Shown one piece after another: positions 1 to 64,000 of a DNA stretch of 64,000 nucleotides. Position numbers and translations under genes: made by a program. The stretch spans positions 11,467,501 through 11,531,500 of the forward strand of contig NC_037090.1 in assembly GCF_002994745.2 (NCBI RefSeq), written 5' to 3'. This stretch comes from Rosa chinensis. Taxonomy: Eukaryota; Streptophyta; Magnoliopsida; Rosales; Rosaceae. The notes beneath the pieces were generated by a model that saw nothing but the letters and a program-made list of their open reading frames with translations, ran no database searches and was not told the DNA's origin. Position 1 is the stretch's first letter, and every line of letters begins with the position of its first letter.

Positions 1-1557
1 GGCGCTTCAGCTCGACCCCGCGCTGCTTCAAGCTTACATCCTCAAAGGTTTTCTTCGATCATTTTCTGCAAATTTGAGCTACTATTCCTCTGCAAATTTC
101 AGTTATTTCTCATGAAATTTGTATAATGAGAGTAATTAGCTGATAAGGAAAGTGGATTATACAAATTTAAACTCCTCAGTGCGCATGAGAAAAAAAGAAA
201 AAGAAACTCTCAGTTCCCCACAAGATGAAAAACTAAACCCTAAAATCCCAAACACCCAAATCTAGCTAGCTATGCCTTCTATCTTCTCAAGTTCTCAGTG
301 CAGATTTGTATTTATGATTGGCAGTAGCTCTAGCATCAAATCGATGCCCAATCACCATTCCCTCAAACTTTAGCGAGAAACCCCAACAGGTGTCGTTATC
401 TCCACCGCTCTCTATTGTCTCGCACAGGTAAAATTTGTACCTCTCTTTCCTTGTATCTCTCATTGGTTTGATTTCGAAGGCTTTTAATTAATGGTTTAGG
501 TTTGACTCAAATGAATTTTGGGTATCATTTGGTTTAATTTTGTTTTGTTATGAATGCAATTTTCCTAGAGTTTGTCTGATTGCATTTGAATTTCAAGGTT
601 TTTGATTTTTCTTTATTGCAGTACCACACTATCTACTCTTTTTCAGCCTCTCAAGCTTCTTTATGAAAGCTTCAATCTTTTGGGTGCCAAACTTGTGTTT
701 CATTCGTATAAAATCTGTTTGAAATTGTTCTTTTTGGCTCCATTATAGGTAGAGTTGTTCAAGCGGTGCCGATTGGAAGTACCATAAGTATTTTCTAGAG
801 GTATAGTAACACTTGGATTTAGATTTCTTAAAAGTTAATTTTACTCAAAACCAAATTTAATTAAAAGAATTAGAGCCTCTAGTTTTGTCGGGTGATTGAA
901 GTTATCTATTGTTCTAATCAGTTACCATGTTAGTTCTGAGTTCTTACTCAAAATATTCTAGCTTAAAGTGTGTAGTTGTACACTTATTAAATATATTCTT
1001 TACTAATTGTTCTTTGTTCTCTTCTATAGTTTGCTGTAAAAATAGGGGTTTAAAAGCTAAGAACATATTCTCTAGGTATGTTATTAAGCTTGATACACTC
1101 AATCCATGTGTGAAGTTAAAAATTGAGGTAATATATTTGGTTCCCATCTCCATCATTATTACAATCTATTCCACTTTAAATTTTAATCTGTGCCTCAGTA
1201 GAATATGATAGTTCAAGTATTATCTTGCAATTGGAGTTTTTCTTTGCTACCATCTGCATGGGTCTAATGTTTGGTTTATTGCTAGACAAGTACTCCTGTA
1301 ATTTCCTTGCTGGTTGCTTTGGAAGATAATAAAAAACTTTTCAAATATTTTGATATGTGTTGTTTAGTCATCCATGTTCAGGAAGACATACACTAAAGGG
1401 GCAGGCAATGGGATCATCCATATGCTCTTTGCTCTCCAGGGTCATATTTATGTTTTTGCATTTCTACAACAATCATGTAGTGATATTTTTCAACCCCTTC
1501 CATTTCCTATACTTTTCAGGACACTACTAATATCCAAACCTGGTTATTTGGGTAGCT
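1..1557. other. AT-rich region, no supportable gene
   Basis: No coding region with recognisable homology is visible here. Short open frames at 927-1208 and 1374-1607 lack codon structure or motifs. The stretch around 200-430, with its aaccctaaaatcc-like text and a possible splice donor after a CAG near 428, looks like a plant 5' UTR and first intron. That could be the upstream part of the receptor-kinase fragment that follows, but this is inference only. Confidence 0.35.
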
Positions 1558-2176
1558 CTGAGAGGACTAGATATGCAGACTGGCTTTTTCACGTTGAGGC
1601 AAATTAAAGCTGCCCCTAATAACTTTGATCCTGTAAACAAAATTGGTGAGCAATTTTGGTTGTGTCGATAAGGTACTGTAGGTTTCATTTACTATCTTAA
1701 TTTATAGGCCTTAATTTCATAATGATCGAAAATTGGATAACATGTTCGATGCAGGGCATATTATTGGATGGCACTACAATTGCAGGCAACTCTTTTCAAA
1801 ATCAAACCGAGAAAATCATGAGTTTGTGAATGAAGTAGCATGATATCTGGTTTACAACATCCAAATGTGGTTAGGTTATACAATTGCTGCATTGAAGGAA
1901 ATTAAATACTGTTGGTATACGAATACATGGAAAATAACAGCTATGCACATTCTTTGTTTGGTAAGCATATCTGATCTAGAAAAAAAAAAGATACTAAAAT
2001 GATTTATCAAGCAATTTAATTGATTGGAAATCTATGTTACTTGCATGTCCAGAGGAAGAGAAAGGTGTCCAAAAATTGGATTGGCCTACAAGGCAAAAAG
2101 TATGCCTACGCATAGCAAGAGGTTGTAGGATGAAAAGGTGGTTGCTTTTCAAGACATCAAAGCTGCTGCTATAAGG
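1558..2176 (+). pseudogene. LRR receptor-like kinase fragment (At1g53430-like), decayed
   Basis: Three consecutive kinase-domain exons of a plant leucine-rich-repeat receptor-like serine/threonine kinase are recognisable by translation. Exon one (1558-1671) reads GFFTLRQIKAAPNNFDPVNK followed by IGE, the typical start of the kinase domain. After a GT-AG intron (to about 1754), exon two gives LLDGTTIAG, then ENHEFVNEV and text matching the ENNSYAHSLFG region. After another intron with donor at 1961 and acceptor at 2052, exon three gives KLDWPTRQKVCLRIARG and a damaged HRDIKAA. The glycine loop is frameshifted, in-frame stops occur in exons two and three, and the activation loop and C-lobe are absent. 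Introns are retained, so this is a genomic fragment and not a retrocopy. A Helitron-type terminus lies 285 bp downstream, which suggests capture by a transposon. Confidence 0.75.
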
Positions 2177-2429
2177 TATTGAATAATTTCCCCTTAATTC
2201 AGCTTGAGATGATTTGTATTTCCTGTCATCAATGATTTTCCTTTTGTTGGTTTATACATGAATATCTATGAATTTTTTCAGGTATGGATGTGAGGATCAT
2301 AACATATGAGATTGTTTAGACAATATCATTTATCTTAAGAAGGTTCTCAGTATGAAACAATGTTCTTAGTAGAAAAAAAATTAAACCCATAGTATAAATC
2401 AGTAGAAAAAAAATTAAACCCATAGCATA
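2177..2429. other. Non-coding sequence with a short direct duplication
   Basis: No gene is visible. At about 2361-2430 an imperfect ~38-bp unit (agtagaaaaaaaattaaacc...) occurs twice in tandem, directly before the Helitron-like hairpin. Such subterminal duplications are common in Helitron 3' regions. Confidence 0.4.
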
Positions 2430-2461
2430 AACCCGCAGCATCGCGCGGGAATACTACCTAG
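2430..2461 (+). mobile_element. Helitron 3' terminus (hairpin plus CTAG)
   Basis: A GC-rich hairpin with stem cccgc/gcggg (about 2432-2449) is followed eight bases later by CTAG at 2458-2461 and a host T at 2462. This is the canonical 3' end of a plant Helitron (hairpin, then CTRR, inserted between A and T). The matching 5' TC end was not found, so it may lie upstream of the window. The receptor-kinase fragment at 1558-2176 would lie inside such an element. Confidence 0.6.
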
Positions 2462-2999
2462 TGGGATCAATAACAACATGTTTGCTTCCAAGGGGAGGAG
2501 CAGGGCAGATCCTATTTTCCTAGAGGTCATGGATCTGATCAAGGGTCTTTATGGAACAGACCAAAATATGAACACAAGAACTTAAAATATTCCAGCAGCC
2601 TTTGGCTTCTGTTAAACTACATTTTCTACTGTATTATCTCACATGTGGGGTTTGAAATAAACTGTGGTTGTTATTGTTGCACTTTTACATTGATTGTTTT
2701 GAAGTTCATATTTTGGGTTTCTTCCAATATTCTCAGATTGAAGCAAGGAAATGACCACTTGAAGGCTCAAATAGAATTTTTTGAGGGGATTTCTGGAACA
2801 GATGAGTTGGGATGACTTTTCCCACACAAGAATACACTCACCCCAAGCTTCAGTGATTTGCATTTGCTAATTTTTGGTCTTGTGTCTATTTGTGCATATG
2901 TATCTTATTTTGCTAATCTTGTTATAGATTAGTGTAGCCTTAATTATTGATGTACAAACAAAATAATTATTTTTAATTCAAGGAATAAAAAGAAGGTCT
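2462..2999. other. Non-coding sequence, no gene recognised
   Basis: No credible coding region is seen. The reverse-strand open frame at 2639-2863 has no recognisable domain. Short phrases around 2465-2590 read like decayed coding sequence, but I could not assign a family. Confidence 0.3.
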
Positions 3000-3334
3000 G
3001 GAATGACATTGGGGTACAGTTCTTTTTTTTAGTTTTTTTTTTTAAATTTTTATAATATTAAATGCAAGGAATGATATGCAAGGAATTTTCCTTGTATATC
3101 AGCTAACCATGGTTAACCTTAGGTGTTCAATTTCTTGCATTTGAGATGAACAATTCCTTGCATTTGGTGAACTCAAATGCAAGGAATTTTGGGTCGTTGT
3201 ATTTGCTCTTTTGCAAGGGCCTCTTTGCAAGGACTCAAATGTAAGGAACATTCCTTGCATTTGGGTTAATGCAAGGAATTTTCAGTTTTTTACAAGGAAA
3301 AAATTCCTTGCAAAAGGTCATTTTTCTTGTAGTG
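3000..3334. mobile_element. CACTA (En/Spm) transposon right end with subterminal repeats
   Basis: The block ends at 3334 with ttttcttgtagtg, the reverse complement of the CACTACAAGAAAA terminus of plant CACTA transposons. The preceding ~270 bp contain at least eight copies of a tgcaaggaat-type motif in both orientations, as expected for transposase-binding subterminal repeats. The sequence continues directly into the tandem repeat at 3335, so 3334 is the element boundary. The other terminus and a transposase were not found in the window. Confidence 0.7.
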
Positions 3335-4440
3335 CAATAAACAAGCTAAATAATATTAGTAGGCATATAAAGATTTTGTGCGACCCAAATGATCAAAATT
3401 AAAAATCGATAGATTTGGCATTATCTATATATTTAACACGTATTAATATGTATCACGTAAAAAAATTAACTCGGTCAGCCGTTATTTTCATAAGAGGTCA
3501 ATCCAATATATGCTCCTGCTTCCTTAAGGGGAGCCGAATCATAGGGAGATGAAGTCCCAAATTTTTTGCATGAGTGTGAGAGTTGACTAATCGAGAAAAA
3601 AAAGTTGCGAGGGAGTGGTTATGAGCATTTTAATTTGATGGGTATTTAGAGTTTAGAATTGATCACGTGAATCGAGGATTAAACGACAACAAAAATATGT
3701 AATTTTTTTTTACCATATCCATATTTCTCTGCCTTGATCACATGCAAAGGTCAAATTTGTCAAATTCTATTTTATCCACCTTATTCATTTTGGAATGTAT
3801 AATTTTCTGTACAACCAATAAACATGCTAAACAATATTAGTACCATATAAAGATTGTGTGTTACCTAAATGATCAAAATTGAAAATTGATAGTTTTGGCA
3901 TTACTTATATATTTAACGCATATTAATAGATACCGTGTAAAAAAATTATCTCAATCAATCGTCTTATGCATATTGGTCAAAGACGTCAACCCAATACGCT
4001 CATGCTTCTCTAAAAGCAGCCGAATCATGGGGAGATAAACATCCCGAATTTTTTACATGACGTCATACACCTTGTTCCCTCTAGAGTGTGAGTGCTTACT
4101 CATCAAGAAAAAAAGTTGCGAGAGAGTGGTTACAAGTGTTTTAGATTGATGGGTATTGAGAGTTTATGGTTGACTACATGGATTGAGACTAAAACGATGA
4201 CGAAAACATTTAAATTTTTTACCATAGCCATATTTCCCCGTTTGAATCACATCTAATGGTCAAATTTGCAAAATTCTAATTCCTCCACCATATTCATTTT
4301 GGAAGGCATATTTTTTGCTATAATCAATAAACATGGTAGACAACATTAATATGTATATATAAAGATTTTAGGCAATCAAAAATTATTGGAAATCAATAGA
4401 TTTAACATTAGTAAATACATGAATAATTTCAAATATATCG
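3335..4440. repeat. Tandem repeat, about 2.2 units of ~490 bp
   Basis: Unit one (about 3335-3818) and unit two (about 3819-4325) align along their whole length. Shared landmarks include ataaacaagctaa/ataaacatgctaa, a run of gatcaaaatt, agccgaatcat.ggggagat, and caaattctatttt/caaattctaattc. A third partial unit runs to about 4440. The units are non-coding and moderately diverged (roughly 75-80% by eye). No known gene family is recognised. Confidence 0.75.
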
Positions 4441-4478
4441 ATTACTCGATTACTTAATAAAATTAAAATGCATACTTA

Positions 4479-5739
4479 TCTATGCTATTATTAAGAGAGA
4501 AGGGTTCGCTTTCCGTAGCTGATTTTTTTTACTGATTTACCCCTCAACTATTAAAATACTTTGAAACAAAAAAAATCAATAAAGACACTAAAGTCAATTT
4601 GGAAACCAAAATAATAAAATAAATAAATAAAAGTGGCATGAAACGTGAGTTTCTATCCGTTCCCACTACTTTCAAGTTTTAACTACCTCTCCACACTTTT
4701 TGAATTTTTTTTTTTTTTGAAAAAGTTCTCTCACAGTGTATGGGATCATGCTAGTTTTAATTAAAATAAGATTTTCTTTTATAATTAACTTTAAATGATT
4801 ACTTATTTTTTCTTCTTATAAAAATTACACATTTCTTTCATCATAAATTGCTCAACATTTGTGTCAAAAAAAAAAACAGAAGCTAAACATTTTAGTATAA
4901 TTTAATAAATCCGTTTATTATAATTTTTTACAAGTTTTAATAAATTAAATTTAAAAAAAATAAAAGAAATTAAGTTGTCCTTTTGTCCTTTGCCAAAAAA
5001 AGCCTAACAAATTGCAGTCCGGACTCCGAGGGCTGGAACTTTTGCAGGCGAGACAACAGCTAGGTGGCTTCCCCGTTGTGCCAACCAATCTCCACCAATC
5101 TCAACTAAATGCTTCTCGTTCAGTTGTAATATATCCACTAGTCAGACTCTTCTTCCACCTAATTTCTGGTTTTTCACTCCCTCACGGCTCCACTCCACCG
5201 ACTCTTCTTCCACCTCCAAAAGACAAAGCCCAGAGCCCCAGAGAGCCTGACAATTCATATTAGTGGTGAGTTTGCATGCAGCTTCCCCAATCATACAATT
5301 GCATCAGATGATAGATATAACCCTATCCACCATACCCACCATTGTTAGGACAAAGCAACCATCTTGATGCCTTCTCTACTGCCCTACAACATACAATTCG
5401 ATCTCGAAAGCTGAATCGATCGAGGAATGCTCTGTAAAGGTCCTTCGAAAAGGCTCACCGCTCACCAGGTTTTAGGTAATTTAAGTAATGATTGCAGTAA
5501 CAGAATTTGCTCAAATAAACACGTTCCTTGAGAATCTGAGATCATTCTAGCTAGCATCTGTAATATGAAACGAGTTAAAGTTGAAAGTTTATTTGTTACT
5601 TTCTTCACCTTGATGCAGGAGCTAGAGGCTGAAATTTCAATACCGAACTACGACTTATTGGAAGAATACCTGAAAACAGATGACCCCTTTCCGATTAGTC
5701 ACAAAAAAACCCGCACCAAAGCACGGGCTCATTTACTAG
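4479..5739 (+). mobile_element. Non-autonomous Helitron upstream of UGT-A
   Basis: The 5' end is TCTATGCTATTATTAAGAG at 4479, preceded by host A at 4478. The 3' end is a hairpin with stem cccg/cggg (about 5710-5727), then CTAG at 5736-5739 and host T at 5740. This fits Helitron insertion between A and T with no target duplication. The 5' end closely resembles that of the small Helitron at 11238, so they belong to one family. No Rep/helicase is encoded. Internal sequence includes possible captured gene pieces (see 5427-5475). The insertion lies only 30 bp before the ATG of UGT-A, inside the expected 5' UTR or core promoter. Confidence 0.8.
5427..5475 (+). pseudogene. Possible captured exon end of a calcium-dependent protein kinase
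   Basis: Translation gives MLCKGPSKRLTAHQVL, close to the end of the kinase domain of plant CDPKs (a conserved KRLTAHQVL-type motif), followed at 5476 by a GTAAT splice-donor-like sequence. It lies inside the Helitron at 4479-5739, a class known to pick up host gene fragments. The match is only about ten residues, so this is a suggestion and not a firm assignment. Confidence 0.4.
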
Positions 5740-5769
5740 TCTGCTGTATCGGAAGCTAGGCTTTCTCTC

Positions 5770-7603
5770 ATGGAGACGCATATGAAGCTCCAGCCACACG
5801 TGCTACTACTGCCCTTCCCAGCACAAGGCCACATCAAGCCCATGCTAGCCTTGGCGCAGCTTCTCTGCCACGCCGGCATCCACGTCACCTTCCTCAACAC
5901 CGAGCACAACCACCGCCAGCTCACCCAACGCCAAGCCCTCTCCGCCCGATTCCCTACTCTCCACTTCCACTCCATCTCCGACAACCTCCCCTCCGATAAT
6001 CCACGCTCCCTTTCCTCTAATTTCATGGACATAGTCACGTCCTTGAGGTCCAAAACGGCGCCACTCCTGCATCAACTCCTGGTCTCCCTCACAAGCAAAA
6101 TCGACGTCGGCTCTGCAGCTCAGCTGCCTCCTTTGGGCTGTGTGATAACAGACTGGCTCATGTGTTTCGCAATTGAAGCGGCGGAGGAGGTCGGGATTCC
6201 CGTGATTGCCTTCCGCACCACCAGCGCTTGCAGCTTCTGGTGTGACTCATGCATCCCCAAGCTAATTGAAGAAGCTCAGCTGCCTTTTGGAGGTCAGTAA
6301 CTGCCTGCCATACTGGCCAATGATTGATTCGTTTCCTTGCATGTTTTTATCCTATCTCGGTTATATATGATCGTCAATTATAGATAAGTATCACATTGAT
6401 AATTGCTAATTTTAGATAAATTCGTTCCCTTAGTACATTTGCTCCTAGAGTTAGATGGTATTTGAAAAGAAAATTTGTCACAAATATTAAATTTGATTAG
6501 ATTCAATTTTCATGTTTCTAATTAGTTTTATATTTGATTGCACTCGTGAAAAAAATGCATGTTTTTAATTACTTTGAACAGATGAAGATATGGATATGAC
6601 GGTGAGAGGCATTCTTGGGATGGAATGCCTTTTACGACGAAGGGACCTACCGAGTACTTGCAGATTACCAATCGAGCACCCGGTTATGCAGTTTTACATG
6701 GAAGAGGCCAGATCCATAACTCGAGCTTCCAGTCTCATTATTAACACCTTCGACGACCTCGAGTCCTCAGTTCTCTCCCACATTGCCTCTCGATTTTCAA
6801 ATATTTACACCGTCGGACCATTGCATGCTCTCCTCAAATCCCGTTTCGTGGACGACAACCCATCTTCCTCATCCTCCGCCGCCGCCTCTTTGCGCCAAGA
6901 AGACCGTCGTTGCATGATGTGGCTGGACTCCCAAAGGGTTGGGTCTGTAATTTTCGTGAGCTTCGGAAGTGTAGTGAAACTAACACGTGTTCAATTACTA
7001 GAGTTTTGGCACGGATTGGTTAATAGTGGGTCCCCTTTTCTATGGGTCATCCGCTCAGATTTGCTACGGAGTAGCGCAGCAGAGCACGCAAGTCACCTGA
7101 CCCCGGCAGAGTTGGAGATAGGTACAAAAGAACGGGGGTTTATAGTGGATTGGGCCCCGCAAGAAGAGGTCCTGGCCCATGAAACTGTGGTTGGGTTTTT
7201 GACCCATAGCGGGTGGAATTCAACACTGGAGGCAATTTGGGCCGGAGTCCCAATGCTTTGCTGGCCCCAACTAGCCGACCAACAGGTGAATAGTAGATGG
7301 GTTGGAGAGGTTTGGAAGATTGGGGTTGACATGAAGGACACATGTGATAGATCGACGATCGAGAAGATGATCAAAACCTTAATGGAAGGTAAAGAAAGAG
7401 ATATGATTTCAAGGTCGGTTGATCAATTTGCAAAACTGGCGCAAACTTCTGTGAGTGAAAGTGGCTCTTCATATCATAACCTAGAGAAACTTATTCAATA
7501 CTTGAGAGAAATTTATGATTTGATTTGTATAAGATTCACAGTTTCATACTTGTATATGCAAGAAGTTCAGTTAGGACTTCACAATCATGTCCTACTCGCT
7601 TGA
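5770..7603 (+). CDS. UGT-A: family-1 UDP-glycosyltransferase (UGT709/UGT85-like), two exons
   Basis: CDS is join(5770..6292, 6582..7603), 514 aa, with a 289-bp GT-AG phase-1 intron that splits an Asp codon. It encodes a cytosolic enzyme transferring sugar, probably glucose, from UDP-sugar to a small acceptor. The acceptor cannot be read from sequence; the nearest remembered relatives are 7-deoxyloganetic acid glucosyltransferase-like proteins. Catalytic His is His21 in PFPAQGHIKP, and the partner Asp is probably Asp128 in VITDWL. The 44-residue PSPG nucleotide-sugar box spans Trp365-Gln408 (WAPQEEVLAHE... CWPQLADQ) and ends in Gln, usual for UDP-glucose users. The start aligns with UGT-B. Oddities: a Helitron ends 30 bp before the ATG. 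The C-terminus is extended by about 29 residues, because the stop used by UGT-B (after LRNL) is replaced by sense codons. No signal peptide or membrane segment is visible. Confidence 0.9.
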
Positions 7604-8049
7604 AAAGCTATACTTATCTAAAGATCTTCACTCACCCACCATTCATTAATGTGTCCAATTAAAGTTGCATCTTTCTTGCGCGTGTCACCTCTGATGCTCC
7701 TCTAACTAAAACCATTCAAGCTAGCTCATATTGTCATAAGCTTAAGCACGTATTAAAAATAAATAAATAATCAAATAAAATTAATGTAGTGTCAGAAAAA
7801 ACTTGACATGATACTGTGATGCATTGATATAAAAAATGACAGACACCATTAGACAAACTCAGGATTTTTCATGAGAATGTTAGCTTCTTTTAAAACTTTC
7901 AATTTGCTGAAGACGTCTCATACGAATCTAAGAATTTTAATAGCATGGTAAAGTTTTATTACATTAGAATATACAAATCTATACGTTGAGCCAATTTATA
8001 GATAAATGAATACTTTATTTGAAAATTCTTCTATACATGTATACACGCA
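7604..8049. other. UGT-A 3' flank, no gene
   Basis: AT-rich intergenic sequence presumably holding the UGT-A 3' UTR. No convincing polyadenylation signal could be singled out and no repeat structure is obvious. Confidence 0.4.
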
Positions 8050-8893
8050 TGATCCAGTGTTATGTGAGACCTTGCAAAGAACATAGTAGAAAGTCTCCGC
8101 AATGCTCATACTCTATCGGATCATGTGTATATCCCGTGCACGCATGTAAAGTTGAAATTCCCTACTTTCTCAACCCTTTTATCAAAAAACTTACAATTAT
8201 TTTCATTTGAATTAGATACGTACATAATATACTATCCGCGGGAAGATTTTAATGTAAATAAGAGAAGCATGACAAGCACAAAAAGTTTAGCTCGCCCTAT
8301 TTCCTAATAAAAAGCCAAACCCAATGGACAATGATAATGACTATTCAGTATGGATTGGACCTATGCCAATTCTCTTTCACTATGTATGACTACTACATTA
8401 TCTTCAATAATTGATCCAACACCATGTGAGTCCCTATAAAGAACACAATAGAAATTTCCTATAATGTTCATACACTGTTGGATCATGGATATATGCCGTC
8501 CACGCGTGTTTAGTTGAAATTCCCTACTTTCTCAATCCTTTCAAAAAAAAAAACTTACAATTATATTCATTTGAATTAGATACATAACTTTATAATATCT
8601 GTGGGGGGATTTTAACATAAATAAGAGAAGCATGACAAGCACAAAAAGTTTAGCTCTGCAATACTTCTTGACAAAAAACCAAACTGAATGGACAATGATA
8701 ATGACTATTCGGTATGGATTGGACCTATGCCAACTCTCTTTCACTTAGAATTATATTCATTTCAATTTTATACGTAACTTTATACTATCCGCAAGGAAAT
8801 TTTAACGTAAATAAGAAAAACATGACAAGCATACATAGAGTTTAGTTTTGCACTATTTCCTGACAAAAAGCCTAATCCAATGGACGATGATAA
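8050..8893. repeat. Tandem promoter-like repeat, ~350-bp units
   Basis: Unit one (about 8050-8395) and unit two (about 8410-8745) share gatcca..ccatgtgag, gttgaaattccctactttct, attttcatttgaattagata, agcatgacaagcacaaaaag, and ggattggacctatgccaa followed by ctctttcacta. A third partial unit follows (8745-8893). The last part recurs immediately upstream of UGT-B (10474-10560: ggattggacatatgcca, ctctttcactac). The array therefore looks like duplicated UGT-B promoter sequence, later separated from the gene by the insertion at 8894-10473. Confidence 0.75.
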
Positions 8894-10473
8894 AGTACCA
8901 CTTGAATGAGAGTCGAGTACTGTTTATTTTAGTGAGAGAAGCTCCTGCTTCTCTCATACCCAGGCTCTCCCTTCTCTGTAGCAACCTTTTTTTCCCCAAA
9001 TTTTCCTCACCCATGTGGTGATTCCTCATCCTCTGTGGTGATTCCTCACCCAAGTGGTGTTTTGATTTCCTTGTTTTCCTCTTCTTTTGCATCTGATTTT
9101 GTCCTCACTGTTTCAAATATGCTTTTAGATCTTAGATATGAATCTCTAAGATTTATTCTCAGTTTTGTTCTCATGGTCATTCTCAGTTTTTGTTCTGCCT
9201 TTGCTCCTCAAGATGTCCAAACCGTGAACAGATCTCCTTCTTCTTGTCTACCTTGCTCTGCCATGGAAGAGTTCCACCTCCTCTGCAACCACCTCTTCAG
9301 ATCTCAGCTTTCTTTGCTAAGATCTATCTTGGTTTGGTTGTTGTTATCCTTTTATGCGAGATCTTCTCGTAATCGGTCAATTGGAGAATGTACGGAGGCT
9401 CTGTCCTCCTCATCTCTGCCGACCACCCTTGGTTACCATCCCTTGCTCATGACTTCCGTCGGAGCTCCGGAGTCGAATCTGCTATGGTGGCTGCAAGTTG
9501 GAGATGAAGAAGAAGCTTTGATTAAGATTTGGGTTTTTTGGGCTGCTTTGGCCTTTTTGTTTTCGGCTGTTTTCTTTCTTGTATGTTGATTTCTATGGTC
9601 TTGCTTGTTCTGGCAAATGACCATCTGGATCATGCTTTGCAGACTTTGTCTGTATTCAGGGGCGGAATTACTGTTCGGCCTGACGGGGTCCAGACCCCCC
9701 CCCCCCCCAAGCCTTTTCACACACATACATATTTATATATTAGTTATTAATTAAAGCATATACATTCATAATTAAATTGCTACTAAACCCTATAATTACA
9801 TTCTTAATTATATTTGTAATGTACTCAACCCCCCAACCGACGTGGTCATCAGTTTTTTTATAGTTACAAAAAGGTAATAATAGTAATCATTTCATAAAGA
9901 ATTAATATAATAAGAAAACAAAATCAAAATATTCCCCAAGTCATTAACTAGGTTTTTTATGGCTTCTCTATATTAATTGGAATCAATTGGTATCTCTTTC
10001 TTTCAAATTATCAATTTGCAGAAAGTAATAGAAGTATTGTATAATTTCATCATTCATAGTGTTTCGCGATACTCTTTTTTTGTTTTTTGTTTTTTTTTGC
10101 AGTAATATGATTCTCTTTCTTACTTATCTATATTTATTTATTATTTCATTGATCAAATCTTCAATTAAGTCCTTGTACCATTTTAATTTTTCAATTCTCT
10201 TTTATGCTTTATTTGATTATAGTTGTTGTTTATATACAATTTATTTATTTATTTTTTTTGGTTACAAATATACAATTTTTTTTATTGTTATACTGTGATT
10301 TTTTTACTTTCAAATTATGTTATAATAATTTGGTTGTAATACATTTTGGACCCCCCTAAAAGTTAAATCCTGGTTCCGCCACTGTCTGTATTGAGTTGTG
10401 TCCCTTGTAATGTTGTTTGGCTTTGAGCCTTGTTAATTGATGCTAGCTTTCGACCAAAAAAATAATAATAAGA
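8894..10473 (+). mobile_element. LINE-like non-LTR insertion (5'-truncated), interrupted by a hAT
   Basis: A 12-bp direct repeat ggacgatgataa flanks the block (8882-8893 and 10474-10485), a typical variable-length retroposition target duplication. The 3' end reads ttgatgctagctttcgacc followed by an A-rich tail (aaaaaaataataataag), characteristic of plant LINE 3' ends. Without the nested hAT the insert is about 0.85 kb. No reverse transcriptase is recognisable, so it is a 5'-truncated copy. The plus-strand open frame at 9035-9589 has no recognisable domain and is probably a chance frame. Confidence 0.7.
9657..10384. mobile_element. Non-autonomous hAT element, 728 bp
   Basis: The terminal inverted repeats are CAGGGGCGGAA at 9657 and TTCCGCCACTG ending at 10384 (one mismatch over 11 bp). 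A perfect 8-bp target duplication TCTGTATT flanks it at 9649-9656 and 10385-10392, diagnostic for the hAT superfamily. The interior is AT-rich with a C-run near 9695 and no transposase. It is nested in the LINE-like insertion. Confidence 0.9.
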
Positions 10474-10627
10474 GGACGATGATAATGATAATTATTATTT
10501 GGTACGGATTGGACATATGCCACCCACTCTCTTTCACTACATCCGATCTTATCATCAATATTATACTCTCCAAAAACCAAAGCTTCGCATTTTGCACCTC
10601 ATTTGAATCGAAGCTTGGGTTTTTCTT
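10474..10627 (+). promoter_or_regulatory. UGT-B proximal promoter / 5' UTR
   Basis: The 154 bp between the retroposon target duplication and the UGT-B ATG contain a copy of the promoter-like repeat also arrayed at 8050-8893. A weak TATA-like ATATTATAC lies near 10557. No strong core promoter can be assigned. The LINE-like insertion has moved the upstream array about 1.6 kb away. Confidence 0.4.
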
Positions 10628-11237
10628 ATGGAGATGCAGATGGAGCTCCAGCCACAACCACACGTACTACTGTTGCCCTTCCCAGCACAAGGCCACATCA
10701 AGCCCATGCTAGCCTTGGCACAGCTACTCTGCCACTCCGGTATCCACGTCACCTTCCTCAACACTGAGCACAACCACCGCCAACTCACCCAACGCCAAGC
10801 TCTCTCCGGCCGATTCCCTACTCTCCACTTCCACTCCATCTCCGACGGCCTCCCTTCCGATCATCCACGCTCCGTTTACTCTAATTACATGGACATAATC
10901 ACGTCCTTGAGGTCCAAAATGGCGCCGCTCCTGCATCAACTCTTGGTCTCCCTCATGAGCAAAAACGACGTCGACGACCCCGTAGCTCAGCTGCCTCCTT
11001 TGGGTTGTGTGATAACGGACGGGATCATGTCTTTCGCAATTGATGTGGCAGAGGAGCTGCGAATTCCCGTCATTGCCCTCCGCTTCATCAGCGCTGCAAG
11101 CTTCTTGTGTAACTTATGCATCCCCAAGCTTATTGAAGAAGCTCAACTGCCTTTTGGAGGTCAGTAACTGCTTGCCATAGCTTAAGCATCACGAAAAGGA
11201 AAAAAAAAACTTCTGGCTGTATGCCAATCGTTTTTTA

Positions 11238-11550
11238 TCTATAATATTATTAAGAGAAGAAGTTTTGTTAGTCAAAATCAAAAATTTTGACAGAAATGAC
11301 CTTAAGAGATTAAAATACTTTAAGAATTAATTAAATCACAAGATCTATTACTACAATTACAAATTATATTTTTATTAATAAAAATAAACTAAATAAATCC
11401 CACAACACACTTTTCTCTCTGTTGGTTTTCTTCCATTATCTTTTCTTTTTTATTTTCTGAAGAAAATAATAATAATAATAATTTTACTGGGTAATAATTT
11501 TACGAAATAATTTTACTTGCACATGCAGAGCATGTGTGGAGGAATGCTAA
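11238..11550 (+). mobile_element. Small Helitron (313 bp) in UGT-B intron
   Basis: The 5' end is TCTATAATATTATTAAGAG at 11238 after host A. The 3' end has a hairpin cacatgc-aga-gcatgtg (about 11520-11537), then CTAA at 11547-11550 before host T. The UGT-A intron is an empty site: ccaatgattgattcgtttccttgc there corresponds to ccaatcgtttttta | tttcctttaa here, with the two flanks joined. Non-autonomous; same 5' end family as the Helitron at 4479. Confidence 0.85.
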
Positions 11551-11984
11551 TTTCCTTTAATTTAACCTATCGCGGTTATGGATTTGTGATAATCAAGTGG
11601 CCATGTTTAACATACACAAAATGAAGTAAAAAAAAAAAACAGAAATATTTTGTTTTTATTAGCATTTACCTATGTTGTCTACATGAAGTACAAAAACGTG
11701 TGTGTTTATTACCACAGCTTTTGTTCTTTTTCTTTTTGAGAAGACACAACTTTTTTTTTTTGGGGTCAAACTAGGAGACAACTTAATTACCACAACTAGG
11801 AGATATGAACATATCACAAAGAAATTGGGGATTATACACATACATACATACTTCAACAATATATTATTTTCTAGACCTCTCACTCATACATGGAAGACTT
11901 AAACTACTATGATACATGGTCGAATTGAGGAGTTTTTTAGGTCATCTATAAATGTGATATAAATAGTTTATTTTCAACACTTAA

Positions 11985-12427
11985 GGACTTGTCCCGTAAC
12001 GTTTTTAAAAAGGATTTTTCAAAAACCGGTTTTGAAAATAAAAACGAGAAAACAAGATTGGATTTTTGAGATCCGAAAATGTGTCCGTTAGCTTATTCCG
12101 AAAACAATTTTCAAAAACGAGAGAAGATTGCAAATAGAGATAAGAGAGAGACCTGAGAAGAAGATAGCAACGTGAGAATATGGAAGAAAAGAGCACATTC
12201 TTTTTTTTTATTTTTTTTTTGGAAAATATATCTCCGTGTTTTCTAAAATATGAGAATGAAAAGGTGAAAACGTCTATTTGTCGTTTTCCTGTTTTACGAG
12301 TAAAATAAAAAATTATTTTCAAAAATTATTTTCTGCATTTTTGAAAACAGACCAACGAACGCATTTTCAAGTCATTTTCATTTTATAAAATAAAAAAGAT
12401 GACTTGAAAACGTTACCAAACGCCATC
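11985..12427. mobile_element. MITE, ~443 bp, in UGT-B intron
   Basis: Imperfect terminal inverted repeats are seen: ggacttgtcccgtaacgttt at the left and aaaacgttaccaaacgcc at the right (reverse complement ggcgtttggtaacgtttt). TTAA occurs on both sides, so a 3-4 bp target duplication is possible. Internal sequence is AT-rich with further inverted phrases. The superfamily is uncertain (PIF/Harbinger-like or Mutator-like). Confidence 0.55.
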
Positions 12428-12590
12428 TTAACATCTCCAGATCTCATTTTCAACGAGGGATATAGTTTATTACAAAAAAGCATAATAGAGTTTCAAAGTC
12501 CAGAGCAAGAGTTGGTCTGAATATTGACTTTATTGTAAACCATAAGTGGGTGGAGAATGTTCCATTACGTGCAAGTTGTTATACAAAAAG

Positions 12591-12759
12591 GGGAGTGTAT
12601 TCCATGCACCGTCAATGCATGGGTACTTGTAATATGAATGGATGTAATTTTTTTGATATTAAAATATATAAAGGAATGGATTAGATGAGTTGATTTTTTT
12701 TTTTAGAGATTAAAATAACCTACAGTAGACTTGCACTGTCGGTGCATACAATCCTCTCC
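12591..12759. mobile_element. MITE, ~169 bp, in UGT-B intron
   Basis: The left end ggagtgtattccatgcaccg and the right end, read as reverse complement ggagaggattgtatgcaccg, form an inverted repeat of about 28 bp. A related half-element (gtcggtgcactaaatactct) lies at 13288-13307. No coding capacity. Confidence 0.6.
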
Positions 12760-14523
12760 ACAAATGTACCACATGTCTCATCGACTAATCCCAACAAGTC
12801 GACCAATAGGCTGACCCACAATCAGCAACTCAATTACTCGACCAAGATCTGTGGCTCCCACACTCGTGTGGGTTGCTACCAAGGGCTAGTTTTCATTTAA
12901 AAGTAATTAATTTATTTAATTTCTTCTTTCCAAAAAAGTCTAAAAAATTCAACAACAAATTTTTGTTTTTTATTTATTTTTATTTATTTTTTGATACTCA
13001 ATCGCTTTCCTTCACTTCATATACCAAAATTTTCAGAAATTTTACAACACTTTATCTTATTCCTCTGCCTAATGATCAAATTTTACATTTAATCTCATTC
13101 ATAAATTTATTAATTATTCTAATATTAAAGTCTAAATAGTATATTGACATTAATTAATCTATGCACGGGGTGCAAATGAATAAGCGGATCTTAGTCGTTG
13201 ATATTATAGGTAATTTTATTTTTTTATAAAAAAATATTATAATTAATGTTATCCAACCATCCATTCTTGTTAGCATAAGTACACGTCGGTGCACTAAATA
13301 CTCTCTTATTTTTCAAATGTGCATCGATAAAATGAAGATAATTGTCAATTTTAGATGAATAGTGAATTGAAAACCACTAATTTGCCCAATACCATTTGAT
13401 CTAGCGGCATAGTCTCTCATTCGTAAGCGAATTCCCCTTAAGTATATGCATTTGCTGCTAGAGTTAGTAGGTATCTTAATAGCAAAGTTTCACATATAAT
13501 TAAACTCGATTAGATTTAATTTTCTTCTTTCTAACTTCCATGGAATGCAATAATGAAAGTAATGCATGTTTTTAATTACTTGGAACAGATGAAGACATGG
13601 ATACGATTGTGAGCCGCATTCCCGAGATGGAAGGCCTTTTGCGACGGAGAGATCTACCTGGTTTTTGTAGAGTACCAACCGACCACCCGATGCTCCAGTT
13701 TTTCATGGAAGAGACCATAGCCATGACTTGAGCTTCTAGTCTCATACTCAACACCTTCGATGACCTCGAATCCTCAGTTCTCTCCCACATCGGCTCTTTG
13801 TTTTCAAAAGTTTACACCATTGGACCATTGCATGCTCTCCTTAAATCTCATATCGTGGACAACAATCTATCTTCCTCCTCCGCCGCTGCAGCCTCTTTGC
13901 GCCAAGAAGACCGTCGTTGCATGATGTGGCTGGACTCCCAAAGTGTTGGGTCTGTTATTTTTGTTAGCTTCGGGAGCTTGTTGAAGCTAACACGTGTCCA
14001 ATTACTAGAGTTTTGGCACAGTTTGGTTAATAGTGGGTTCCCTTTTCTATGGGTCATTTGGTCGGATGTGTTATGGAGTGATGAAGCAGAGCACCTGAGT
14101 TACGTGATCCCGGGGGAGTTGGAGACGGCTACAAAAGAAAGGGGGTTTATAGTGGATTGGGCCCCACAAGAAGAGGTTCTTGCCCATGAAGCTATGGGTG
14201 GGTTTTTGACCCATAGCGGGTGGAATTCAACACTGGAGGCAATGTGGGCTGGAGTCCCAATGCGTTGCTGGCCCCAAATAGGGGATCAACAGGTGAATAG
14301 TAGATGGGTTGGGGAGGTTTGGAAGATTGGGATTGATATGAAGGACACTTGTGATAGATCGACGATCGAGAAGATGATCAAAGCCTTGATGAAAGGTGAA
14401 GAAAGAGATGTGATTTCAAGGTCGGTGGATCGATTTGCTAAATTGGCACGGACTTCTGTTAGTGAAAGTGGCTCTTCGTACCATAACTTGGAAAAACTTA
14501 TTGAAGACCTAAGAAACTTGTGA

Positions 14524-14582
14524 TTTGATGCATAAGGTTACCTTGCTAAGTTTATTATCATCAATCTTCGAAATCAACATTT
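14524..14582. other. UGT-B 3' flank
   Basis: Short 3' untranslated flank between the UGT-B stop and the CACTA-like repeats. No signal stands out. Confidence 0.3.
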
Positions 14583-17500
14583 TTTTTTGTAACAACCGTT
14601 GTGTATGAAAGTTGTTGAAGGCAAACAGTGATGTGTTAATTATATTACCTCATCGGCATCTGAGTGAAAACCATTATTGAAGAATTAAATACACAACGGT
14701 GTATTTAGTGCTAACGGTATGTGCTAAGTATATCTACAACGATTTCTGACTAAAAGCCTATAGAGGCGCTTTTGATCAGGGTTGTACGACAGTGAAATTA
14801 CCATAGCCGAGCCCAAAATCTTGTCCCCTTTATCTGAGTTAGCGAAGACTAGGCCTAATAAACTTCGAAGGACCATAAAATCCTAGGAAGCGTGCTGTTG
14901 TGTTACTCCTGGCAGCTCTTCTCCATGTTCACAGCAGTGAATTAGTGTGCAACTCTAGTATAGACTCGGCAAGATGTGCGTGGCATGAGAGCTAGAAAAA
15001 CATGAGTTTCGGAAGAAGAGATTCCGGCAATGGTATGATCTCTAGTTTTTTTTTTTTTTTTTGGGTTAAGGTTCATTGGGAGGAATTGATGGCTAGGGAT
15101 TCAGAGGAATTTTGAGTAAATGCTTGTAGCATCATGGAATTTTGAACATATTGCTCATATTTATGACTTCCATTAGATTTTGCTTTAGGATTGTATATGA
15201 ATTATGAACACATTTGTGACTGAGGCATGCAAATTTCTATTTGACAAGCAAGTAGCTTCGATGTAGGTGTGGATCTTCACTGATTGCGGTGATCACCGCG
15301 GCAACTGATCGCCTTAATCGCATAGCCCATAAGTGTCAAAGCATATTATTCTGATATACTGGTTATTTTAGAGCGTATGATGATGAATACTGCCTTTTGC
15401 TTGGAATTGGCTTGACTGAGCATTGATTGCTTGCTCCAATAATTTTGACTTAATTGAGTATTGCTTGCTGCTTGATTGAGTATTGATTGCTTACTCAAAT
15501 GGTTTTGGCTGGAGAAACAGGCACCAGAAATCCTTTGCGTGCAAATAGAGTTGTCAGTGCGTAAGACTTTATGTTGGCTAGTATATGCTGGTGACTCATT
15601 TGGTGTTGCACACAAAGTAGCCTCGTTGGGATGATAGTACCTCCTCAAATAAATAAGTGATTAGCACAAGTGATTAGGACTTCATATAGTTTGAAATATT
15701 GAATGATAGCATAAATGACTGAATTGTTCGTGGGACTACTAAAAATGGTTAATCTTGTACATATGACAGAAGACTAATTTGGACGTGCTCAAAGATGAAT
15801 CAAGAATTGATTATACAACAATAGTTATGGTTGACACACAACCCGCACTGATCATACAGATTTTATGGCAATAGTAACAACAATTTTTTTTTAGTACAAC
15901 TTGGAGTAATATATAGAATTAATAATGTTGTTTGTTTGGTACGGTGAGACCACATATGAGTAAAGCAAATGCACTTGATTGATGTGCATAGGTGTGCAGC
16001 CGTGTGCTCTGCAAGGTATACATGTGAGGGGTCGTGTGTTATATTTAATTGAATATTGATAAGACATGTGGCCTGTATGGCATAGTCGTGTTTGACATGT
16101 GTGCCTCAAAGCTGATAATCAAATAGGAATTATGCATGAATTGTACAATTGAATACTGCACAGGGGGCTGGGAGCATATGATGCTTCTGAACATATCTTT
16201 ATTGAATGGAACTCAAGAATCAAGAGGCATGGGTAGTGGGCTCATGTACGATCATGCACTAATATAGGCATAGGAATATAAATGTCATAGGTTTATGCAA
16301 TATGTTGTAGCTTTAAAAGAAAAGAATAAAAATTGATTATGGTGATGACCACCAACGAAGAATATGTGTCTATGTATAACTATGCAAGCTAATACGTGAT
16401 GTGCGATACATATGTTTCATGATTGGTGAGTTGTCATAATGCATGTATATGTCAAAGGAATAATCAGTGACTATTATGGTATAATTTAGACTAGGAGGCT
16501 GAGATAACTTAGCTTTCTTTTAGTTGATACGTTCTCAATTTCCATGCAATTGCAAGCAAAGTGAGTGCCAAGAGTAGAGTTGCAGGGAGGGGAAAGTGCT
16601 GGCGGGGAGCCAAGTTGACACCGAAAAGAAAAGCTGCTGCCAAGAGGAGCTGGTCAGATGGAGCATGGGTACTGGGGATGTGAAGGTACCCGGAATTCGG
16701 TCACCGAGATGGCTAGCTCGGTGGGGGAGTTGCCGCTGAGAGACGAGGGCACCAGTGAAGATTTGTGTGTCCAAATCAATTTTGGGTGACCTTGGCTTAT
16801 CTCTGGTGCTTAGATTACAGGCTTTGTGTCCTAGTGGCTGCTACCTTGGGTTATCGAGTCACTCCCGATGATAGGCAAGTGAGACCCCGACGGGTCGGAA
16901 TAGAGAAAGTCGACCCGGTAACAATAATTTTGCCGGGATGGGCCACCGAGAGATTGGGTTACTTCTGGGAGTTGAGTCACCGGGAGAAGATGACGACTTG
17001 CTGAGGGGACAAGTGACCGTTGCCGGGAAGTCAAATTGCTGCTGGTACATGTAATTGCGGCGGGACGAGTGTCCAAAATGCCATGACGAGCGACTACTGC
17101 CGGTACGTCGAACTACCGCCGGTAATACAAAGGCAGCCAACATACTAAAATATTGCCGAGAGATAGTGTTCGCCTAGAGTTGTTTGACCAGAGAGAGATA
17201 GTGTTTGCCTAGACTTTGCATCACGGAGGACTAGATGGCGCTGTCCTGAGCGAGGAAGAAGAGAATTGGGTGCTCAGATTCTGGTGTCGTCGGCGTCGAC
17301 GTGTGAGGCACCTACAAGCTTCTGTGGTCGATGTGGAAGCTGGCCTTGACTTATCTGAGACCGGTGAGCATGGTGGAGGAGAGAGAAAACTCTGGGTGTT
17401 CAGAGAGGATTTCTAGGTAATGCGTGTCGGCGCGTGACCTCACCCTCGACATCATCGGACATCGCGGAGGCTGAGATGGACTCGCCGAAGGCTTGTGAGC

Positions 17501-17769
17501 ACGGTGGTAGTGGAGGTGAGTTGCGGTGGTGACCGGAAGTAGGTGATAGAGGAGAGAGAAAAGGGCCCAGATCCACTTTTTCTCTCCTCAAACTCTCTGT
17601 AAATTGCAACATTGATTACAACTTGCACAAGGTGTTTATAACTTGCTCCAACATTGATTACCAAGATCAGAGATTAGCTTGGCATGCGTCCAGCAAGGAA
17701 GAAGTTAGCTGCCAGAATAAGAAGTTAGTTGCTGGAATAATGGCCTAGTCCCCAGTGAAGTCGCCAAAA

Positions 17770-18800
17770 TGTAGAGGCATTTTTTATCAGGGTTGTACGA
17801 CATTGAAATTACCATAGCCGAGCCCAAAATCTTGTCCCCTTTATCTGAGTTAGTGAAGACTAGGCCCAGTAAACTTCGAAGGACCAGAAAATCCTAGGAA
17901 GCTTGCTATTGTGTTACTCTCGACAGCTCTTCTCCATGTTCACGGTAGTGAATTAGTGTGCAACTCTAGTAAAGACTTGGCAAGATGTGCATGGCGTGGG
18001 AGCTAGAAAAGCATGAGTTTCAGAAGAAGAGATTCCGGCAATGGTATGATTTCTGGTTTTTTTTTTTTGGGTTAAGGTTGATTGGGAGGAATTGATGGCT
18101 AGGGATTCAGAGATAACGCTTGATCTCTTGCTTGATGTTTTTGGGTTGTTGTGGCTTTTGTCCTTTTAGTGGGAGAGTTGCTTGGGTTGTTTAGTAGTTA
18201 GCTTGTGCCCCCTGTACAGCAACTATAACCATCGAATTATAGAGTGGTGGCTTAGGTCAGCTGGTATTCCAAAAATCTTGCTGCTGTAATCCCAGGAATT
18301 CTGTTGCTGTAATCCCAGGAATCCTGCTGCTGCTGTGACTCCAGGAATTCTGCTACTGTAATCCCAGGAATCAATCGTGGTTCCAAGATTTGCTGCTGGA
18401 AAAAGGGAAGTCAAAGGTAGAGAATTGGTATTTGTATAAAAGGATGTGGTATGGTACTTGAGATGTATGGTTTTTTAAGAAAAATGGTTTGGTGTTGGGT
18501 AAAAGAAGTGTTGTCGTCATTAAGGGTTTTTTGGGCTCTTTCTTCTTCACTTACCCATAATCAGAATTGGGCTGTTGGGCTTGAATTTCGGTCCCCAAGT
18601 CCGAAATTACCAACAAGCCTAAAACTAATAATGGGCCTCATGCATTTCTATTACCTTCCACACCATACCCGTTCTTGCAAACCCCAAATGCCTGAATGTG
18701 GCTGGGCCCCACATGCGTGGCATGATGATTGTCGGTATAATTTGCTTATTGGGCTCGAGAAATGAATTGGGCCTGATAGCTGGATTTTTGGGCATCAACA
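17770..18800 (-). repeat. LTR of the defective element (5' LTR on minus strand)
   Basis: On the minus strand it begins TGTTGATGCCC and ends GCCTCTACA, so it has TG...CA ends. Its distal 350 bp align with 14759-15109 (shared aattaccatagccgagccca and tggctagggattcagag). It also contains the 29-bp minisatellite at 18275-18372. Confidence 0.7.
18275..18372. repeat. Minisatellite, ~29 bp x 3-4
   Basis: Imperfect tandem copies of ctgctgtaatcccaggaatt with short variable joins (tgctgctgctgtgactcc in one unit). Lies inside the LTR of the defective element. Confidence 0.8.
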
Positions 18801-18944
18801 AAGCCGTTGTACTTTTTAATGTTCCATCGGTGAAGTACCGTTGTGGAGTGAAGCGTAAAAAGACAACATTCACCTAGACAACGAAAATATATTTTTTCAG
18901 ACAACGGTGCAGAACCGTTATCTATTTTCGATTTTGTACTAGTG

Positions 18945-20362
18945 GACCTTCTCTTTTATCAGATACCAAAACTACTCCTCTCGTCAGATATTGAAAAACC
19001 AAAATTCTAATACCCTAAGCCTAAAGTGGCAAAGGGGCAATTCTACGTGACTTCGTCTCATCGTATTCACCGGCTTAATTAATTAAACCTTCGAACATAT
19101 GATATGTGTTGTTTAACATGCATAAAGAGCTCGATTTGGGAGAGAGAGTCTTGCGTGGGGCAGCCGTACCATGTGGGGATGCGGTTGTCCAATAAGTGCC
19201 CAGCAGGGGGGTATTTTAGATATTTCATTTTTAAAAAGCAGGAGTAGTTTAGGAGTAAGGAGAAAAATTTTTGGTGTGTGATTGGTCAGGCGCACCATGT
19301 GTCTGATATGCCTGACGTACGCAAGAATTTTTCGATTTGGGATACAAGACCAATCATCCACCAATACTAAATAGTTTACTTGAGCTTACTTGATTGACTT
19401 TAAACATATCATATAATATTTGGTAAACAAATGATGACATAAATGTGGAAATCATTGGCGTCCCTGGAATGGAAGGCCTTCTGCGACATGTAGATTTACC
19501 TGGTTTTTGTGAGGGTAAAACCATCGAGCCACCCTGGTCTTCAATTCGCCATCCACGAAACTCAGACACAAAAACGAGCTTCAGCTCTAATCCTTGACAC
19601 CATTTACAAACTTGATGCTCCGTGTCTATCCCATATGGCAACCATGTTCCCCAAAATTTACACTCTCGGCCCTCTCCTGCATTCTCAAATCGGTGAAGTC
19701 TGGCGATCATTAGCATCACACGACGGTCTTTGGGAGGGGGATCCAAATTGCATGACATGGCTTGACTCTCACCCAACCAAATTGGTTCTTTATGTCAGCT
19801 TCGAAACCCTAGTGATGTTGACATGTACCCAAATCATAAAGTTTTGGTACGGTCTGGTCAACAGTGGTCACCCGTTCATGTTGGTTGTACAGTCTGACAT
19901 TACTTCATGTTTAGATGCAGACCCGATTCCCATGGAGCTTGAAATTGGGACAAAAGAAAGAGGGTACATAGTGAATTGGGTCTCGCAAGACTGCAAGAGA
20001 AAGTCTTGGCTCACAAGTCAATGGGAGGGTTCTTGACCCACAACGGATGGAATTCTACCCTAGAGAGCATTGTAGCAGGAATTCCTATGATTTGTTGGCC
20101 TAATTTAGGGATCATTACATCATTAGCAGAATTGTTTGTGAGAAGTGGAAGATTGGTCTTCGATTGAAAGAAAACTGCGGCAGAAATGAAATTGAAACCA
20201 TGATAAGAATGTTAATGGGATTTAAGATAGGAGAGATTCCCAGCTCAATGGATGCAATTTCAAAAGTGGCTCGTGATAGTGTTCCAAAATTAAGGTGGAT
20301 CTTCAAACCACATCTTGGAGATGGTAATCCAAGACATTAGGAATATGCATGCAAGACCACAT
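18945..20362 (+). pseudogene. UGT-C: UDP-glycosyltransferase pseudogene lacking exon 1
   Basis: 18945-19430 aligns with the intron of UGT-D and 19431-20362 with its exon 2. Exon 1 is missing: the homology starts exactly at the end of a CACTA element. Lesions relative to UGT-D: the splice acceptor AG is AA at 19429-19430. An extra G at 19511 shifts the frame after PGFC. An 8-bp insertion near 19990-19997 shifts it again at the start of the PSPG box. One G is missing near 20108, and four extra bases lie near 20286. PSPG remnants are readable ([20 protein letters not shown], then PMICWPNLG). The sequence stops at 20362, where a Copia LTR begins at the position of the stop codon; the 3' flank resumes at 36277. 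Non-functional. Confidence 0.9.
19141..19332. mobile_element. Mutator-like MITE (192 bp) in UGT-C intron
   Basis: Relative to the UGT-D intron, 192 bp plus one copy of a 9-bp duplication CGATTTGGG (19132-19140 and 19333-19341) have been added. A 9-bp duplication is typical of Mutator-like elements. The ends carry gtcttgcgt and acgcaagaa as a short inverted repeat. No coding capacity. Confidence 0.8.
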
Positions 20363-20840
20363 TGTAAGATCAAATATGGACATAACACATATCATCATAA
20401 AGTAATTGATGATTAGCTTAATATCAATCCTAGTTTAACATGGATACAAACTGTAAATCAATACTTGTAACTTAATGAAGCAGTGTATCTATTCATTAAG
20501 GTAAGTAATCCTATTCTTAGTCTGCAAGAAAGACTACAATGAAGTGTTACATTAAGAATCTAACTAGGAAACCTAAACCGATATGGATAGCTTTAATGGG
20601 AAGCTTCTTGAGAGTTAAGTCTCCTATATATACAGATGAATTGGTCCCTGATTACTACCGACGTTTTGCATATTGTTCTATCCATTGAGAAGCAAGTAGG
20701 TAAGTAACAGAAGACTATATTCAGTGTTCGTGTTTGCAGCTGCATAAGATGGAATCCATGCCAGTGGTTGCTAAAGGTAAGCCTTGATCCCTTTTATGAT
20801 TGTATGCATATGTTGTGAGCATGTATATGGTTATTTAACA
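20363..20840 (+). repeat. Copia 5' LTR
   Basis: 478 bp, TGTAAGATC...TTTAACA. It contains a TATA-like ctatatatac near 20625, a possible promoter. It pairs with 35795-36271. Confidence 0.95.
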
Positions 20841-20842
20841 AT

Positions 20843-20854
20843 TGGTATCAGAGC
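20843..20854 (+). other. Copia primer-binding site
   Basis: TGGTATCAGAGC, complementary to the 3' end of plant initiator methionine tRNA, two bases after the LTR. Confidence 0.9.
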
Positions 20855-20966
20855 ATAGGCTCACAAGTATCAAAATCGTTGAAGGGTTTTGCAAAACAAA
20901 CACAAAAAAAAAAAAAAAAAGGTTTTTGCTTTACGGATCAAGTAACTGGTCAGGTAACTGACCAAG

Positions 20967-23065
20967 TGATAGGCGCATTTTAATGTGATATTTTAAATGT
21001 TAATTCCTCACATTTTGCTTAGTTATTCCTTAACGAATCAATTTTTAACTTAATTTCTATTTTTAGGTACATTGGAGTAGATGAAGAAGAAATGAGTGTT
21101 ACGTCCACAATTACCTAGAAATGATGGAGAAGAATGAAAATGCACTAAAAAGTCAACCTTGAATATTTTCTTACTCCGGCTAGGAGAATCAGAGCCAAGC
21201 AAGGAAGAAGGAGCGGGCACCTGACCAAATGAACTTGAAATGAGCTGAAACTCTGCAGATCCATTCTAGACACCCAAAGGATCATTTCTTATGAAGAGTG
21301 CCAGAGAAAAATATGAGTGGAAGGCCTTCAAACAATTAGCCCAATTCTCTACAGAAGCAAAACCGGAAAACTGGACCTGTAAGAGGTCCAGCAGCATTTT
21401 CGGCCCAACCACATGGATGAAAGCTCTGAAAATTTGTCAGGATGATCTACACTCATAGTGGAACATTTCATATGAAGAAGTCAAAGGCATATAATGAGTT
21501 CTTAGTGGAGAAATAATTGAAGGAATAAAGGGGCAGAAATTCACCTCCAAATCTGCTAACAACCTTTGTCAAACTTGAGGAGGAAAATCAAAGTTGCAAG
21601 CAAGTGGAAAATCTTGAGGAGGAAAATCAAAGTTGCAACTAAGTGGAAAATCTTGAGGAGGAAAATCAAAGTTGCAAGCAAGTGGAAAAACTTGAGGAGG
21701 AAAATCAAAGTTGCAACCAAGTGGAAAAACTTGAGGAGGAAAATCAATTCAAGTTGAACAAGTGATAAATAAGTGGGAAGATATTTTTTACAAATTTGTC
21801 TAACATATCTAGCCCTTCATTTATGTTCATCTCCACCCTCCATTCATCATTTTTTGGGCTATAAATACACTTCTCCTCTCACTCTCATGACATCTTCCTT
21901 CATCCATCTCATCTTCTTTGTCTCTCCATTTCCTCTCCATATTTCTTCATTCTCTAGTTTTCTTGTTCTTCATTTTCAAGCCAAGAGAAAGAGAAGCCAT
22001 GCAATACATCAATTTCCTAACCGCCATCCACCCTTGTGTCGTCCCTAGAAGATTGCTTGCTTTCAAGGATCTTCAAGTTCTTCGTCTCAAGGCTTTATCA
22101 TTCATCTTTCAAGGTGTATTATATCCTTTCTCTTGTTTTCTTTGTTTGATTTTGTAGAACTATGAATTCTATTTAACAAATAATGTTAAGGGCAAAGTTT
22201 AAAGCCCGTTTATATGTTTTGAAATAAAGTTGTGATTTCTATATGTTGATTTTTATGTTGCTTATGTGGGTTTGTTTAATTAAATTTGCATGATAGAAAA
22301 CTTTTGTATTTTAATCTTATGTGGTTGCAAACACTTAGGGTTTTGATATAATTGGTGCTAGGTTTAAGAACATGAAATCGACTTTTCGTTTTGTGTAAAC
22401 TTGAATCAAAGTAGTAAAGGTTTTGTGCAAAGACCGAATTTAATTAAAGAGGATTGCAATTAGGTGGACTTTTCCATACTAAGTTGTACACTTGAGTTGA
22501 TAGCCTTTCTCTATGTCTAATGCGTTGAACATGTCATGATTGACTAGCTTTCTAGGGCTTGATTGCATGTTTGATAGGATTAATCTAGGTGCTTTCGCTT
22601 AGGTTAATTAGCATTGAAAAGTAAAATATGGGAAATCATTTGCTTTCGAATGTTTCACATGATCAACTCCTCTCTCATGACATTTAAAATCAACTATAGG
22701 AATTGTAATTGGATTTCTTGCATATGGATGTGGTTTTGATCTTTGTTCCTTGCGTTCCACCCTTGTATATATGTTTTTACGTTTTCTTTATTTTAATTTT
22801 AATTTTAAGAATCCTAATCCCCCCCCTTTATTTGTGTTTTCTTGTATATATTTATTCTTTATTTTATTTTTGTAAATAATACTTTATTTGTTTATACAAT
22901 TGTATATATTTATATTCTTTATTTTATTTTTGTAAATAATACTTTTCTTTATTTGTTTCACAATGACAGGTGTACCCTCAATCCCCGGAATAGAACGATC
23001 CCTATTTGCTTATACTACTAACGATATTTTCAGGGTTAAATTATGCGCTTCCCAAAAGCGCATCA
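20967..23065 (+). repeat. 5' LTR of the homeobox-carrying element
   Basis: 2,099 bp, TGATAGGCGCATTTT...AAGCGCATCA. Contains a 39-bp minisatellite at about 21576-21743. Nearly identical to 28042-30139. Open frames within (63 and 91 aa) come from the minisatellite and low-complexity sequence and are not genes. Confidence 0.95.
21576..21743. repeat. 39-bp minisatellite in LTR, ~4 units
   Basis: Tandem units of cttgaggaggaaaatcaaag plus ttgcaagcaagtggaaaat, with a/c and t/a variants. Each unit is 13 codons, so it is open on both strands. Duplicated at 28651-28818 in the other LTR. Not seen in the diverged solo LTR at 56786. Confidence 0.9.
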
Positions 23066-23070
23066 ATTTT

Positions 23071-23089
23071 TGGCGCCGTTGCCGGGGAT
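23071..23089 (+). other. Primer-binding site (tRNA-Asp type)
   Basis: TGGCGCCGTTGCCGGGGAT, five bases after the 5' LTR. This type is typical of Athila and related plant Gypsy retrotransposons. Confidence 0.85.
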
Positions 23090-23869
23090 TGAAAAATCAC
23101 TTGCTAAATTGTGTCATTTATTGTATATATTTGTTGTATATAAATTGTTTGAAACTTAGTTTAAATTAACTAGGATATTATTTATATTATTGAACACGAA
23201 TTTTAATTGTAGGTTGTAAATTGAGAGGAATAGGTGAAGTCTCTTTTGTTAATATTGGCCTAAACCCCTTATTGGTACCTAGCTCAGGTCCCTTAAGGTT
23301 GAGGGCGGCCTTTATTAACACTTGTTGAACTGTCTTCACACTTATGAACTTTTTCATCTTAGTAAGTATAGCCTATGTGAAATGGTGTCTAGGAAGGGGA
23401 CAACGTTCATGACGGGTTTTTGAATCCAGAAGTGCTTGCAAATGGGCATAAACCACAATGTGGGAGTAGCTCATGCCAAAATGGATTTTTCCTCTCATGT
23501 TCGCCCTCCCCCACCTGGCCATTTCAGTAAGGTTGCCCAAACGATTTGAAATGGAGTTTGTGTCTAGGCGACTATACTTGGGCCGCACGTTCACTTGATT
23601 TACCGCTTGGAATTTGATTCGATATCAATAATGTTTATAATAAAAGAAATACTTGTGAATACTCTATACGTGTATATTATTTTGTTGTTTCACACTTTAA
23701 ACTTGTAAAAATACTTTTCACGTTTTTTACTCACTTGTGTCTTATGTACAATATACTTGTTAATTATACTTGTAGTTTGTAATTAATAGTTATACTTGTT
23801 TTTATTTTGTATTTCTTTGTTAATTATAGTTACTAACTTTATTTAATGTAGGTACCGTCTGGCTGCAAG

Positions 23870-24090
23870 ACGTAAAATACAAGTGCTACTTGGGAGGCAA
23901 CCCATGCAAATCAGATTTGCTTTCTCTTTCCCTATTTCTTTTTATTTTTCAATTTTTCTCTTTAGTTTTTATTTTAGGATTTGTTTTCGTAAATGTCTTC
24001 TATCTATGCTTACTTATTACATTGCATGCTTTTAATTGATTACATTGAGGATAATGCAATATTTAAGTGTGGGGGAAGAGATTTATATTT
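23870..24090 (+). repeat. Athila-style 3' module, copy 1
   Basis: Contains gctacttgggaggcaaccca, agatttgctttct, ttgaggataatgca and taagtgtgggggaag in the same order as 26042-26270. In Athila-like elements this text normally follows the last ORF. Two copies flank the WUSCHEL-like ORF and the 176-aa ORF. Confidence 0.7.
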
Positions 24091-24269
24091 TTGTCTTTCA
24101 TTTTGAGTCCTATATATATATTTGTCTTTAATTTTTGAGTCCTTTATATAAAAAAAAAATATATAAAAAAAAAAAAAATTTGCATTCATTCAGTCTTATT
24201 AAATTCAGCTATTTACAAAAAAAAAAAATTTAAAAAAAAAAATATATAATAATAATAATAATAATAATA
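24091..24269. other. A/T low-complexity spacer downstream of the homeobox ORF
   Basis: Runs of A, (TA)n and an (ATA)n microsatellite (about 24243-24270) directly after the stop of the antisense ORF. There is no clean poly(T) on plus that would mark a retroposed poly(A) tail. Confidence 0.6.
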
Positions 24270-24869
24270 CTAAGCCATGTCTGCATCTCTGTAGGAGTTG
24301 AGACTGAGCTCAAGGGAAATGTGAGAGCCACCGCCATAACCGCCACCTCCCTCAGAAGTAGTCTTCATGTTGCCCAAGATGTCCTCACCATGCATGGGGA
24401 ATAGTGGAAGGGTTTCAATCTCCTGGTGATATTCTCCTCGTTGTTCCATGATCGATCCATCAGCACCATAGCCGACACGTGACCCAAAGTTTAGATCAAT
24501 GGATCTGTCAGTGGATCTGTCATTACTAGTAGAACCAGTGGAACCAAAATTGAGATCGAGAGATCCACCAACCGGAACGTTCCGAAATTCCTTCAACTTC
24601 TGCCTCTCACGAGCCTTGAGGTTCTGGAACCAAAAGAAGACGTTTTTGTCCTCGATCTGCCCATACTGTTTCAGATGAAGGCAGATCTCTTGAATCTGCA
24701 CTGAAGTTGGGTATTTAAAACCCTTATCATAGTAAAGGCCCTTGAGGATTCTTAGTTGAGGCGGTGTGGGAGCCCACCGGTTATTAGTCCCGGCTGCTTG
24801 GTTGTTTCCTCCATCCTCGATTTGTTGCTGGGTCTGTTGCTCCATTAGTTGCAGAGTTCGTGGTTCCAT
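24270..24869 (-). CDS. WUSCHEL-like homeobox transcription factor inside a retrotransposon
   Basis: Single-exon ORF, 199 aa, ATG at 24869-24867. The homeodomain spans about residues 29-93. It has the WOX-type extended loops, an LYY motif and helix-3 [17 protein letters not shown]; the WFQN Asn is kept, and a Leu stands where WUS proteins usually have His. A WUS box [11 protein letters not shown] begins at residue 153. A C-terminal EAR-like SLELSLNSY lies near residues 185-193. The MEP start, LYY and box sequence point to the WUS clade; known WUS proteins are longer (about 290 aa) and have introns. The middle contains two LNFGS repeats. Expected role: nuclear DNA-binding repressor/activator in stem-cell maintenance. 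The ORF is undamaged and antisense to the retrotransposon, with a TATA box 115 bp upstream. Whether it is expressed is unknown. Confidence 0.85.
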
Positions 24870-24983
24870 GTTGATGAAGAAAGGATTTGAGTTTCGAAAG
24901 AAAGGCTGAAGGGTTGAGAGAGAAAGGCTGGAACTCGGAAGAATTTTCTTTTGGAGTGAATAGTCGCTCCCTCAGAATGCACC

Positions 24984-24991
24984 TATTTATA
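24984..24991 (-). promoter_or_regulatory. TATA box of the antisense homeobox gene
   Basis: Minus-strand TATAAATA, about 115 bp upstream of the ATG, would start transcription near 24955-24960 and leave a ~90-nt pyrimidine-rich 5' UTR. This is a normal plant gene layout. Confidence 0.6.
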
Positions 24992-25089
24992 GAACGAGTG
25001 AGCGGATCTCCACCGTTGGATGGACGATCTCTGAGATTAAATCTACGCGTTGGATTAAAGTCACCCGAAAACACGGAAAAGCTGTTGGC

Positions 25090-25310
25090 TCGTGAAGGAC
25101 ACGTGGGGGAACCAAACTGATCTCGAGGAGCTGTGACAGATAAGCTACAGCCGAAAGCAGGTTTAATTGCCGTGAATCAAGGAAAAGAAAGGACGCGTGG
25201 GGGAATCAAACGAATCTCGAGGATCCATGACAGACAAGCTATAGCCGAAAGCATGCCATAAATCCAGGAAAAGAAAGGAATATTTACACGTGGGGGAGTT
25301 TCTTGGGCCG
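25090..25310. promoter_or_regulatory. Direct repeat with G-box cores upstream of the homeobox gene
   Basis: An imperfect repeat of about 95 bp occurs at ~25092-25165 and ~25190-25263 (gacacgtgggggaacc / gacgcgtgggggaatc; tctcgagga; gacagataagcta / gacagacaagcta; agccgaaagca), and a third gtgggggag start lies near 25292. CACGTG cores lie at ~25099 and ~25289. The position, 220-430 bp upstream of the ATG on minus, fits promoter elements; function is inferred. Confidence 0.5.
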
Positions 25311-25475
25311 TGAACTGTCATAACTCTTCTCCTTCCCGGAGAAGCTTTGTTAAAACTCTGTGCTTGTTGAGATTTCTACCCTATTTTGTGCTTTACATAT
25401 ACATCCTTTTTTGTCTCCTCCAGATTTTACTAAGGTTTGTCTAAGCGTGCAGTTTCAAATTCCTTCTACTTCCTC

Positions 25476-26006
25476 ATGGCTCGAACCAAGGTTACCCCTC
25501 GCAGGGGCGTCAATCAACGCCGTGTTATCTCTTTGGAAGAAGAAGGTCGTCAAGCGGCCACTAGAGCTGGACTTACTCGTCCATGGGACCATCGTCCTAT
25601 CCGTGAGCGTACCCGCAGTCCCCCTCCTTTGCCTCGTCGCTCTCCCAGACTGCATCCCGGAGAGTCTTCTTCCTCACCAGCTGCTCGTGCTCCTCGCCCT
25701 ATGGCCACCCTGGAAAGCTTGTCGGATTCGATTGATGATTTGCGTTCCTCTCTCCGCGATGGTATTATGGTGACAGATTGGAGAGTCAATTGCATGATCG
25801 ATTACATCTCTGAGATGAACTGCTCTTTGATCCGCTGTCACACTGCAATAAACAAGCTTGCTCAGGAAGTCAATAACTTGCAGAGTTATCCTCCTGGGTT
25901 TCCTCGCAAGGACGCTACTGCATCACAACATGAGGACCCGCCTCCGAAGGCTGAAACCAGCAAGAGGGCTGCCACTCGCCCGCATACCGCTCCTCCAAAG
26001 GAGTAA
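25476..26006 (+). CDS. Retrotransposon accessory ORF, 176 aa, function unknown
   Basis: ATG at 25476 (MARTKVTPRRG). The frame is open upstream without an ATG. The N-terminal ~70 residues are basic and Pro/Ser/Arg-rich (PPPLPRRSPRLHPGES). A middle segment, MATLESLSDSIDDLRSSLRD to about NKLAQEVNNL, is amphipathic and could form a coiled coil. The tail is rich in Pro, Thr and Lys. No zinc knuckle or enzyme motif is seen. It sits just before the Athila-style 3' module, so it may be a remnant Gag-like or env-position protein. After Met removal it would start ARTK like histone H3, probably by chance. Confidence 0.5.
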   Translation: MARTKVTPRRGVNQRRVISLEEEGRQAATRAGLTRPWDHRPIRERTRSPPPLPRRSPRLHPGESSSSPAARAPRPMATLESLSDSIDDLRSSLRDGIMVTDWRVNCMIDYISEMNCSLIRCHTAINKLAQEVNNLQSYPPGFPRKDATASQHEDPPPKAETSKRAATRPHTAPPKE

Positions 26007-26041
26007 ATGGAGGTACAAGTCTAGGCTGAAAGACTTTAAAC

Positions 26042-26270
26042 ATTAAGCGCTGCATGGGAGGCAACCCATTTCAACCGTATCTGTGGAGGAGCCATCAAAC
26101 GCAGATTTGCTTTCTTGAACTCTTCCTTCTATTTTATTTTCATGAATTTTAAGTTGTTTTAGGTTTCGTTTTGTTAACTTTCTCTTCTATGCTTGATTTA
26201 TGCTTTGCATGATTTATATTTGTTTATACATTGAGGACAATGCATGAATTAAGTATGGGGGAAGGATTAT
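26042..26270 (+). repeat. Athila-style 3' module, copy 2
   Basis: Parallels 23870-24090: gctgcatgggaggcaaccca, agatttgctttct, ttgaggacaatgca, aagtatgggggaag. It follows the 176-aa ORF by about 35 bp. Confidence 0.7.
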
Positions 26271-28041
26271 TGCTTTATTGTGTTTTTAGTAGTTAGTATA
26301 AAAAAAAAATGAAAAATAGTTGATGTTGGATTGTGTTTTTATTGTGTTTTTAATTGATGTTGTGATACACTAAGGTATATTGGATTAAACATAGTCTTGA
26401 AAAAGGGTAGCTGTTTCAGTCCCATTGCACATCGAGACTCCCTGTTCCCGTACCTAAGTGTTGAAATTAAATTAATTTGTAAAAAAAAAAAAAAACAAAA
26501 AAAAAATGTTGGTTTTAGAGTGTTTTTGTGTGTTTGAGTCTTAGGATGCTCCTAACGTCTAGGATGGACATGTCTCCGAATTCATGGCTGAAGGTTTTCA
26601 CAATCAAAATAGGACTTAATTGAATTCTGTGGTTAATCGACATTGTGATGCTTGTATGAAGATTTGAGATAGGATTGTAACTTGGTTCATTAAGCATGCT
26701 AGGATTAAGTCTAATTCATTTGACCCTAAGTGAGTTGTTGAGCTAAAATACTTTCTTTTCGAGTGCTTATTGATAAATTCAGAATTTCATGGCTGTATAT
26801 GCAAAACCTCATCTTTCTTTGAAAATCCAATGATCATGTGCCATAGATTTTAATGGACTAGAGAATACTAGAACTCGACTGTTGTGACTGTCAAAACTTG
26901 TATGCCATAATATGCACTGATCCTGGATAGGATAGAAGGCATTAGGGTAACCACCATAGCCAAACAAGCATGTGTCCCCAATTGTGCCCGTCGTGGGACT
27001 CCTTAGAATGAACCCCTTTGAGCCTACGTTGAAAACCTTTGTTTCATCACCCTCACTACCCTACCATGAGCTTAGTACAGGATATCTCTACCCTTGTCTT
27101 AAGGACTTAGTAGAGCATGACATAGTATGTAGGGGTGACGATGAAAGACAAGTGTGGGGTGGGGAAAATCCAAGAAAAAAAAAAAAAAAAAAAAAAATTT
27201 GCCTTGAAAAAAAGAAAGAAAGAAAGAAAGAAAGAAAAAGCGGCAAAAGAGAAGAAAAATTGAAAAGAAAACTCTTGGGAAAATGTTGAAGTGTGGTTTT
27301 GGACTTGCAAATTTGTAGAAGGCTCAAAGTTGAAAATTATGCCTTTGTCCATTCCCATGTTGGTTAGAATGAAGGTTTGGCCCAAAACAATGATATTTGG
27401 TCTACAAAAATGATGACATAAGGTGGTCCTTATATGCTCTGCTAGGTCCTTAGGATTTTTTGTATCCTTAATCTTCATTTCGAAAACCCTAGCTTAGCCC
27501 CATTACAACCTGTTTTAAGTGCTGACTTGATCCTTGAGATGGGCAGTCTTTGGTTAGTGGAGTCAGTTACGCAGTCGAGCTTATGGTTTAGGTCCATTTG
27601 TGCACTTAGTCATTTCTTGAGGTCTATAAAAATTCTTCACAAAATGCTTTTATTGATGAAATATGCAAGCTGTTTGTTGCCTTACAATTTGTTCTCTTGC
27701 ATATACTTGAGTGTGAAGCTTTTAAGCATAGCCATTTCTGAGAGAAAAATCGAGAGTATGCCTTGTGAGTTTGGATTGGACTTGTTCGAAACATGCTATC
27801 ATTCACTGTATAACTTAAGTTCTCCATATCTTACTTAGTCATATGAGTGTCACACGTTTATTAACTTTGGAATTATCTATGTGATTTTGATTAAGTGTTT
27901 AACGTGAAAGCCATGAGTTTGGAGTCTCTGAGACAACAGTTAGGGGCAGTAGAGTCATTTACTTACTTTTTGTTGAGTCTTTATTTTGTTTTGTGTTTTG
28001 ATTTTGCTAAGGGACTAGCAAAAGCTAAGTGTGGGGGAATT
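26271..28041. other. Non-coding interior of the homeobox-carrying element
   Basis: No gene is visible in 1.77 kb. It holds A-runs near 26290 and 26480, a 20-bp A-run at about 27175-27196 followed by a (GAAA)n microsatellite to about 27237, and the polypurine tract before the 3' LTR. Open frames of 60-123 aa here are low-complexity. Confidence 0.6.
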
Positions 28042-30139
28042 TGATAGGCGCATTTTAATGTGATATTTTAAATGTTAATTCCTCACATTTTGCTTAGTTA
28101 TTCCTTAACGAATCAATTTTTAACTTAATTTCTATTTTTAGGTACATTGGAGTAGATGAAGAAGAAATGAGTGTTACGTCCATAATTACCTAGAAATGAT
28201 GGAGAAGAATGAAAATGCACTAAAAAGTCAACCTTGAATATTTTCTTACTCCGGCTAGGAGAATCAGAGCCAAGCAAGGAAGAAGGAGCGGGCACCTGAC
28301 CAAATGAACTTGAAATGAGCTGAAACTCTGCAGATCCATTCTAGACACCCAAAGGATCATTTCTTATGAAGAGTGCCAGAGAAAAATATGAGTGGAAGGC
28401 CTTCAAACAATTAGCCCAATTCTCTACAGAAGCAAAACCGGAAAACTGGACCTGTAAGAGGTCCAGCAGCATTTTCGGCCCAACCACATGGATGAAAGCT
28501 CTGAAAATTTGTCAGGATGATCTACACTCATAGTGGAACATTTCATATGAAGAAGTCAAAGGCATATAATGAGTTCTTAGTGGAGAAATAATTGAAGGAA
28601 TAAAGGGGCAGAAATTCACCTCCAAATCTGCTAACAACCTTTGTCAAACTTGAGGAGGAAAATCAAAGTTGCAAGCAAGTGGAAAATCTTGAGGAGGAAA
28701 ATCAAAGTTGCAACTAAGTGGAAAATCTTGAGGAGGAAAATCAAAGTTGCAAGCAAGTGGAAAAACTTGAGGAGGAAAATCAAAGTTGCAACCAAGTGGA
28801 AAAACTTGAGGAGGAAAATCAATTCAAGTTGAACAAGTGATAAATAAGTGGGAAGATATTTTTTACAAATTTGTCTAACATATCTAGCCCTTCATTTATG
28901 TTCATCTCCACCCTCCATTCATCATTTTTTGGGCTATAAATACACTTCTCCTCTCACTCTCATGACATCTTCCTTCATCCATCTCATCTTCTTTGTCTCT
29001 CCATTTCCTCTCCATATTTCTTCATTCTCTAGTTTTCTTGTTCTTCATTTTCAAGCCAAGAGAAAGAGAAGCCATGCAATACATCAATTTCCTAACCGCC
29101 ATCCACCCTTGTGTCGTCCCTAGAAGATTGCTTGCTTTCAAGGATCTTCAAGTTCTTCGTCTCAAGGCTTTATCATTCATCTTTCAAGGTGTATTATATC
29201 CTTTCTCTTGTTTTCTTTGTTTGATTTTGTAGAACTATGAATTCTATTTAACAAATAATGTTAAGGGCAAAGTTTAAAGCCCGTTTATATGTTTTGAAAT
29301 AAAGTTGTGATTTCTATATGTTGATTTTTATGTTGCTTATGTGGGTTTGTTTAATTAAATTTGCATGATAGAAAACTTTTGTATTTTAATCTTATGTGGT
29401 TGCAAACACTTAGGGTTTTGATATAATTGGTGCTAGGTTTAAGAACATGAAATCGACTTTTCGTTTTGTGTAAACTTGAATCAAAGTAGTAAAGGTTTTG
29501 TGCAAAGACCGAATTTAATTAAAGAGGATTGCAATTAGGTGGACTTTTCCATACTAAGTTGTACACTTGAGTTGATAGCCTTTCTCTATGTCTAATGCGT
29601 TGAACATGTCATGATTGACTAGCTTTCTAGGGCTTGATTGCATGTTTGATAGGATTAATCTAGGTGCTTTCGCTTAGGTTAATTAGCATTGAAAAGTAAA
29701 ATATGGGAAATCATTTGCTTTCGAATGTTTCACATGATCAACTCCTCTCTCATGACATTTAAAATCAACTATAGGAATTGTAATTGGATTTCTTGCATAT
29801 GGATGTGGTTTTGATCTTTGTTCCTTGCGTTCCACCCTTGTATATATGTTTTTACGTTTTCTTTATTTTAATTTTAATTTTAAGAATCCTAATCCCCCCC
29901 TTTATTTGTGTTTTCTTGTATATATTTATTCTTTATTTTATTTTTGTAAATAATACTTTATTTGTTTATACAATTGTATATATTTATATTCTTTATTTTA
30001 TTTTTGTAAATAATACTTTTCTTTATTTGTTTCACAATGACAGGTGTACCCTCAATCCCCGGAATAGAACGATCCCTATTTGCTTATACTACTAACGATA
30101 TTTTCAGGGTTAAATTATGCGCTTCCCAAAAGCGCATCA
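28042..30139 (+). repeat. 3' LTR of the homeobox-carrying element
   Basis: 2,098 bp, nearly identical to 20967-23065 (gtccataatt versus gtccacaatt; 7 versus 8 C in one run). Includes the 39-bp minisatellite at 28651-28818. Confidence 0.95.
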
Positions 30140-30144
30140 CCAAG

Positions 30145-31174
30145 TCACTGACCATGTAACTGGTCATGTACCTGATCAAGGTAAGTTACTTAAGTCGATT
30201 GCTGCATCTGGTTAAATATCAAATTCACGCTTCCGCTGTGATTTTTAGCAGCAAATTGGGGAAAAAGCAAAAACAGGTTTTTCTGTGAAATTGATTTCGA
30301 TTCATAGCATGATAATTGAGTTTTTGATTGTGCTCAAGAACACTAGTTGCATTCCCGGCGTGCGTTAGGTTAGAGTAGATGGTGACCGGATGAAATTTAC
30401 AATTTCTTGATTGTTCTGTGGTTTCTTGGAATCGAAACAATTTTGATTGTGCTTGAATATACATGATGAATTGATTGATGATATGGTATTGTATCTGTGA
30501 TTGTGTAAAATTGCATGAAGAACAAAAATCTCCCAGATTTTGTTTACACATTATTAAAATTGACAGATACGAGAGCTTAATTTTCTTACAAGGATGAATC
30601 TGGGTAGAATATAAAGTTAAAAGCTCATGGGTTTTGTGGTTTTCTGTTGGCATAAGTGATTATGATGCACAAAGCATTCTTCATTGATGTTGGCAGAAAA
30701 TAATGATCAGGTAACTGACCATGTAACTGGTCAGGTCACTAATCAAGTAACTGATCGAGTGACAAAACTGAAATTGTGTTTTGTGTTTTAAAACTATGCT
30801 TCAGTTTTATCTTCCAAAGAAGTGGTCAAGTATGGTTTTAGAATACAAAACAGCAATATGCATGCTTGATGAAAATAAATACGGATACTTAGAAATTTTT
30901 CTTCTGTCTAAAGATGTGGATAAATTTCTTTGGATAACTTGTTTTCATTGAATATGGTATATTGATAAAGAACTCCAGGATGTTATGCTTCTGCTCAAAA
31001 GTGTTGCTTAACATTATTTTTTGTTATGGACTGATATGAATGCAAGTATGGATTGTTTAGGTTTTCTGTATGTTCTTGTTTTGAGCTAAATAAAACACAG
31101 AAAACTTAAAATTATTTTCTTTACAAATTGAGAACTCACATGGATTTTTGTTTTGCTCCTTAGGTAACTCCTAC
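30145..31174 (+). other. Copia leader (continued)
   Basis: Untranslated leader between the nested element and gag. It contains clusters of GTAACTGGTCAT/GTCACTGACCAT-type 12-mers at about 30145-30180 and 30709-30762. The same repeats lie at 20938-20966 and inside the ORF at 33211-33480. Confidence 0.7.
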
Positions 31175-32699
31175 ATGAACTTGAACAGTGTCTTGATATT
31201 AACTGGAACCAACTATAGAGCTTGGCTAGATTCTGTAGAGAACTATATGGGAATGCATGAGAATATAGACTATTGCTTTACTGAGGATAAGCCTATAGAG
31301 TTGAATGAAAAGAGCACTAAGAAAGAAACTGACCTTTACAAGAAGTGGCATAGATCCAATAGAATGGCTAAGAACCTCATTCGTACCTCTATGTCCAAGA
31401 CTGTCAGGGGAAGTATAGAAGAACCTGAGCTAGCATCAGATTTTCTGGAACTCATAGGTGCTAAGTTTAAAGAAAATGAAAAGGCAGAAGCAGCTAGACT
31501 AACCAAGGAGTTTCATGATTTGAAGTACATGGGTTCAGGGGGAGTTAGAGAACATATTATGAAGATGATCAATATAAATGGCAGACTCAGGGAGCTCTTG
31601 ATGGGGGTTAGGGATGAGCAGGTAGTGCATTATGCACTTCATTCCTTGCCTAACAGTTTTAGTCATCTTAGGACCAGTTACAACTCTCAAAAGGGAAACT
31701 GGACCTTAGATGAACTTATATCCATATGTGTTGATGAGGAAGCTAGGATCAAGGAAGAAAAAGAACCTGCTACAGCCATAAATCTCATAGAGAAGCCTAA
31801 GAAGAAAAAGCCCCAGAAAAAGCTCAAGCCTACCAAAGCCATAACTAAGAGTTCAACAGCTGCAGTGGCCAAGGAAAACAGGCCATTTAGGTTCAAGTGC
31901 TACTTTTGCAAAAGAGTAGGACACATGAAAAAGGACTGCACTGGCTATAAGAACTGGTTAGCCAAAAATGGTAAGATTTTTTCTAATACAGTTTTTTCTT
32001 TAGAAATTAATCTTATAAATGTTGAACCACAGTCTTGGTGGATAGATTCAGGTTCACCTATTCATATTACTAATTCTTTGCAGGGATTCATAAGGAGGAG
32101 AATCCCAAAAAGTGATGAAGTGAACCTATGTGTAGGCAATGGCATGAGAGTGGCAGTCAAGGCTATTGGAACCTTAAAGCTCGATTTAGGATTAGGAAAA
32201 TTATTAGTTTTGGACAATGTTTTTTATGTACCTTCCATGAGAAGGAATTTGGTTTCAGTTTCTCTTTTAGTAAAATCTTGTTGTAGACTTGTTATGGATA
32301 GTAACGGAATTCTTATTTCTAAAAATTCTGTTCAAATTGGTTATGGTGTTATTATGAACGATTATTTACAGTTAAATTGTTCAATGGCTCAACAAGAAAT
32401 TTTACTTGTTGAAAATAACACAAACAGTACTAGCACTTTAACAGGTGTTAAAAGAACCAAACTAAATGAAAAGTCTTCATTTTTATGGCATAGAAGACTC
32501 GGCCATGTTTCAAAAGAGAGACTGAAAATTTTGGTGAAAAACAACATCCTAAATGAACTTGATTTTTCTGATCTAGCAGCTTGTGTGGAATGTTTTAAGG
32601 GAAAAATAACCAACACAAGAAAGAAAACTGCATATAGAAGCCAAAATTTATTAGAACTCATACACACTGATATATGTGGACCATTTAAATATGTGGGAA
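31175..32699 (+). pseudogene. Copia gag, protease and integrase N-terminus
   Basis: From ATG 31175 (MNLNSVLILTGTNYRAWLDS) the frame encodes a UBN2-type Copia Gag, which packages element RNA. A CCHC zinc knuckle CYFCKRVGHMKKDC lies at 31898-31939. The aspartic protease site WWIDSGSP begins at 32036. The gag-pre-integrase zinc-binding region (LWHRRLGHVS... CVECFKGK) follows, then the first integrase Asp in IHTDICGPF. A frameshift near 32697 breaks the polyprotein just after GPFKY; the next segment continues one frame over. The open frame extends upstream without ATG, so 31175 is chosen by family resemblance. Confidence 0.9.
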
Positions 32700-33212
32700 T
32701 GTGTATTTTATCACATTCATTGATGACTTTTCTAGATACAGTTATATTTATCTACTTTCAGAAAAGGCCCAAGCATTGAAAGCCTTTCAAATCTTTAAGT
32801 TTGAGGTAGAAAATCAACTAGAAAAGAAAATCAAAACAGCAAGGTCAGATAGAGGGGGAGAGTTCTATGGAAAGTACACTGAATCCGGCCAACAAAAGGG
32901 TCCATTTTCCTTGTTTTTGCAAGACAATGGAATTAAAGCTCAATACACAACACCCTATAATCCACAACAGAATGGTGTTGCAGAGAGAAAGAATAAGACT
33001 CTTTTGAACATGGTTAGATGCATGATGTGTACGACTGGTTTACCTAAATTTCTGTGGGGTGAGGCTTTGAAAACTGCAAATTATATTTGCAACAAGACAC
33101 CTAGCAAAGCCATAGAAAACACTGCTTTTGAGCTTTGGTGTGGCAGGAAACCTAGTCTTCATCACTACCATATTTGGGGATGTCATGCAGAAGCTAGGAT
33201 TTATACCTGGTC
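32700..33212 (+). pseudogene. Copia integrase core (frameshifted segment)
   Basis: Continues the integrase in a shifted frame: YFITFIDDFSRYSYIYLL, TARSDRGGEF, then QDNGIKAQYTTPYNPQQNG (second Asp region) and VAERKN (catalytic Glu), ending in WGCHAEARIYTWS. The usual region after this point (ARIYNP..., GYFIGY) is absent, so a deletion or replacement removed the integrase C-terminal part. A second frame change at about 33185-33212 leads into the repeat-coding segment. Confidence 0.85.
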
Positions 33213-33480
33213 ATGAACAAGTAACTGTACCTGGTCAAGTAACTGGTCAAGTGACTGACCATGTCACTGACCAAGTAACTGTCCCTGGTCGAGTAACTGG
33301 CCAAGTAACTGACCATGTCACTGACCAAGTAACTGTCTCTGGTCGAGTAATTGACCATGTCACTGACCAAGTAACTGTCTCTGGTCGAGTAATTGACCAT
33401 GTCACTGACCAAGTAACTATACATGGTCAAGTCACTGACCATGTCACTGACCAAGTAACTGGCCACGTAACTGAACCTCA
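33211..33480 (+). repeat. In-frame 12-bp/18-bp minisatellite in Copia pol
   Basis: Units GTcACTGACCAa (V-T-D-Q/H) and GTAACTGTcccTGGTCga (V-T-V-P-G-R) alternate for about 270 bp, always in multiples of three. Identical 12-mers occur in the untranslated leader. Higher-order 54- to 60-bp duplications are visible. Confidence 0.9.
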
Positions 33481-35194
33481 AAATCCTCCAGTGGCTCAGC
33501 CTAGAAGATCACAGAGAGCAAGAAAACCAACTTATGGGGGGGAAGAGAGTGACTACATTGTTTATCTGCAAGAAGCAGAAATTGAAATGGACTGTGCAGA
33601 GGACAATGATCCAACTACATTTAATCAGGCCATTGAAAGTAGTGAATCTCATCAATGGCAGCTAGCAATGGAAGCAGAAATTAATTCCATGAGTCAAAAT
33701 GCAGTTTGGGAATTAGTTGAACATGACCCCAACCAGAAGCCTATAGGTTGTAAATGGGTTTTCAAAACCAAAAGAGATGCAAATGGCAATGTAGAGAGAC
33801 ATAAAGCAAGATTGGTTGCCAAGGGTTTTACACAGAAGGAGGGCATTGACTTTACTGAGACTTTTTCTCCAGTTTCTACAAAAGACTCGCTTAGGATAAT
33901 CATGGCTTTAGTGGCTTACTTTGATATGGAGCTGCACCAGATGGATGTTAAAACAGCTTTCTTGAATGGTGAACTAGATGAAATGATTTATATGAGGCAG
34001 CCAGAAGGGTTTGTACAAGCTGGAAGTGAAAACTTAGTGTGTAAGTTAAGAAAATCAATTTATGGCCTTAAACAAGCTTCTAGACAGTGGTACAAGAAAT
34101 TTGATTCTGTGATTTCTACTTTTGGATTTATAGAAAATCTTGTTGATGAATGTGTTTATTTAAAGACAGCTGTTGGGAACAATTTTATTTTTCTGGTACT
34201 CTATGTGGATGATATACTTTTGGCTAGCAGTAACATTAAATTGCTTAAAGATACCAAGAGTTTTCTGTCAAGGAATTTTGACATGAAAGACTTAGGAGAA
34301 GCATCCTATGTATTAGGTATTGAGATTAAAAGAGATAGGGCACAGAGACTACTTGGTTTGTCTCAACAGAATTATATTACCAAAGTTTTAAAGAGATTTG
34401 GTATGGAAAAGTGTGCAGTTGGAGAAGTTCCCATGTCCAAAGGAGATAAGTTAACCAAGAAGCAAAGTCCCAATAGTGATGTTGAAAAGGAAAATATGGA
34501 ATCAAAGCCTTATGCCAGACTAGTAGGAAGTCTCATGTATGCACAAGTCTGCACTAGGCCAGACTTGTCTTTTGCAGTAGGGATTTTGTCAAGATTCCAA
34601 TCTAATCCAGGCCATGAACATTGGGTAGCTGGGAAGAAAGTGTTGAGGTACCTGCAAAGAACCAAGGGTTATATGCTAGTTTATAGACAAGTGGAGGATC
34701 TAAAACTCATTGGATTTTCAGACTCGGATTTTGCAGGGAATTATCCGGACTCCAAGAAATCGACTTGTGGATATGTGTTCATGCTTGCAGGAGGTGCTAT
34801 TGCTTGGAAAACCATGAAACAAACACTTGTTTCAACTTCTACTATGCAAGCCGAATTTATTGCAGTATATGAAACTGTGTGTGAAGGACTTTGGATTAGG
34901 AATTTTCTCATGCAGACCAAAGTATTGAGTCACATTGTGGCTGGAACACTTGTGATTTATTGTGACAATGAGGCTGCAGTTTTCTTTAGCAAGAATAGTA
35001 AAAGGTCAAATAATTCTAAACACATTGATCTAAAGTATTACAGTGTTAGAGAAAGAGTAAAGCATGGTGAAATAGCTATTTTGAGTATTGACACAAATTC
35101 ACAGCTAGCAGATCCTTTCACCAAGGCCTTGTCAGTAGCAGCATTCCATAAGCATACAACAAGCATTGGAGTCTTAGCTAATCTAGATGCTTAG
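33213..35194 (+). pseudogene. Copia repeat region, reverse transcriptase and RNase H
   Basis: The segment begins with about 90 residues of VTDQ/VTDH/VTGQ tetrapeptide repeats, then PRRSQRARKPTYGG, the usual basic linker before Copia RT. RT motifs run in order: CKWVFKTKRDANG, ARLVAKGFTQKEGIDF, MDVKTAFLNGEL, IYGLKQASRQWYKKF, and the catalytic YVDDILLASSN. RNase H follows with FSDSDFAGNYPDSKKSTCGY, LVSTSTMQAEF (catalytic acidic residues present) and IYCDNEAA. The stop is at 35192-35194. The RT-RNase H part is fully open; only the upstream frame changes make the element defective. Confidence 0.9.
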
Positions 35195-35794
35195 GTTCAG
35201 TAGAGAGTTAGTCCAATTGGAGCAATTTAAAATTCTAAAGTTTTTTGAGTTCTTGTATTTTAGTTGTGAACTTTTATTGTTTGTTTATCACAACTTATTT
35301 GTAATGACAGTTTTGATTATCAATAAAATTTTGAGGTATTTCAGTTATGATTTTGCTGCAGCTTTATTGTTTTATTTTGGAAATTATCATCTTGTTTTGA
35401 AAGATGGCTTAAATCATGTATAGCATGATGTTGAGGTTCAAGCAATAATTTTAAGCCATCAGTGTTCAGTAAATTTGCTTGAGTTTCTGGTTTTAGAAAC
35501 ATAAAGTAGGACCTAATATATGTTTACTTGTTGATACACATTAACATATATTGTATCACTTCTGGTTTGACATATGTGGATTGCAGGAGCTTATGTTTGT
35601 GGTTTTGAAACTTTGCATTTTTGTTAAAATGTATACTGTTTCTTGCTCTGCATAAGTAACTGTGATCTGACCATGTTGGAATGGATTTTCGATTTGAGTT
35701 TGTCATCTGGCGCGCACTTTAGTAAGTTAAGTAGGTTTTGATGTTCTCTGGTGCAAATCATCGAGCATGATATGTGTGAGTCCAAGGGGGAGAT
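35195..35794 (+). other. Copia 3' untranslated region and polypurine tract
   Basis: Non-coding, AT-rich; ends in ccaagggggagat directly before the 3' LTR. Confidence 0.8.
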
Positions 35795-36271
35795 TGTAAG
35801 ATCAAATATGGACATAACACATATCATCATAAAGTAATTGATGATTAGCTTAATATCAATCCTAGTTTAACATGGATACAAACTGTAAATCAATACTTGT
35901 AACTTAATGAAGCAGTGTATCTATTCATTAAGGTAAGTAATCATATTCTTAGTCTGCAAGAAAGACTACAATGAAGTGTTACATTAAGAATCTAACTAGG
36001 AAACCTAAACCGATATGATAGCTTTAATGGGAAGCTTCTTGAGGGTTAAGTCTCCTATATATACAGATTAATTGGTCCCTGATTACTACCGACGTTTTGC
36101 ATATTGTTCTGTCCATTGAGAAGCAAGTAGGTAAGTAACAGAAGGCTATATTCAATGTTCGTGTTTGCAGCTGCATAAGATGGAATCCATGCCAGTGGTT
36201 GCTGAAGGTAAGCCTTGATCCCTTTTATGATTGTATGCATATGTTGTGAGCATGTATATGGTTATTTAACA
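35795..36271 (+). repeat. Copia 3' LTR
   Basis: 477 bp; pairs with 20363-20840. Followed by the CACAT duplication, then UGT-C 3' flank. Confidence 0.95.
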
Positions 36272-36276
36272 CACAT

Positions 36277-36660
36277 GGTCAGAGGGCTAGGGATTAAACT
36301 GGTTCCACGTTATTCCTTATTGGGTAATTTTAATTTTTTTCCTCCTTTGTATTAATTTGTCGCTTTGTGAATTTTGTGATGCTTGTATTTGTATGTGCCT
36401 AGCCAAACAGATGACCGGGTAATTACCATCTGTTCATTTCTAAATTATTTGTTTGCAATTTACTTGCCTGGCTGCAATTGTCAATAAAACTGGAAAGGAT
36501 TCTCCACTATTATATGCTTCTGTGTTAATTCTTTTGAAAATTTGGGATCAGTATTGTTTAGAGAAATTGACATATTAAACAAAATTGCAATTCGTAAACA
36601 ATATTCTATGATAAGATATTGGCTAGAGGTCTGTAAAATTAATTGACGAAAAGCTATAAA
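36277..36660 (+). other. Displaced 3' flank of UGT-C
   Basis: Aligns with the sequence downstream of UGT-D at 41402-41760 (gattaaactggttcc, ctagccaaacagatgac, taaaactggaaaggat). This shows that the Copia element split UGT-C from its own 3' region. Confidence 0.9.
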
Positions 36661-36954
36661 TAGGGGTCAAAACGGATCAAACTCGACAGATCACTCTAGA
36701 AAACTCTGGAGCCTCAACCCGAGCGGGAGATCCGGCGACCCAAAAGAAGACCCGACCAGAACTTTCGTTTCCGGCGGCTAAACGACTACGGATCACCGAT
36801 CTTCGGTTCGTCTTGTCATGGCCGACTTCTTCTCGGTTACGGCTCAGCGATACGTGGAGTAAGGAGGGAGAATAGAGCCCCGAAAGTCACGATACTTGCG
36901 GCGATGTTTATGCTTTTTTCGGCTACTCCGGTCGCCGTTGTCGATGCATGAGGT
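36661..36954. other. GC-richer unassigned segment, possible LTR or 5' UTR fragment
   Basis: A TATAAATA at about 36655 is followed by unusually GC-rich text (ctctggagcctcaacccgag, then ttccggcggctaaacgac). It looks like the transcribed start of an LTR or a captured 5' UTR. No ORF of note; origin not recognised. Confidence 0.35.
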
Positions 36955-36962
36955 ATAGAAAT

Positions 36963-37541
36963 TTGGGCTGTCAATTTCGACACGACCCCATAATACGACT
37001 CGAAACCCGCACGAAATAAAGCGGGTTGAACCCGCACGATTAAAAAGCGGGTCGGTGGTGGGTCAACCTGCCATGACCCATTTAATAAATGGGTCTGCCA
37101 CGGGTCAACCCGCTAATACGAAGTGAACCCGTATAACCCGATTGTGTTATGTTTCTTCTTGAAATTGTGGACGTTCGGAGCATTTGATCATTGGATTAAA
37201 CAATTTGAAATATTTTGCTTTTTAATTATTGGATTATTTATGAATTATATATAATTATTTATATTTTTCGTCTTGTGGAGTTTTTAGTGAATTTAATCAA
37301 TTTATGCATTTTTTTAATTAAATGGGTCTCATTATTAACACTTAAATGTGTCATTTTGTCTAACAAGACACGTCATATTTATTAAATGGGTTAAGCGGGT
37401 TGGAAATTGGTAACCCATTTAATAAATAGGTTGGGTTTGAGTTTAAATTTTTGACACAATTATTAAATGGGTTAGGTGTTTGGGTTTATATCTTATGACA
37501 CGACAAATACCTTGACCCGACACGACCCATTGACAGCCCTA
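36963..37541. mobile_element. Non-autonomous hAT element, 579 bp
   Basis: The ends TTGGGCTGTCAAT (36963) and ATTGACAGCCCTA (to 37541) form a 13-bp inverted repeat with one mismatch. An 8-bp duplication ATAGAAAT flanks it (36955-36962 and 37542-37549). The interior contains many acccgc/gcgggt and acgacacg-like repeats near both ends. No transposase. Confidence 0.85.
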
Positions 37542-37549
37542 ATAGAAAT

Positions 37550-38042
37550 TGATCTCCTCCTCACGCTCTACATGTTTATATACTTAGTTTCGATTATAGT
37601 TGACTTTTGATGGAATTGATATTTTGGGTGGTATTGGCTTTGTCAGAAGTTACTGTTTCTGGCGTCTTCTCCTCTGCGTCATGGCTGACGTCACCCAAGT
37701 TTGGACTTGGCCAGCGTGGCCGCCTGGGTCAGAAAATGTCAAGAGGAAGCTGGTCAACAAATTACCGGTGGAAGCAAAATTTTCAAGAATTAGGCTGAGG
37801 TGGTGACCTAGCCCAAGTGGAGACCGGCCGAACCCTCACCGCTGACCATGCTGTAATGATATATATTTCTGACTTAATGTTTTTGAAATATTAGGGAGTG
37901 AAAGATGGGATAACAATGAACACGTCCCCCTCGTAATTGTCATACATGAGCCGCCTGACTACTGTGGTGTGCAACAAGATTGTTATTTGAAATCAAATAA
38001 CGGTACGGGACATTAATATATGTTGTCAAAGAAGGATCATTC
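37550..38042. other. Unassigned sequence
   Basis: No recognisable gene. GC-rich phrases near 37680-37840 could be a captured exon, but no protein family was identified. Overlapping open frames of 63-68 aa are not convincing. Confidence 0.3.
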
Positions 38043-38213
38043 CACAACTCGGAGATCCTAATTAATTAGCAATTTGAGAATTTAATTTGTACCATACATG
38101 ATCCTGGTCATGATTAAGTAACCATAATTTGTTTGTAATTTGATCAGCATGAGATGAGTGAATTGACTGATGAATTCTGTCGCTGCATATCTGAAATTCC
38201 ATAATATTTACAG

Positions 38214-38257
<44 letters not shown>

Positions 38258-38552
38258 AATTTTTGGTCCAGTAAAATTGATTGCTTGACACATATATTTG
38301 CATTCTAGTTAGTTTGTTTCTCAGGGATATATTGTTAGGAAAAAACATTATTATCGATGTTGTTCTATCCCGTAGACCAAATGGCAGGCACAATATATAT
38401 AGAGCAAAAATTAATTATGGGAATCAAGTGTTGGCCAAAAATCGAGAGGACCTTGGTAGAAAGATCAAGAAACTTAATTGTGAATCAACTCTGCAGTGAT
38501 TAAGTCTACAACAAATAATTAAAGGAACAAGCTGATAATGTCTTGACTTGCC
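38043..38552. repeat. Segmental duplication, copy 1
   Basis: About 510 bp aligning with 44628-45142: gatcctaattaattagcaat, gatgagtgaattgactgatg, gttgttctatcccgtagacc, gggaatcaagtgttggcca, ataattaaaggaaca. An (AT)n microsatellite (about 38220-38252) lies inside both copies and differs in length. A shorter third relative lies at about 42705-42745. Confidence 0.85.
38220..38252. repeat. (AT)n microsatellite
   Basis: About 16 AT repeats within duplication copy 1; the counterpart is at 44848-44884. Confidence 0.9.
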
Positions 38553-39145
38553 AATGGAAGAAGCCAAGAAGGGAACAAGTTACAAACTTCTTCAAGGGAT
38601 GTTGATGGGGTTGACCATTTTAGAACTGGCTTTTTGCAGTTGTATTGTGCGACTAAAATCAAGGAGTAACGTATTATGCACAACGTTACATGACTCGAAG
38701 GTATTCAACGTGCTCAGTATACTTTTACCATATATATTTTGGTGCATTTGGCAAATGTTTGCCGAACTTGTTCTATGTACAACTCTTAATTACTACGTAC
38801 GTATATTATAATTTGAAGATTGGAGCATATATGACTGGGTATCTCTTATGCTCAAAATTCTTGCGCCACAAATATTATTGACGCTAATTTTTCCTTAAAG
38901 TTGGGTGAGATAAAGTCTACGTATAATAGGTCAAGGAGTTCGTACTTGACAAAACTAGTTTTTTGAAGGAGTACTTGACCAAACTATTGCATCTTCAAAT
39001 ATTTGCATCAAACAAAACATAATTGCATTTAAGGCTTTTCGTAAGCGACAACCATATCGATTGCTCAGTTTCTATAAGTTTGATTAATTAATTAACATTT
39101 TATGCGCATGTACTGTTTAGCCTTTGAACGCGGTAAAATTTTAGA
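38553..39145. other. UGT-D upstream region
   Basis: Intergenic, no gene assigned. The 87-aa frame at 38548 includes a hydrophobic stretch but no recognisable domain. Confidence 0.35.
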
Positions 39146-39206
39146 CACGTGACCAAAAAGAGCAAAAAAAAAATATTAACAAGCTTGTCTATAGCGACTA
39201 TAAAAG
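39146..39206 (+). promoter_or_regulatory. UGT-D core promoter: G-box and TATA box
   Basis: TATAAAAG at 39199-39206 lies 100 bp before the ATG, so a start near 39230 would give a ~75-nt 5' UTR. A palindromic G-box CACGTG at 39146-39151 (in gacacgtgacc), 48 bp upstream of the TATA, could bind bZIP or bHLH regulators, for example ABA- or light-linked factors. This is the only UGT in the window with an undisturbed, textbook core promoter. Confidence 0.65.
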
Positions 39207-39306
39207 GTGGCCACCTTCTCTATGCATTAGTACGTACCTACAAACTTAGAAGTAGCAAGCCATAGGAATCGAATGTAAAAGCGATTTCAGAAGCTTCGTT
39301 AACTCC

Positions 39307-41401
39307 ATGGAGAAATCTCAATCTCACGTGGTGATCTTTCCATTTCCACTGCAAGGCCACATCAAACCCTTGCTATGCTTAGCAGAGCTTCTGTGCCATG
39401 CAGGCCTTCACGTCACCTTCGTCAACACGCGCCACAACCACAACCGCTTAGCGAACCTCCGTGCCCTCTCCGCCCACTTCCCCACCCTCCACTTTGAGTC
39501 CATCTTGGACGGTCTCCCCGATGACCACCCACGCACTTTGGGCAGCGAGTTGTTGATCGCATTGAAGACATCAATTAAGCCTCATTTTAAGGAGCTGCTC
39601 CAGTCATCCCTTAAGGCCAACGGTGTCGCGCTGCCGCCGCCAACATGTATTATAACAGATGGACTTGTGACTTTTGCCTTTGATGTTGCAGAAGAGTTGG
39701 GGTTGCCCATACTTAGTTTTGATGTTGGTTGTGCTCCTTACATGTGGACTTGTCTTTGTCTCCCCAACCTCATCGAACAAGGCCAGCTTCCTTTCCCAGG
39801 TGAATAACCATTTTAATCCAATCGATCCTATGATTGCATGAACTGCATTTATTTAACAAACTCGTATGAGATATTTTTAGTTGGCAACATAAGATTTGGT
39901 AAGGTAATTTAGTAACCCTATTATATATTTTCCTTCAATTTTTAAAACGATTCCAAAGAACAAAATTAGACCTTCTATTTTATCAGATACAAAGCTACTC
40001 CTCTCGTCAGATATTGAAAAGCCGAAATTCTAATACCCTAAGCCTAAGGTAGCATAGTGGCAATTCTACGTGACTTCGTCATCGCACTCGCGTAAAAGCC
40101 TGCTTAATTAAACCTCTGAACATATGATTTGTGTTGTTTAACATGCATGAAGAGCTAGATTTGGGATACAAGACCAATCATCCACCAATAATACATAGTT
40201 ACCTGAACCTTTTATTTTTATTTTTTTGACTTTGTCAAAGGGAATCCAAAGGTTTCCTAAATCCAAAATAAACCCCTTCGGAGCATGTGAAATGCTCCAA
40301 TTGTGCATTGCAGCACAGTGTCTGGCTACTTTGATAGCTTTGAGGCTCGAACCTAGATTGGGGAGTACACCCAACTAGGCAAGAATCACTAGGCCACTTG
40401 CAGTGGTTAGTTACCTGAACTTTCTTGATTGTCTCTAAACATATCTTATAATATATATTTGATGAACAGATGACGACATGAATGCGGAAATCACTGGTGT
40501 CCCCGGAATGGAAGGTCTTCTGCGACGTGTAGATTTACCTGGTTTTTGTAGGGTAAAACAGTCGAGCCACCCTGCTCTCCAATTCGCCATCCACGAAACT
40601 CAGACACAAAAACGAGCTTCAGCTCTAATCCTCGACACCATTTACGAACTTGATGCTCAGTGTCTATCTCATATGGCAACCATGTTCCCCAAAATTTACA
40701 CTCTCGGCCCTCTCCACTCTCTCTTACATTCTCAAATCGGCGACATCTCGCGATTATTAGCATCACACGGCGGTCTTGGGAAGGGGGATCCAAATTGCAT
40801 GACATGGCTCGACTCTCAGCCAACCAAATCGGTTCTTTATGTCAGCTTCGGAACCCTAGTGACCTTGACACGTACCCAAATCATAGAGTTTTGGTATGGT
40901 CTGGTCAACAGTGGGCACCCGTTCTTGTGGGTTGTACAGTCCGACATCACTTCAGGTTTAGGTGAAAACCCGATTCCCATCGAGCTTGAAATTGGGACAA
41001 AAGAAAGAGGGTGCATAGTGAATTGGGTCTCGCAAGAGGAAGTCTTGGTTCACAAGTCATTGGGTGGGTTCTTGACCCACAACGGATGGAATTCTACAGT
41101 AGAGAGCATTGTAGCAGGAGTTCCTATGATTTGTTGGCCTTATTTAGGGGATCAGCACATCACTAGCAGAAGTGTTTGTGAGAAGTGGAAGATTGGCCTT
41201 CGATTGAAAGAAAACTGCGACAGAAAGGACATTGAAACCATGATAAGAATGCTGATGGAATTTAAGAGGGGAGAGATTCAGAGCTCAATGGACACAATTT
41301 CAAAAGTTGCTTGTGATAGTGTTGCGAAAGGTGGATCTTCAAACCACAACTTGGAGATGTTAATCCAAGACATTAGGAATATGCCTACAAGACCACAGTG
41401 A
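39307..41401 (+). CDS. UGT-D: family-1 UDP-glycosyltransferase (UGT709/UGT85-like), two exons
   Basis: CDS is join(39307..39799, 40470..41401), 474 aa, with a 670-bp GT-AG phase-1 intron at the same position as in UGT-A and UGT-B. Cytosolic glycosyltransferase acting on a small-molecule acceptor, substrate unknown. Catalytic His18 (PLQGHIKP) and Asp118 (IITDGL) are present. The PSPG box runs Trp350-Gln393 (WVSQEEVLVHKSLGG... CWPYLGDQ), with Gln at the last position as in glucosyltransferases; WVSQ replaces the usual WAPQ. Length is normal for the family. It is the intact member of a second subfamily that also includes pseudogenes UGT-C and UGT-E. An antisense SINE sits in the intron (40209-40407). 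No lesion seen, so it is the best candidate for a working gene here. Confidence 0.95.
40209..40407 (-). mobile_element. tRNA-derived SINE in UGT-D intron (antisense)
   Basis: On the minus strand it has a pol III A-box-like tggcctagtg (near 40397-40388), a B box GGTTCGAGCC (40353-40344) and an A/T-rich tail. A 13-bp target duplication tagttacctgaac flanks it (40196-40208 and 40408-40420). The UGT-C intron lacks the insert, giving an empty site. It has no coding capacity and depends on LINE machinery. Confidence 0.85.
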
Positions 41402-42555
41402 AAGGGTTAGGGATTAAACTGGTTCCATGTTATTCCTTATTGGGTAATTTTAATTTTTTTTTCTCCTTTGTATTAAGTTGTTGCTTTGTGAATTTTGTGA
41501 TGCTTGTAATTTTGTGATTACCTAGCCAAACAGATGACTAGGAAATCACCATTGTTAATTTATAATTATTTGTTTGTAATTAATTTGCCTGGCTCCAATT
41601 ATTAATAAAACTGGAAAGGATCCTCCACTATTGTATTCTTCGTTGATTCTTTTGAAAATTTGAGATCAGCATTATTTACAGGTATTGACATATATTTAAC
41701 AAAATCAAAATACGTAGACAATATACTATGATAAGATTTGTTGAACATATATAGGTTTTTTTGTTTTTTGTTTTTGGAACATATGTAATTAGATTGTCAT
41801 TTTAGCGTTTGTTTAAGGGTGATGATTTCAACACTCCACTTCACCATATATAATATTGCTTGCAATCCACTCATTGCACTCCACTTTTATATAGCTAGCT
41901 AGTTGGAGTGTGAAAATCACTTTCCTCATTTAATTTTCATGATTAATTCAATTTAATTACTCTTTTTCAACTATATGAGAGTGACTCAATACTTTTTCAT
42001 TTGATTTAGTGACATTAGTTTTATCTTTGTAAATTAGAGATCGTGAATTAGATTCACGCAAGATTAGTTGTTGATGTAATAAAAATAAAATAAAAAACTA
42101 TACGAAAGTGGAGTGTGATGGTCACGTCCCTTGTTTAGTTGTTTAATTTCCATGATTGATTACATTTTGGGTAATTACTCGCATTTCCTATTATTTCTTC
42201 CTGCTCCGGTCATCTGCAATTGGCAATGGTCAAGATTAGCACACTATCCTAGCTAGCCTGCTAATACGTTCTACGACCACATTTCTCTCGATATATATTT
42301 TTTTTCTTCAAAATTGTTAGATTTCTTCATTTCAATTTGTAATTGCGATAGGCTTTGGTCTTTAATTTTGGTACACTGGTGCACGTTACCAGTTTATTAT
42401 TGGGGGACATTATACCTTTATGTTCTACTCTATCACGTTCATTTATATATATTTCTCCGGCCAAAGACAAACGGAAAACTCCAGATCGCTGTCTAACCCC
42501 AGTCCAGTGATATAGACAATAAACAAGGTAAATGTCATGGAATTCTCAAGTCAAT
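41402..42555. other. Intergenic region downstream of UGT-D
   Basis: 41402-41760 is the UGT-type 3' flank shared with 36277-36660. The rest is AT-rich with one likely MITE (41818-42126). No gene seen. Confidence 0.6.
41818..42126. mobile_element. Possible MITE, ~309 bp
   Basis: gtgatgatttcaacactcca at the left and tggagtgtgatggtcac at the right form an imperfect inverted repeat, and another tggagtgtgaaaatcac lies inside. No clear target duplication was identified. Confidence 0.45.
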
Positions 42556-42705
42556 AAAAGAGAGAACATTGAGACAATGATAAGAACTTTGATGGAACTT
42601 GAAATTAAAGAAGGAAATTCAGAACTAGCCCGTGGCAATGTTATCAAAGGGGATCTTCCCAACACAACTTGGAGCTCCTGATTATAGGAAATTTAAACAA
42701 TCACA
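42556..42705 (+). pseudogene. UGT C-terminal relic
   Basis: Translation gives ENIETMIRTLMELEIKEGNS and decayed text matching the C-terminal KGGSSNHNLEMLIQDIRN of UGT-D, with frameshifts. Only about 50 codons remain; the PSPG box is absent. Confidence 0.7.
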
Positions 42706-43245
42706 ATTTGTTTGCAATTCGATGAACAAGATGAGTGAGTTTTGTATCTTCTGAGTTTAGATATTGGAATATATTACGTACGAAAGAGATCGACCTGAGA
42801 ATTTGGTCCAATCTAAAATACAGTTTTACCAGTCTGAGAGCTGATTTGCGGCATACGAAATCATTTTAAATTTAGCATTTGTTGGCATATTTGACTGTAA
42901 ATATTCGTTTTGCTTTGGATTTGAAAATCGCCTCATTTAAACAGCGACAAGTATGATTCGCGACTCATTATCCTGCCAATCTTATATGAACTTATTCACC
43001 TATTACTCTATTAGGTTGTTGGGTTTTAACACAAACAACCTCTTATAATTGGGTGTGAGTCATCCACTTATAAGTTCTATTTTCTTTTGTCACTTTTCTA
43101 ATGTGAAATCTTTCGATTCCATGCTCCAAACATGGCTCCTCACGTGCAATCTAATTGTAGGTATGCATATGTAATCAATTAATTTGCTCCCTATTGAGGA
43201 ACCAATTTTCATTTCGGAAGGTCATTCAATTTATATGTCGGACTG

Positions 43246-43741
43246 ATACCGGTGGGTTGTACGGTCCGACATCACTCTGGGTTTATATATATGGAGACAA
43301 TTCCTATCGAGCTTGAAATATGGACAAAAGAGAGAGGTACATAGTGAACTAGGTTTCGCAAAAGGAGGTCTTGGGCAACAAGTCAATGGGTGGGTTTCAC
43401 CCATGCATAGGCTTGGGTTGGAATTCGACCCTAGAGAGCATTGTAGCAGGAATTCCTATGATTTGTTGCCCTAATTTAGGGGATCATTACATCAGTAGCA
43501 AAACGGTCAGTGAGAAGTGGAAGATCGATCTTCAACTGGAAGAAAACTGTGACAGAGAGGACTTTGAAAGTTTGAAACCCTGATAAGAATGTTGATGGAA
43601 TTTAAGAGGAGAGAGGCTCAGACCTCAATGGATGCAATTACATAAGTGTCTCGTGATGCTGTTGCCAGAGGTGGATCTTCAAACCATAAACTTGGAGATG
43701 CTAATCCATGACATTAGGAATATGCATGCAAGACCACAATG
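43246..43741 (+). pseudogene. UGT-E: UDP-glycosyltransferase pseudogene, 3' half of exon 2
   Basis: Begins near the LWVVQSDITSG equivalent and runs through a damaged PSPG box ([20 protein letters not shown]) to the gene end (atgcaagaccacaatgag). Lesions include an in-frame TAG in the WVSQ region (gaactaggtttcgc), an insertion in FLTHNGWNS (ttcacccatgcataggctt), Cys for Trp in CWP, and a duplicated gaaagtttgaaaccctg frameshift near 43575. Closest to UGT-C and UGT-D. The 5' part is missing. Confidence 0.85.
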
Positions 43742-44627
43742 AGAGGGCTAAACCAAACAAATGACTATGTATCGTCGGTTTTTAATATCTAATTAATTAT
43801 TTGTTTTCATTTTGATCATGCAGCTTGGCTGCAATTTTCATAAAATCGGAGATCCTTCCAGTAATATAATTTTTTTTCTTCTTTCTTGAGAATATATCCT
43901 GAAATTTGATATCAGCATTCTTAATTTATAGAAAAGTTGAAAAGTCTGATACGTACATTTTCAGTGAAATTATAAATGAAGCGCTCATATTGACATTTGA
44001 CATATATTTGATTAACAACTTAGAACCATTGTTAATAAGAAAAATTAAAAAGAAAAAAAAATTTAGAACCACATTAAACCAAAAGAGGCAATATGCAGAC
44101 AAGATATACCATGATAAGATTTGGTTGGTGCATAATTAAACAGAAGACTCACCATTTTAGCTGGTGTTTTCTATGATTCCATTTTGGCTAAAAAATTCTA
44201 GCTCGCTCGGACCCTTCTATCTGTTCTCCCTAGCTCCCTCTCTTCTTCTCTCAGACTTCTATCTACCACCTCTCTTCCGTCTCCAAATCTCTGAGACTTC
44301 CATTTACCAACAACCTAATCTATCATGCATATTGTCTCATGCATGGCAGTGCACCGCCACATAGAGCTTATCCATAAATAACTCTGTTTGATTAATTGTC
44401 TTCAGCTTGAAATTCATGAAAAAGAGATCTTGAGTCTAGCAAATCGTGCCTTCTTCGAAAATCGTGAATTGTATTAGATCACAATCTGGGGCTTCTGGGT
44501 CCTACTACTTTCTTAGTTGCCATATGCCCACATTAGAAAGGAAAAAAAAGGTAATTAAAATTTAAAACCGGCACGCCATATTATTTAATAATTTGTATAT
44601 TAATCTAATGATATATATTTCGGACTC
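43742..44627. other. Intergenic, no gene
   Basis: AT-rich; the beginning resembles the UGT 3' flank (ccaaacaaatgactatgtatcg). Open frames at 43906 and 44164 have no recognisable domains. Confidence 0.5.
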
Positions 44628-44848
44628 GATGATCCTAATTAATTAGCAATATATATGAGAATTTAATTTGTACCCGGAAGCATACATTATCCTGGTCATG
44701 AATCATTAAATAACAGTAATTTGTTTGTAATTTGATCAGCATGAGATGAGTGAATTGACTGATGAATTCTGTCACTGCAGATTTGACATTCCATAACATT
44801 TTATACACATCTATATGCTGAATTTTTGGTCCAATAAAATTGAGGGCT

Positions 44849-44887
<39 letters not shown>

Positions 44888-45142
44888 CATTCCGATTAGT
44901 TTGTTTCTCAGGGAATTATTGTTAGGAAAAAAAGAAAGTTATTATCGATGTTGTTCTCTCCCGTAGACCAAATAGCAGGCACAATATAGAGCAAGAATTA
45001 ATTATGGGAATCAAGTGTTGGCCAAAAATCGAGAGGACCTGAGTACCAAGATCAAGAAACTTTATTATGAATCAACTCTGCAGTGATCAAGTCTACAACA
45101 AATAATTAAAGGAACATACTGATAATGTCTTGACTTGGTCGT
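44628..45142. repeat. Segmental duplication, copy 2
   Basis: Direct copy of 38043-38552, 6.6 kb away, also downstream of a UGT. It includes an (AT)n microsatellite at 44848-44884. Confidence 0.85.
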
Positions 45143-45154
45143 GAAGATCACCTT

Positions 45155-45300
45155 ATCATGGTATCAGAGTCAGGTTACTCACGTGTGCATGTCTAACGAC
45201 TACACGGGCTCCACATCATCCCAAAAGTTGTTTACGTGTATGGTTTGAAAATTCGCCACACTTGCTGGAGCGTGTTGAGAATATATACATCCCACATGAG
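45155..45300 (+). mobile_element. Copia/TRIM remnant (primer site and LTR start)
   Basis: tggtatcagagtcaggtt (about 45159) is an initiator-tRNA-Met-type primer-binding site. About 110 bp later tgttgagaatatatacatcc (about 45272) looks like the start of an LTR. This is a short element remnant with no coding region. Confidence 0.5.
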
Positions 45301-45475
45301 AAAAATGAGACATTGCCTATGTGTTTATAAAGGTTTGGGTCACTCTATCAATTGTCAATTAGTTTTGGATGTAAACCTTAAATTACTTTATCAAATACTG
45401 GACGATGCAATTTCCGTGGGATTATATTTCCACGATCTTCACCAGTACGAGAGTTGAGTTTGCAGAGGACCAGAG

Positions 45476-45830
45476 TGTTATATAGTAGTAGTAATTAGTT
45501 TTCTTGTTAATTAGTTAATTAGTCCGCTTTGTTAATTAGCTTAGCTCTGTTAGGGTTGTTAATTGCAAGTTGTTAGCTTTCTGTTATGTCAAGTTAGTTA
45601 GTTAGCATTAACACAGATGATTGACACGTGGTGCTCATCTATGCATCCATTTCTTGTATAAATAGACTCGGCTCCTCATTCGGTAACAACCAAGCATCAG
45701 TAATAGACTCAGATATTTTTCTCCAGAAATTTCTTTCTTCTCTCTTGAGCAAATACTCAAACACTTTCACAGAGGTCCAGAACCATTCGATTTTTCCCCA
45801 TTTCACCAACTTTGACCGCTAAAATTCAGT
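45476..45830 (+). mobile_element. Possible solo LTR or LTR fragment
   Basis: Begins tgttatatagtagtag. Contains repeated ttagttagttag motifs, a CACGTG at about 45626 and a good TATAAATAG at about 45657, followed by C/T-rich leader-like text. The layout is typical of a Copia LTR with promoter. The 3' end and a target duplication were not identified. Confidence 0.4.
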
Positions 45831-46571
45831 TTGGTTAACATTTGAAATCTCATTTTGTCTTCAACCTAGCAGTCCTAGCTAGCTAGCTTGGACCATTTCT
45901 CCGATCTCGACATTGGTGATGCCCATCAAGACTCAGGATTTCTCAGTTGACATTAAGCATGTGCTAAATGCAATTAAACCAGAAAATCACTATGTATTGT
46001 GTATATGTACGTAAGTGGTTTATCACTGTATCGTTTTCTTGTAATATCATCATTATTGTTTATAAAAAGACATAATTGCACAATTTGCTACAATGGGTTT
46101 CACCTCAGTAGTCAGTACCAATTTGCTACCATAAGTTTTTAGAATTAGTCAATTTGTTATCCAAGGTTTTTATTTATTTATTTATTTATTATTATTATTT
46201 TTTTATAGAATAATGTTGCCCTAAGTTTTATTTTTGTCAATTTGCAATCCTTATGTCAAATTTGCTATTATAGGCTTCTAACATTAACCAATATACCTCC
46301 TTAAATTTTAAAATAGTCATTTACTACTCTAAATTTTTAAAATTAATTAATTTTTAGACGGAGGATTAGATGAATTAATATGACGAAAAGTTAAACAACT
46401 TTACCAGCCTCGCCAAAATTGATTCTACGCTGTTTTAGTGAGTGTGAGAAGCGAAAAATAGCAAAATCAGGCCTCCAGCAGACTCACTATATAGTTCGCC
46501 CAAATGGTTTTCGCTACTACGCTCGCCAAATCTAGGAGAGGAGAGAGAAATTCGAGACGCTCGCTATCTCA
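45831..46571. other. Non-coding sequence with short degenerate repeats
   Basis: Phrases such as caatttgctacc, caatttgttatcc, caatttgcaatcc and a (ttta)n tract (about 46165-46200) recur. No gene or bounded element is resolved. Confidence 0.4.
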
Positions 46572-46638
46572 TGTTAGGATATATGATGTTGTTGCATAGT
46601 GCCCTATAGCTGTATGCCATGTGTTGCTCTCTACTAAG

Positions 46639-47145
46639 TGTTGATGTCTAAAAGTTCGGCGGTAGCTGAACCTTTGTCAACGCCGATCCGGTGGGCGGAT
46701 CGATATTTGTGGTGTTCTCAAAGCTTCTGCTACCTGTCAAGTAAAATACAAAGGGTGTCAGAGGGAGACCGCGCTGAGCGGTCTTCGACTCTCCGATGCC
46801 TGAGTTAGTCAATGTATTTATGTTGACAAAGTAACAGTAGGTAAGTATTGAAAATGCGTAATTAATGAGGAGAGAGGGATAACCTTTTATAGGTGAGGAA
46901 GAGGCTGACCTCTTCCTTGTTTTCGATGTGGGACTGACGTGCTTCAGTTCCCAGCTTCAGGAGCTTCTGATGCTATTTTGGCGCGGCGCGTCGGCGGTGA
47001 TCTGGGGGTGATCCGCCGCCGAGGTTGTAGCCCGCCTAACGGTGTATCTGCATGTCATTCCTTTGGTTGGAATCAGTACATTTGGCGGTACAATGAGCGT
47101 GGCCCATTATAGCTAATTATGCTTGCAAATGTACATGTATGTACA
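46639..47145 (-). repeat. Tat element LTR (3' LTR on minus)
   Basis: 507 bp, GC-rich (gcgcggcgcgtcggcggtga). Pairs with 59073-59564. Contains ttttataggt, which is deleted in the other LTR. Confidence 0.9.
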
Positions 47146-48647
47146 AGTCCCCCAAGTCCCCAGTCAAGGAGGGCAATCTTGGTTGGGGAGTTGCTCGGCG
47201 GTTTTGAAGCGTTTTCTTCCGCTAGACTTGCAGGAGCATAATTAGCGTCAGTGCGTTGTCAACCATGGATTTTGTGAGCAAACGCTTTATACCCTTTCGG
47301 GTGGGCCCCTGCTAGGCCCCCACTCCCTGGCTAAGATAGACCTCTGGATGGTCGGCAAATTGTTAGTTGAGGGGGAGCTGTACGGAGCAAAGGGTGTTAG
47401 GTAGCGGACCCAATCTTAGCACCCGAGTGACGGGGGTCAACGTGACTGATCAGGGCCGTCGTAGACTGTTGATGAGTCCCCGTGTCCCGTAGGGATGGTC
47501 TGACCGTAACGCCGCGTGGCGGTCGTTGTCAGAGTGAGGTGTGGCCTCGGGATCCGCCGCTGGCGGATATCCCCCCGCTAGCTGCAGCAGGAAACAGCGT
47601 CCAGTAGGCGTGCGTGGCGGTACTTTATTGAGCAATATTGCTTTGAACAAAGCACGCAGTTTGCAAGATGAAAGGGGGTTCCGCCAGAGGTGTGTAGCGG
47701 AAGACACCCTGCTTGCAGGATGGCTAGGGAGAAGTTCTGCTGGCGGGGTTTCGCTCAGCGGAGACTTCGTCACCTGGAAGATGACAAGGGAAGAGTTCCG
47801 CTGGCGGGGTTTCGCTCAGCGGAGACTTCGTCACTTGGAAGATGACAAGGTGGGAGTTCCGCTGGGGGGGGCCTCGCTCAACGGAGACTTCCTCCAAGGG
47901 AGGAGTTCCGCTGGCGGGGTTTCGCTCAGCGGAGACTTCCTGCAAGGGGGAAGTTCCGCTGGCGGGTTTTCGCTCAGCGGAGACTTCGTCACTTGGAGGA
48001 TGACAAGGGAGAAGTTCCGCTGGCGGGGTTTCGCTCAGCGGAGACTTCGGACGGTTGGTGAAGCCATCCAAAGTGGTTACTTCCACCAGACGCTTCGTCT
48101 GGTGGCCATTGACACGTGTCCAACCCGTAGAGGGTTAGCGTGCGGAGGCTTGCCTCCTAAGCCATGCCATCTTCTCGCCATAAATGATAGTAATTATGGA
48201 TTTCGAAACCGAGGCAACGCCTCGGTTAATCCGGAGAGTAAGTGGAGACTGGCGACACGTGTACGGCTGGTGTGTGATGTCGTTTTTGAGCGGGCGGCTT
48301 AGAACGCGTTGATGTTGACATAAAAGGGAGGAACTCTGTCGAAATTTGACATTTCGTGAAAACTTCAAACCCGAGTCGTCGTCTTCAAGCTCTGCGATTT
48401 GCGAAGCGAGTTCTAGGGGACGAAATTTGTTGAGCTAACGGGTTTTGGGGACGGATATTGGTGCTTTTGACATGGTTAGGATATCTGGATCCACTAGATG
48501 GTCGAATCTGGGTTAAGTGTTTGCGGCTTGTTTGTTCTGGTTTTTGTGTTTTCTGGGTAAACTGTTGCTGATGTTCTTGGCCATAACTGATAAAAGAATA
48601 GGCTAGATATGTGCTTGTGCTAACTGGTGTGGGTTTTAGGGTTTGGG
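47146..48647. other. Tat element region between 3' LTR and antisense ORF
   Basis: Polypurine tract next to the LTR, a 45-63-bp minisatellite at 47720-48050, and further GC-rich sequence possibly acting as promoter and leader of the antisense ORF (the acceptor-like gttttag at 48633-48639 precedes its ATG). The 253-aa frame at 47541-48302 mostly reflects the minisatellite. Confidence 0.6.
47720..48050. repeat. Minisatellite, ~6 units of 45-63 bp
   Basis: Units share gttccgctggcggggtttcg and ctcagcggagacttc; some carry an extra gtcacttggaagatgacaag and others lack it. Confidence 0.9.
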
Positions 48648-51335
48648 ATGGCTAACGTCATAGAGATTTCGAGCAGTGAGGATTCCGGGTCTGACGTGTC
48701 GTTCAGCGCGGCGGATAGAATATTTATTGACTCGTTGCATCCGTCTGCCCATGCAGGAACCTCACTGCCAGAACCGCTAGAGGTTGAGCCGCTACAGACC
48801 ATACCTTGGGAAGTAGCCATGGGTCGTGCTTCACGTCTAGAGAGCTCCAGGGTGGGTGAGGCCACTGCGGCCAAATCTAGGCGCGACGAGCGGTTGGCAA
48901 GCAATAGCGCTGCCCTTGGCTCCGCTGGGGAAGAGGAAACAGCGGGGGAGGATGCTGAGTCAGCGTGGTTCCTCCAGGATGGCACCCCTATTGACGAGGC
49001 GGGAGGGCGGATGAATGTTGCCGCCGTTAGTAGGATGAAGCGGACATTCCGGCTGTCGGGATAGGTGAAACTGCGCCCGCCTACGGCGGATGAGAAAGCG
49101 TCTATTCTCCCGAAGGGGTTTGCCGCCGTGCACGAGGACATATTCCGCCAAGGAGTGACATTCCCACTGGTGCCCAACCTTCAGATTCTGGTGTGCGAGT
49201 TTGGCCTTGCCTTTGGTCAAGTCTGCCCTAACATGTGGCGTTTGATGCTGGCGCTAAACTCACTGTGGCGGTTGTCCGGATGCAAAGGGCCTACTGTGGC
49301 GGAGGTGCTTCACTTCTACGAGCTGGTTTACGTAAAGCGTCAGGGTTGTAGAGGGCAAGTGAACTTGAGCCGCCGGCAGGGAGCGCCCAAGCTGATTGAG
49401 AATCTAAGGGATTCAATGTCCTACTGGCGGCGGACCTTCTGCGTCGCCACAGAGGGTTGGGAGTATCACACTGGGTCGAATGGGGAAGGGCCGACGTTTA
49501 GGATTAAGTCGGAGTTCCAACCCATCCGAGGTTGGTAACCGGTCTCCGCTGAACGTAGTTGGCGGGTGCCTGTATTTTTACTAACGACTATTGTGTTTGT
49601 GCAGCGGGACTGCGGTATAACCTGACGCGCGAAGAGGAGTGTCGCGTAGCACGGATCAGGGGTTGCTGGTGGAACCGCAACTTGCTGGACTTCTGACTTT
49701 TGACCGGCTGGGAGTTGCTGGTTGATCAGCGGCTAACTCGCTCCATTGGTAAGAAATCTCCACCATAGTGCTTTTGTTTTATGATAAGCAACCCAGGCTG
49801 ATTGGTTTTTTTTTTTTTTTTTTAGAACATCCGCCGGGAAACACTCGCAGTCGTGACACTTTCGAAAAAGGGATGGATCATGCGGAGATAGACAGCTTCC
49901 TGGAGACCATGTACGCCGAGGGGCTGGCGGCCCAGAAGACAGTGGTGAACCCCGAGACACTGGCGCTGAGCCAGTCCTTGGTTCCGGTGGTGCTGACAAT
50001 GCCGCACCATTCCCATCTTGGTGACGACGGCCTGCCTGTCGTTCAGTCGGGGGCTCCCGTGGCGGGCGGGAAAAAGGGGGTCGCAGCAGCGGCTACGCAG
50101 AAGGAGAGGGTGCCAGCCACCAGGCGCAGTCCCCATAAAGAAAGACCGGTACCGCCGCTGGAGACCGCCACCAGGCCAAGGGAGGAGCAGCCGGCGGAGG
50201 GCACGAGGGTTGCTGCTGGTAATACAAGGGCGCTGGAGAGAAAGCGCCGGCAGATTGACTCCCTTGAAGAGGAAGGGGGGAGGATGTGGAGCCAGTCCTG
50301 GTCCGCCGACAGAAGAAGGCCCGCCAAGCCCCGTCGAAATCTGCCGTGGTGGGGGGAGAGGCGCCCGCCGCCAGTGACTTGGACTCATTCTCAGAGTATG
50401 CGGAGTTCATGACGGATGGCGAGCGGGAGTTCCTCTTCCATCTTTGTGAACGGCTAGGATTCGGCGGCCTAGCGGGGATCTCGCGCCCAACGGCTGTTGA
50501 CCAGTCGCCTTACAGCTCGGCGTTTGGTCAAATATCCGCAGGGTTGCACGATATGTTTGAAGCGGCGAAGAAGCAGCCTCTGGTCGAAGGAGAGCTTAGG
50601 GAGGAAATCCAAAGTCTCCAGAAGGAGCTGGCGGAGGCGAGGGAGAAGCTGGCGGAGATGGAGCGGCGTCTGGCAAAGGTGGAGTGTGACTTTGCGGATG
50701 CCCGAGGCAAACTGACTGTGGCCATTGAGCGGGACTTGGAGAGGAACGACCATGTCTCCAAGCTGGAGCAGGACATCGCCCTGTTACAGGAGCGGATAGC
50801 TGCCAAGGACAAAAAGCTCATTATCGTGCAGCGGGAGTCTGCCGCCAGAATGACTGAGGTGCAACGGCTAGAGGGTCAGGTTGCCCGCCTGAGGGCCTAA
50901 GGGGATACTGCCGCGGCCGCTGCCGTTGAAGCATTCAAACAATCGGCGGAGTACAAGAAAAATCTGACCGAGTCGGCGAAGGCTGGGGCCCTAGCAAACA
51001 TAGACATGCTGAAGCGGAAGGGCGTCATCGACTTCGTGAAAGCGTCCCAGCCCGACGTGCCGCCGGCTAAGAGTGCCCCGCCGGAGAAAAGTGTCATAAC
51101 TGCCCCCGCGGAAGGTGCCCGCTCCGGTAGCGGAGAAAGTGGCGCACGATCGGCGGAAGGATCGCAGCAGACTCCTACCCAGTCAGAGGTGTCGCGCGCC
51201 AGCTTCTTGGCGGCGCACACCCGGGCGGACGACGTAATAGAAACTCCCAGTCCCACAGCCCGGGGGTCCTATCAAACGAGCCGCGCCATTGTGCCACCGC
51301 ATGCTGAAGCGGAAGATGCCGAGGGCAACCCCTGA
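48648..51335 (+). pseudogene. Antisense ORF of the Tat element (putative gypsy-type transposon protein), decayed
   Basis: ATG 48648 (MANVIEISSSEDSGSD). The first part has an acidic N-terminus, then a globular segment (LPKGFAAVHEDIFRQGVTFP, then PNMWRLMLALNSLWRL and LHFYELVYVKRQ) resembling the plant 'putative gypsy type transposon' family that I recall as Pfam PF04195. Likely introns: donor near 49535 to acceptor near 49604, and donor 49749 to a T-rich acceptor at 49823-49824. The C-terminal part is a long coiled coil (ELREEIQSLQKELAEAREKL). Lesions: TAG 49062, TGA near 49695, a frameshift near 50286-50400, and TAA 50898; it ends at 51335. The function of this family is unknown. Strand and position are as expected for Tat antisense ORFs. 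Confidence 0.75.
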
Positions 51336-51479
51336 AGTTGGAACCTCACTTTATTTTTATTTTTTTGTATATCCGTTGAGGCATAACGATTTGTGACAAA
51401 TATTTTGCAATGGAATGAAGTTTTTTTTTTTTGGATGTGTTTGTACTGCTAGTATTTTGACTTGGAGATTTCCTTTGTC
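51336..51479. other. Gap between antisense ORF and pol 3' end
   Basis: Short spacer with a T-run near 51420-51433. The integrase C-terminus expected here is missing, so a deletion is likely. Confidence 0.5.
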
Positions 51480-52101
51480 GAGCAATGAAACATTAAAGGA
51501 ATTGTCCGAACATCATACAAAAAGGAGTTTCACCGGTGGCGGTAGTTGGAGTTGTCCGGATGGCCCAGAGGACCTCTGGAAGCTTCTCCGCCCACAAACC
51601 CTTGGCGTCGTCGAGCTTCTTGATTATCTTGTTTGCTGCTTCGACCTGGCCGTTGGTTTAGGGATGGGTTACAGATGCAAAACTTAACTTGGTGCCCAAG
51701 TTGGCGGTAAAGGAGATGAGTTCCTTATTGTTGAACTGCGTGCCGTTGTCTGTAATGATTGTATGTGGGACACCATAGCGGCAGTAGATGTTCTTCCAAA
51801 GGAAGTGAATTACCTTGGCGGTAGTTATTGCCGTCAGTGGCTCCGCCTCTATCCACTTGCTGTTGTAGTCGATGGCAACAATAATGTACTTGAACTGGCC
51901 CTTGGCGGTTTGGAATTTTCCCATCAAATCAAGGCCCCACGTGGAGTGAATCCATGGGCCGATGATGATTGACAGCGGCTCTGCCGGTGCATGTGGGAGG
52001 TCTGCAAACTGTTGGCATTTGTGGCAAGACCTCGAAATCCGCCGGGCGTCATCACCAAGTGTGGGCCAGAAGTAGTCCTGTCGCATTGTGCGGTTGGCCA
52101 A
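51480..52101 (-). pseudogene. Tat integrase, truncated
   Basis: Reads RISRSCHKCQQFAD (zinc-binding), LDLMGKF (first Asp), IITDNGTQF (second Asp). A premature TAA near 51659 sits where a Gln codon is expected before TNGQVEAANKIIKKLDD (catalytic Glu region), which continues in frame to about 51490. Missing the C-terminal domain. The frame also breaks against the RNase H segment near 52102-52132. Confidence 0.85.
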
Positions 52102-52131
52102 GGATCTGGCGCCCGAGTGGTTTCTACATTC

Positions 52132-53499
52132 TCAAGCATGGATTTCCGCTAGGACGGCTTGTCCCTCCTCTGGTGTTAGGCAGCGGAGGTTGGGATGGGT
52201 GAATCCCTGGCGGTAAAGCCTGCCATTCTGGATGTTATAGCGGGTTGCTCGCCGCTTCAGCTGTCTCGCCTGGACCTTATCCTCCGGCAATGTGCCGCTG
52301 CGCTTGTACGCAATGATCTCATCCATCCAGCTGGGACTGACCTCAATGCTGAAGATGTCCGCCAGTGTCTTTGTGATACTTGGCCTGTCAAGGCATTCCA
52401 CTCTTGTGTCCGTTGGACTTTGATGCGATTGGGCGGTTGCCAATTTCGCCAGTGAATCAGCTTTGGCGTTCCTTTCCCTGAGGATTTGTGTGATGGTGTG
52501 AAATTTGAACTTTTTAAGCAGCGTTTTGACGTACCCCAAATATGCCGCTAACTGCTTGTCCTTGGCTTGGAAGCTGTCGTTGACCTGGTTAACGACTAAT
52601 TGAGAGTCGCTGAATATGTTGACACTGTCAGCACCCGAGTCGATGGCAAGGAGTAGGCCGGCAATGAGTGCTTCGTACTCCGCCATATTGTTTGAAGCCT
52701 TGAAGTTGAATTTCAATGCGTACTCCGCGTTTAGTCCCCCTGGTCCTGTCAAGATGACTCCAGCGCCGCTGGCCTTGGAGCTAGCGGAGCCGTCAACATG
52801 CAGGTTCCAATCCGAGTGTAGAGGAATTACTTCCACAGCGGTTACCATTTCCGTTCGAGGCCCAGTCTTGGTACCGGGGTCTGGTTGACGCTCGGTGAGT
52901 TCAGCGATAAAGTCTGCCATTGCCTGGCCCTTCATGGCGGTTCTTGGCTTGTAGTCTATGTCGAACTCGCTGAGCTCAATGGCCCACTTGCTAAGGCGCC
53001 CCGAGTGTTCAGGGTTTTGCATCACTTGCCTCAGCGGTTGATTGGTTAACACATGGATTGTGTGAGCCTGGAAGTATTGGCGGAGGCGCCTGGCGGCAAC
53101 GATGAGTGCGAGGGCTAGTTGTTCTAAGTGAGGATATCTTGTTTCTGCTCCGTTCATGCCCTTGCCGGCGTAGAACACCGGGAGCTCGTCTTGGCCCTCT
53201 GGCCGGACAATGGCGCAGCTTACTGCCGATATCGAGACCGCTAGGTATATGAACAGTGTCTCTCCTTGCACAGGGACAGAAAGGAAAGGGACTGTCGCTA
53301 GGTATTCCTTCAAGCCCTGGAACGCCGCCTGACACTCTGGGTTCCAATTGATGATTTTCTTGTGAGTTGTTTTGAGGAGCTTGAAGATTGGGGCACACTT
53401 ATCAGTGAGTCTGGAGATGAATCGGGAAAGGGCGGTTAATTTGCCCTGGAGGCACTGGACGTCTACCTTATACTCGGGGTCCGCCAGGTTAAGGATGGC
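52132..53499 (-). pseudogene. Tat RT C-terminus and RNase H
   Basis: Contains the RT connection and first RNase H (PVFYAGKGMNGAETRYPHLE), then the second, plant-type RNase H common in Tat elements: WNLHVDGSASSKASGAGVIL, NMAEYEALIAGL and FSDSQLVVNQV (catalytic Asp-Glu-Asp present). It continues in frame from the RT segment through a single TAG (53502-53500). A second RNase H domain is a lineage marker of Tat elements. Confidence 0.85.
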
Positions 53500-54510
53500 C
53501 TATACCTTCTTTGGGTTAGCCTCGATGCCTCGCTCGCTGACGATGTAACCCAGAAATTTGCTAGCGGTGACCCCAAAGAAACATTTTTCTGGGTTGAGGC
53601 GCATACCGCAGGCCAGGAGAATGGTTACTATGATCTTGAGGTTTGCCACATGGCCGCCGGCCTTTATGCTCTTAACTAGCATGTCGTCCACATAGACCTC
53701 GATGATTTTTCCCAGATGCTCAGTGAACATGGCGTTCATCAACCCCTGATAAGTTGCACCGGCGTTCTTCAGACAGAAAGGCATGACATTGTAGCAGTAG
53801 AGGCCTTTATCGGTGGTGAATGTGGTGCATTCCTGGTCGCAGGGGTGCATCTTGATCTGATTGTATCCGGAGAACTCATCCATCATGCTGAGGAGCTCAT
53901 GTCCGGCGGTTGCATCGACTAGCTGATCGATACGAGGTAGCGGGAAACTATCCTTTGGGCATGCCTTGTTGAGATTTTTGAAGTCGACACACATTAGCCA
54001 CTTGCCGCTGGGTTTCTTGACCATTACCAAATTGGAGATCCACTGGGGATAGACGACCTGGCGGATGAATCCAATGCCCTGTAGCTTGGCGACTTCCTCT
54101 CCTATTGCCTGGTACTTCTCCTCATCAAAGGCCCTTCGCTTATGCTTGATGGGATAAAAGGAGGGTTTGATGGTCAGCTTATGAGTGATGATTTCAGGAG
54201 AGATCCCTGGCATGTCCGCGTAGGACCATGCAAAGACGGCGGCGTTATCACGCAGGAATTGAGTGAGCTCTGCCGCCACCTCTGGGTCTAGCTGGGCGCC
54301 TATGCGGACTGTCCGTTCAGGGTGTTCATCTGAGATGCAGACAACCTTCAACGACGTCTCTGGGTTGACCGGTTCTTTCTTTACATATTTTTTCTCCTCA
54401 TCTCTAGGGTCTTCGAAAATATGTGGGGGTGGTGCCTGGTTGCCCACTGTCAGGATCTCCTGGCGGCGCGCCGAGCGTGCTATAGTCGTTAAATAGCATT
54501 CTCGAGCCAA
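53500..54510 (-). pseudogene. Tat reverse transcriptase
   Basis: Ty3/Gypsy RT motifs in order: RRAFDEEKYQAIGEEVAKL, KPSGKWLMCVDFKNLNKACP, MMDEFSGYNQIKMH, TTDKGLYCYNVMPFCLKNAG, and catalytic EVYVDDMLVKS. It ends in a premature TAG (53502-53500) after NPKKV, where the frame otherwise continues. Cys replaces the usual Gly in FGLKNAG. Confidence 0.9.
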
Positions 54511-55341
54511 CTATTGACTTCCCCTCACACAGCCCGTGCCGTTGGGTGTGGGGAACTTCATGAGAAGCATGTATCCCGCGATGATGCACTTGAGCTTGTT
54601 AAGCGTTGGTCGTCCAATGATGGCGTTGTACGAACTGAAACAATCGACAATAATGAATTCCGTATGCACCTCCGCCATGCATGGGCTAGTGCCAATAACC
54701 AGTCGCATGTAATCCGACCCCAACGGTTGTGTGACGTCGCCGGAAAAGTTGAGCAGTGGCTCGTGATCCTGGAGTAGTTTCTTGTTTCGCTTGAGATGGT
54801 CGTAGCAACTGCTGAAGATGACGTTGACAGCGGACCATCCATCCACCAAGATTCTCCCCACAGAAAATTTGCCCAGAATGGCGTCGACCAAAAATGGGTC
54901 GTCATGGGGTAAATGCACTCCACGCTCTTCCTCCCAACCTGATCTCGGGAGTTTGGCGGATCTTTCGTAGCGGATGTTGCAGACTTCCTTTGGGTGATTA
55001 GCCCGTGCATAGCGTTTCCTTGCCCTGTGGGACATGCCCGTGATTGGGGCACCGCCATCGATGGTGTTGATACGGCCCAAAGTCTCAACATTAGCGATCA
55101 CAGGTGGCGGTTGACGCACCTTGAACTGCTCCATCTTGCCGTCACGGTACAAGGTCTCAATGGCCGTTTTGAGAGCATTGCAGTTGTTGGTATTGTGGCC
55201 GCTGTCCTCGTGGTATTTGCACCACTTGCCGGTGTTCCTGGGTTTACCCGCTTTTGGGTACCTTGGCTGGGGTGGCGGTGGGATCTGATCCTTGCACTGA
55301 TTGTAAATGTCCTCATACGAGGCCGTGAGGACTGTGAACAC
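54511..55341 (-). pseudogene. Tat Gag C-terminus and aspartic protease
   Basis: KWCKYHEDSGHNTNNC is the CCHC-like nucleic-acid-binding motif of Tat Gag. The protease site reads ILVDGWSAVNVIF and IIGRPTLNKL follows, as in Tat proteases; the residue after DG is Trp, unusual and possibly inactivating. Ends in TGA; RT starts just after it in the same frame region. Confidence 0.8.
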
Positions 55342-56785
55342 TGCATGCCGCTGCGAGGACTCTGCCTGCTTGTTGCGGTTATCCCCATGGGTTGGGCGGT
55401 TGCCCTTGTTGTAGTGTTGGTCCCTCTGCCGCTTGTTCTAGTGGTGGCCCTGCGGCCACTCCCTCTTCTTGTCAGTTAGAGGTGCCGAAGGGGTCTTGTT
55501 AGCAGTTTCCTGATGACTGGGTGATGGCTGTGTTGATTTTGTTGGAGTTGGTGGTGGCGGTGGGGTTTCTCCATATGTGAGGAATTCCGCCTGGGCATGG
55601 ATGACCGCCTCACTCATTACGCAGTCATATACCGCATTAGAATGATTGTAGTTGAGGTGATAGAGGAATGGCCATTTGAGGAGTCCCTGCTTAAAGGCCA
55701 CCAATGCCATTGTTTTGTCTAGGTCACGGCACTGAGACGCTGCCGCCCGCCACATTGTGACAAAGGCCTTTAGTGATTCGTCCGCCCCTGCTAGAAGCCG
55801 AACAGCTGACTTGTATTGTGATGTCCGGCAGACAATAGGATGAAGCGAGAGAGGAAGGCGTGTGATAGTGCGTGGAATGAGTCAATGGACCCTGGCGGAC
55901 ACTCGAAAAACCAACTCATCGCCTCACCGTCCAATGTTTCGCTGAACAAGTGGCACAGGGTGGCGTCGTCAAATCCCTTGTTGTTGGTGACTTTTTTGAA
56001 GGTGTCCATGTGGACGAAGGGAACAGACATTCCGCCGTAATGCGACATCTTCGGGGTTTTTGCATACTCTAGTCTGATAGCTTGCAGAATCGCAGCGGTG
56101 AAAGGCCCAGGTCTGGAAGCGAAAAGTAGGTTCTGAGTTGGAGCTGGGGCTCCCGACTCCGCCCGGATCAGCTGCTGCTCCAGTTGTTGCATCCTTTCCA
56201 ATATTTGGGTGGTTGCATCGCCGGCGAAATCAGCCCGAACACTCCGCTGGACCTCCCTGCGCCTTGGCGCAGGCGGACTGCCTTCAGTCCTTGTCCTAGC
56301 TTCCGAGCGGTTGGTGTGCGGCAGTGATTCCGCCTCCTGCTCTAGCATTAGTTGGGGGATGGGCGGTGGTCCCATCCCCAATAACTCAGGTGGTTCCAGC
56401 GGTATTTGCATCGGTATGGCTGGCTCTGGTACCAATGTGCCAGCGCCGGGTCGACTACGCCTGGTGTTACGTGACTGTTCGCTTTGCGCTGGATTGGCGG
56501 TAGCTCCCAGCGTCCTCTTCAGTTCATCAAAATGTGACATCAGTGTAGCCAACTGTCTTTGGGCCTCAGCCTTCTCCTTACGCTCCTCCTCGCGCTCTCT
56601 GTTTGCCTTATGAAGATCCACTAGTGCCAGCTCGTACATAGTGATGAAATCTTGGCCCGGCGGGTGGCTGCTGCTTGGATTTGCCTCAACGCCGGGGTTG
56701 TGAATAGTGCGCGGTTAACGCCTACCGCTGGGTTGGAGGGTTGGGGGATGGCGGAATGGTCTGCCTGCTCTTCAGCGTTTCCCCC
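55342..56785 (-). pseudogene. Tat Gag, interrupted near its start by a solo LTR
   Basis: Includes a coiled coil (NREREEERKEKAEAQRQL), the Gag core (FVHMDTFKKVTNNKGFDDA, then LCHLFSETLDGEAMSWFFE) and FVTMWRAAASQCRDL, MALVAFKQGLL. Frames break near 55780 and 55400-55440. The N-terminal codons are separated by the solo LTR at 56786-58999 from the leader at 59000-59052. Confidence 0.8.
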
Positions 56786-58999
56786 TGATAGGAGCATTTT
56801 AATGTGATATTTTAATAGTTAATTCCTCACATTTTGCTTAGTTAATTCCTTAACTGAATCGATTTTTAATTCAATTTCTACTTTTAGGTACATTGGAGTA
56901 AATGAAGGTGAAATGAGCGTTAGGTCCATAATTACCTGGAAATGATGGAGAAAAATGGAAATGTACTAAAAGATTAGATCAATTTTACACATATTCCTAC
57001 TCCGGCTAGGAGAAACCAAGCCAAGCAAAGAAGAAGGAGCGGCCGCCTGACCAAATGAACTTCAAATGAGCTGAAACCTTCTAGATCCATTCTAGATACC
57101 CAAAGGATCATTTCTTATGAAGAGTGCCAGAGAAAAATATGAGTGGAAGACCTTCAAACAATCAGCTCAATTTTCTACAGAAGCAAAACCGAAAAACTGG
57201 ACCTGTATGAGGTCCAGCAGCATTTCCGGCCTAACCACATGGATTGAAGCTCTGAAAATTTGTCAGGATGATCTACACTCATAGTGGAACATTTCATATG
57301 AAGAAGTCGAAGGCATATAATGAAGTCTTGTTGGAGAAATAATTGAAGGAATAAAGGGGAAGAAACTGACCTGAAAACAGCTCAACACCACATATTCATG
57401 TTTCCCACCCACATGAAGAAAGCTAGATGCTTTTCTCTTTTTCCTTGGATATATTTTTTCTACAATCTCTTTAATAGATCATCATCACTTCCATGTTGCT
57501 GCACCTTCATGCTTTGCTTTCATTTCATCATTTCTCTTTCTTTTCCATATTTTACAAATCACTTTCATACTCCACTTTCATTATTTTTCTTCCACTCATC
57601 ATTTCACTCTTCTTTTTCTTCCCTATATAAACACCTTCTCCTCTCATCCTACACCAATTCCTTCATCCATTTCATCTCCTTGTCTCACCATTTCCTCTCC
57701 ATTTTCCTTAGTCACCATTTCCAACACACCAATTCCTTCATCCATTTCATCTCCTTGTCTCACCATTTCCTCTCCATTTTCCTTAGTCACCATTTCCAAC
57801 ACACCAATTCCTTCATCCATCTCATCTTCTTTATCTCTCCATTTCCTTTCCATTTTCCTTCTCCATTCTCTAGTTGCAAAGTTCTGCGTTTTCAAGCAAG
57901 GAGAGGAAGAAGAAGAAGGAGCCGTGAAGACATAGCCTCCATCGTCCACCTTGAAGACTTGCTTCCAAGATTCAAGATTCCAACGTTCAAGCTCTCCATC
58001 TCCATCTCCCCTCACGGTGTAATTCATTCTTTTTCCTTGTAATGATCTTTTGTTTTCCTTGTTTGAATTCATATGAACTTGTTTCTAGTTAACAATAATG
58101 TTTAGGGCAAAGTTTAAGCCCAATTTCTATGTTTAAATAAAGTTTTCGAATTCTATAATTGTGATTCTAAGTTGCTTATGTGAGTTTGTTCGATTAAATT
58201 TGCTTTACAGAAAACTTTTATATGTTTATCTTATTTGGGTCGACACTTATAGGATTTGCATGTAATTGGTGCTAGGTTTAAGAACATGAAATCGACTTTT
58301 CGTTTTGTGTAACTTGAATCAAAAGTAGTAAAGGTTCTGGACAAGAATCGAATTTAATTGAAGAGGATTGCAATTAGGTGGACTTTTCCATAACTAAGTT
58401 GTACACTTGAGTTGATAGCCTTTCTCTATGTGTAATGCGTTAAACATGACATGATTGACTAGCTTTTTAGGGTTTGATTGCATGTTTGATAGGATTAATC
58501 TAGGTGCTTTCGCTTAGGTTAATTAGCATTGAAAAGTAAAATATGGGAAATCATTTGCTTTCGAATGTTTCACATGATCAACTCCTCTCTCATGACTTGG
58601 AAGAACAATTATAGGGTTTGAATCGAATTTGATTACATGGAATTGATTTTGATCTTTGTTCCTTGCGTTCCACCCTTGTATATATGTTTTTACGTTTTCT
58701 TTATTTTATTTATTTTAATTTTAATTTTAAGAATCCTAATCCCCCCTTATTTGTGTTTAGTTGTATATATTTATTCTTTATTTTATTTTTGTAAATAATA
58801 CTTTATTATTTTAATTCTTTATTTGTTTATACAATTGTATATATTTATATTATTTATTTTATTTTTGTAAATAATACTTTTCTTTATTTGTTTCACAATT
58901 ACAAGTGTACCCTCAATCCCCGGATAGAACGATCCCTATTTGCTTATACTACTAACGATATTTCAGGGTTAAATTGCGCGCTTGCTTTCAGGCGCATCA
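56786..58999 (+). mobile_element. Solo LTR of the homeobox-carrying family
   Basis: TGATAGGAGCATTTT...AGGCGCATCA aligns with 20967-23065 over nearly its full length, with visible divergence and without the 39-bp minisatellite. CCCCC target duplications flank it (56781-56785 and 59000-59004). No internal region: product of LTR-LTR recombination. A ~91-bp unit (caccaattccttcatccatt... start) is duplicated with a third partial copy at about 57649-57825; the 214-aa plus-strand frame over it is not a gene. Confidence 0.9.
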
Positions 59000-59072
59000 C
59001 CCCCGCTACCGTTAGTCGTGGTGATTGTGATGGGATGACCTTTTGTTCAAGGGTTCCCACAGACGGCGCCAA

Positions 59073-59564
59073 TGTTGATGTCTAAAAGTTCGGCGGTAGC
59101 TGAACCTTTGTCAACGCCGATCCGGTGGGCGGATCAATATTTGTGGTGTTCTCAAAGGTTCCTCTACCTGTCAAGTAAAATACAAAGGGCGTCAGAGGGA
59201 GACCGCGCTGAGCGGTCTTCGACTCTCCGATGCCTGAGTTAGTCAATGTATTTATGTTGACAAAGTAACGGTAGGTAAGTATTGAAAATGCGTAATTAAT
59301 GAGGAGAGAGGGTGAGGAAGAGGCTGACCTCTTCCTTGTTTTCGATGTGGGAATGACGTGCTTCAGTTCCCAGCTTCAGGAGCTTCTGATGCTATTTTGG
59401 CGCGGCGCGTCGGCGGTGATCTGGGGGTGATCCGCCGCCGAGGTTGTAGCCCGCCTAACGGTGTATTTGCATGTCATTCCTTTGGTTGGAATTAGTACCT
59501 TTGGCGGTACAATGAGCGTGGCCCATTATAGCTAATTATGCTTGCAAATGTACATGTATGTACA
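59073..59564 (-). repeat. Tat element LTR (5' LTR on minus)
   Basis: 492 bp; pairs with 46639-47145 and lacks 15 bp present there. Adjacent to the primer-binding site on the minus strand. Confidence 0.9.
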
Positions 59565-59781
59565 CTAAGTGTTGCTGGTACTATATATACCTCACTGTAA
59601 CTTGTAACAGATAAGCTCTGCTCATCTTTCACATGAATCATATTCAGCTTTAGCTTTTTCTCTTTGTTTTTCAAGGTTTCTTTCATGGTATCAAAGCCAG
59701 GTTGACAAGTGACCACAATTGTTCATCGATTTCTCAGACATTCAAGCACATATTTTAGCTTCAATACACTCGAATTTGTTC

Positions 59782-62758
59782 TGTAGACCCCCGTACTTTT
59801 ATTTGTTTATTTTAATTTATCGTATAACGTATGAAATTACGTATTCGTGCGGTACACAAGTATTCACGCTTAGGTTAAGACTTTGAGGCCATTTTAAAGG
59901 ATTAAGAAATTTAGAGAAAAATCCAATTTGGGTCTAGGAAAGTATTTTTAAAGTATCGAGGCTTAGGACAAGCCCGGAAAATTTTCCCTAAAGGATTCGG
60001 TGAAGTATCGGAGAAATAAGGATGTTTGAAGAGGTAATTTTCAGAGTGGGCTTAAGGAAAATTAAAAGGAAAATGAAATAGGAGCAGCCCAAGCCCATTG
60101 GCCCAAAAGGAGGGGCAGATTCGACTTTTCACAATTAAATTTGGGAGAGGTATTTAAGAAACACATTCTCCAAACCCTAGCCTCAACCCATTCCATTTTT
60201 CACTTCAGCTCTCTCTCTCTACCCGAGAGCTTCTCTCTCCTCATCCTCGCCGGAAATCGCCGCCGTCGCCGGAATCCGGATTTCAACCAAAATTTCCAGA
60301 TTTTCTCCTCTTCCTCCCCTCTTTCCATTTCTCCAACCAAAATCAAGAAATTTGGCCATTCAATCCTCCAAAAACCCTAGAACCCAAGCTAATTTGGGGG
60401 TTTTTGTGATTTCTTCTTTCCAAGCTTAAATCAAGGTAATATCCCTCCTAATCTAGCCTCTATTCATCCGATCTACACCTATTTCTTCCTAAATCCGAGT
60501 TTTTGATTTCCATTTTGATTTTTGGTGCATGAACCCGATCTCTCCTTAAACCATGAAGCTAGGCTACGGGTTTGGCAAGGATTTGTGGTAAGGATCTATC
60601 CATGCAACCTTGTTTTCTAGTTTTTTGGTTGAGATGTTGATGCTGGACGGATTTGTAGGTGAAGAAGGCCAAGGAGAAGGAATGGGCCTTGATTTTTGAA
60701 GAAGAAAGGGTAAGGAATGAGTTTTGGACAAACCCTAGAATTTTTGGAATTTATTTGGTTGATTTTGATTATGTTGAGCTATTGTTGTTGTTGGAAAATT
60801 TTTGAAAAATAGACATTTGAGGTTGGTCTAATTAGTAGGATTTTATTAGTGTTGGGATTTTGTGGTTGAAGATTTGGTGATTATTGTTGTGTAGTTTTGG
60901 CCAAAAGAAAAAGAAAAGGAAGAGGAAAAGAAATGGATTTGTTTTTGGAAGAAAAGGAAAATAAAGAAAATGGTAAAACTTGGATTAAATGAGTTTTATT
61001 GTGGTAAAGTGGTAAAAAGTGAAGAAGGTGAAAGTAAAGGTAAATTCGGTAAAAATGAGGTAAAAAGTAAAAGTGAAAGTGTGGAGGTAAAAGTCATGGT
61101 AAAAGTGAAAAGGTGAAAAAGGAGAAGTATATGGGTAAAAGTAAAAGTAAAACTTTATTTATAATTATTTACTTATTTGTTTTTAATAAATAAAAATTAT
61201 TTACTTATTTATTTTTAATAAATAACAAATAATGGTAAATAAAGGAATACTTGGTCAAAAGTCAGAAGTCAAAGCCAAAAGTCAACTTGAGAGTTGACCA
61301 TGGTTGACTGACCTCGTAAAACGTGAGGATCGACTCGACTTTGGTCGCTCGGATTGGCGAAAGTTTAGCGGAGCGATAAGGACGTTTTCCTTTTTAAGAA
61401 AGAAGTAGTTTCCCAAATTGGTAAAGGTTGAAAGAAATAATTAATGGCCTAATTGAAATAAAAAGGATTTGGTGTGCGCGGTTACTTAAAATTGATCATA
61501 ATATTTACCTGGATAATTACTTACAAACATGGTTCAGGAAACACAATCGTTAAGGAAGCTTAAGCGGAAACATCAGAGTGTGGAGTACGCCAGCATTTTC
61601 CTGGTAGGGTGAGCTGTCCCTTCCTTGTTAGAGGCTTTTCGATATATGTGGAATGCTCTAGTATAATATTATGTTGCCTGCAAGTACTTTTGGTTGTTCA
61701 TTAGTCGATGCCTCGCGATACCTGCGTTTTCATAACTGATGATTGTTGATTTCGAAAATCGAGTCTAGACTTGCATGTTGAGATACTGTACCCTTTGTAT
61801 GTTTGTGTTTGACCTGAAAGTGAATGAGACCTAGACGCGTAGATTCCTAGGGATCCCATGGTGTCGATAACCGTGAACCTCCGGAGGGGGCTGTGCTCCT
61901 ATGTTTGTCGAGGAAATATGAGTACAGACAGTGAACCAGTCATAGGAGACTCAGAGCCAGGAAATGGACACTTTCGCTACTTGTAGACATAAAGGTTATA
62001 GAGTAGTTAGCCGGTTCTCGAAGGATGACGAACCAGGTCGGTCATCGATTTATTTTAGTTTAGCCGGCAGGTAAGTATCTCGGAGCTCCAAGTTGTGTGA
62101 AGCATGTTGCATATAATTTCCTGAAATGAAACAACTGTGATTGTTTTTGTTTGCATTTGTTTTACTCGATTTTACAAATGCGCGCAATCTATATTCTAAT
62201 AGTTATGTTTTACCTATTAGTTTTCAAACCTAACAAAGGTTGGGTCGGCCCCTATTGGGCTAGTGAGGACGAAATGCTCACCCCTACATTTCAGGTTACA
62301 ACGAGGTCATTCCGGATGATTTGGGTTAGAAGTGGGTCGTTGGCCGAGTTTGTGTGTTGCTGTTCTTGTTGCTTGAAGTTCTTCCCTTTTGGTATTCCAT
62401 CGATTTACTCGTTTTTCATTCCTTGTTGAACTCTGTGAGGTCGGCCTACCTGGGAGGGCGCCTCACCCCTTTGTTTTATTGTTATTGTTGAACTCCTTCA
62501 TTTCGGTGATGATGTAAGCCCTAAGGCGCCACAGTGCACTTGCCCACTTTGTTTTTAAGCATTTCCAGACTTGTTATTTTGAGTGTTGGGTTGTTGATTT
62601 AAAGCCCTTTCTAAAATTTAGTTTTTCTTAGTCTCCTATTTTCTAAAAGTTGCATTTTCAAAAAGGCTTTCTAGTATTAAGGTGGTAGGTCTACGACGTA
62701 TCGAGCTCCTATTGGCTTAATATTACGGCGCTGTGGTATACCCATTTGGGTCGCCACA
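59782..62758 (+). mobile_element. Solo LTR, ~3 kb (chromovirus/Tekay-like guess)
   Basis: TGTAGACCCCCGTACTTT...GGGTCGCCACA with a TGTTC target duplication on both sides (59777-59781 and 62759-62763). Length and ends resemble LTRs of Del/Tekay-type Gypsy elements. Contains CT-rich leader-like text (60205-60260), aag/gta-rich purine tracts (60900-61140) and a CAGGTTACAACGAGG-like end region. No internal coding domain remains. Confidence 0.85.
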
Positions 62759-62763
62759 TGTTC

Positions 62764-63338
62764 ATCTTCTATTCTCAGCAGCAACAGATATGTTCTTCAT
62801 CTTTAATCTGATCTAGTAGTCTTTTCCTTTAGTTTTGTAAAAAGATTTGCATCACCAAAGCTCAGATATACTATATTCAGTACTCGATTTCAGTATTGGA
62901 AGCTAGATTTTCATTATCAAGTTCAGAAACTCAAATTTGTTCAAGATTGTTCAAGATTTACTAAAAATTTGTTGAGATTCAGTACTGCTTTACATCTTTG
63001 AAGCTCATATTTGTTATAATCAATGTTCGATTTCACTATTAGTAGCTATTTGTCTCCATAAGCTTAGAGAAGTACAAGTTTTGTTGAAACCCTAGCTTTT
63101 TTACTTGTTGAAGTTTCCGTACTTGCTTTTGTGCAATTCTCGTTAACTTATTGGAAATTGAAGATTGTGGAAGATCTAGTTGTGATTTTGGAAGATATGG
63201 AAGTCTACAAATCCTAGCTTCTCATCAGAATTTGTTCAAGATCATATTAGAAATTGTTCAAGATCATAGAGCTATTTTGCGGGATTTTCTCTGTTACTAG
63301 TGGTGAATTTTGAGTGTTGATATGTGTTTCCTATCATC
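62764..63338 (+). other. Copia leader (outer element)
   Basis: Untranslated sequence before gag, with repeated phrases aagattgttcaagattt, aatttgttcaagatc and aaattgttcaagatc. Confidence 0.6.
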
Positions 63339-64000
63339 ATGAATACCGATATTGACTTAAGAAATTGTCTGTTGTCCAACTTCTGTAATTTGATTCCAGT
63401 TCATTTAGATGGTTCCAACTATGTCACATGGAAGTTTTTGTTAGAGACAATGTTTAGAGGTTGTGGCCTAATGAAATATGTCGATGGGTCATTTCCTTGT
63501 CCTTCACAGTACATGATCACAGAAGAAGGTGGTGCCTTATTTGAAACGACAGCAGAGTACCTTACTTGGAAACAAAATGATTATGTTGTTATGATTTGCT
63601 TGCTGCTACTCTATCCAGTGGTGTTCTCTCTTTTGTTGTTGGCAGTAACACTTCTAGAGAAATTTGGTGTTTGCTTAAAGAGAGGTATGCCTCCACTTCT
63701 TGGTTTAACAAAGAGCAACTTTTACAAACTTCAAAAAGGGTCAGATTCTATTGACAACTACCTGGATCGAGTGAAGATTGCTTGTGATCAGTTGGCTAAT
63801 GTAGGGATTCATATGTCAGATGAAGACATAATTGTCTATGTTCTTCTTGGTTTGCCATCAGACTATACTACCATGAAAACCATAATCAGGGCTAAGCATA
63901 ACTCAATTTCAACACAAGAATTAAGGTCTCTTTTGCTTATTGTTGAAGCTGAACTTGAAGAGGCTAACAAGTCTATATCTTTGCCTTTAGAGACTGAATT
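63339..64000 (+). pseudogene. Copia gag, partial and frameshifted
   Basis: ATG 63339: MNTDIDLRNCLLSNF, then PVHLDGSNYVTWKFLLETMF, a UBN2-type Gag N-terminus. A frameshift near 63597 is needed to continue (LAATLSSGVLSFVVGSNTSR, REIWCLLKERYAS) and a second near 63730 (KLQKGSDSIDNYLDRVKIAC, DEDIIVYVLLGLPSDYTTM). Continues past the window end. Confidence 0.85.

Follow-up and report, generated by a model that had tools for sequence, protein, structure and literature searches.

How does an intact homeobox ORF resembling a plant stem-cell regulator come to lie inside a retrotransposon, and does its protein matter to the element that carries it? The question is raised by a locus of Rosa chinensis within a 64,000-nucleotide stretch of contig NC_037090.1 (positions 11,467,501 to 11,531,500 of the forward strand; hereafter the window), for which a first-pass annotation had described a WUSCHEL (WUS)-like gene carried antisense by an LTR element. 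We put at roughly 0.65 the probability that a young, non-autonomous Rosa LTR element has spread an antisense, WUS-derived ORF and that a formerly maintained protein is the leading role of that ORF. This figure overlaps with those of readings that differ on the role, and hence the likelihoods weighed below do not sum to one.

Results

The ORF lies within a very young, non-autonomous LTR retrotransposon

A complete LTR element of 9.2 kb (20967-30139) encloses the WUS-like ORF in antisense. Self-comparison of the window revealed a 5′ LTR of 2099 bp with TG...CA ends (20967-23065, plus strand) and a 3′ LTR of 2098 bp (28042-30139, plus strand), which are 99.9% identical and are separated by a C/T difference at 21108, a 1-base gap at 22819 and nothing else. 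The target-site duplication CCAAG is found on both sides (20962-20966 and 30140-30144). The near-identical LTRs and target duplications of the first-pass annotation are thus borne out, as is its view of the element as very young, given one substitution and one indel between the LTRs. Assuming 7e-9 to 1.3e-8 substitutions per site per year, the insertion dates to ~18,000-34,000 years ago, with upper bounds of ~102,000-190,000 years. The element is a very young LTR retrotransposon. The primer-binding site (23071-23089, plus strand) matches the 3′-terminal 19 nt of tRNA-Asp(GTC); ARAGORN recognised the tRNA sequence used for this comparison as tRNA-Asp(gtc). The purine-rich tract AAGTGTGGGGGAATT (28027-28041, plus strand) precedes the 3′ LTR.

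The internal 5 kb holds seven frames of at least 100 amino acids. Pfam recognises a homeodomain in one of them and nothing above cut-off in the other six and, because it is silent on these six, gag and pol are not recognisable, in agreement with the earlier description of the ORF as antisense in a gag-pol-less element. The element is non-autonomous, coding capacity for gag and pol not being found. Non-chromovirus elements have tRNA-Asp among their primers, according to the available portion of PMC6317226, and in this pol-less element the primer site gives a hint, and only a hint, of the OTA superclade (Athila/Tat) of Ty3/gypsy. At 0.48 for the WUS-like ORF and 0.54 for a second, sense ORF, G + C content exceeds that of the remaining internal region (0.34), a difference that fits an outside origin for both ORFs.

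The WUS-bearing element is nested within a Copia element. The insertion site (20930-20966) contains CTGACCAAG repeats belonging to the 5′ part of the Copia element, and similar, in-frame repeats of CTGACCAAGTAA-type units are found in the Copia element at 33189-33497. Both LTRs of the WUS-bearing element contain a tandem array with 39-bp spacing (21532-21786 and 28607-28861). An Rfam search at the gathering threshold over 20000-31000 gave no match. A related solo LTR (56786-58999, plus strand), in which the pieces that match the element LTRs are 83-90% alike, is flanked by its own 5-bp duplication, CCCCC (56781-56785 and 59000-59004). This solo LTR is located inside a Gypsy element on the minus strand (46639-59564), in which Pfam recognises RT, RNase H and integrase and which is bounded by repeats that are 95% alike (46639-47145 and 59073-59564). 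The Gypsy element also harbors ORFs antisense to pol at 48624-50900, three of which were tested and showed no Pfam family above cut-off. Elsewhere in the window there is a cluster of UDP-glucosyltransferase gene copies (5740-7603, 10607-14523, 19372-20368 and 39256-41401; pairs 81-89% alike), several of them split into separate frames; Pfam UDPGT was found in all three pieces tested (6578-7600, 13732-14520 and 40466-41398).

The antisense ORF encodes a WUS-like protein

Translation of the minus strand from 24869 to 24270 gives an intronless ORF of 199 codons plus stop, encoding 199 residues without an internal stop. By comparison, when the mononucleotides of the internal region were shuffled 300 times, the longest ATG ORF reached 152 codons (mean 82). 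Pfam assigns one family, Homeodomain, to the protein (E 3.4e-10, 40 bits vs a cut-off of 22.9) at residues 30-94 (24588-24782, minus strand), in answer to the Pfam check proposed for the homeodomain. Its top relative of solved structure is the WUSCHEL homeodomain, 6ry3 (E 1.2e-21). The alignment with 6ry3 is gapless whereas that with STENOFOLIA has one gap, at an extra homeodomain residue that we take to be a mark of WUS. AlphaFold2, using 38 sequences, predicts helices at residues 36-48, 56-69 and 74-96, with block-mean pLDDT values of 89-93 over residues 31-90; outside the homeodomain the prediction is of low confidence (overall mean pLDDT 59.8). All 11 Foldseek matches to the predicted model at E ≤0.001 are WUS or STENOFOLIA homeodomains.

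Two further motifs are seen in the translation, the WUS box TLPLFP (residues 153-158; 24396-24413, minus strand) and the EAR-like LxLxL tail LELSL (residues 186-190; 24300-24314, minus strand). In the 38-sequence alignment, T153, L154, L156 and P158 of the former and L186, E187, L188 and L190 of the latter are invariant. The ORF therefore has the features of the WOX modern clade: a WOX homeodomain, a TLxLFP-type WUS box and an LxLxL tail. This bears out the earlier reading of a 199-codon intronless ORF with these three elements. WUS boxes and EAR-type tails recruit TOPLESS corepressors. With homeodomain, WUS box and EAR tail combined, the protein may once have been a DNA-binding repressor, although this is less certain.

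A divergent promoter separates the WUS-like ORF from a multi-copy sense ORF

The second ORF, of 176 codons, is located on the sense strand (25476-26006, plus strand), and it and the WUS-like ORF face apart across 606 bases. Within this region, TATAAAT is found on the minus strand (24991-24985), separated from the WUS-like ATG by 115 bases, in agreement with the TATA box that the first-pass annotation had placed 115 bp upstream. The region also contains a tandem repeat (25095-25279, composed of 25095-25193 and 25189-25279, 80%). CACGTG is found at 25100 within this repeat and at 25287 just outside it; as the flanks that we presume a WUS G-box to have are absent, CACGTG was given no weight as such a site. 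Self-regulation through WUS sites likewise found no support, as over the whole window TGAATGAA occurs 3 times vs 5.8 expected and TTAATGG 7 times vs 15.7 expected.

Pfam assigns the sense ORF no family above cut-off. Its closest cluster, from R. chinensis, has 18 members, and a family alignment search in which the 7990 best-sharing candidates were scored gave at least 9 matches, with the three that are species-named all from Rosa. Immediately 3′ of the sense ORF is the second copy of a module (26006-26268, plus strand), the first copy of which (GGGAGGCAACCCA ... AAGTGTGGGGGAA; 23845-24083, plus strand) matches it in two pieces, at 80% and 73%. Linkage of the two ORFs outside the window would favor spread by elements, yet it is a weak point of the case: P0022, which is WUS-like, and P0131, which corresponds to the sense-ORF start, each come from an 'ena' contig of 2415 bp, the two contigs being equal in length. 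A stretch of the sense ORF is also included in a R. rugosa protein annotated as chloroplastic HSP90-like (P0129), which suggests either the insertion of a related element into an HSP90-like gene or a wrong gene model.

Relatives are numerous in Rosa and adjoin Rosoideae WUS

A protein search with the WUS-like ORF gave 290 matches, the best 120 of which were examined. Among these 120 are 64 Rosa-type rows (61 by source name and 3 by similarity) comprising 375 member sequences, 271 of them in the clusters nearest to the window ORF (P0003-P0026, 24 clusters). A member sequence is an entry in a database rather than a counted locus. R. chinensis is the source of the closest proteins, and the top match shares 97% identity with the window protein. 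All three motifs (WFxN, TLxLFP and LxLSL) are present in 48 of the 64 Rosa-type rows, fragments included, and in 22 of the 24 closest. Among viral contigs, none of six pattern matches was a relative.

A WOX phylogeny had been called for, and we constructed a quick tree, without bootstrap, of 75 rows: 62 Rosa-type rows including the window, after three of fewer than 158 residues were dropped, and 13 WUS-type references chosen from the 56 other listed matches. All Rosa rows fall on one side of a branch with an SH-aLRT of 92, as one group adjoining Fragaria/Argentina WUS among these references; 31 of the 72 inner branches are open and the Rosa branch is not starred. Older, diverse WUS-like Rosa proteins lie outside the core group of the tree. 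In its homeodomain, WUS box and EAR-like tail, and in its position beside Rosoideae WUS, the ORF resembles WUSCHEL and the WOX modern clade, suggesting that the Rosa ORF derives from this host stem-cell regulator. It differs from the Fragaria/Argentina WUS proteins (296-299 residues) in being shorter, at 199 residues, with the protein middle missing, in its DLNF-type repeats and in a more divergent homeodomain. Repeated DLNFGS-like units in the Rosa proteins seem, from the alignment, to have arisen from the GGS-x-x-HNFGS stretch of WUS; six R. rugosa-type rows have 4 such units, and each of P0003-P0026 has 2 or 3. Some Rosa copies look like mosaics; P0022, for example, has a homeodomain of 77% identity to that of the window protein but is 97% and 94% identical downstream.

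The window ORF is intact, not pristine. Two of its homeodomain residues are private: S56, where the other rows most often have P, and V57, where 59 of the 60 filled rows of the Rosa-type set have E. In all 24 closest clusters among the best 120 of 290 matches, residues 56-57 are P-E.

Substitution patterns distinguish close from distant relatives

The most serious rival to a maintained protein is that the element picked up the WUS-like sequence accidentally, its multiplication having other causes, and that the ORF never served it and is intact merely because the copies are young. We regard this as tentative and less probable than our main reading. To bear on it, the one-base-reachable differences from the window ORF were compared to random one-base changes in the same codons, with the mean BLOSUM62 value as the score, 3000 draws and protein rows only. 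For the 24 closest clusters, 89 changes gave a mean of -0.45, with -0.45 expected (P 0.51), and the 25 homeodomain changes gave P 0.45. The closest copies thus look neutral, changing as mutation alone predicts, which is what a passenger would do; this set has fewer changes and hence less power, and the two private residues of the window are counted in every set. Against a passenger, the other 37 Rosa-type rows differ conservatively: 296 changes gave -0.07 vs -0.37 expected, with none of 3000 draws as high, and 97 homeodomain changes gave 0.16 vs -0.33 expected (P 0.0007). For the same rows P was 0.02 at residues 149-199 and 0.16 at residues 95-148. As a yardstick, the 13 WUS references gave 0.16 overall vs -0.39 expected and P 0.26 at residues 149-199; the test is blunt in this last region, because the WUS references do not stand out there.

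Retention of key residues also speaks against a passenger. Of the 62 rows used, W80, F81 and N83 are unchanged in 58, 58 and 59 filled rows, respectively (in P0065, which is among the three short rows dropped, W is replaced by L), and the three motifs persist in most Rosa-type rows, as noted above. These figures come from rows that are related to each other and from protein databases that presumably favor intact genes. Host genes may be present among the 37 distant rows and would then account for the constraint seen in them. The region-by-region variation differs from that of WUS orthologues, and the constraint pattern is therefore not uniform. In eight hand-picked Rosa rows, pairwise differences per site are 0.348 in the homeodomain and 0.237 in the EAR tail, compared to 0.089 and 0.093 in 13 WUS orthologues, and the more variable homeodomains of older Rosa copies favor a passenger; the WUS-box region is alike in the two sets (0.151 vs 0.155). 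In five R. rugosa-type rows the WUS-box region (0.194) is more variable than the homeodomain (0.089). Taken together, the data fit, and do not prove, a protein that was maintained over a longer past and whose copies are now decaying.

The ORF matches a published expansion of rose WOX genes

In the available parts of PMC11405225 (2024), R. chinensis is assigned 381 WOX genes, with 364 in five rose-only clades and 265 in clade V; R. multiflora has 170 WOX genes and R. rugosa 105. The rose loci are found on every one of the seven chromosomes, collinear pairs number 0, and chromosome 2 holds 226 of the 381 R. chinensis genes (PMC11405225). In rooting RNA-seq, 359 of the 364 rose-only members showed next to no expression, a finding that favors a passenger, and the expansion was tentatively credited to genome duplication, with further evidence called for (PMC11405225). 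A search of the main text of that study for 'transpos' gave 0 matches. The rose-only clades I-V are treated there as host genes, and the clade V motif strings, as given in the available parts, are the same as those of the window ORF; the 271 members of the 24 closest clusters (best 120 of 290 matches) come near to clade V's 265. The available text of PMC8213826 assigns 46 R. rugosa genes and 14 R. chinensis genes to a WUS orthogroup that is expanded in R. rugosa; many other expanded groups shown in the same table are of the retroelement type, in keeping with spread by elements. To judge from the 46 vs 14 genes, annotation strongly affects rose WUS/WOX counts.

The window suggests a better cause of the rose-only WOX expansion, namely retrotransposition of an element-borne WUS derivative, and we infer that elements of such kind spread the ORF and so produced the expansion. 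Since near-identical Rosa proteins are numerous and fit the published expansion, the capture seen in the window is probably not a single odd event. The alternative is that tandem or segmental duplications, for the most part on chromosome 2, multiplied WUS-like genes in Rosa and that the LTR element merely took up one copy. We consider this unlikely. The crowding on chromosome 2, seen in the available parts of PMC11405225, differs from what even insertion would predict and is a weak point for spread by elements, and the older, diverse Rosa proteins outside the core group also favor host duplication. The contig count, which is 1 in 63 of the 64 Rosa-type rows, is taken to describe the cluster representative; were it to cover all members, large clusters would be on single chromosomes, favoring local amplification. 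Against host amplification are the distribution of the published loci over seven chromosomes without collinear pairs and the position of the window ORF, between matching LTRs and a target duplication and beside a multi-copy sense ORF. It is a further weak point that element-borne spread rests on a single full element, 20967-30139. The contig-count reading and the uneven annotation counts led us to be cautious about spread by elements and to give host amplification more weight.

Discussion

Our preferred reading, spread of a WUS-derived ORF by a non-autonomous element, would have proceeded as follows. Most likely, an intronless WUS message or gene piece entered the element in antisense and would have kept or gained a promoter. 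The WUS-bearing element would then have multiplied by retrotransposition with the enzymes of another element. Selection may have maintained a repressor protein in the multiplying lineage while each inserted copy decayed neutrally and, by analogy with Grande and Retand elements, the protein may work as their antisense accessory proteins do; both steps are less certain. Given an element-borne gene, an accessory protein is the likeliest single role, short of an even chance, with a passenger a tentative second, an antisense RNA improbable and any other role slightly more improbable still. A poly(A) retrogene origin was also considered and rejected, the A-rich tract beside the ORF being on the wrong strand for the ORF's tail. 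A bolder version of the preferred reading, which we think improbable, holds that the element-encoded WUS-like repressor would act in the meristem, the source of the germ line, and favor expression or transmission of the element, and that its multiplication would have rewired or burdened the WUS circuit of Rosa.

Extra ORFs antisense in LTR elements (Grande gene23, RIRE2 and the TRP28 ORF of Retand) are known in many copies and, for the Grande/Retand type, nuclear localisation, an own promoter (Grande) or predicted DNA binding is reported, according to the available text of PMC7264820 and PMC11963269. Like them, the rose ORF is an extra one, runs antisense within a long internal region and has its own putative promoter. 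However, in the available text of the review of antisense ORFs, no similar host gene was found for theirs, whereas the rose ORF has WUSCHEL as its probable parent, and theirs are located between pol and the 3′ LTR, whereas the rose element is pol-less and its WUS-like ORF is upstream of the sense ORF (PMC7264820). Like maize Bs1, the rose element is an LTR element with host gene sequence; transduced genes are usually in sense and in one or few copies, as the same text describes them, while the rose ORF is antisense and probably in many copies (PMC7264820). An abundant Tat-like Gypsy family of the HapOB rose genome also has an unexpected extra ORF; there, in the available text, it is a class II transposase ORF rather than a homeobox ORF (PMC6786968). 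The main text of PMC6786968 gave 0 matches for WUS, WOX or homeobox.

The same review proposes, for other elements, that antisense transcripts function as RNA (PMC7264820). At the rose locus, RNA from the antisense promoter would pair with element or host WUS transcripts and lead to small-RNA silencing, the protein being secondary. The TATA promoter, placed antisense to the element, is in keeping with this, but the protein-level constraint toward the distant rows is not needed for an RNA role, and we hold such a role to be improbable. Lastly, an assembly or annotation artefact is extremely unlikely: independent protein records contradict it, with near-identical proteins in R. chinensis annotations and related ones in R. 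rugosa and on short contigs elsewhere, and the LTRs and target duplication are clean.

No earlier report of a WUS-bearing rose retrotransposon was found among the matches listed from the open-licence PMC literature. If the preferred reading holds, the rose ORF would be a rare antisense retrotransposon ORF with a known parent, making the role of such ORFs directly testable. It also offers a cause for the published puzzle of hundreds of rose WOX genes without collinear pairs. In virus-infected rose, 32 WOX genes are reported as downregulated, with no statement in the available part of that report on whether they are of the rose-only kind. Rose WOX counts and expression profiles, these 32 genes for example, may partly be a reading of one retrotransposon family.
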